Shown in pieces: positions 1 through 33,979 of a stretch of 33,979 bases of DNA. The notes beneath the pieces are model-generated. The model did not search any database and was not told where the DNA came from. It saw only the letters and a list, made by a program, of their open reading frames with translations. Within the stretch, counting starts at the first letter, position 1; each line of letters begins with the position of its first letter. Location: NCBI GenBank assembly GCA_003139995.1, contig PLIC01000286.1, positions 1-33,979 on the forward strand. Direction: 5' to 3'. The DNA comes from Candidatus Acidiflorens stordalenmirensis (GTDB taxonomy: Bacteria > Acidobacteriota > Terriglobia > Terriglobales > Acidobacteriaceae). The position numbers and the translations under genes are program-made.

Positions 1-369
1 TGTTTTCAGGCCGCATTCCCGCTCGATCCATAAAACGGAAGTAAGGCTCCAGCCCGACCACGGCCATCGAACCCGGCGGCCGGAGATTGAGCGTGGACAC
101 GATTGGCTGATCCATCCAGCCGTCAGCCAGTGCCATCCGATAAGGAAGCTTATTATTGCCCTCCATTCGCGGGCGTTCCCTGTCTACGCTGACTCCACAA
201 TCATGTCGGCGTACTGTATCGGATCGCCCGTGCGCACCAATCCTATCGCCCACGGGACCCGTTCCTTGATCCGCATGTGCGGATCGAGAATGGTTTCGAT
301 ATTTCCAAAGCATAGTTCAAAGCTGCGCAGCGTTTCCGGACTGTTCACTTGCCGAAATTCCTCCGCCAT
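1..369 (-). pseudogene. Unrecognised minus-strand coding remnant, frameshifted, cut by window edge
   Basis: Reading the minus strand from an ATG at 369, preceded by GGAAAG at a plausible distance, gives a protein-like sequence including NSPETLRSFELCFGNIETIL and VPWAIGLVRTGDPIQYADM. It stops at about 184. The text continues coherently in another frame from about 175 to the window edge, with NKLPYRMALADGWMDQP and PPGSMAVVGLEPYFRFMDRA. The two halves look like one gene with a single frameshift near 180, although two separate pieces cannot be excluded. I do not recognise the family. The gene lies among other decayed minus-strand fragments, which favours a pseudogene over an active gene. Confidence 0.4.
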
Positions 370-460
370 TACAATCTTTCCAATCACGAAATTCGCTTGC
401 GCCGCCGAGGACCTCCACCACCCGAGGAACGTCGTCCACCACAGAGATGTCGATTTAGAT

Positions 461-761
461 CTATTGGCGAAAAGCAGCATAAGATGCAAAGTCTCGAATG
501 GCGGCAAAAGCCAAGGCCTGCGACCACAGGATCCTTTACGACGTACACATATTCGTAAATCTTTCCCGGCTGAAAACCTCCTTGCAGGCGAATGTCTCGA
601 TCGCTTGGTTCCAGCTTGCCATTGACCGTATGGGCGAACGACCACTGCCAGCGCGGAATAACCGTGCGTGCCGCCATCGGTGAATCACGAACGGTGAGCA
701 CATTACGCGGATCGTCTGGACTCGCAACCGCATACTCTGTACCGCCAATGTTGCCGAGTAT
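461..761 (-). pseudogene. Alpha/beta-hydrolase-domain protein (PF20091-like) fragment, frameshifted
   Basis: The minus-strand translation from 761 contains DDPRNVLTVRD, IPRWQWSFAH, GGFQPGKIYEYVYVVKDPV and VAGLGF. These strings are typical of the middle of large secreted alpha/beta-hydrolase-domain proteins (PF20091 type). After VAGLGF the frame breaks. Dropping one T from the TTTT run (AAAA on the plus strand, 506-509) restores AAIRDFASYAAF, the expected continuation, but a stop follows at 461-463. Both ends of the gene are missing. The coherent reading begins exactly at the edge of the inverted repeat at 762-825, which suggests an insertion or rearrangement cut it there. The family call is from memory of conserved strings and not from a search. 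Confidence 0.55.
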
Positions 762-825
762 GAGGTGTAATAGCTCAGACTTGATCTAACCACACTGTCA
801 GATCAAGTCTGAGCTATTACACCTC
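762..825. repeat. Perfect 26-bp inverted repeat with 12-nt loop
   Basis: Bases 762-787 are the exact reverse complement of 800-825, separated by 12 nt. The element borders the truncated hydrolase fragment, and neither arm belongs to a recognisable gene. The right arm is reached through TGTCAGATCAAG (797-808), which resembles the TGT-starting tips of many insertion sequences. A solo mobile-element footprint, a MITE-like element or a REP-type hairpin would all fit. As RNA it would form a very stable stem, but no T-tract follows, so a standard intrinsic terminator is less likely. Confidence 0.75.
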
Positions 826-959
826 GACCCTCGTGAACAACGCGCTGCTCAGCGCACACTTCTCGTTTGCCGGCCATCGATACGCCCGGAATCTCGTCTT
901 TGTCTTTCGCGTGCCGCAAGCCCATTTCTGAACCGCCGTCAGTTCCCCAATTGACGACC

Positions 960-1170
960 CTAAGCGACCATCACATTCTCTGGCTCTACGCCCGGGAACT
1001 TACGGACTGCCTCCATCGAGTCCCAAAGCGTAAGCACGCCAAATTCGATGACACCGTCAACCGTGCGCCCGGCACACGAATGGCGCCACGGGTGCTCGTC
1101 GATGACATAGCGCCGGTTGTTTCGAGACCATTCAGCGATAAGGTCTATGTCGTTCCAGCGAATCAATCCG
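960..1170 (-). pseudogene. Antibiotic-biosynthesis-monooxygenase-like remnant
   Basis: The minus strand carries TVDGVIEFGVLTLWDSMEAV followed by RKFPGVEPENVMVA and a stop at 960-962. The LTLWDS.EAVR.F.G..PE pattern resembles the C-terminal half of small ABM-fold (antibiotic biosynthesis monooxygenase) proteins. The sequence upstream does not look like the N-terminal half of that family, and the expected last ten to twenty residues are missing. It is best read as a fragment within the decayed block at the left of the window. The GH79 reading frame starts on the opposite strand at 1219, so the fragment occupies that gene's upstream region. Confidence 0.35.
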
Positions 1171-1218
1171 GAATGCAAAGAGCAACTTTTGTTACTCTCA
1201 ATGGTTATAGTAGAGGAC

Positions 1219-2751
1219 ATGGACAAACGCCGGGATATACCGCCCCTGCGCGCGCACGCAGAATCTTCCAGGCTTACGCGTCGCCAAATCATGCAGGGTA
1301 CGGTCGCTCTTGTCGCTTCGTCGCTCTTGCCCGGATGCGGTTCTTCGAATAGCACCGGTGTCCCGCAACCAAATCCGCAGCCGGCGCCTCCGGGGCCCTT
1401 GACTCAGGCCTCCTTGACCGTCGTCGACACAGCGGCAGGCTCCATTGGTCCCGCCTTCGCAGGGCTTTCCTACGAGAAGTCCAAACTTTACGGACCGCTC
1501 TTCACCGCCTCCAACAGCGACCTGATCGGCATGTTCAAGCGCCTCGGTCCTAGCGTTCTGCGTATCGGCGGGAACTCGGTGGACAGGAACGTCTGGACGC
1601 CGAACGGCCCCGGCCAGACCGCCGGCCAGATCGCACCCAGCGATGTCGACTCGCTCGCCGCCTTCGTGAAGGCCGCGGGTTGGCAGTGCCTCTACGGCAT
1701 CAACCTGGGCGGAGCCGCCACCGGCGCAACGACGCCCGCGCTGGCCGCGGCCGAGGTTGCTTACGCCGCCCAGCAGTTCGGCTCGTCGCTGCTCGGCATC
1801 GAGATCGGCAACGAGCCCGATCTCTACGGACACGCAGGGAACTACTTCGCGGGCAACTGGTCGCTCTCCCAGTTCCTTACTCTCTGGGGCCAGTTCCGCG
1901 AGGCGATTCTTGCCAGCACGCCCAGCGTGCCGATCACTGGTCCGGCTGACGCGGGCAACGAGTCGACATGGACAGTTCCGTTCGGCGAGACCGTGACCAA
2001 GAGCGAGATTACGCTGCTCACTCAGCACTACTATCGCGCCAACGGCCAGCTGCCGACTTCTACGGCGGCGTATCTTATTACGCCGGACCCGGCGCTGATC
2101 GCAAACCTCGCCATCCTTGCGCCCGGCGCCCAGAGCATCGGCGTCCCCTACCGGATGTCCGAATGCAATTCCTTCTACAACGGCGGATCGAGCGGCGTCA
2201 GCGACTCTTACGCATCCTCGCTCTGGGTCATCGACTACCTGTTCAACTGCGCCCAAGGCGGTGCCGTTGGTGTCAACTTCCACGGTGGCGGTGACGGGCC
2301 GGGATACACGCCGATCGCCGACGACGCCGGCAGCGTCGTCGGCGCGCGTCCCGAGTTCTACGGCATTCTCCTCTTCACCCTCGCCGGCCAGGGCACTCTT
2401 TACACCACGCAGGTCTCCGCCGGATCGCTCAACGTCACTGCTTACGCGGTCAAGACATCTTCGGGCGGTCTCAACCTCATCGTCGTCAACAAGGACCTCA
2501 CCCAGAACCTCCAGTTCACCGCGCAACTTCCCCAGAGCGCCAGTTCCGCCACACTCCTCGCCATGACCCAGCTCACGAGCGGAGCCACCGCGCCAGACCT
2601 CTCCGCAACCTTGGGTGTCACCATCCAGGGCGCCAGCGTCAATCCGGACGGCACATTCGCTCCATCAGCCGCCTACACGCTCAACCCTAGTGGCTCCCAG
2701 CTCACATGCTATGTTCCTGCCCTGAGCGCGGTTCTGATTCAAATTGCTTAG
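1219..2751 (+). CDS. GH79 family glycoside hydrolase (beta-glucuronidase-like), Tat lipoprotein
   Basis: The 510-residue protein is probably a retaining glycosidase of family GH79, acting on glucuronic-acid-containing glycans at the cell surface. A twin-arginine motif (TRRQIMQG, residues 20-27) and a lipobox ending at Cys40 (LLPGC) indicate Tat export and lipid anchoring, followed by a Pro/Ser linker. The (beta/alpha)8 domain contains LRIGGNSVD, the acid/base glutamate E199 in GIEIGNEPD, and the candidate nucleophile E315 in RMSECNS. The spacing of 116 is close to the 114 known for the A. capsulatum GH79 enzyme. A beta-sandwich C-terminal domain follows. The start is uncertain: the frame is open from 1117, with ATGs at 1201 and 1219. 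The 1219 start fits the signal peptide best, but its AGAGGA lies only one base away. Glucuronidase activity, as against another GH79 specificity, is an inference. Confidence 0.85.
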   Translation: MDKRRDIPPLRAHAESSRLTRRQIMQGTVALVASSLLPGCGSSNSTGVPQPNPQPAPPGPLTQASLTVVDTAAGSIGPAFAGLSYEKSKLYGPLFTASNSDLIGMFKRLGPSVLRIGGNSVDRNVWTPNGPGQTAGQIAPSDVDSLAAFVKAAGWQCLYGINLGGAATGATTPALAAAEVAYAAQQFGSSLLGIEIGNEPDLYGHAGNYFAGNWSLSQFLTLWGQFREAILASTPSVPITGPADAGNESTWTVPFGETVTKSEITLLTQHYYRANGQLPTSTAAYLITPDPALIANLAILAPGAQSIGVPYRMSECNSFYNGGSSGVSDSYASSLWVIDYLFNCAQGGAVGVNFHGGGDGPGYTPIADDAGSVVGARPEFYGILLFTLAGQGTLYTTQVSAGSLNVTAYAVKTSSGGLNLIVVNKDLTQNLQFTAQLPQSASSATLLAMTQLTSGATAPDLSATLGVTIQGASVNPDGTFAPSAAYTLNPSGSQLTCYVPALSAVLIQIA

Positions 2752-2770
2752 GGCCACGCCCGAGTGAATG

Positions 2771-2807
2771 GGCGACTCTTCCCCAATTCGGTTATGGAAG
2801 AGTCGCC
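2771..2807 (+). terminator. 12-bp perfect hairpin downstream of GH79 gene
   Basis: GGCGACTCTTCC (2771-2782) pairs perfectly with GGAAGAGTCGCC (2796-2807) around a 13-nt loop, 19 nt after the GH79 stop codon. There is no run of T after it. It may be a Rho-assisted terminator or an mRNA 3'-end stabiliser. It separates the GH79 gene from the TldD/TldE-like pair. Confidence 0.55.
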
Positions 2808-2893
2808 GACCACCCCGGGGGTACCGGCTGGCGGCTTGAATCGTCTGCTAATCTTATGTGGCACTCGCAGTTATGTGAAAGACTTGGTCCAAG

Positions 2894-4678
2894 ATGAAGA
2901 ATCAATCTGGCCGTGACATTCTGGGATGGGTCTTGGGAATCGCTCTGCTTGCCACAGCGCATGCTTGGGCAGCTACGCCAGGAGACGAAAAGAGCGACGC
3001 GTTGCTCTCCACCATGCAGCAGGAGTTGGAACGGGCTCAGGCCAGCGTGGGAAAACTGGATCCTGCCCCCTACTTCCTGAGCTATGCGGTATACGACCAG
3101 TCCGTCTCCACCGCGATCGCTAGTCAGGGTGCTCTGATCAATTCCAGTCATGCCCGGAGGCGCACGGCCGATGTTACCGTGCGCATCGGAAGTCCGGCAC
3201 TCGACAACAGCCACGGCAACGAGCGGAAGTCGGCGATCAGTTCGGGAGTCCTAGCCCTGGAAGACAATCAAGATGCGATCGCGCATGAACTGTGGCGGCT
3301 GACCTACGAGGAATATCGCAAGGCCTCCAAGGCCTATGTCAACGTCAAAACGGGAACCCGAGTACACGTCCAGGAAGAGGACCCGTCGCCGGACTTCTCG
3401 CAGGAGAAGCCGCAGGTCCATGCCGATTACAGCGAGCTAGCACCACCGCCAGATCAGAGGGTGCTGGAGACAATGGCGCGGCAATACTCGTCCTACCTCC
3501 GCAAATATCCCTACATTATTTCCTCCTTTGCCATCATCACCGCACAAAGGTCGCGTTTGCACTTTGCGTCGAGCGAAGGCAGTCACGTGGTGGTCCCAAG
3601 CGCGACGATCCGCGTGGTGATCGAGGCGGGAGCGCGCGCCGCCGACGGCATGGACCTGATGCGCGTGGAGACATTCCAGGCGGAGAGCATCGAGCACTTG
3701 CCGGCGGAGTCCGAGATTGCCACTCGCGTGCAGAAGATTGCCACGGATTTGAAGGCTCTGTCGAACGCCCCGCTCGCCGAGCCCTTCGATGGACCCGCTC
3801 TGCTTTCCGGACGCGCCGCCGCCGTGTTTTTCCACGAGGTGCTTGGCCATCGCCTCGAAGGACATCGCCAACGCGGCGAGCAGGAGGGACAAACCTTCAC
3901 CAAGAAGGTCGGTCAGCAGGTGCTGCCGGAGTTCATCAGCGTCACCGACGATCCCACGCTGCGCACCCTGAATGGAATGGATCTGAGCGGCTGGTATGAA
4001 TTTGACAACGAAGGCATGCCGGCCAGTCGCGTGGAAGTCATCAAAGACGGCATCCTGAAAAACTTTCTCATGTCGCGCCTTCCGATCAAAAACTTTGGGT
4101 CTTCCAATGGACACGGACGGGCGCAAGCTGGATTGATGCCTACTGGACGGCAGGGTAACCTCATCGTCACTTCATCGCGCACTACTAAAGACTCCGACTT
4201 GCGGAAAAAACTGATTCACGAGGTCAAGAAACAGGGCAAGCCCTACGGACTCTACTTCGAGGACATTCAGGGAGGCTTTACGCTCACGCAGCGTTCCCTG
4301 CCACAGGCGTTCGAGGTTCTGCCGGTGATGGTGTGGCGAGTCTATCCCGACGGGCGGCCGGATGAACTCGTGCGCGGGGTGAATATTGTCGGCACGCCGC
4401 TGGCCGCTCTAAGCCGTATTGTGATGACGGGCGAGAAGACTGAAGTGTTCAACGGCATTTGTGGCGCGGAATCCGGCTCGATACCAGTCGCCGCCGCGGC
4501 GCCGGCGATGTTGTTCTCGGAGATCGAGGTGCAGAAACGAGCGAGTTCTCTCAGCCGCCCACCCACCCTGCCCAAGCCGGAATCGCCGTCGCCGCTCCCT
4601 CCGCCCGTCTCACCCTCGCCGGAAGCGCCGGTCGGGCCGCCCGCCGTCCCGCCGGAGAAAGAACCGGACCCATCATGA
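2894..4678 (+). CDS. Exported TldD-like metalloprotease
   Basis: The 594-residue protein belongs to the TldD/PmbA (TldD/TldE) metallopeptidase superfamily. Residues 1-27 form a signal peptide (hydrophobic WVLGIALLATAHAWA), so it acts outside the cytoplasm, unlike E. coli TldD. The zinc-site helix HEVLGHRLEGH lies at residues 314-324 (H314, E315, H319). A C-terminal Cys (C523, NGICGAESGSIPV) matches the position of the third metal-binding residue known in TldD. A Pro/Ser-rich tail ends the protein. The stop codon overlaps the start of the next gene (ATGA at 4675-4678), implying translational coupling to a paralogue without the metal site, as in the TldD/TldE heterodimer. There is no strong Shine-Dalgarno before 2894. 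The substrate is unknown; family members cut unfolded or modified peptides. Confidence 0.85.
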   Translation: MKNQSGRDILGWVLGIALLATAHAWAATPGDEKSDALLSTMQQELERAQASVGKLDPAPYFLSYAVYDQSVSTAIASQGALINSSHARRRTADVTVRIGSPALDNSHGNERKSAISSGVLALEDNQDAIAHELWRLTYEEYRKASKAYVNVKTGTRVHVQEEDPSPDFSQEKPQVHADYSELAPPPDQRVLETMARQYSSYLRKYPYIISSFAIITAQRSRLHFASSEGSHVVVPSATIRVVIEAGARAADGMDLMRVETFQAESIEHLPAESEIATRVQKIATDLKALSNAPLAEPFDGPALLSGRAAAVFFHEVLGHRLEGHRQRGEQEGQTFTKKVGQQVLPEFISVTDDPTLRTLNGMDLSGWYEFDNEGMPASRVEVIKDGILKNFLMSRLPIKNFGSSNGHGRAQAGLMPTGRQGNLIVTSSRTTKDSDLRKKLIHEVKKQGKPYGLYFEDIQGGFTLTQRSLPQAFEVLPVMVWRVYPDGRPDELVRGVNIVGTPLAALSRIVMTGEKTEVFNGICGAESGSIPVAAAAPAMLFSEIEVQKRASSLSRPPTLPKPESPSPLPPPVSPSPEAPVGPPAVPPEKEPDPS

Positions 4679-6366
4679 TCACCAGGCCCGGCAGGACGAG
4701 ACGATCCGGCGTGCTTGCTGTGATGCTCGCGAGCTTGGTGGCAGCTGCCGCTTTCGCGCAGGAAAAGGACGGGCGGTCGGTGGTCAACGACGACCCCGTT
4801 TTGCAGGCCATGCGAGCCGAGTTGGACCGCGCGAAGTCCAGCTTGAAGCTCGACCGCGTAGCGCCGCCCTATTACATCGAATACCGTGTCATCGATGTGG
4901 ACGACTACTCCGCGGAGGCCGCGTTCGGGGCCTTGCGCGCAGAGGTGCGCGCGCATGTCCGCTTGCTGCGAGTCAGTGTACGTGTAGGCGATTACAAGCA
5001 GGACGGCGATTCCGGCAGGGGCGAAACCCCGCTCAGCATGCTCGACTTCATGCCGCTGGACGACGATGTACTGGTCCTCCGGCATCAACTCTGGCTGGCA
5101 ACCGACCAGGCTTACAAGAAGGCGGCCGAGGCCCTTGCGGCCAAGCAGTCGCAACTGAAGCAATACAACGTCGACCAGCCGGTGGACGACTTCGCTCATG
5201 CCGAACCGGTACACTCGATCGGAGCGCTGGCCAAACTTGATTTCGATCCCCAGCCGTGGACCAGGATGCTGCAGGATGCCTCGGCTCTGTACAGGAGCGA
5301 TCCCCAGATCGAGACCTCGGAATCGAACCTGAAGTTTGAGGCTGTGAACAGGTACTTCGTCAATTCCGAAGGAACGGTCGTGCGCAGCGGACAAAATCTA
5401 TACCAGATGTATATCTCCTTCAGCACGCAAGCCAGCGACGGCATGAGCCTGCAACGCAATAACGGTTTTTTAGCGCTCGACATGAAAGAGTTGCCGTCGG
5501 CCGGGGAGTTTGTCGAACGCGGCGCGAAGCTGGCGGAAACTTTAAAGGACCTGCGCGACGCACCTGTCCCCGACGAGGAATATCACGGTCCGGTGCTGTT
5601 CTCGGCGGATGCCGCGGCCACCGTGTTTGCCGATTTGATCGGCGAGAACGTTCTCGGACGCAGACCGGAGCTGGGCAAGAACGAGCGCACCACCGGGGCA
5701 TTTGCAACCAGTTATAAGAGCCGCGTGCTGCCCGATTTTCTTTCGGTGGTCGACGATCCCACGGTTTCGTCCTACGGCGGAAAATCGCTGCTCGGACATT
5801 ACGAGTTCGACGATGAAGGTGTTCCGGCGCAACGCGTGGCTGTGATTGAAAAGGGAACCTTGGTGAACTACCTGATCGGACGAGAGCCGATTCGAGACTT
5901 TCCAGCGTCCAATGGCCACGCCCGAGCGCGCATTCCGGGCTCAACTCCAGGTCCGACCTTTCCGCTTCCCCATGTGGGCAACCTGATTGTAAGCTCCGCG
6001 CAGCCCCTCTCTACCGTTGCCATGAAAAACAGATTCCTCGAGCTTTGCCGGCAGCGCGACCTCGCGTACTGCTACCGCGTCGAAACCTTCGGTCCCAAAC
6101 TCACGCCTCGTCTGCTCTACAAAGTCTGGGTCAAGGATGGGCACGAGGAACTGGTGCGCGGCGCCAGCTTCGGAGATCTGGACCCGCGCGCCCTGCGCAG
6201 CGATCTGGTCGCGGCCGGTAACGACGTTTACGTCGACAATCATCCGCAGATCGTGCCCCACAGCATCGTGGCCCCTTCGATTCTGTTCGATGAACTGGAA
6301 GTGAAGCGCGCCAACATCAACAAAGAGAGGCTGCCGGAGTACCCGGCTCCCGCGATAGGAAAGTAA
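4675..6366 (+). CDS. Exported TldE-like partner lacking the metal-binding motif
   Basis: The 563-residue paralogue of the preceding protein has its own signal peptide (VLAVMLASLVAAAAFAQ). The ATG at 4675 is chosen because it overlaps the upstream stop and gives a proper signal sequence; the longer frame from 4459 lies inside the neighbouring gene. Shared blocks include LPDFLSVVDDPTVSS, YEFDDEGVPAQRVAV, NYLIGREPI, SNGHARA and GNLIVSS. Where the first protein has H314-E315-H319, this one has A319-D320-E324, and the C-terminal metal-binding Cys is absent. This mirrors TldE/PmbA, the inactive subunit of the cytoplasmic TldD/TldE protease, so a structural role in a heterodimer is likely. It is not itself expected to be a zinc protease. 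Confidence 0.8.
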   Translation: MITRPGRTRRSGVLAVMLASLVAAAAFAQEKDGRSVVNDDPVLQAMRAELDRAKSSLKLDRVAPPYYIEYRVIDVDDYSAEAAFGALRAEVRAHVRLLRVSVRVGDYKQDGDSGRGETPLSMLDFMPLDDDVLVLRHQLWLATDQAYKKAAEALAAKQSQLKQYNVDQPVDDFAHAEPVHSIGALAKLDFDPQPWTRMLQDASALYRSDPQIETSESNLKFEAVNRYFVNSEGTVVRSGQNLYQMYISFSTQASDGMSLQRNNGFLALDMKELPSAGEFVERGAKLAETLKDLRDAPVPDEEYHGPVLFSADAAATVFADLIGENVLGRRPELGKNERTTGAFATSYKSRVLPDFLSVVDDPTVSSYGGKSLLGHYEFDDEGVPAQRVAVIEKGTLVNYLIGREPIRDFPASNGHARARIPGSTPGPTFPLPHVGNLIVSSAQPLSTVAMKNRFLELCRQRDLAYCYRVETFGPKLTPRLLYKVWVKDGHEELVRGASFGDLDPRALRSDLVAAGNDVYVDNHPQIVPHSIVAPSILFDELEVKRANINKERLPEYPAPAIGK

Positions 6367-6861
6367 GAAGCCCCGCAGCAGGATACGATGGGGCCTCTTC
6401 CCCGGCCGTTGCCCCCGCTCCGAGGTCTCCAGAAGCCTTTTTACATAAACTCGCCGGCGATAACTTTGGCGTCCACATCCACGCCTGTTGTACGGCCTAT
6501 CAGCTGTACATCCGTCCATCCCGCGATTGACGGGCAACGCTGAAATAATCCCAAGGTAAGGGTTGCCGACAAACCGGGAGTCAACTGCCTTCGGTCAGCA
6601 ACGCGCTGTTGGTGGGGGGCCATGGTGAGAGTTTGATCGAACTGCAAAGCGTCAGTTTCACGGTTGCACTCACGTTTCCCTTACGCATCTCACCGGCATG
6701 TGCTTGAGCCTGTCTCCTGAATGATGTTCCGAACCGCAGTTTCGTCAGGGGAAACTCCGGGCGTGGCGATGATGGTCGCAACGGTTATATGGCGAGAGCC
6801 AGCAGACTCATGGGAACCTCCGGACAGAGCGTGGGCGAAGATCATAGCGAAGCATTTGATA
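6367..6861. other. Gene-poor stretch between convergent genes
   Basis: These 495 nt lie between the convergent ends of the TldE-like gene and a TonB receptor gene. Short minus-strand reading frames exist (for example 6441-6647, ending DVDAKVIAGEFM), but none has a start signal or a recognisable family, and they overlap in different frames. A weak GCCCC...GGGGC pairing at 6371-6395 could form a loose hairpin after the TldE-like stop. I see no RNA gene or repeat. Confidence 0.5.
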
Positions 6862-9800
6862 TCAGAAGACATATTTGGCACTCAACTGAATCTGTCGCGG
6901 CGGTTTATTGCTATAGGCATTCGCCGAGAGAATGGAGCCAAAATTCCCCGCGGTGCAGAGTTGGTTGCCATTCGGCGAAGGACACGGGGGCTGGTCAAAC
7001 GTATGATTCGGGATGTCGAAGTTAGGATGGTTCAGTAAATTGAAGAACTCACCGCGAAACTGCAGGCGATGGCTTTCGGCACGGAGCGGAATGGTTTTGG
7101 CCAAGGAGAAATCGAGATTGGTAAAGCCCGGACCGGTGAGGATGTTGCGCCCCTCCGTGCCAAAAGCCGGGCCAAAAGGTTCCGCGGCAGGTTCGGCGAA
7201 TGCACACTGATTGAACCAGTTCTGTGGCGTTCCCACCTGGGCGGGGGCCTGGCAAGTTGGGTTCGCTGCCACGGGTCCGGCTTGGAATGGGTCTCCGACA
7301 AGGTCGGGCCGCTCCGGGTTGCCGAAAGCCGCGGCGGAGGCGGCGGGCGAGCCCGCCAGAACCACGGTAAATGGGGATCCCGTCTGCGCCGTGAGGATCC
7401 CTCCCGCCTGCCAGTTGTCCGCCAGTCTCCGGCTCCAGCCGGGGCCCTGGGCCCACATGCGGCGGAACGGCAGGTCATAGACAAAGCTCAGGGACGCGCG
7501 GTGCGCCGCGTTGAAGTCGGAAAGGCCGCGGTCGCCGCTAAGATTCTGCGAGTTCTGCGGCAAGCCGGAGCCCGCGCTTCCCCCGAAGATCGAGGAAATG
7601 TCGTCAATGGACTTCGAGTACGTGTACGCAGCCAGGAAGTCTAATCCGTGGCTTAGACGTCTCTCCGAGCGGAACTGCATGGACTGGTAGGAACTGCTGG
7701 CGTTCGATTCCACGAACAGGACCGAGGAGAACTGGCCGTATGGCGGACCGGTCAAGGGGTTCGACTGGTTCTGATCGATCACGTTCGCCAAATGGGTACC
7801 CTTGGAACCAATGTACGCGAGGTCGATCATCCAATTTGGTCCCACCTCATACTGCAGGTCGGCGTTCCACTGCTGCATGTATCCGTCGCGAAACTTGGGA
7901 GAAATCATCTGGCCTTGGACCACGCCTGACTGCTGGCCCGTCTGGCTGAGGATGTCTTGCACCGTGCACAACCCCTGCAACACTCCCGGGCAGGCGCCGG
8001 TTTGGAAATACGCGGCCAGGTTGTAGAACGGCGGATTGATGCGAGGAAGAATGTTGATCTGGGAAATGGAAACGTCGTAGAAGATGCCATACGCGGAGCG
8101 AACCACCCAGCGCTCCGACTTCAACGGCCGCCACGCGATTCCAATGCGCGGCGCGATATCTCTGTAGGTGGGGTTGTAGGTAGCCCGAGGGATTCCATTT
8201 GTCCCCGCCACGGTGAACTGGGGAGTGGCGGAGCAGGGCTCGGGACAAGGAACGAGGTCGGGAACGCTGAAGCGATTCAGTGCCTCGACCGGCGGACTGT
8301 TGAATTCATAGCGCAAGCCAACGTTGAGCAAAAAGCGCGGGATGACGTGGATGTCATCCTGCAAGTAAGCGCTGACTCCGTGGCTGCGCAAGCTGTTGTA
8401 GGTGTTGCCGCTTACCGCGAGGGCGTAGTCCGGGACGCCGGCCAGCAACTGCGCCAGAGAACAGGTCACAGGGAGATAAGGATCCCCAGGGGCCCCGGAG
8501 CAGGCAGTGGGATCGTTGACGGGTGGCTGGGCCAGGATGCCGGCTACCGTCTGGCCCAGGAAGAACCAGTCGCCCCGTGCCAGGAAGTCGAGGTAATCGT
8601 CGATCCGAACATGGCGGAAATCAGCCCCGATCTTGAACTGGTTGCGGCCGACCGTCCAGGCCACGTTATCGGAGACCTGGAGGGTGGTGTCGTGACGGTC
8701 CTGCGGATAGTTGACAGGCTCGCCGATGCCGTCGAAGCCAATCAGGTTGATATTGGGAGCTCCCAGATCCACCGGGTTGGTCAGGACGTCAGGAAAGCCC
8801 AACTGTGCTTCGATGTCATCGCCATGATTCTGCTGCAGCACGTTAGCGCGCATGCGAATGAAGCCCAGGCGGAATTCGTTGACCACGGTCGAGCGAAACA
8901 CGCGCGTCCATTCCAGTCCGGCGTTCTGGCCATGATTCAGGGTGAAGCTGCCGTAACCGGGCAACGAGGTGAAGGCATTGACGGGATCGAAGGGACTGAA
9001 GAGACTTTCCTCCGCCAGCGAGTAGTGGGCCGAGACCGTGTCCGTGGCGCTGAAATGCTGGTCCACCTTGGCCGAGACCAAGTTCACCGTGTTGCGGATG
9101 ACCGGAGCAGAAAGGAAGGTGTTCGAGTTGGCCAGATCAGAGCCAACGTTGGCTGTCGGATAGAGATTGAACACATTCTGGCCGATCTGGCAGGATGGGT
9201 TGAGGGGACAGCCAAACAGCTCTTCCGACAAGCCTGCAGCGGCTTGCCATTGCGCCGCTGTGGGTACGGTAGCTTCCCGCGTAGTCGCTTGCCGTAAACG
9301 CAATCCCTCATAAGCCAGAAAGAAAAAAGTCTTGTCCTTGCGAAGGGGCCCACCCAGAGTTCCGCCGAATTGGTTGCGATCGAAGCGCGGAATGTCGCCG
9401 CACGTGCCCGGCACTGAGTTGGCGGTGCAGTTGGGAAAGTCGAAGTAATTCTTGGCGTCCATCTGCCGGTTGCGGAAGAACTCGAAGAGGCTGCCGTGGA
9501 ACTGGTTAGTGCCGCTTTTCAAAATGACGTTGACCTGAGCGCCGCCGGCGTGGCCGAACTCAGCCGAGTAATTGCTGGATTGAACCTTGAATTCCTGAAT
9601 GGCGTCGATGGAAGGGAGAGCGACATACTGGTTGATGTAGGGATCGTTGTTGTCTACACCGTCGAGCAAGAAGTTGTTCGACTGCTCGCGGGCGCCGTTG
9701 ACGCTGAGGGCACCGCCTTGTGTCGAGTTTTCGGAGCCTTCCGCCGGCAATTGACTCCCCGGCACCAGCAGGGCAAAGGACAGGAAGTTGCGTTCGTTGA

Positions 9801-10239
9801 GCGGCAGTTCCTGGACCAGGCGATTGTTGACCACCTGGCCCAGCGTCGAGGTGTCGGTCTGCACGATGGGAGGAGTCTCGGTGACGCTCACTTCCTCGGT
9901 GATTGCGCCAACCCGAAGCGCGAAATCGAGGCGCACCGTCTGATCTACATCCACGCTGACGCCGTGGAAGACGCTCCGGCGGAAACCCGCGCTCTCGACC
10001 GCCACGCGATAGCGGCCCGGCGGCAGCAGCGCGACGGTGTAGTCGCCGTCTTCATTGGTCTCCGCATCGCGGGTGGCGTTGGTCCCCTCGTTGCGCACAA
10101 TCACCCGTGCCTTTGGGACCACCGCACCGGAGGGGTCTGTTATTGTTCCGGTGATCGTGCCGGTGGGACCGCTGGCAAAGAGTGGCGACGCGACCAAAAG
10201 TATCAATAAACAAGCGAGTTGCAACCATCCTCGAGCCAT
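6862..10239 (-). CDS. TonB-dependent receptor, Oar-like, with carboxypeptidase-regulatory domain
   Basis: The 1125-residue outer-membrane protein has a signal peptide (LACLLILLVASPLFA), then an Ig-like carboxypeptidase-regulatory domain at about residues 27-110 (GTITDPSGAVVPKARVIV, GDYTVALLPPGRYRV). A plug domain at about 120-240 contains LNERNFLSF, NNFLLDGVDNNDP, IQEFKVQSSNYSAEFG and KSGTNQFHGSLFEFFRNR. A long beta-barrel ends in KYVF, the aromatic C-terminus used by barrel insertion machinery. The size and architecture match the large Oar-like receptors that are expanded in Acidobacteriota and are thought to import polymer fragments. The start is supported by AGGGGAG at 10247-10253, seven bases upstream. 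The ligand is unknown, and no SusD-like partner is nearby. Confidence 0.92.
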   Translation of the reverse strand: MARGWLQLACLLILLVASPLFASGPTGTITGTITDPSGAVVPKARVIVRNEGTNATRDAETNEDGDYTVALLPPGRYRVAVESAGFRRSVFHGVSVDVDQTVRLDFALRVGAITEEVSVTETPPIVQTDTSTLGQVVNNRLVQELPLNERNFLSFALLVPGSQLPAEGSENSTQGGALSVNGAREQSNNFLLDGVDNNDPYINQYVALPSIDAIQEFKVQSSNYSAEFGHAGGAQVNVILKSGTNQFHGSLFEFFRNRQMDAKNYFDFPNCTANSVPGTCGDIPRFDRNQFGGTLGGPLRKDKTFFFLAYEGLRLRQATTREATVPTAAQWQAAAGLSEELFGCPLNPSCQIGQNVFNLYPTANVGSDLANSNTFLSAPVIRNTVNLVSAKVDQHFSATDTVSAHYSLAEESLFSPFDPVNAFTSLPGYGSFTLNHGQNAGLEWTRVFRSTVVNEFRLGFIRMRANVLQQNHGDDIEAQLGFPDVLTNPVDLGAPNINLIGFDGIGEPVNYPQDRHDTTLQVSDNVAWTVGRNQFKIGADFRHVRIDDYLDFLARGDWFFLGQTVAGILAQPPVNDPTACSGAPGDPYLPVTCSLAQLLAGVPDYALAVSGNTYNSLRSHGVSAYLQDDIHVIPRFLLNVGLRYEFNSPPVEALNRFSVPDLVPCPEPCSATPQFTVAGTNGIPRATYNPTYRDIAPRIGIAWRPLKSERWVVRSAYGIFYDVSISQINILPRINPPFYNLAAYFQTGACPGVLQGLCTVQDILSQTGQQSGVVQGQMISPKFRDGYMQQWNADLQYEVGPNWMIDLAYIGSKGTHLANVIDQNQSNPLTGPPYGQFSSVLFVESNASSSYQSMQFRSERRLSHGLDFLAAYTYSKSIDDISSIFGGSAGSGLPQNSQNLSGDRGLSDFNAAHRASLSFVYDLPFRRMWAQGPGWSRRLADNWQAGGILTAQTGSPFTVVLAGSPAASAAAFGNPERPDLVGDPFQAGPVAANPTCQAPAQVGTPQNWFNQCAFAEPAAEPFGPAFGTEGRNILTGPGFTNLDFSLAKTIPLRAESHRLQFRGEFFNLLNHPNFDIPNHTFDQPPCPSPNGNQLCTAGNFGSILSANAYSNKPPRQIQLSAKYVF

Positions 10240-10525
10240 GTAGTTTCTCCCCTAAGCGATTCGCCTTGAACAAATCTGACGGAGTGCGCTGGCCATGGGA
10301 TTCCTTTGACCCATGACCTCGGGCACTATCCCCGAATACGGCGAGTTGATGGCAAGTTCCCTTATCTGCTCCACCTCGCCAAACAAGATCAAAACTGCAG
10401 GAAGTTGCCTTCCCCCAGCGTCCTGGCCTGCCTCTTGAAGTACATCCATGCGGCAAGCGCAAGCAATAGGACACACCTTATTCATACCGGATGGCCTTGA
10501 GTCCGCCAGCAACCACTGCCTGTGC

Positions 10526-10939
10526 CTACCGACGTACGATGTCGGTCAAAGCCCACTCAATTCGATCCACTTCTTCACGAATCACCCGGATCGCTTGCTG
10601 ATTGCTCGGATATGACAGGGGCGTGATTGCTTCTGCCGCGTGACGAATCTTGTAGTTGCGATCCCGAACCAATTTGATTCTCGCGGCGGTCTCCATTCGG
10701 TATTGGCAAATTCTTCTAGCCAGTTTCGTAGTCATCCAGGCGAACGCTAGCCCGAACAACATCTCGATTGGAAGACGATCGGTTGCTCCATCAAAATCGA
10801 GGAACGCTAATCGATACACGGCTTCGCCAAGGCCTAGTGAAGCAAATATCACTCCCATCCCAATCAATCCAAGCGTCAAGCGGTCAATGGGTCGAAGTGC
10901 CACCGACGATTGCTTACTGCCACAGTTTTGCGCGAACAT
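10526..10939 (-). CDS. Small membrane protein with histidine-kinase-DHp-like tail
   Basis: The 137-residue protein has two hydrophobic segments at about residues 22-48 (LGLIGMGVIFASLGLGEAVY) and 59-75 (MLFGLAFAWMTTK). A cytoplasmic helical tail follows, with RDRNYKIRHAAEAITPL and AIRVIREEVDRIEWALTDIV. The tail resembles a dimerisation/phosphoacceptor helix pair of histidine kinases (an N..IR.A pattern) with no ATPase domain after it. The His in KIRHAAEA is not in the usual HE/HN.IRN context, so phosphorylation is doubtful. Of two adjacent ATGs (10942 and 10939), the second is better spaced from GGGGGAG. It lies upstream of the TonB receptor on the same strand, about 290 nt away. It could be a membrane anchor or adaptor for signalling; the function is unassigned. 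Confidence 0.65.
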   Translation of the reverse strand: MFAQNCGSKQSSVALRPIDRLTLGLIGMGVIFASLGLGEAVYRLAFLDFDGATDRLPIEMLFGLAFAWMTTKLARRICQYRMETAARIKLVRDRNYKIRHAAEAITPLSYPSNQQAIRVIREEVDRIEWALTDIVRR

Positions 10940-11548
10940 CATTGCTCCCCCAATGTGATGTGAGATGAGCTGAACCTTTACTATTTTATGCCGAAATCGT
11001 TTCTGTGAACGACTTGTGAGCCGGGATTTTTATTGAAATCTGCCTCGTCTCGGACACACATACGAAGCCCGCAGGCCGGACACAAAGTGGCGGCGGTCCT
11101 TTCGGTAGTGGAAAGCTGCCGTAGGTTGAGACCGCCGGTGCGCGAGTATCTGACTGAGATCCCTCCCGGGCTCGCCGATCTTCCGATCCAGCGCCTCCCA
11201 GAACTCACTCCCGTTGCATGGGCCACACGGCATCCGTAGTCGACTGAGCGGGGATAACGTATTGAGAGACCAGTTGGTTCAGGGAGCCCTCTTCCTGGTG
11301 CAGTTCCCAGAAGCAAAAGATCCCACTTTTCGCGCGTAACCTGATAGTGTCCTGATTCCGGTTTCAAGTTAGGCCAGTTATCAATGTTGCAATTTGCTGC
11401 CCACTGCTATACCGTTAGTGGTTCCCAAGCAGGGCCGCTTCCTTAGCGCTGAGGGAGTTATCGGCCGAGGTTCCCCTGTATTTGCGTTCTCCTTCCCCTT
11501 CATCCTTTCGGTTTCGGAAGGCATAGAACTTCAAGTAAAGGTGTCCCA
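10940..11548. other. Gene-poor divergent intergenic region
   Basis: About 600 nt separate the minus-strand membrane protein gene from the plus-strand S53 protease gene. Minus-strand frames exist at 10981-11367 and 11030-11233; one contains a CPACG pair and another GSEFWEALDRKIGEPGRDL. They compete for the same bases and lack clear starts, so I do not call a gene. The right-hand end holds the S53 ribosome-binding site (AAAGGTG, 11536-11542). Confidence 0.45.
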
Positions 11549-14500
11549 ATGATGCGAATCTGCTCCGTTCGTTCCTCCAAGCCCTCGCTTGTCATTGTCC
11601 TCTTAACTCTGCTTGTCGTTGCCTGCTGCGCGGCGGCGGCGCAGGATGCCAGTGTTTCGTCCGGCGCCGCGACACCGCGGCTACTCATCACGCAACCAGT
11701 CGACGCGGCACAGTTCACGGTTCTCAAGGGCAACACGCATCCTTTGGCGCGCCCGGAGTTCGACCAAGGATTAGCGCCCGGCAGCCTGCCCATGCAACGC
11801 ATGCTATTGGTGCTGAAGCGCAGCCCCGAACAGGAATCCGCGTTCCGCAAGCTGCTCGACGACCAGCAGGACAAGGCTTCCCCCAACTACCACAAGTGGC
11901 TCACCCCCGAGCAGTTCGGCAAGCAATTCGGCCCCGCCGACAGCGACCTACAGACCATCACGGCGTGGCTGCAATCCCAGGGGTTCCAGGTTGCAGTTCC
12001 CTCCAAAGGCCGAACCGTGATCGAGTTCTCCGGTTCCGCCAGCCAAGTACGGGCAGCGTTCCACACCACGATTCACAAATATATCGTCAACGGCGAACAG
12101 CACTGGGCGAATGCCAGCGACCCGCAGATCCCAGCGGCGTTGACGCCAGCAATAGCTGGCATTGATTCCCTTTACGACTTCCGCAAGAAGGCAATGAACA
12201 ACTATGTGGGCCAGTACTCCGAGAAAACGAAGCAGTTGACGAGGGCGAAACCGGACTTCACCTATGTCTGCGGCAACGGTCAGGAGTGCTACGGAGTTGT
12301 GCCGTATGACTTCGCTACGATCTACGATGTCCTGCCCCTATGGAACAGCGGGATTAATGGCACAGGTCAAACCATCGCGATTGTCGCCCGAACCAACATC
12401 AACCCCCAGGATGCGACCGACTTTTGGCAGCTTTTCGGTGTTACTGTTCCCGCTAACAAGCTCAACATCATCCTCAACGGTGTCGACCCGGGGATCAATG
12501 GCGACGAAGCGGAGGCCGATATTGACGTGCAATGGTCAGGCGCAGTTGCGCCGCAGGCGACGATTGATTTCGTGACTTCACAATCGACCGAGGCCACCGA
12601 CGGAGTCGATCTCTCCGCGCTCTACATCATCGACAACAATCTTGCCCCCGTCATGAGCGAGAGTTACGGCGAATGCGAACTCGGCCTCGGCACTGCCGGG
12701 AACCAGTTTTATTACGTTCTTTGGGAGCAGGCTGCGGCGCAGGGGATCAGCGCCTTCGTTTCCTCGGGCGACAACGGTGCTGCCGGCTGCGACGATCCCA
12801 GCGGCCCCGCGAAATACGGGTTGAATGTGAACGGACTCGCTTCCACCCCTTTCAACGCCGCCGTGGGTGGAACCGACTTCAACCAGTACATGACTTGGAC
12901 GACCTACTGGAATTCGACCAACAACCCCACCACACAGGAATCTGCCAAGGGGTACATTCCGGAAACCACATGGAATGATTCCTGCACCAATGGCCTGGCC
13001 ATCACGCTGGGGTATGGCACAACTGCGGAACAAGCCTGCAACAACCCGAACTTGATTGCGAAGGGTAGTCTAAACTCTACCGGCGGCAGTGGCGGCCCGA
13101 GTAATTGCGTTGTGAACAGCCAAACCGTAGGGAGTTGCACCCAGGGCTACGCCAAGCCTTCGTGGCAAAGCGGCGCTGGAGTTCCTAACGATAGCCGGCG
13201 CGACCTGCCCGATATTTCGCTCTTCGCTAGCAACGGCTTTCTGGGCAGTTTCTACGTAATTTGCCAGCAGGACCAGACCGGCGGCGTTTGCGACGTGAAC
13301 GATTTTGTCGGATACGGCGGAACCTCCGTCGCATCGCCCTCCTTCGCCGGAATCATGTCTTTGGTCAACCAGAAGATCGGCGAACCGCAGGGCGTTCCTG
13401 GCTTTGTCCTGTACAAATTGGCGACTAAGCAGGCGAACGCGTTTCGCGATGTCCCTCCTGGTTCAACCATTGCTATGCCCTGTGACAGTGGCAGCCCCAA
13501 TTGCACGGTCTCGAACGCAGGCGATTCCTACGGTGTGCTATCCGGCTACAACACCGGCTCGGCGTACGACTTGGCCACCGGCCTGGGATCGGTGGACGCT
13601 GCTAACTTGGTGAATGACTGGAGCGAGGTCACCTTTACCCCCACGTCCACCACCTTGCAGTTGAAGTCTGGCAATCCCGTAAACGTGAAGCATGGGACGG
13701 CCGTCCCCGTAAACATCAGCGTGGGTCCAAGCGCCGCTACTGGCGTGGCTTCCCTCCTCGTGAGCACGGGCTCTGGAACGACCACTGGTCAAGCCATCGA
13801 TGGCTTCACGTTGACCGGAGGATCGGTTACCGGATCAACCAGCCTTCTGCCAGGCGGCACCTACGACGTGATTGCGCATTATGGGGGCGACGGAACCTAC
13901 GGCGGCAGCTATTCCGCTCCGGTAAGCGTCACCGTCAGCAAAGAAAACAGCACACTCAACCTGCCCGGTGTTCTCCTCGCGACCGGCCCCGGGGGTATTG
14001 TTACCACCGTCGCCTACGATTGGGAATACTGGGTGCAGGTCAATTTAGAGAATTCCCAAGGAGCTTCCTGCAATCCAGCGCCGTTCGGCGAAATCGCCTG
14101 TCCCACTGGAAGCATCGTCCTTACAGATAATGGCAATCCATTCGGAACTGGTACCTACACATTGAACAACCAGGGTTTCACGACAACCAGCGGCCAGTTG
14201 GTCGCTCTCACTGCCGGCACGCATACGTTGGCCGCGCAATACAGCGGAGACAACAACTATAACGCGAGTTCGGCGTCAGTCGTCATCACGGTGACCAAAG
14301 CATCCTCGCAAACTCTGCCCGTTGTCGAACAGGGCACTAACTTCACCCAGCCGGTTACGCTCAGCACATTGGTTTGGGATCCCAACGGATTGTCATATGA
14401 CGCTATCCCCACTGGAACAGTCACGTTTTATTCGAATGGCACAACTATCCCCGGCACTGTAACGTACGGCAATGGAGGCATTTACCCCATCGCCGCAAGC

Positions 14501-15694
14501 CTGACAACAACCTTTTCTGCGCCGGGGACCTACACTGTTACCGCTGCTTACAACGGAGATCAAAACTACCAGACATCCACATCTCCCTCATCCACTCTCA
14601 CACTCTATTATCCTCAACCAACTGTCTCGGTGACACCAGCCAGCCAGACCGTCTCTTCAGGCGGCACCGCTACACTAACGGCTCTGGTTGACACGGCAAA
14701 CCACACGACCTATCCGACCGGACAGGTAACTTTTTTCAACACCGCGAACAATCTGTATGTCTACGGCCCAGCTGCCTGCGCCAACGCGAAGGACAGCAGC
14801 GGCAACTATGCATGTCAGGTAACAGCAACTTTTACAGTGCCATCTTCTGAAATGGTCTTAGCCCAGTACAGCGGAGACAACAGTTACCCCTCGTCCTATT
14901 CGCCAGCTGTCAGCATCAACGTTCCCGATTTCTCCATCGCGCCGGGCTCGAGCCAGTTCACCGTCACAGCTGGCCAGTCGGTAAATGTGCCCATCAACAT
15001 TACTGCCCTTTCCGGATTCAACGGAACGGTCACTAACTTCGCATGCCCGGCGGGCCTTCCCGCGGAGACAACCTGCAGCTTCAATCCGGCTCAGGTTACA
15101 GGCAGCGGCACAACCACACTTACCATCAGCACAACTCCTCTTGGACAAGCCCGAAAGCGCGCGAGCGCCGCGAATCGCTCAAATTGGTGGGCGGCGACTG
15201 GTGGAGCGCTTCTGGTCGGGATATGCCTGATCGGTGCACCCATATCAAGGCGCCAGCGGAGCAGCCTGCTTGCGTTGGTGGTTTTTGCCTTCTTCATGAC
15301 TCTCCCTGGTTGCGGCGGTGGAAGCTCCAGCAACCCGGTTCCCTCGATCACTTCACTGTCTCCCACCTCAGTCGCGGCTGGCTCCGCGGCCCAGACGCTC
15401 ACCGTAAATGGTTCGGGATTCATGTCCGCCTCCACCGTCACCCTCAACGGTGCTGCTCATGCTTCGAGCTTCGTCAGCGCGAGCCAGCTCTCGGTTCCAC
15501 TATCCACCAACGATATGGCTACCACTGGCGCCTTCCCGGTGGTTGTCACCAATCCTGCTCCTGGTGGAGGCTCCTCGAGTAGCGTCAATTTCAGCGTCGT
15601 AACCGGAACGCCGACCGGCGCCTTCAACATCACGGTGGCGGCCAGCAGCGGCTCTCTCACACACAACACCACTTTTGCTCTCGTTGTGCAGTAG
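11549..15694 (+). CDS. S53 family (sedolisin) protease with Ig-like repeats and C-terminal TIG domain
   Basis: The 1381-residue exported protease has a signal peptide (residues 1-32), then a pro-kumamolisin activation domain at about 50-190 (SPNYHKWLTPEQFGKQFGP). The catalytic domain spans about 225-690 and shows the sedolisin triad: E322 and D326 in EADIDVQWS, and S593 in GGTSVASPSFAG, with the oxyanion Asp D408 in SSGDNGAAGCD. Four Ig-like repeats follow, each with a YxGDxxY signature (HYGGDGTY, QYSGDNNY, AYNGDQNY, QYSGDNSY). After a further beta domain come two hydrophobic stretches near 1214-1230 and 1238-1255, the second ending LPGCGGGSSS, and then a TIG/IPT-like domain to the end. Such enzymes self-activate at acid pH, fitting an acidophilic soil lifestyle. 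The start is supported by AAAGGTG six bases upstream. Confidence 0.92.
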   Translation: MMRICSVRSSKPSLVIVLLTLLVVACCAAAAQDASVSSGAATPRLLITQPVDAAQFTVLKGNTHPLARPEFDQGLAPGSLPMQRMLLVLKRSPEQESAFRKLLDDQQDKASPNYHKWLTPEQFGKQFGPADSDLQTITAWLQSQGFQVAVPSKGRTVIEFSGSASQVRAAFHTTIHKYIVNGEQHWANASDPQIPAALTPAIAGIDSLYDFRKKAMNNYVGQYSEKTKQLTRAKPDFTYVCGNGQECYGVVPYDFATIYDVLPLWNSGINGTGQTIAIVARTNINPQDATDFWQLFGVTVPANKLNIILNGVDPGINGDEAEADIDVQWSGAVAPQATIDFVTSQSTEATDGVDLSALYIIDNNLAPVMSESYGECELGLGTAGNQFYYVLWEQAAAQGISAFVSSGDNGAAGCDDPSGPAKYGLNVNGLASTPFNAAVGGTDFNQYMTWTTYWNSTNNPTTQESAKGYIPETTWNDSCTNGLAITLGYGTTAEQACNNPNLIAKGSLNSTGGSGGPSNCVVNSQTVGSCTQGYAKPSWQSGAGVPNDSRRDLPDISLFASNGFLGSFYVICQQDQTGGVCDVNDFVGYGGTSVASPSFAGIMSLVNQKIGEPQGVPGFVLYKLATKQANAFRDVPPGSTIAMPCDSGSPNCTVSNAGDSYGVLSGYNTGSAYDLATGLGSVDAANLVNDWSEVTFTPTSTTLQLKSGNPVNVKHGTAVPVNISVGPSAATGVASLLVSTGSGTTTGQAIDGFTLTGGSVTGSTSLLPGGTYDVIAHYGGDGTYGGSYSAPVSVTVSKENSTLNLPGVLLATGPGGIVTTVAYDWEYWVQVNLENSQGASCNPAPFGEIACPTGSIVLTDNGNPFGTGTYTLNNQGFTTTSGQLVALTAGTHTLAAQYSGDNNYNASSASVVITVTKASSQTLPVVEQGTNFTQPVTLSTLVWDPNGLSYDAIPTGTVTFYSNGTTIPGTVTYGNGGIYPIAASLTTTFSAPGTYTVTAAYNGDQNYQTSTSPSSTLTLYYPQPTVSVTPASQTVSSGGTATLTALVDTANHTTYPTGQVTFFNTANNLYVYGPAACANAKDSSGNYACQVTATFTVPSSEMVLAQYSGDNSYPSSYSPAVSINVPDFSIAPGSSQFTVTAGQSVNVPINITALSGFNGTVTNFACPAGLPAETTCSFNPAQVTGSGTTTLTISTTPLGQARKRASAANRSNWWAATGGALLVGICLIGAPISRRQRSSLLALVVFAFFMTLPGCGGGSSSNPVPSITSLSPTSVAAGSAAQTLTVNGSGFMSASTVTLNGAAHASSFVSASQLSVPLSTNDMATTGAFPVVVTNPAPGGGSSSSVNFSVVTGTPTGAFNITVAASSGSLTHNTTFALVVQ

Positions 15695-15790
15695 CCGGCA
15701 AAACAGGGCGGGCTCCGGGCAGGTAGATCCCAGCAGAATGGGCTTTCTGAAAAGCTTCCGAACCCAGCCGCGTAGTCCCACAGTGGCGGA

Positions 15791-16072
15791 TCAATTCTTG
15801 ATTGTTTTTTTCAGGACGTAGTCGAAAAACCTCTCGCTGGTGCCGTCGTCAGAAGTCCACTCCGCTCGGAGCGTCGTTCTCTTCTCCACCTTTCTCAGGG
15901 CGGAAAGAAACGTGCGATTCAACTCTCTTGCGCTGGCACCTTCCATCTCGGCTTCGACAATGGACTCGTCGCCCGCTTTCCTGACCGAGCCCTTCGCCGA
16001 CAGTTGCCCAAGAGCGTGCCGGATCGTCCGGGCATCCGAGCGGTTGACGCGTGCCTTGAGCTTGAGTTTCAT
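15791..16072 (-). CDS. Small conserved-looking protein of unknown function
   Basis: The 93-residue soluble, charged protein is preceded by GAAGGGG eight bases before its ATG. Its sequence (MKLKLKARVNRSDARTIRHA, then IVEAEMEGASARELNRTFLS) has an alternating beta/alpha character. The ELNRTFLSALRKVEK region is loosely reminiscent of the small Pcc1-type dimer fold, but I cannot support that assignment. It is convergent with the S53 gene and lies about 160 nt downstream of the PLP enzyme gene on the same strand. The stop is at 15791-15793. Codon use and the ribosome-binding site support a real gene; the function is unknown. Confidence 0.65.
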   Translation of the reverse strand: MKLKLKARVNRSDARTIRHALGQLSAKGSVRKAGDESIVEAEMEGASARELNRTFLSALRKVEKRTTLRAEWTSDDGTSERFFDYVLKKTIKN

Positions 16073-16231
16073 CTGGGTCGCCCCTTCATCCCCGCCTCAT
16101 TTCGAATTGTGGTTTACCGGCCGGCGGCGATGATACTCCGAACGATACCATCCACCGACGCTCGAAGCTTCGATAAGTTCAAAACATCGGCGTTTCCACC
16201 GGACATCCCGATGCGCCTCGACTGCGGTATC

Positions 16232-17458
16232 TCACGATCTTGCCCGCCGCTTTGCGAGGCGGACCTTGCCTAACGCGTGACGCAGATCGGCAATCAGGTC
16301 TTCGGTGTCTTCAATCCCCACCGAGTAGCGGATGAGAGCCTCCGGGATGCCGCTCGCCGCGCGTTCCTCCTTGGTGGACTCGACGTGGCTCGTGGTGGAC
16401 GGTGGACCAGCGACCGTCTCGACGGCACCCAGGTTCGCAGCTAAATGTGCGTAACGCAGACGCGGCAAAAAAGATTTCACTGCATCGAAACCGCCTCTGA
16501 TGGCAAAACTGAGCACGCCTCCAAAACCGCGCATCTGCCGGCGAGCAATTTCGTGCTGTTCATGGGACTCCAACCCGGGATAAAAGACCCTGATTACGTG
16601 CGGGTGCGATTCCAGGAATCGCGCAATCTTAAGCGCGCTCTCGTTTTGCCGTGCGATCCGAAGATGAAGCGTTTTCATTCCTCGAAGCAGCAAGTAAGCG
16701 GCCATGGGATCGAGGCAGGCGCCCGTGATCTCACGAAAGTGATAAATCCGCCCTACGAGATCGGCGCCGCCGCACACCACACCGCCGAGCGCATCCGCGT
16801 GCCCGCCGAGGAACTTCGTGGCGCTGTGAATGACGAGATCGGCGCCGAGTTTCACAGGTTGTTGATTGATGGGCGTGGCCAGTGTGTTGTCCACAATCAC
16901 CACGGCGCCGTGGCGATGGGCCACGGCAGCCAGGCGAGCGAGATCGACAACTTTGACGGTTGGATTCGTCGGACTTTCCAGGTACACCGCCTTGCACCCC
17001 TGTCCGATTGCCGTTTCGATTGCTTGGTGATCGCTCGTATCGCAGAGCGATACCTTGATGCCGAATCGAGGCAGGAATTCGATGAACAGCTTGTTCGTCC
17101 CCCCGTAGGTGTCCTTAATGGAAACGACGCCATCGCCGGGAGACAGGAGTGCAAAAAGCGTGTTGCTGATCGCGCCCATGCCGCTCGAAAAACTGGTGGC
17201 AGCTTCCGCCGTCTCCAGATTTCTCACTTTTTCTTCGAAGGCGGCTACGGTGGGATTTGTGTTCCGGCTGTAGATATGGCCATGCGTCTTTCCTTGCGCC
17301 ACCTTCAGCCACTCGTTCACATCGTCGTAGCCGAAGGAGACGCTCAGCGCCACAGGGATTTGCGTGGCGCGCTCCCAATAATTGCCTTCCTCACCAGCCC
17401 ACACTCCCCGGGTTCCAAGTCCCGCGTGATCTCTTTTGTTCTCGCTGCGTCGGCGCAC
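16232..17458 (-). CDS. Cystathionine gamma-synthase family PLP enzyme (trans-sulfuration)
   Basis: The 408-residue fold-type-I PLP enzyme belongs to the Cys/Met metabolism family. The Schiff-base lysine is K215 in SATKFLGGHADALGG. Other family marks are YSRNTNPTVAAFE, SFSSGMGAISNTL, the DTYGGTNKLF block, ESPTNPTVKVVD, the PLP aspartate in VIVDNTLATP, and the C-terminal RYSVGIEDTEDLIADLRHAL. It probably makes cystathionine or homocysteine from an activated homoserine ester; cystathionine gamma-lyase or O-succinylhomoserine sulfhydrylase activity cannot be excluded. It starts at a GTG (17456-17458), nine bases from a strong AAGGAGG (17468-17474). I see no SAM-riboswitch-like structure upstream. 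Confidence 0.88.
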   Translation of the reverse strand: MRRRSENKRDHAGLGTRGVWAGEEGNYWERATQIPVALSVSFGYDDVNEWLKVAQGKTHGHIYSRNTNPTVAAFEEKVRNLETAEAATSFSSGMGAISNTLFALLSPGDGVVSIKDTYGGTNKLFIEFLPRFGIKVSLCDTSDHQAIETAIGQGCKAVYLESPTNPTVKVVDLARLAAVAHRHGAVVIVDNTLATPINQQPVKLGADLVIHSATKFLGGHADALGGVVCGGADLVGRIYHFREITGACLDPMAAYLLLRGMKTLHLRIARQNESALKIARFLESHPHVIRVFYPGLESHEQHEIARRQMRGFGGVLSFAIRGGFDAVKSFLPRLRYAHLAANLGAVETVAGPPSTTSHVESTKEERAASGIPEALIRYSVGIEDTEDLIADLRHALGKVRLAKRRARS

Positions 17459-17801
17459 AGAAGGGTGCCTCCTTGTTGTTTTTCAGTCTAGCAGGCTAGG
17501 GAGACCCAATGGGCGATGCGTTTTGTAAGGCGGAGGCGGTCGATTGTATCGTCGCAAGCCTGCGAGTTTGTCAGCCTCGACGAGGCGAACAAGATGGATG
17601 GTGCGCTGTGTTCCAGCTCGAAGACCATGCGAATTTTCAGGGTAAATGGTAAAGTGTGCGAGCAGTAAAAAAAGACGGCCCCAGACCGCCGGCTTCCGCG
17701 CTTTCGCGTTCACGTCGGGTCAGAGCCGCCGAAGCATAATGACCGTTAGTCCTGTTAACCGAACGTCTCCGGGACCGTCCGAATCATCGAGGAGAACCAC
17801 T
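17459..17801. promoter_or_regulatory. Divergent intergenic region, PLP enzyme / S9 peptidase
   Basis: These 343 nt must hold the promoters for the two divergent genes. They contain the AGGAGG of the PLP enzyme gene (17468-17474) and the GAGGAG of the S9 gene (17789-17794). A minus-strand frame at 17483-17713 reads fairly smoothly (VRLVEADKLAGLRRYNRPP) but has no start signal, and I do not call it. No confident -35/-10 pair was identified. Confidence 0.4.
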
Positions 17802-19739
17802 GTGATCAAGCATGTTCCGCGGTTGCTGGCAGTCCTTCTGTTCACCACTCTGTGCCTTGCGCAAAGTGATCAGATTATCCCTAACGAAAATCTGGCGGTG
17901 GAAGGTGTACCTCCGATCCCAAGTTCGCTCGCGGCGAGCGTGGAGCGCTACGGCAATTACCGCGGCGCCAGCTTGGCGAGTTGGAATCCGGAGCGGCGGG
18001 AGATGCTGGTCTCGACGCGCTTTGCCGATGTGCCCGAGATTCATCTGGTGAAGATGCCGGGCGGCGCCCGCAGCCAGTTGACGTTTTATCCAGATCCGGT
18101 GACGGCGGCTCAATTCAATCCGAAGAAAGGCGGCTTTTTCGTTTTCAGTAAGGATGTTGGCGGCGGAGAGTTTTATCAGTTTCACCGGTATGACATAGGA
18201 AGCGGCGATGTCACGCTGTTGACTGATGGGAAATCGCGCAATGTGGGAATGGCGTGGGCGCCGAGCGGCGAGAAAATCGCCTACGGCTCGACGAGGCGCG
18301 ATGGCAATGACGTGGATATTTGGGCGATGGATCCAGCCGATCCGAAGAGTGATCACATGCTGGCCAAGCTCGACGGCGGAGGCTGGGAACCGTTGGATTG
18401 GTCTCCGGATAGCCAGAAACTTCTGGTCTTGAACGAAGTCTCCGCCGAGGAGAGTTATCTCTGGTTGATGGATGCGAACTCGGGGGAAAAGACGCTGCTC
18501 ACGGCGAAGGGCGACGTAAAGGCGAACTATACGGGTGGAAAGTTCAGCAAGGATGGCAAGGGGATCTATACCACGACCGACAAAGATTCTGAGTTTCATC
18601 GCCTGGCCTACATCGACTTGACAACCAAGCAGCATACCTGCCTGACCAGCAACATTCCTTGGGACGTGGACGAATTCGATCTTTCTGATAACGGCAAGAT
18701 GATTGCGTTCGTAACCAACGAAGACGGCTTCGGTGTGCTGCACCTGCTCGACACCACGACAAGAAAAGAAAAGCTCGTGCCCAAGCTGCCCAAAGGGATC
18801 GTCTCGGGCGTGGCCTGGAACAAGAATAACCGCGACCTGGGATTCAATTTGTCCTCGGCGCGCTCCAGTTCCGATGTCTACGCGCTGGACGTGGAAACCG
18901 CGAAAGTTGAGCGCTGGACGTTCAGCGAAACCGGCGGGCTAAATACGGCCAACCTCCCCGAGCCCGAGTTGATCCATTGGAAAAGTTGGGATAGCCGCAT
19001 GATCAGCGGTTTTCTCTACCGGCCGCCGGCGAAGTTTACTGGGAAACGGCCTTTGATCGTGAATATTCACGGCGGTCCTGAGGGGCAATTCCGGCCGGGA
19101 TTCCTGGGCCGCATTAATTATTGGCTCAACGAGCTTGGCATCGCGGTGATTTTCCCCAACGTGCGGGGCTCGACCGGGTACGGCAAGACCTTTCTTTCGC
19201 TCGACAACGGTTTCTTGCGCGAGGGGTCGTACGAGGATATCGGCACGCTGCTGGATTGGATTCAGCAGCAGCCCGATCTGGACTCCAGCCGGGTGATGAT
19301 CACAGGCGGCAGCTACGGCGGATTCATGACCTTGGCCGTAGCCACGAATTACAACGACCGCATCTGCTGCTCGGTGGATGTGGTGGGGCCTTCGAATCTG
19401 GTCACATTTTTGGAGCATACATCCGGGTATCGCCAGGATCTGCGCCGTGTGGAGTATGGGGACGAGCGCGATCCCAAGATGCGTGAGTTTCTGGAACGGA
19501 TTGCGCCTTATAACAAAGCCAGGAACATTACCAAGCCACTATTCGTGATCGCGGGGAAGAACGACCCGCGGGTTCCCGCCAGTGAGTCGGAGCAGATGGT
19601 ACAGATCGTGCGCCAGAACGGGACTCCGGTATGGTGGTTGCTGGGCAAGAACGAAGGACACGGCTTTCGCAAGAAGCAGAACGTCGACTACGAGTTCTAC
19701 GCCACGGCGATGTTCGTGAAGGAGTATCTATTGAAGTAA
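17802..19739 (+). CDS. Secreted S9 family prolyl oligopeptidase
   Basis: The 645-residue serine peptidase has an N-terminal WD40/TolB-like beta-propeller (about residues 40-390) and a C-terminal alpha/beta-hydrolase domain. The catalytic triad is S504 (GGSYGGFM), D588 (KNDPRVP) and H620 (NEGHGF); HGGPEGQF and FPNVRGSTGYGK form the expected oxyanion region. I choose the GTG at 17802 because GAGGAG lies seven bases upstream and it yields a clean signal peptide (HVPRLLAVLLFTTLCLAQ). The frame is open further upstream (ATG 17739), but that would bury the signal peptide. It probably degrades oligopeptides in the periplasm, complementing the S53 enzyme. It lies 138 nt upstream of the GH18 gene on the same strand. 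Confidence 0.9.
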   Translation: MIKHVPRLLAVLLFTTLCLAQSDQIIPNENLAVEGVPPIPSSLAASVERYGNYRGASLASWNPERREMLVSTRFADVPEIHLVKMPGGARSQLTFYPDPVTAAQFNPKKGGFFVFSKDVGGGEFYQFHRYDIGSGDVTLLTDGKSRNVGMAWAPSGEKIAYGSTRRDGNDVDIWAMDPADPKSDHMLAKLDGGGWEPLDWSPDSQKLLVLNEVSAEESYLWLMDANSGEKTLLTAKGDVKANYTGGKFSKDGKGIYTTTDKDSEFHRLAYIDLTTKQHTCLTSNIPWDVDEFDLSDNGKMIAFVTNEDGFGVLHLLDTTTRKEKLVPKLPKGIVSGVAWNKNNRDLGFNLSSARSSSDVYALDVETAKVERWTFSETGGLNTANLPEPELIHWKSWDSRMISGFLYRPPAKFTGKRPLIVNIHGGPEGQFRPGFLGRINYWLNELGIAVIFPNVRGSTGYGKTFLSLDNGFLREGSYEDIGTLLDWIQQQPDLDSSRVMITGGSYGGFMTLAVATNYNDRICCSVDVVGPSNLVTFLEHTSGYRQDLRRVEYGDERDPKMREFLERIAPYNKARNITKPLFVIAGKNDPRVPASESEQMVQIVRQNGTPVWWLLGKNEGHGFRKKQNVDYEFYATAMFVKEYLLK

Positions 19740-19877
19740 GGATGACCGAAACTCATTTCTATTTGCCAAACGCCTTTTCAATGCAGGAGTCCGCTATCGA
19801 GGCTGCGTTGCAAGCTGGGCGGAGCCCTGAAGATGGGCGTTAGTCCCGATTCAAATGCAACCGTCAGGAGTTATCCG

Positions 19878-20903
19878 ATGAAGCACGTCATTCTTTTTCT
19901 TTTCGTGAGCGCGATCATGGCCGCAGCGCAGCCCAAGGCGCTCTTCTACATGACGGACAGCCCTAACTCTGTGAAGTCGTTCACCGAGCACGCGGACAAA
20001 ATCGACATTCTCGTGCCTGCCTGGTATCGCGTTGACGGCAACGGACTCGTTTGGGGCGGACCGATTCCGTACGTGCTGCAGACAGCGGCGCAGCACCATG
20101 TGCCGGTCATGCCGATCGTCGCCACCACCGTGCAAGCTGAGCTGCACAAACTTTTCACGACTCCAGCGGCGCGAAAGGCCTTCGTCGACTCGATTCTCAG
20201 CGAGTGCAAGAAGAACGGGTACAGCGGCTTTCAAATCGACTTCGAAAATGTGCAGTGGATCGACCGCGATCTGCTCTCGGACCTTGTTGCCGAAACTGCG
20301 GCCGCGCTCCACAAGGAAGGCTTGCAACTTACCATCGCCACCGTGCCCAACGCTCCCGGCGCTCCGGGGAAGAGCAGCTACTCTCATTGGCTCTATGCCA
20401 ACTGGCGCGGTGCATACGATCTGAAAGCCCTGGCCCAAGCAGCCGACCTGATTTGCCTGATGACCTACGATCAAAACACGCGATGGACAGAACCCGGCCC
20501 GGTCGCGGGTTATCCGTGGACGGTGCAACAACTGGAATACGCACTGCAATTTGTTCCCAAGGAAAAGCTGTCGCTAGGCATTCCGGTTTATGGATATCAC
20601 TGGTTTGCCGGGGATCCCGGCAAGGATGAGAAACCGAACCCGACTGCCGAATACATCGGGCAGCAGGAAGTCGACCAATTTTTGGCTGCCTATCACGCGC
20701 ATCCCGAGTGGGACTCGTTCGACCGCACAGCCTGGTTCTACTTCTACAGGGACGATACTCGCGAGTGGGTTTTCTACACCGACAAGCGCGGATTCCAGGA
20801 GCGCCTGAATTTAGCCCGCGATCGCAATTTGCAGGGCTTTTGTTCGTGGCTGCTCGGGGCCGAGGATCCCGCAATCTGGACCGTGTTGCCTTCCCACAAA
20901 TGA
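19878..20903 (+). CDS. Exported GH18-type glycoside hydrolase
   Basis: The 341-residue protein has a short signal peptide (VILFLFVSAIMAAAQ) and a GH18 (beta/alpha)8 barrel. The catalytic motif reads SGFQIDFE at 116-123: E123 (general acid) and D121 are kept, but the first two Asp of the classical DxxDxDxE are replaced by Ser and Gln. LICLMTYDQN and LSLGIPVYGYHW are other family blocks. The divergent motif and the lack of binding modules resemble spore-germination (YaaH/SleL-like) GH18 proteins, so peptidoglycan or another N-acetylglucosamine polymer is as likely a substrate as chitin. The start is supported by CAGGAG seven bases before ATG 19878; the longer frame from 19833 has no signal peptide at its start. 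It ends 4 nt from the convergent hemL fragment. Confidence 0.82.
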   Translation: MKHVILFLFVSAIMAAAQPKALFYMTDSPNSVKSFTEHADKIDILVPAWYRVDGNGLVWGGPIPYVLQTAAQHHVPVMPIVATTVQAELHKLFTTPAARKAFVDSILSECKKNGYSGFQIDFENVQWIDRDLLSDLVAETAAALHKEGLQLTIATVPNAPGAPGKSSYSHWLYANWRGAYDLKALAQAADLICLMTYDQNTRWTEPGPVAGYPWTVQQLEYALQFVPKEKLSLGIPVYGYHWFAGDPGKDEKPNPTAEYIGQQEVDQFLAAYHAHPEWDSFDRTAWFYFYRDDTREWVFYTDKRGFQERLNLARDRNLQGFCSWLLGAEDPAIWTVLPSHK

Positions 20904-20907
20904 GAAC

Positions 20908-21222
20908 TTATGACCTCGCAAACCCCTGCTTCGCCGCCGCAATCGTCTGCTGAACATCCGGTTCGGCGTGCGCTGCGCCAAGGAATGCCGCCTCATACTG
21001 TGAAGGCGGCAGATACACTGCACCATCGAGCATCGCGCGGAAGAAGCGGCCAAACGCCTCCGGCTTTGATTCCGAAGCCGAATCCCGGTCTGTCATCGGC
21101 CCCAGCGTGAAGAACCAGGTAAACATCGATCCGGCGCGTTTGTGGCAGAAAGCCACGCCCGCCTCTTTCGCCGCAGCCTCGATGCCCGCTGCAAGTTCGC
21201 CGCTCAACCTATCCAGCCCAAG
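20908..21222 (-). pseudogene. hemL: 3' fragment of glutamate-1-semialdehyde 2,1-aminomutase
   Basis: The minus-strand frame gives a C-terminus typical of HemL: SGELAAGIEAAAKEAG, HKRAGSMFTWFFT, EAFGRFFRAMLDGAVYLPPS and EAAFLGAAHAEPDVQQTI. It matches the last hundred or so residues of a roughly 430-residue enzyme of tetrapyrrole synthesis. The frame is closed by a stop at 21223-21225, just before LDRLSGEL, and neither the PLP-binding lysine region nor any start codon with a ribosome-binding site is present. The fragment is undamaged within itself, which suggests a recent truncation or partial duplication. The complete gene, if it exists, is outside the window. Confidence 0.85.
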
Positions 21223-21309
21223 TTACAAGCGCAGCTTGACACATTGCTGCAGGCATGCGGAAAATTCGAAATACAATGAGGCCGTTGTCAAATACCGAGG
21301 GGGGCAACA

Positions 21310-21660
21310 GTGCCAAATCTAGAGAATGCGCTGCAGCAGCTTCGCGAGGAACGCCGCCGGGCGCAGGCAGAAGTTGAGAAGCTAGACCGAGCAATTTCCG
21401 TGATCGAGTCTTTGAACGGTTCAGGAGTATCCCGCGAGGCAACCCGGCCGGCCCGAATCGTGTCGGCCGCTTCACGGCGCAGAATGGCGCAAGCGCAGAA
21501 AGCACGATGGGCGAGGGTACGGAAGGAATCGCACCCAGCGAAAAGAACTGGTTCGGCCCCTGCGAAGCGCACCATGTCGGCATCAGCCCGCAGGAAGATC
21601 GCGGCGGCACAGCGGGCAAGGTGGGCGAAGCTGAAGGCGCAGCGGAAGAAGGCTATTTAG
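21310..21660 (+). CDS. Small basic coiled-coil protein with tandem AQ.ARWA motifs
   Basis: The 116-residue protein has an N-terminal coiled coil (LENALQQLREERRRAQAEVE, residues 4-23, continuing to about 38) and a highly basic C-terminal half. That half holds two copies of a motif: SRRRMAQAQKARWARVR and ARRKIAAAQRARWAKLK, separated by Ala/Lys/Pro-rich sequence. This layout recurs in acidobacterial genomes and suggests nucleic-acid binding of a histone-H1 or AT-hook-like kind, but no function is established. It starts at a GTG preceded by AGGGGGG (21298-21304), a good ribosome-binding site. It follows the hemL fragment and precedes the CFA synthase gene, both more than 80 nt away. Confidence 0.75.
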   Translation: MPNLENALQQLREERRRAQAEVEKLDRAISVIESLNGSGVSREATRPARIVSAASRRRMAQAQKARWARVRKESHPAKRTGSAPAKRTMSASARRKIAAAQRARWAKLKAQRKKAI

Positions 21661-21763
21661 AACCGGGCAGGGGTCTAGTGTTTAGTCGTATTCACTGCCA
21701 CCGGAGCCGAATCGCGCTGGAGGTAGGCTGGCGCCACGCTGCAACGGCGCAAAGGAGGAGGGT

Positions 21764-23056
21764 ATGGGAATGTTGGCGAAGTTTCTATTCAGGGAGACGC
21801 CTTCCCTGGTCAGCACGGAGTTCTTGGAGACGCTTTTGGCGGACTACCCGAGGCGTGACTTTCAGGTTCGATTGTGGGATGGCACTACGTGGGGAGCGGA
21901 AGAGCAGGCGCGCTTCACATTGGTTCTCAAGCACCCGGGAGCGCTGCGTGCGATGTTTCTCTCGCCCAGTGAACTCACGCTCGGAGAAGCCTTTATCTGC
22001 GACGATTTCGACATTGAGGGTAATATCGAAGCCGCCTTCGACTTGGCCGACTACCTTCTTAGTCAGAAGCGCAGCCTGTGGGAGAGTCTAGATCTCACGG
22101 CGCGGCTTCAGAAGCTGCCGGGGAGTGATCTCCCGCGAACAAGCCTGCATCCCACTAGATTCTGGGGACCGGTCCACTCCAAGGATCGGGACCGACAGGT
22201 TGTCAGGCATCACTACGATCTCCCGGTTGAGTTCTACGCGCTTTGGCTGGATCAGCGCATGATTTACTCCTGTGCTTACTTCGCCACGCCGGAAGAAGAC
22301 TTGGATACCGCCCAGGTGCGCAAGCTGGATTACGTCTGCAGGAAGCTGCGGCTGCGCCCCGGCGAGCGTCTTCTGGATGTCGGCTGCGGTTGGGGTGGAT
22401 TGATCATGCACGCGGCCGCACACTACAGGGTGGACGCTGTGGGGATCACGCTGAGTGCGCCGCAAGCGGAGGTGGCACGAAGACGCTTGCACGAATCAGA
22501 GCTAAATAATCGATGCCGCGTGGAGGTCTGCGACTACCGCGACCTCGAACACGACCAGCAGTACGACAAGATTGTGAGCGTCGGCATGTTTGAGCACGTC
22601 GGTGAACAACTCCTGCCGGAGTACTTCCGCCGGGCTTGGGACTTATTGCGGCCGGGCGGTGTATTTCTGAACCACGGGATTGCTTATTCTGCAACGTATC
22701 GCAGGCAAGGAGCGTCGTTTACTGATCGCTACGTGTTTCCCGACGGCGAACTGCTGCCGATCAGCACAAGCCTTCGAGCGGCGGAGCTGAGCGGCTTTGA
22801 GGTGAGGGACGTTGAAAGTTTGCGTGAGCACTACGCCTTGACACTCCACCACTGGGTCCGGCGGCTGGAGGCCCATGCAGAGGAGGCGCGTCGGATCACC
22901 GACGATACCGCTTACCGCACATGGCGCCTCTATATGGCGGGCGCGGCACATGGATTCCGGAGCGGTCGTCTGAGCGTATACCAAACCCTGCTTGTCAAGC
23001 CGTTGCACGGGCAGAGTGGTTTGCCGCTGACCCGCGAAGACTGGTATCGGGTCTAG
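21764..23056 (+). CDS. cfa: Cyclopropane-fatty-acyl-phospholipid synthase
   Basis: The 430-residue SAM-dependent methyltransferase adds a methylene bridge to unsaturated acyl chains of membrane phospholipids, commonly for acid or stationary-phase tolerance. An N-terminal SCP2-like region (about 1-110) is followed by HHYDLPVEFYALWLD and MIYSCAYF, the latter containing the bicarbonate-site cysteine known in E. coli Cfa. The SAM-binding loop is VGCGWGG at 206-212. Further blocks are KIVSVGMFEHVGEQLLPEYF and the C-terminal LHHWVRRLEAH. AAAGGAGG lies five bases upstream of the ATG. It appears monocistronic. Confidence 0.9.
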   Translation: MGMLAKFLFRETPSLVSTEFLETLLADYPRRDFQVRLWDGTTWGAEEQARFTLVLKHPGALRAMFLSPSELTLGEAFICDDFDIEGNIEAAFDLADYLLSQKRSLWESLDLTARLQKLPGSDLPRTSLHPTRFWGPVHSKDRDRQVVRHHYDLPVEFYALWLDQRMIYSCAYFATPEEDLDTAQVRKLDYVCRKLRLRPGERLLDVGCGWGGLIMHAAAHYRVDAVGITLSAPQAEVARRRLHESELNNRCRVEVCDYRDLEHDQQYDKIVSVGMFEHVGEQLLPEYFRRAWDLLRPGGVFLNHGIAYSATYRRQGASFTDRYVFPDGELLPISTSLRAAELSGFEVRDVESLREHYALTLHHWVRRLEAHAEEARRITDDTAYRTWRLYMAGAAHGFRSGRLSVYQTLLVKPLHGQSGLPLTREDWYRV

Positions 23057-23063
23057 ACCCGAT
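23046..23063. repeat. 18-bp perfect palindrome spanning the cfa stop codon
   Basis: ATCGGGTCTAGACCCGAT reads the same on both strands and includes the TAG stop (23054-23056). GATCAGACCC follows directly and partly repeats its arm. With no loop it would form a poor RNA hairpin, so a protein-binding site or chance are the alternatives. Confidence 0.4.
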
Positions 23064-23205
23064 CAGACCCAAGCCCCTCATACAGGGCCAAGGTAGTCAC
23101 GACATGCCTCCTTCAGTGCACAACTCGATGGGGCGGAGCTTCCTCGGATCATTCTCCATCTCCATGAAATCCTACTCTCCTTGCGGAGCTGACGGCCCGA
23201 GCTCT

Positions 23206-23508
23206 CAGTCCCCGATTACGCCCGGAATAACGCGGGCGATAGCCACCGGACGCTCAAAAATTCCTGGGAAGAGAACACATTGTGTCGTGTTATGCTCGCT
23301 CACTCCCACACCAACGTTCAACGGCAGCCTCTTGCCGAGCTTCACGTCCCCACCGGGATAAATCTGGTGCGTTTGTTTATCCAGCGGTGATCAGCATCAC
23401 TCCCAAGGCAATGTTGTTCGTCAATCCTCCGGTCAATTCAAAAGTCGTGGGTAACTGATCGTTCATTGGCGCAACTATACCTTGGGGAGTCCTGGTGCCT
23501 ATTCTTAC
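23206..23508 (-). pseudogene. Decayed minus-strand coding remnant
   Basis: Reading the minus strand from 23508 gives APMNDQLPTTFELTGGLTNN followed by IALGVMLITAG and a stop. Shifting frame at about 23376-23384 continues with THQIYPGGDVKLGKRLPLNV, GVGVSEHN and ERPVAIARVIPGVIGD, ending at 23206-23208. Both parts have the Gly/Leu-rich alternating pattern of an outer-membrane barrel or similar beta protein, and they read as one protein interrupted by a single frameshift. The 5' part is missing. I cannot name the family. Apart from this remnant, the stretch 23057-23665 shows nothing else. Confidence 0.4.
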
Positions 23509-23665
23509 TTAGTTGAGGTGCGTTTCGAGAGTGAATTTTCCGGGTGCAAGCGGTTCATATCCTTAGACGTGAGCCTCAAACGGGTCTTGTGCTCGGACCG
23601 GGGCCGCACACATCAGCAAGATGCGGGCGCAAGCGGATTCGAGCGACCTGAATGCCCCCGCTAGG

Positions 23666-24070
23666 TTAACACTGCTTTTCGTCCACTAAGTGAGCCTTGA
23701 GCTTCCGGCCCTTCGGTGTTCTCAGCGTGAGACTCTTGCCCTTGAGTACAAACTCGACATCCTTGTCCTTCGCAGAAAACAGATCGTCAATCTCATCGAG
23801 AACAGGTGTTTCGTACTCGCTACAGTATGTTTGGCCGGAAGCCCGAACCGCAAAATAAAGCAGGTAGTAGTGGATTCGCGGATAGCGGCTGAAAAAGTAC
23901 GGATTACGCAGGACCTTTCGTACGCTGAGAACTTTGCCGATCTGCGGGGATTCACTTGACGAAGCAGGCGGAGGTTCTGTGCCCTGTGCGTAAGCGATCG
24001 CCACCAGGAAAACACCTGTGACAAGCACAACAGCTAAGACCCCCTGCCCCAACTCCTGATGAAATGCCAT
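23666..24070 (-). CDS. Exported protein of unknown function
   Basis: The 134-residue protein has an N-terminal signal or anchor segment (VLAVVLVTGVFLVAIAYAQ), a Pro/Ser linker, and a small domain with YFFSRYPRIHYYLLYFAV, GQTYCSEYETPVLDEIDDL and a Lys-rich beta-like end (KGKSLTLRTPKGRKLKAHLV). I choose the ATG at 24070; a TTG at 24106 in the same frame would bury the signal peptide. No strong ribosome-binding site is visible for either. It is the gene downstream of the two-component system on the same strand, about 65 nt away, so it could be co-transcribed. The family is not recognised. Confidence 0.6.
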   Translation of the reverse strand: MAFHQELGQGVLAVVLVTGVFLVAIAYAQGTEPPPASSSESPQIGKVLSVRKVLRNPYFFSRYPRIHYYLLYFAVRASGQTYCSEYETPVLDEIDDLFSAKDKDVEFVLKGKSLTLRTPKGRKLKAHLVDEKQC

Positions 24071-24136
24071 GCTCAGTATTCTCTTGATATTCCAACAATT
24101 CCGCAAGATTCGACAGTAACATTTACAAGTGTTTTT

Positions 24137-24793
24137 CTAGATCTGATCTCGATGCTGCTCTAAAACGATGCGCACTAATTGACTCCGCGTCCGGACACCA
24201 GTCTTGGAAAAGAGCTGCTGAAGAGCGGCTTTGACCGAACTCTCCGACACTCCGATGCGCGCCGCAATTTCTTTGTTTGCAAGGCCCTCGAATACATACG
24301 AAAGCACTTGCTGTTCTCGTTCCGTGAATCGTCTGCTTCGGGTTTCCCCCGGCACTGCTGCCTCGCTATTGAGGGCGGTTTGCAGCTGATCCCGGTCCAG
24401 CCACACCTTGCCAGCCATTACGTCACGAATTGCCTGTGCCAGCAATGCGGCAGAGTCGTGTTTTCGAAAAACTCCAGAAATGCCGGAACGGATCAGCTCC
24501 GCAGCCACCCCCGCATCCACCCCTGCAGTTACAACGAGGACCTTTCCCTGGAATCCCTCTTCCTTTGCCAATCGGAGGAACTGCCGGCCATCGCTCTCGC
24601 CAAGATCGAAATCAAGGAGCACGACATCGATCGCCTTTCGCCGCAGAATCTGCAGAGCCTCTCCAATTGTGCCGCAGTGAGCAGCAACCTCGAACCCGGG
24701 CTCCGCAGCGAGGAGCCGACTTGCACTCTCTCGAAACAACGTGTGATCGTCTAACAACAAAAGGTGGACGGTGCTCGCCGCAGTTTCAGGCAT
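24137..24793 (-). CDS. NarL/LuxR-family response regulator
   Basis: The 218-residue DNA-binding response regulator has an N-terminal receiver domain with acidic pocket D15-D16 and phosphoacceptor D61 (VVLLDFDLGESDG). The C-terminal LuxR-type helix-turn-helix lies at about 155-215 (FTEREQQVLSYVFEGLANKE, IGVSESSVKAALQQLF). The ATG at 24793 is preferred: GAGGAGG lies six bases upstream inside the kinase gene, and ATGCCTGA overlaps the kinase stop by 8 nt, implying translational coupling. A longer in-frame start at 24817 has no such support. As partner of the adjacent kinase, it is the prime candidate for binding the GAAAGATAG repeats around 26.2, 28.3 and 29.9 kb, which is an inference. Confidence 0.9.
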   Translation of the reverse strand: MPETAASTVHLLLLDDHTLFRESASRLLAAEPGFEVAAHCGTIGEALQILRRKAIDVVLLDFDLGESDGRQFLRLAKEEGFQGKVLVVTAGVDAGVAAELIRSGISGVFRKHDSAALLAQAIRDVMAGKVWLDRDQLQTALNSEAAVPGETRSRRFTEREQQVLSYVFEGLANKEIAARIGVSESSVKAALQQLFSKTGVRTRSQLVRIVLEQHRDQI

Positions 24794-26189
24794 TTGCCGC
24801 CTCCTCCTCTCCGACACCTAGGGGCAAGACCACAGCGAAGCAGCAACCTTCCGATCTCGGCTCGTAAGAAAGTTCCCCCCCGAAGCTGCGCATAATCGCC
24901 CTGGAAACGTAGAGCCCGAGACCGCTGGACTTGGCGCCGCTCTGGAACGGCCGGAACAGGTTTTCTGGCGAAGCGACTCCCGTCCCTGTATCCTCGAATC
25001 GAATTACGACAGTCCCGTCCTCCTCTCGCGCCGCAATTCGAAGTTGCTTCACCCCGGTGGACGCCATGGCCCGGCGGCTATTCTTCGCCAGGTTTAAGAA
25101 AACCTGAATGAGTCCGTACCGGTCAGCCCAAACCAATGGCAATGATTCCTGAACATCCCATTGCACTTTGATATCGGACTCGTGATAGGCGGTTTCGATC
25201 AGGATTCGCAATTCGTCCAGTACAGACGTAAGTTCAACCACCTCACCATTCTGAGCTGTGGTGGAACCCAATTCCAATGCCGACACTCTTTCCAGGCTCT
25301 GGATCAAGTTCCCCAAGGCCTCAAAGTCCTCGTTCGACTCAAGCTCCTTAACTCGGGAGAGGTTCTTATGCACGACAAGCACTGCACCGCAGAGGTTCCG
25401 AATTTCATGGGCCACAGCGCTCATCAGGATTCTCGTGTTCTTCAATAGATAGTCTAGACTGAGATCCTCGCGATTCCGCAGGTCCTCAGAAAGGTCCACA
25501 ATGATGGCCGCCAAGCGCGGGCCCGATATCGTGCCGTAGGTCGAAAACCAAACACCGGCCAGAAAGACTTCCCCATCGCTCCTTTTCCCTGTGCACTGCA
25601 GAGTGGTCCGGAATACTCGTGGCTGTTGAGTCTTGAGAATCGTCTGCAAAGCTGGGAGATAAGAGTTGATTCCCTGGTCTTGCAAAGGCTTCCCTTCAAG
25701 AGCGAGCAAGTGTTGAGCTGCTTCATTTGCCAACAAGACGCTGCCGCCCGAGTCAATCGTGACAATCGCAGCTGGACTGCTTTCGACGAGGGAACGCAAT
25801 TGCTCCTCGGCGTCCTCGCGTAGCTTGATCTGCCCTTCGAGTTCTTCGACGTGCGTTATCGCAATTCGGCGATTGCGGATCAACTCTGAAATAAACAGTC
25901 CCGTACCGACAAATCCTGCTGAGCTAAACAGCAAGCGAAGCACCGCTTCATTTTCTGGCAAATTGCTGAACGCTTCCTGAAGAACTGCACAAACCAGTGC
26001 AACCCCCACAATCTGAGTCCTTGACAGGAACCCCCCGAGAATCATGATGGGAAATAGGTAAAGAAATCCCAGCGAGATGTAGGGCTTCGTCGCCCAGTCG
26101 ACCACCGCGATGGCTGATATCAAGAGACCGGCAACAACGATCAGTCTGGTGCGGTTGGCCGGTGCGTACATGGACAGTACGTCTTTCAT
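24786..26189 (-). CDS. Membrane-bound PAS histidine kinase
   Basis: The 467-residue sensor kinase has several N-terminal transmembrane segments (about residues 15-105, including LIVVAGLLISAIAVVDW and LGFLYLFPIMILGGFL). A coiled linker, a PAS domain at about 130-235 (LVESSPAAIVTIDSGGSVLL) and a HisKA helix with H261 (SAVAHEIRN) follow. The ATPase domain has an N-box variant (FLNLAKNSRRAM), G1 (FEDTGTGV) and G2 (SGLGLYVSRAIMRSFGG). There is almost no periplasmic loop, so it likely senses a membrane-embedded or cytoplasmic cue. It is read first in an operon with the regulator and is divergent from the Wzi gene. The start at 26189 has a weak ribosome-binding site; ATG 26171 is an alternative. A reverse GAAGATAG-type site lies 19 nt upstream. 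Confidence 0.9.
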   Translation of the reverse strand: MKDVLSMYAPANRTRLIVVAGLLISAIAVVDWATKPYISLGFLYLFPIMILGGFLSRTQIVGVALVCAVLQEAFSNLPENEAVLRLLFSSAGFVGTGLFISELIRNRRIAITHVEELEGQIKLREDAEEQLRSLVESSPAAIVTIDSGGSVLLANEAAQHLLALEGKPLQDQGINSYLPALQTILKTQQPRVFRTTLQCTGKRSDGEVFLAGVWFSTYGTISGPRLAAIIVDLSEDLRNREDLSLDYLLKNTRILMSAVAHEIRNLCGAVLVVHKNLSRVKELESNEDFEALGNLIQSLERVSALELGSTTAQNGEVVELTSVLDELRILIETAYHESDIKVQWDVQESLPLVWADRYGLIQVFLNLAKNSRRAMASTGVKQLRIAAREEDGTVVIRFEDTGTGVASPENLFRPFQSGAKSSGLGLYVSRAIMRSFGGELSYEPRSEGCCFAVVLPLGVGEEEAANA

Positions 26190-26207
26190 GGCTACTTTAA
26201 TGGTGCG

Positions 26208-26216
26208 CTATCTTCG
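26208..26216 (-). promoter_or_regulatory. Reverse-orientation CGAAGATAG site upstream of the kinase gene
   Basis: On the minus strand this reads CGAAGATAG, identical to the copy at 28325-28333 and matching the GAAAGATAG family found in three other clusters. It lies 19 nt before the kinase start codon, where bound regulator could control its own operon. A single copy is weak evidence on its own. Confidence 0.4.
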
Positions 26217-26246
26217 TGTGCCAAGAAAACTGCTTTCTCAAACCCT

Positions 26247-26345
26247 AGCCAAAAGATAGGCTCCCGGCTCACCAAAAGATAGTGTATGCAAAACAATCCG
26301 CGGAGAAGTGTACCCTAGCCAAACGTGCCCCAGCCGAAAGGATAC
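26247..26345 (+). promoter_or_regulatory. AAAAGATAG repeat cluster upstream of the Wzi gene
   Basis: Two exact copies of AAAAGATAG start at 26251 and 26274, 23 bp apart. A degenerate copy (CCGAAAGGATA) starts at 26334, and CCCTAGCCAAA occurs at both 26243 and 26313. The block 26247-26288 matches 28278-28319 at 35 of 42 positions. The cluster lies between the divergent kinase operon and the Wzi gene, as expected for an operator. Assignment to the adjacent response regulator is an inference. Confidence 0.65.
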
Positions 26346-26394
26346 TTTGCCCACATCAAGAAATGACATACAACCGAATCCAGAGGCGAGCTTG

Positions 26395-28182
26395 ATGTTT
26401 TCGAGGGGATTGGTCGTTTGTCTATTGGCTATAGGTATCGCAACGATCATTGCAAAATGCTACGCAGCGCCGCAGGCCGACCAGGTGGGCTCCGATGAAT
26501 CCAACCGGCAAGTGGGCAAAACCCAGAACCCGACCGGTAATAGGGCTTCGAGCGACCTTCCAGACCACACCCACAATCCCAAGGACATGGGTTCTACCTA
26601 TGTTCCGCTAGACAGTTGGATATATCCGGCTCTGGATCGCCTCGCCGCATTGGGCTATGCGGAGAGGGGATTCGAGGGTGTGCGTCCGTGGACTCGCATG
26701 CAATGCGCACGAATGATTGAGGAGGCCGAAGAGGACCTGGAAGTACTTTATCCTCTGAGTGAAGACGCAGAAGATCTGCTGAGCCGCCTCGAAGAGGAAT
26801 TTTCCTTTGAAATAGGCCTGCGAGATGGCCAGCGCAACTTAGGCGCAAGCCTTGAGTCAGCTTACGCCAGGGCTGTATCTGTCAGTGGCCCAGCCTTGAC
26901 CAACAGTTACCATTTCGGCCAAACGGTTTCTTATGACTTTGGCCGCCCATTCGAACGAGGGACTAACGGTCAGGCCGGCGGCGCCTTTCGAGCTGAAGCC
27001 GGACCCTTTGCGCTTTACGTCCGCGCCGAATATCAGCACGCGCCTTCTGCTCCCGCTCCTTCGGAGGCCGTCCTCAATGTGATCGTGCTCAAAGATGAAG
27101 TGCCCATACCTCCCGATGCCGGCGTTGACGGAATCAACGGCCGCGATTATTGGACGCTTATGTCGTCCTGAATTTGAGCCCGCTAAAGTTGAGCAACTGG
27201 CAGCTCTCGGTGGACAGGCAAAGCCATTCCTGGGGCCCCGGCCCCGGCGGCGCTTTCTTGCTGAGCGACAATGCCGAGCCTATTGGCATGGTCGATATCG
27301 TCAACCCGGAGCCCATCCGTCTGCCCTTTCTTTTGAAGTTCCTGGGGCCGGCGCGGATCGATCAATTTGTGGGAATGCTCGAAGGCCGCACGGATCATGC
27401 GCACCCCCTGGGTTTACGGCCAAAAAATCACCTTCAAGCCTTTGCCTTGCCTGGAGATCGGATACGGGCGCATCACTACAATTGGAGGCCGGGGTGGGGA
27501 CCCATTCACTTTGCACAATTTCATTCTCAGCCTTTTTGGTCAAGTGAGTCATAAGCTTGGTTCGATTCCGGGCGACAACGATGATGAGATGGATTGGACG
27601 TTTTATGTCCCGAAGGTGCGGAACTATATCGTTCTATACGGTGAAATGTACGCAGAGGACGACTTCATCGCGTGGGTGAATATCAGGGCGTCTCCATTTC
27701 GGCCGGGGATCTACATTACTCGCATTCCCGGAATCCCCAGACTCGATCTTCATATTGAAGCCGCGAACACGGAGACTCCTGGATGGCATAGTCGGATCGG
27801 CGGCAATGAGGGGCAATATATTTATTGGGACTACGACTACAAAGAAGCGGACACCGACAATGGCTTTCTGATGGGCAACACGGTTGGCCGAGACGGCAAG
27901 ACCATTCAAGGCTGGCTAACTTATTGGGCGTTGGCCAGGAATACTGTCCAACTCATGTACAAGAACAATTTTGTTGATCCCGCTTTCATTCCGGGAGGAG
28001 GCGCCTGGCAGGATTACTCTGTGCAAAATGAGTTTCATCGTCGATCGGGACTGTACGTGAAGAGCCAGCTGCAGTATGAACATATCTCGCACTATCCATT
28101 GCTCTTTAACGGACCGCAGCAAAATGTGACAGCAATTGTTGAATTGGGCTTTATGCCCAACAACAACAAAAGTAAGAAATAA
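26395..28182 (+). pseudogene. Capsule assembly Wzi-like protein, interrupted by two compensating indels
   Basis: The gene would encode an outer-membrane protein of about 595 residues of the Wzi-like capsule-assembly family (PF14052 type). It has a signal peptide (LVVCLLAIGIATIIAKCYA), then the acidobacterial-type PLDSWIYPALDRLAALGY, and later NWQLSVDRQSHSWGPGPGGA, VYGQKITFKPLPCLEIGYGR and GGDPFTLHNFI. The ATG at 26395 has AGAGG eight bases upstream. The frame is lost near 27150, where one T seems missing from a T run, giving a stop at 27169-27171. It is regained near 27405, where an extra C sits in a C run, so sequence before and after is in the same frame. As read, only the first 258 residues are made. 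A sequencing error at two homopolymers is possible. Wzi attaches capsule polysaccharide to the cell surface. Confidence 0.75.
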
Positions 28183-28277
28183 CAGACTTCCCACGTGAGC
28201 TGCGCACTTGCCTACCGAAATGTGGGGATTCCGAGTTTTCGGCGCGTGGCGCAAAAGCGAAACTTGTCAAACAAACC

Positions 28278-28333
28278 AGCCAAAAGATAGCCCCCTCGCT
28301 CACCGGAAGATAGTGTTTGAGACTCGAAGATAG
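28278..28333 (+). promoter_or_regulatory. AAGATAG repeat cluster upstream of the efflux remnant
   Basis: Three copies occur: AAAAGATAG at 28282, GGAAGATAG at 28305 and CGAAGATAG at 28325, spaced 23 and 20 bp. The first two with flanks (28278-28319) match the Wzi upstream block at 35 of 42 positions. The rest of the gap 28183-28477 shows nothing else. The cluster lies 145 nt before the adaptor gene start. Confidence 0.65.
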
Positions 28334-28477
28334 GATTCCCCCTCGCGCACAGTGGCTCGCACAATGATCACTGCCGCGTCCAGCACGGCATCTTTAGAGG
28401 CCTGAGAGGGGCGTCGAGTTGGAGCAATCGCGGCTACGCTCTAGGGCGAATCCTGGAAGCGTGACGGTCGAACGAAA

Positions 28478-28730
28478 ATGATGAAGTATCCGGTTCACAT
28501 CAGTAAGAGAGTTGCCGTTGTGTTTGTGACGGCCGCAGCGATCATTGTCGCAACGGGACTTCTGGAATCAGGCCGCAGTCGTGGTCAGGCTGCAAACGCA
28601 AATGCGCCGCAGGAATCGGGCGCAAAATCCAACACGTCCGGGTCCGAAGCGGCCTTGGACCTGTCACCCAGCCAACTGAACTCGATCAAGATCGAACCGG
28701 TGGGAAGCTACCTGTTTCCCGTTGAGAAGG
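28478..28730 (+). pseudogene. RND efflux periplasmic adaptor, N-terminal fragment
   Basis: The first 85 or so residues read like an HlyD/CusB-type membrane fusion protein. There is an N-terminal membrane anchor (VAVVFVTAAAIIVATGLLE), a low-complexity linker, and the entry to the first beta domain (LDLSPSQLNSIKIEPVGSYL, then FPVEKE). Homologues continue with a VG.IDF-type strand and a lipoyl/hairpin region, but here the frame runs into unrelated sequence and stops at 28813. At about 28728-28735 the DNA changes to outer-membrane-factor coding sequence in another frame. The adaptor is therefore truncated to about a fifth of its normal length and cannot work. Adjacent ATGs at 28478 and 28481 lack a good ribosome-binding site. 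Confidence 0.7.
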
Positions 28731-29522
28731 AAGGGGTATGCGAGCGAGCTCGACGTGGCGGCGCAGGAATCACAGCTCGCGCTTGTCGCCGCCGCCTTGC
28801 CTCCGCTGCTTAAGCAGTTGGCGCAACAACGGGACCTGCTGGCTGTGCTGTCGGGCGGGTTCCCCAGCCAGGATTTGACCGAAAAGTTTGAGCTGTCGAG
28901 TCTGCATCTGCCTCAGGAACTGCCGCTGAGCCTTCCTTCGCAACTCGTGGAGCAACGCCCGGATGTGCGCCAGGCCGAGGAGAACTTGCATTCAGCCAGC
29001 GCCCAGGTTGGAATTGCGCGTGCAAATCGCCTCCCGAACTTTGCGCTGACTGGAAATGTTGGCAGCATGGCGGTCGCCGCCAGCAATATATTCGCGGCGG
29101 GCATGGGCTTTCGGGATATAGGCGCAAGCGTCACGCAGCCCATCTTTCAAGGCGGCATCCTCCTACATCGGGAGCGCGCCGCGAGAGCCGCTTATACTCA
29201 GGCCGCCGAACAATATCGCAGCACGGTCTTAACCGCCTTTCAGAATGTCGCTGACACGCTGAATGCGCTCCAACAGGACGCGAACGCCTTGAAGGCCGCG
29301 GCTGCCGCTAAAGACGCCGCCAGCGTCACCCTCGACCTGACTAAGAAACAGCTTGAATCCGGTTACGCCAATTACCTCGCGCTCTTGAGCGCGGAACAAG
29401 CCTATCAGCAAGCCCTGATTAACTTGGTGCAGGCTCAGTCGAATCGTTATGCCGACACTGCCGCGTTGTTCCAGGCTCTTGGCGGCGGATGGTGGAACCG
29501 TCCCGACATTCCTAAGAGCTAA
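28731..29522 (+). pseudogene. RND efflux outer-membrane factor (NodT/OprM type), C-terminal fragment
   Basis: The sequence encodes about 263 residues from the C-terminal part of an outer-membrane efflux channel. It begins in the first helical hairpin (GYASELDVAAQESQLALVAA) and continues with SLPSQLVEQRPDVRQAEENL, ARANRLPNFALTGN, FQGGILLHRERAARAAYTQA and the terminal RYADTAALFQALGGGWW. The N-terminal half, including the lipoprotein signal, is missing. An in-frame TTG at 28722 lies inside the adaptor remnant and would not give an exported protein. The join to the adaptor implies loss of the adaptor's end, the whole RND pump gene and the start of this gene. The remaining frame is undamaged, so the deletion may be recent. 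Confidence 0.8.
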
Positions 29523-29524
29523 CT

Positions 29525-29857
29525 ATGAAGGCGTCACTAGTTGCAACCTGGTACTCAATGGCAACAGACCTTTTAGTGAGTACCGTCGCCATGGCACTTG
29601 GAACTTTTGTTGCGGCCTCACCCTATCGGGCGGCTAAGATTTGGGGGTCGCAACGACTCGCTAACTTAGCTCCTGAACACAGAGCTTCGTTCGTAGGCTG
29701 GTACCGCGCCTTCGGGATCCTTCTTTGTCTGGCAGGCGTGCTCCTCACGGTGGATAGCACCGTTTTTTCAAGTTGTCAGCACGAGAATTCCCATCTTCGG
29801 CCGGCGCAAGAGAACACGAATGTGTCCGCGCCACTTCAGGAATCTGCCGAAAGATAG
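29525..29857 (+). CDS. Small membrane protein downstream of efflux factor
   Basis: The 110-residue protein has hydrophobic segments at about 14-32 (DLLVSTVAMALGTFVAAS) and 61-80 (YRAFGILLCLAGVLLTVDS). Between them lies a conserved-looking loop, SPYRAAKIWGSQRLANLAP, and the C-terminus is hydrophilic. The ATG follows the outer-membrane-factor stop by only 2 nt, so it was the last gene of the efflux operon and would rely on coupled translation. Its final codons (GCC GAA AGA TAG) form the first copy of the next GAAAGATAG cluster. The family is not recognised; it could be an accessory of the efflux system. Confidence 0.65.
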   Translation: MKASLVATWYSMATDLLVSTVAMALGTFVAASPYRAAKIWGSQRLANLAPEHRASFVGWYRAFGILLCLAGVLLTVDSTVFSSCQHENSHLRPAQENTNVSAPLQESAER

Positions 29858-29898
29858 CCTTGAACGCTCGAAAGATGGCTGCCAAACTTGAAAGATAG
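29849..29898 (+). promoter_or_regulatory. GAAAGATAG repeat cluster upstream of small membrane protein gene
   Basis: Three copies occur: GAAAGATAG at 29849, GAAAGATGG at 29870 and GAAAGATAG at 29890, spaced 21 and 20 bp, all in the same orientation. The first overlaps the stop codon of the upstream gene. The last lies 38 nt before the ATG at 29937, close enough to be a promoter-proximal operator. Confidence 0.65.
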
Positions 29899-29936
29899 GG
29901 TTCTCGGCATCCGGCACTCCGGTTTACATAGATGGA

Positions 29937-30173
29937 ATGTCTGGCGATCAACCTCGATTCCTTGCCACGGCGGCATTTTCGTTCCCCTGGGACCGCTTCT
30001 TCGATCAAGGCGAGCGGCTCTTTGAGGTTGCTTTCCTTGTGCTGTGGCTCGCGTTCGTGGTCTTCCTTGCCTACGCCGCGGTACGTTTCGTCCGCGAAAA
30101 CGCCAAGAAGAAGTCAAAGAGCAAAGGGAAACGGCGTGACCGCCCAGCATCCCCAACGCGCAGTTGGAACTAG
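29937..30173 (+). CDS. Small single-pass membrane protein
   Basis: The 78-residue protein has one clear transmembrane helix (FEVAFLVLWLAFVVFLAYAA, about residues 29-48) followed by a strongly basic tail (RENAKKKSKSKGKRRDR), giving an N-out/C-in topology. No Shine-Dalgarno is visible before the ATG, so translation may be leaderless or the call may be wrong. Support comes from the good membrane topology and from the GAAAGATAG cluster directly upstream. The family is not recognised. Confidence 0.5.
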   Translation: MSGDQPRFLATAAFSFPWDRFFDQGERLFEVAFLVLWLAFVVFLAYAAVRFVRENAKKKSKSKGKRRDRPASPTRSWN

Positions 30174-30302
30174 AGGTGTGATCGTGACGCGAGAGCTAGG
30201 CGACGCTCGCCCAACTGATTCAGTAATCGAGAGGCAACGGCAACCCACGCAAGCCTAAAACTTCCTACTACTCCCTCCTCCCTTTTTCTCTTGTCTACTG
30301 CG

Positions 30303-30321
30303 ATTAACTATGGTTAACTAT
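30303..30321 (+). repeat. TTAACTAT direct repeat upstream of TonB receptor gene
   Basis: TTAACTAT occurs at 30304-30311 and again at 30314-30321, ten bases apart, with a further GGTTAAT at 30336-30342. One-helical-turn spacing about 75 nt before the receptor start suits an operator or promoter element. It is AT-rich within GC-rich DNA. Confidence 0.35.
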
Positions 30322-30397
30322 ACAACATCATCCTTGGTTAATGTCGGCGAACTGGGCTGACGTTGGCGCTTAGTGGCCAAGCGCAGTGGGGGAATAC

Positions 30398-33300
30398 ATG
30401 GCACGGGTAATTTGCTTGGATCTCATTCTGGCGGTCATCGCGTCTCTTCTTCCGGCGAAAGCACTCGCACAAGGCGAAACCACCAGTGCCATCGTCGGCG
30501 AAGTAAGGGATGCAACTAACGCAGTTGTGCCGGGCGCCATTGTGACGGTCACAAATCACGAGACCGGTCTAAAGCGTAGCGCTCACACCGATGACGCAGG
30601 CCGGTTCAATTTCCCACAGCTAAAGCCTGGTGCCTATTCGGTCAGAGCGGAAGCGCGAGGTTTCGAACCGCGGCAAAATGACAATGTCGTTTCGGGCCTG
30701 GGCCAGAAGCAAAGAGTGGATTTCACGCTTAACGTGGCGCGATCAAATGAGGTGGTTGAGGTAAACAGTGAAGCGCCACTCATCAACCCGGAAAACGCAA
30801 ACACATCTACCACTTTGAATGCGCCGGCGCTGGAGGATCTGCCCAATCCAGGTGGTGATTTAACCTACCCTCTGCAGTTTGCGCCTGGCGCCCTCATCAA
30901 CACGGCGGGCAGCAGCAACGACTTCGTCGGCGGCACAAACGGATATGGCAACGTGGAGTTTAACGGACTGCCCGCCCTCTCAAACGGTTACATCGTTGAC
31001 GGACTGGAAACGAACGACCCGCTTACTAACCTCAACAGCGGCCTTTCAACCAACCTTGTTTTGGGATTGAATTCAATTTCAGAAGTGACTGTCAACACTC
31101 TTTCCTATTCCGTGGATCAAGGGCGGTATGGAGCCTCCCAAGTCGACTACGTCACCAAGTCTGGCACGAATCTGTTTCACGGAAATCTCTATGAACTGTG
31201 GAATGGTTCGCTGCTGAATGCAGCGGACTACTTCACCAATGCGACGCCGGGGAATCACAAGCCCAGATCGACGGTCAATCATTTTGGGGGCAGTCTGGGC
31301 GGCCCAATTGTGCACGACAGACTCTTCTTTTTCTTCGACAGCGAATGGATGCGGATCGCGCTACCGATTGTTACGCCAACGATCGTTCCCACTGCGGCAT
31401 TCCAACAATACGTCTTGCAACAGCTTCCGCTGGGTCAAACAACCGGCTGCGTGGCTAGCGGGCCTAATCGGAATTGTTACCCCGCCGCGCCGCAGTTGGT
31501 CCCTTTCTATCAACAAATGTTCTCCCTCTATCGAAATACCAGCGGTACCGCCTACGCGATAGACGGTTGTCCGATCGCGGTGGGTTGCGCGAACCAGCAA
31601 AGCGTTTCGCACACCAGCGACGACCACGAGCAAGTGCAGACGGCCCGAATCGATTACAACATCAGCCCGAAGGACACCGCATGGCTTCGTTTTCAGTCGG
31701 ACACCGGTCTGCAAGCCGTGTGGACGGACCCCATCAACCCGGTGTTCAACGCGCTTTCGCCGCAGCCTCTCTGTTCTTTCGCGGCAGGACACACGCACGT
31801 CTTCTCGCAGAACCTGGTGAACTACTTCAATCCCGCATTCTCCTGGTACGAAAGCTTGTTTGGGCCAAGCAACCTTCAGAAGACACTTTCGGCGTTCCCG
31901 ATCGTGCTCGAGGGCAGCGGCGCGAACCCCTTTACGCCCATAGGAGGGCTGGACAACACCTGGATTCAAGGCAGGCGCGCATCCCGGTTCTTCATCAATG
32001 ACAACCTGTCCTGGAGCCGTGGCGCTCACGAACTGCGATTCGGAACCAATACCCGTATCTTCCGTTTGAACGACTTCGACTTCGGGGAAGGCGCGGTTTC
32101 CACCGTGACTTACGCGAACTTGCAGCAATATATCTATGGAGTAGCGAACACCGCCTTGAAGACGTTCCCTTCGAACGCAAATGAGCCCTTCAACTTTCTC
32201 AATCTCGATGTCTACGCGCAAGACACCTGGAAAGTGACTCGCAAACTGACCTGGACGTTCGGTCTGCGCGATACCTTCAACTCCAATCCGCTGAATCCGC
32301 ATGAACAGGTCGCCCGTCTTCGCGGCTCCTTCGGTTCCATCTCGCATGACGTCAATCAACCGCTGAACGCCGCTATTCAAACTCATCTCGGTAATCTGTT
32401 CTCGTCCACGCCGCTGGCCATTCTGCAACCGAGAACCGCGATTGCGTGGCAGTTCGAGCCGAAATCCGTTCTCCGCACCGGCTTTGGGATTTTCAGCGAT
32501 ATTTTGCCGGGCACTGTGGCCGACCTGATCGGCGCCAATCCTCCATACGATAAGACGTTCCAGGGAGGACTGTTCGGCACTGTGGGCCAAGCCGGATCCG
32601 CGGGCTGCGACCCGGTAGTCGGCTGCGCAGCCATCGCTCCCGCAGTGACGAACAGCGCAGTGGACGCAACCATTGCAGCGAATCAGACTTTTACTTCGGG
32701 ATTCCCCCAGGGCCAGCTCTCGTGCGCATCTCCACTGTCAAATCCGACAAGTTGCCTTCCACCGGTCGCGATCACGGCCATTCCAGATGGCAAGCTCCAC
32801 GCTCCGTACTTCATGGAGTGGAGTCTGGGCATTGAACACCAATTCGGAACGACCGCCAGCGCGCACGCGCAGTACGTCGGCACGCGCGCTGTGAACCAGC
32901 CGTACTCAACCCAAGTCAACGGCTACCAAACCGTGTGCCAGGGCTGTTTTACGCCGTTCCCTTACATGCAACCTACCGATCCACGATTCGGCGCGGTGAC
33001 GCAGTTCTCCACCGGCGCGAACAGTCACTACAACGGCCTCCAACTGACCGCGATGAAGCGGCTCGGCCATGGTTTGCAAGGACAGGTCAACTACACCTGG
33101 AGCCGTTGCATGGATACAGTCTCGAACGGAGGATTTCTGCAATTCTCCGCCGGAGGAATTCTTTCGCCTTTGCCGGGAGAGCTGGCCCGCGATTATGGTC
33201 CTTGCGACTATGACATCCGCCACAATCTCAATGCGCAGTATGTGTATCAGTTGCCGGTTCGAGTGCGTAGTCATTCTCTGGGCTACGCGCTCAACGGCTG

Positions 33301-33913
33301 GCAGATTTCCGGGACAGCGTTTTGGCACAGCGGAGTTCCGTTCTCGGTGTTGAGTTCGCCCTATTCAGCTACCAATCCAAGCACCGGGAAGGAAGAGGGA
33401 ATTGTGCAGGGCAGTGGGCCGGAGTTCGCCAGTCTTGTGCCGGGAGTGAATCCCTATTGTCGCCATTGCAGCCTGGGCGTTACCCAAGCGGGCACAATTC
33501 AGTGGCTCGATCCCGATGCGTTTGTATCGGCATTTGATACGAGTACAGGGACATGCTATAGCCTTCATGGCGGTGACAAAGACAATGCTCATACCTGCCA
33601 ATTCGGAAACCTCGGTCGCAACTCACTGCGCGGTCCCGATTTCCTCTGGAGTGACTTCTACCTGACAAAATGGTTTGCCTTGACCGAGCATGTGAAGCTG
33701 CGGTTTGAGGCCCAGTTTTTCAATGCCTTCAACCATCCGAATTTCAGCCTTCCAAGCGTGATGCAGGCCGGCATTCCGGGAAATCCTTCCACGCAGGGTG
33801 GATTTGGAGCGCTCACGTCCACAACTTCTCCGCCGACCGGCTTGCTCGGCGTTGGGTTGGGCGGCGACGGCACTCCGCGCATGATCGCATTTCAAGCGCG
33901 ACTGGAGTTCTGA
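30398..33913 (+). CDS. TonB-dependent receptor, Oar-like, with carboxypeptidase-regulatory domain
   Basis: The 1171-residue outer-membrane receptor has a signal peptide (ICLDLILAVIASLLPAKALA), then a carboxypeptidase-regulatory Ig-like domain at about 30-110 (GEVRDATNAVVPGAIVTV, GRFNFPQLKPGAYSVRAEA). A plug follows (VEFNGLPALSNGYIVDGLET, VDYVTKSGTNLFHGNLYELW), then a barrel with LGGPIVHDRLFFFFDSEWM, DNLSWSRGAHELRFGTN and FQARLEF at the C-terminus. The ATG at 30398 is preferred to the GTG at 30386 because GGGGGA lies four bases upstream. It shares architecture with the receptor at 6862-10239 but little sequence beyond the family blocks. The ligand is unknown. A TTAACTAT repeat lies in its upstream region. 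Confidence 0.92.
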   Translation: MARVICLDLILAVIASLLPAKALAQGETTSAIVGEVRDATNAVVPGAIVTVTNHETGLKRSAHTDDAGRFNFPQLKPGAYSVRAEARGFEPRQNDNVVSGLGQKQRVDFTLNVARSNEVVEVNSEAPLINPENANTSTTLNAPALEDLPNPGGDLTYPLQFAPGALINTAGSSNDFVGGTNGYGNVEFNGLPALSNGYIVDGLETNDPLTNLNSGLSTNLVLGLNSISEVTVNTLSYSVDQGRYGASQVDYVTKSGTNLFHGNLYELWNGSLLNAADYFTNATPGNHKPRSTVNHFGGSLGGPIVHDRLFFFFDSEWMRIALPIVTPTIVPTAAFQQYVLQQLPLGQTTGCVASGPNRNCYPAAPQLVPFYQQMFSLYRNTSGTAYAIDGCPIAVGCANQQSVSHTSDDHEQVQTARIDYNISPKDTAWLRFQSDTGLQAVWTDPINPVFNALSPQPLCSFAAGHTHVFSQNLVNYFNPAFSWYESLFGPSNLQKTLSAFPIVLEGSGANPFTPIGGLDNTWIQGRRASRFFINDNLSWSRGAHELRFGTNTRIFRLNDFDFGEGAVSTVTYANLQQYIYGVANTALKTFPSNANEPFNFLNLDVYAQDTWKVTRKLTWTFGLRDTFNSNPLNPHEQVARLRGSFGSISHDVNQPLNAAIQTHLGNLFSSTPLAILQPRTAIAWQFEPKSVLRTGFGIFSDILPGTVADLIGANPPYDKTFQGGLFGTVGQAGSAGCDPVVGCAAIAPAVTNSAVDATIAANQTFTSGFPQGQLSCASPLSNPTSCLPPVAITAIPDGKLHAPYFMEWSLGIEHQFGTTASAHAQYVGTRAVNQPYSTQVNGYQTVCQGCFTPFPYMQPTDPRFGAVTQFSTGANSHYNGLQLTAMKRLGHGLQGQVNYTWSRCMDTVSNGGFLQFSAGGILSPLPGELARDYGPCDYDIRHNLNAQYVYQLPVRVRSHSLGYALNGWQISGTAFWHSGVPFSVLSSPYSATNPSTGKEEGIVQGSGPEFASLVPGVNPYCRHCSLGVTQAGTIQWLDPDAFVSAFDTSTGTCYSLHGGDKDNAHTCQFGNLGRNSLRGPDFLWSDFYLTKWFALTEHVKLRFEAQFFNAFNHPNFSLPSVMQAGIPGNPSTQGGFGALTSTTSPPTGLLGVGLGGDGTPRMIAFQARLEF

Positions 33914-33979
33914 CCTGGAGCGTGCTTCCTAAATTGGTTTTGGGCAGGGCACGGCTTTAGAGCGGTTCCTTAGAAGGTA

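Follow-up and report, generated by a model that had tools for sequence, protein, structure and literature searches.

In the window, by which we mean the whole stretch of 33,979 nucleotides of Candidatus Acidiflorens stordalenmirensis DNA that was analysed, short direct repeats form three clusters, the first of them just upstream of a gene pair for a sensor histidine kinase and a NarL/FixJ-type response regulator. Judging from sequence comparison, we consider it highly probable (roughly 85%) that such arrays serve as operator for the two-component system encoded next to them and that the regulator activates the divergent efflux promoter from them. Binding combined with divergent activation appears the most likely account because the motif recurs in one orientation, in steps of 20-23 bp, at a recurrent distance from a -10-like hexamer and beside RND genes. 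Binding of the repeats by this regulator had been proposed in a sequence-only reading of the same DNA, and the proposal gains support from conservation, from co-occurrence with the regulator and from a change of operator that accompanies a change in the recognition helix.

Repeat clusters and genes of the window

All eight plus-strand copies listed by the sequence-only reading were recovered, in three clusters (Table 1). The pattern VRAAGATRG has 12 matches in the window versus 2.89 expected, a number reached in none of 100 shuffles, and five pairs are spaced 19-24 bp apart (shuffle mean 0.003, maximum 1 in 300 shuffles). The four matches beyond the eight copies all lie on the minus strand, at 26208, 14840, 29140 and 29791; the last three, GATGG forms that had not been listed earlier, are probably chance. 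A degenerate copy reported at 26334 does exist, but as AAAGGATAC, three letters further on. The reverse copy reported at 26208 is likewise a true match, but is unlikely to belong to the array: several close relatives keep GCGCTATTTT or a similar stretch there, which makes a place in the promoter of the kinase itself more likely.

Table 1. Genes and repeats around the kinase/regulator pair (positions of the window)
Feature	Position	Strand	Basis or remark
NarL/FixJ (LuxR-type) response regulator, 218 aa	24137..24793	-	Pfam domains; helix alignment
Sensor histidine kinase, 467 aa	24786..26189	-	hydrophobic N-terminus, PAS, His261 (AHEIRN), HATPase_c
Reverse match CGAAGATAG	26208..26216	-	probably kinase core promoter
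Cluster 1, candidate operator repeats	26251-26259 and 26274-26282	+	62 and 85 bp upstream of kinase start; widely conserved position
Degenerate repeat CCGAAAGGATAC	26334..26345	+	AAAGGATAC at 26337
Wzi-like capsule assembly gene, frameshifted	26395..28182	+	three frames: 26395-27171, middle from 27150, 27367-28182
Cluster 2, candidate operator repeats	28282..28333	+	copies at 28282, 28305, 28325; before efflux adaptor remnant
RND periplasmic adaptor, N-terminal part	28478..28733	+	86% identical to L049, residues 1-87
NodT-type outer-membrane efflux protein, C-terminal part	28731..29522	+	NodT TIGR01845, 3.2e-73
Small membrane-like protein, 110 aa	29525..29857	+	partial homologue behind RND gene of L081, 43% over 67 aa
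Cluster 3, candidate operator repeats	29849..29898	+	copies at 29849, 29870, 29890; similar layout in L045
Small membrane-like protein, 78 aa, basic C-terminus	29937..30173	+	L045 homologue, 30% identity, E 4.6e-5

The regulator matches Response_reg (PF00072, 3e-15) and GerE (PF00196, 1.3e-13), and its receiver residues D15 and D16 (acidic pair), D61 (phospho-Asp) and K111 are invariant in three orthologues. Its recognition helix is SESSVKAALQQLF, with Ala189 at the variable position. The kinase matches HATPase_c (PF02518, 2.5e-15); the profile search gave no HisKA match at E 0.001, the AHEIRN motif having been seen by eye, and H261, E262, R264 and N265 are invariant in three orthologues. A redox or metal-related role of Cys199 in the kinase PAS domain was considered and set aside, the Cys being kept in only 100 of 138 rows.

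The envelope genes that had been described behind each cluster were recognised, but two of the three clusters precede damaged ones. The frame of the adaptor continues to 28813, with homology stopping near 28733, and the adaptor part is joined directly to the NodT part at 28731-28733. In comparison with locus L027, whose segments 7277-7194 and 1727-938 match the flanks of the junction, ~5.5 kb is absent here, comprising the rest of the adaptor, the RND pump and the start of NodT. No orthologue of the pump expected behind this array was found in the organism's own genome, where the best matches reach 39-43%. These losses and the three-frame wzi are what one would see if the window clusters were decaying leftovers that regulate nothing here now, and we give this an appreciable chance, somewhat below even. 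Against it, kinase and regulator have uninterrupted frames, with 83% and 79% identity to their L017 counterparts; cluster 3 appears undamaged, as does the small protein that follows it, and L045 has a counterpart of the two; and the gap could be an assembly fault, the source genome (5.49 Mb, 92.8% complete) being in 313 contigs.

L049 and L060 have array regions to which cluster 2 aligns. In cluster 3, the first repeat shares bases with the stop codon of the preceding frame. In L045, the homologue of the 78-aa protein is also preceded by an array, of two exact copies and one variant, which supports the suggested control of the small membrane protein; a class-wide search with this protein gave five matches, of which only the window itself was confident and the other four lay at E 0.003-0.008.

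A strict pair pattern, GAAAGATAG...AAAGATAG, had no match in the organism's own genome because the first base varies among copies, and a looser pattern was adopted. With it, the rest of the genome held only one other pair (G000:C26), judged to be background because of its 16-bp step and poor flanks.

Conservation and promoter geometry at related loci

We compared the 200 bp upstream of 120 acidobacterial loci that encode relatives of the adjacent kinase (33-100% identity). The commonest 8-mer, found de novo, was AAAGATAG, present at 75 of these related and hence not independent loci (shuffle mean 0.44, maximum 2) and on the opposite strand at 5. The shorter AAGATAG occurs at 78 loci (shuffles 1.6), and the motif was also found at 11 of 18 held-out kinase-plus-regulator loci. 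Many of the 42 loci that lack AAGATAG in these 200 bp hold CGAAAGAT variants; four held-out loci with the helix SESYVKAILQSLF have neither. On the other strand, AAGATAG is also above chance (9/120; shuffle mean 1.12, maximum 4), an excess that partly reflects a kinase-proximal copy like that of the window.

The repeats stand upstream of both orthologous and distant kinase/regulator operons, mostly in a single orientation, with the array consensus T..CC(A/G)AAAGATAG(G/C)(C/T)T. Of 67 steps between successive AAGATA/AAGATT sites, 47 measure 20-23 bp and a further 12 measure 42-47 bp. They are direct repeats for which no inverted partner was found in the kinase-plus-regulator family, a site type that is not the commonest for NarL-family dimers. 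A -10-like hexamer of the divergent gene (TANNNT) follows the last repeat at 31 bp in 12 of 78 sequences, compared with 1.08 expected, by a last-repeat finder that is crude where the middle repeat is missing or variant (at L028, L029 and L031 it ends too early). A distance of 31 bp is the classic one for class II activators.

In the mechanism that we propose from the domains, the membrane-bound PAS kinase would phosphorylate the NarL-type regulator, whose action would depend on it, and the regulator would bind the tandem repeats on the same face of the helix, 20-23 bp being about two helical turns. With the end of the last repeat close to the -35 region of the divergent promoter, class II activation is its most likely mode of action. 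The target would be an RND efflux operon, replaced in some lineages by a gene for a bestrophin-like channel or by one of the APH family. The regulator probably also affects its own operon, and in the window the array is present in three places, before the Wzi-like gene, the efflux adaptor and the small membrane protein. A repressor of the divergent operon that is released on signalling could use the same sites, as a protein bound near the -35 region might also block polymerase, and single repeats persist at some loci. We nevertheless regard repression as improbable: the 31-bp distance often seen leaves the -10 region free, and NarL/FixJ regulators are mostly activators.

The divergent genes point to efflux, in concordance with the earlier proposal. 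Among the 73 divergent frames at motif-positive loci, which were picked mechanically and probably include some that are not genes, 46 encode RND parts (HlyD 23, OEP 21, RND 2), with bestrophin in 9 and APH in 3; at motif-negative loci, efflux parts account for 6 of 38 (p 2e-6). The capsule regulon that had also been suggested is rejected as a general rule, as Wzi is divergent in only 1 of 73, namely the frameshifted gene of the window. A lineage-specific capsule link is possible because a Wzi fragment adjoins the array of L094.

Co-occurrence with the regulator across genomes

Of 299 genomes, 78 carry the kinase, and 26 of these have exact paired arrays while 52 have none; of the 221 without the kinase, 8 have them (Fisher p 6e-11), in line with the idea that the repeats go with the regulator. 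Of the 40 paired sites, 19 lie at the kinase promoter and 6 are convincing remote arrays; the other 15 are about as many as the reversed pattern gives (16), so that a wide regulon receives no support. In kinase-positive genomes, remote arrays precede an RND-type adaptor in G217 and APH genes in G105, G216 and G200.

The pairs of the kinase-negative genomes, together with the few arrays far from a kinase, would be expected if another, more global regulator bound the repeats and the efflux promoters and the two-component system were a mere neighbour. Six of these eight pairs were examined (G029 and G101 were left out): four fall within reading frames that were called mechanically, that of G033 lies between frames, and that of G332 has a kinase fragment beside it (L094). 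None of the pairs in G022, G013, G054 and G033 is at a recognisable efflux promoter. As, in addition, off-locus pairs are about as numerous as the reversed pattern would predict and the type of operator tracks the regulator's own recognition helix, we hold a global regulator to be very improbable. A simple-sequence or mobile-repeat artefact can be dismissed: the unit is short and repeated, and a tandem AAAGATAG run in G007, unrelated and rejected as an array, looks like a minisatellite, but the spacer sequences vary from copy to copy and from species to species, whereas the core and its spacing do not, single sites elsewhere in the organism's own genome are near the control (8 vs 5), Rfam gave no match at 24000-30500, and conservation across many genera already disfavours it.

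The fused sister clade and known systems

In a sister clade, the same sensor is fused directly to the same DNA-binding domain in one chain. All five fused proteins scanned have PAS and GerE, with no HATPase or Response_reg match at E 0.001, and the fused sequences have a hydrophobic N-terminus. Their recognition helix carries Asn in place of Ala, and their predicted operator is an inverted repeat, AATC-N4-GATT. AAGATAG is found upstream of none of 29 Asn-type fused proteins, which are not independent replicates because Ala-to-Asn is a single evolutionary change, and the motif is present at none of five held-out fused-type loci. The earliest-branching fusion (L189) keeps both Ala and AAAGATAG (AAGATAG upstream in 1/1 Ala-type fused proteins).

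We lean towards the view that the family preserves the stages by which a two-component system became a membrane-bound one-component regulator and switched its operator. The membrane/PAS sensor would first have been joined to the LuxR-type DNA-binding domain, with loss of kinase and receiver and retention of the AAAGATAG operator, as in L189. Next, Asn would have replaced Ala at the base-reading position of the helix, and the inverted repeat AATC-N4-GATT the tandem direct repeats; this new operator would now control both the fused gene and the efflux operon that follows.

Among known systems, CusS/CusR-CusCFBA likewise places a heavy-metal RND operon under a two-component system, and CusA/CzcA-type operons lie opposite many of the relatives studied here. 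CusR, however, belongs to the OmpR type and the regulator here to the NarL type, and in other lineages the genes opposite are those of other RND pumps, channels or APH proteins. EvgA of E. coli is LuxR-type, as here, but EvgS/EvgA belongs to another phylum, the window regulator scores 48.2 against the EvgA cutoff of 251 bits, and we know of no tandem AAAGATAG operator for that system. In parts of one account, EvgS resembles our kinase in having a cytoplasmic PAS and acting on efflux genes, and differs in its large periplasmic domain (PMC5573083). The DNA-binding domains of DosR/DevR and NarL are among the nearest solved structures to the window regulator. DosR/DevR and NarL operators are inverted repeats, whereas the window family uses direct ones. 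In alignment, Asn183 of DosR, which contacts bases according to a section of PMC4082495, falls on Ala189 of the window regulator and on the Asn that the fused clade carries.

The fused clade resembles EL222 and other PAS-LuxR one-component regulators in joining an N-terminal PAS to a C-terminal LuxR helix-turn-helix in one protein. EL222 itself is without a membrane-type N-terminus. The PAS-LuxR architecture is common (>6000 proteins in SMART), and the sections of the source drawn on here describe no same-family two-component parent for EL222 (PMC13060918). Neisseria Rsp and the hybrid transmembrane transcription regulators likewise join a kinase sensor to the DNA-binding domain of its regulator; in the passages concerned, a two-component origin of membrane-bound transcription regulators is raised as a possibility and not as a demonstrated route (PMC10269533). 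Rsp involves PilS/PilR, while here we see a NarL-type domain, a multi-genus clade, an operator change and a possible intermediate. In the literature, covered chiefly at title and abstract level, we found no direct account of this kinase/regulator/AAAGATAG system.

The pairing of regulator and operator would apply to a large group of soil bacteria that are abundant and hardly cultured, in which efflux control might be predicted from sequence alone. Parent, apparent intermediate and derived forms coexist, each with its own operator, and therefore the order of the steps and the role of one helix residue would be directly testable with purified domains.

The repeats and damaged genes of the window

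The sequence-only reading had reported eight close same-strand copies of a short repeat in three clusters, and all eight were confirmed at their positions. The underlying pattern matched 12 times in the window versus 2.89 expected, and five repeat pairs were spaced at 19-24 bp versus 0.003 expected. In the remaining genome no second array of this shape was found, a loose pattern yielding one doubtful pair on contig 26, and lone CCRAAAGATAG sites stayed near the control (8 versus 5).

The minus-strand pair beside the repeats encodes a PAS histidine kinase and a NarL/FixJ response regulator. To the right of the kinase lie a Wzi-like gene broken across three frames, remnants of an RND adaptor and of a NodT outer-membrane protein, and two small proteins. 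Aligned to L027, a locus from a relative, the window skips from L027 position 7194 to 1727 at 28731-28733, so that approximately 5.5 kb is absent: the remainder of the adaptor, the pump and the start of NodT. Either a real deletion or a fault of the assembly could account for this; an orthologous pump was not found in the organism's own assembly, where the best matches were 39-43% identical. The window copy of the kinase/regulator/efflux system is partly broken.

Features flanking the system in the window
Feature	Position in window	Location
Large Oar-like TonB-type receptor (CarboxypepD_reg + OMP_b-brl_4)	6862-10239	flank region
Kumamolisin-like protein	11549-15694	between the two Oar-like receptors
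Large Oar-like TonB-type receptor (CarboxypepD_reg + OMP_b-brl_4)	30386-33913	flank region

The third cluster has a counterpart in L045, where exact copies at 4089 and 4130 with a variant between them precede a 77-aa protein, 30% identical to the window protein at 29937. Within window segment 29890-29937, a -10-like position past this cluster would put the transcription start near the ATG at 29937, so leaderless mRNA may be the template for the small membrane protein.

A probable tandem operator upstream of kinase genes

Among 61 genomes, the organism's own and those of 60 relatives, 8 had a strict repeat pair; in two relatives, G032 and G028, the array separates the orthologous kinase and regulator from a divergently oriented, intact CusA/CzcA-type efflux operon. 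A profile search of genome contigs with the kinase alignment returned 77 loci. Their titles name Acidobacteria, mostly of Terriglobia type and once Vicinamibacteria (L054); three further loci (L100-L102) are weak matches that are unrelated. In a class-wide sample, the kinase was detected at E 1e-60 in 78 of 299 genomes. After pooling with fetched regions, 165 of 168 sequences held a kinase-type match, 154 once exact repeats were removed. Leaving out L096 (a fragment), L099 (distant) and L128 (without upstream DNA) gave 151 loci: 120 of the kinase type, a count that takes in the window along with five fragments, and 31 of a fused type. A held-out set of 34 regions fetched later supplied 24 new loci (18 kinase-plus-regulator, 5 fused, 1 untyped).

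With no motif chosen beforehand, AAAGATAG was the top 8-mer in the 200 bp upstream of the 120 kinase genes. On the strand pointing away from the kinase it was present in 75 loci, where 50 shuffles averaged 0.44 and never exceeded 2; on the opposite strand it was present in 5. The shorter AAGATAG was found forward in 78 and reverse in 9, the latter also exceeding shuffles (1.12, maximum 4). The profile, T..CC(A/G)AAAGATAG(G/C)(C/T)T, contained no inverted partner. The step between successive sites was 20-23 bp for 47 of 67 and about double that for 12, as if one copy had decayed; the most frequent distance to the kinase start was 60-69 bp (32/116 copies). In 12 of 78 sequences, versus about 1 expected, a TANNNT hexamer began 31 bp past the last repeat, a distance that would place that repeat near -41 relative to the transcription start.

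AAGATAG recurred in 11 of the 18 held-out kinase-plus-regulator loci and in none of the six fused or untyped ones; all four held-out loci with the recognition helix SESYVKAILQSLF lacked it. Many of the 42 kinase loci without AAGATAG carry CGAAAGAT followed by other bases. Upstream AAAGATAG was missing from L053, L058, L059, L151, L293, L295, L297 and L302, the last four of which have helix SESYVKAILQSLF. In L058, tandem 15-bp CGGTTATGCCATTCA-like repeats precede the kinase and are perhaps a third operator type.

Across the 299 genomes, exact pairs occurred in 26 of 78 kinase-positive versus 8 of 221 kinase-negative genomes (p 6e-11). Comparing these sites by hand, we assigned 19 of 40 paired places (18 genomes) to the kinase promoter and 6 to remote positions with good flanks; of the rest, 7 came from genomes with the kinase and 8 from genomes lacking it, and a reversed-pattern control gave 16. 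The remote arrays precede an RND-type adaptor (G217) and APH genes (G105, G216, G200), with one further site repeated on two G200 contigs. On comparative evidence, the window repeats are predicted to be a real operator, and we put the probability that the adjacent regulator binds them at roughly 0.85.

Genes facing the arrays

The divergent ORF was chosen mechanically in 111 of 120 kinase loci. Beside arrays, 46 of 73 such ORFs were RND efflux parts (HlyD 23, OEP 21, pump 2, counted as different ORFs) versus 6 of 38 without an array (p 2e-6); the link to efflux is strong. The other array-adjoining ORFs included nine bestrophins, three APH and one each of several kinds, among them an ammonium transporter; five ammonium transporters stood among the 38. 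A general capsule regulon, also proposed, did not hold up, Wzi being 1 of the 73, the window's own. That arrangement is not quite unique: L094 (G332:C74), which has a kinase fragment and rearranged efflux genes, shows a similar one, with arrays ahead of both an adaptor and a Wzi fragment.

Bestrophin-like ORFs are divergent from the kinase in L172-L175, L179 and L182-L184; where two AAGATAG copies are present (L172-L175, L179), they lie 46-47 bp apart. In 9 of 111 kinase-type loci AAGATAG, with both strands counted, also appears in the 250 bp that follow the response-regulator gene, a hint of more targets on that side (compare L045).

The fused form and a proposed order of changes

In the 31 fused loci, the same N-terminal sensor and PAS continue straight into a GerE domain in a protein of about 300 aa; all five proteins scanned had PAS and GerE, and none a kinase or receiver domain. 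In 20 of 30 examined, a CusA/CzcA-type efflux gene lies behind the fused gene in the same orientation. Of the 31 upstream stretches of 200 bp, one contained AAGATAG and 13 contained the inverted repeat AATC-N4-GATT (shuffles 0.14), which was present in 1 of 120 kinase loci. At the position following VK in the recognition helix, 107 of 111 regulators carried Ala (94) or Ser (13), and 29 of 30 fused proteins carried Asn. This position corresponds in alignment to DosR Asn183, which PMC4082495 names among three residues that contact bases. Extending to 250 bp before and behind the gene, AATC-N4-GATT was found in 20 of 29 Asn-type loci, and not in the other nine, versus 1 of 111 kinase-type loci, groups not fully alike because DNA behind the gene is the target promoter mainly in the fused layout. 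Counter to a clean operator switch, AAGATAG does occur at six Asn-type loci, between the fused gene and the efflux operon. Twelve fused-like regions fetched later contained five new fused loci, all Asn, with AAGATAG in none and the inverted repeat in three; the latter also occurred in 1 of 18 new kinase loci.

Fused-type L064, L065, L067, L068, L071 and L082 share one conserved CAAGATAG upstream of the efflux operon, which may be either part of a promoter or what is left of the former operator. In L072, L074, L085, L086 and L093, another response-regulator match, about 40-60% identical, sits behind the fused gene on the other strand and in most of them precedes the efflux operon.

L189 is the sole Ala-type fused protein and the sole one with upstream AAAGATAG, one exact copy followed by two variants at 20-bp steps; it retains a linker stretch absent from nine other fused proteins in its alignment. 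We built a sensor-region tree of 80 rows (all 27 usable fused proteins, every second kinase row and named ones; 10 long branches removed), in which the fused proteins grouped as a single clade (98/92) and L189 branched as sister to the remaining 26 (100/99). One change was likewise seen in the tree built from all 138 rows. As the helix and operator change is a single event on the tree, p-values calculated over sequences are no proof that the helix residue caused the operator to change. Given the position of L189, the one locus documenting the early form, the simplest reading is that fusion would have come first and the helix and operator change after. The larger interest lies in this second, fused form of the family.
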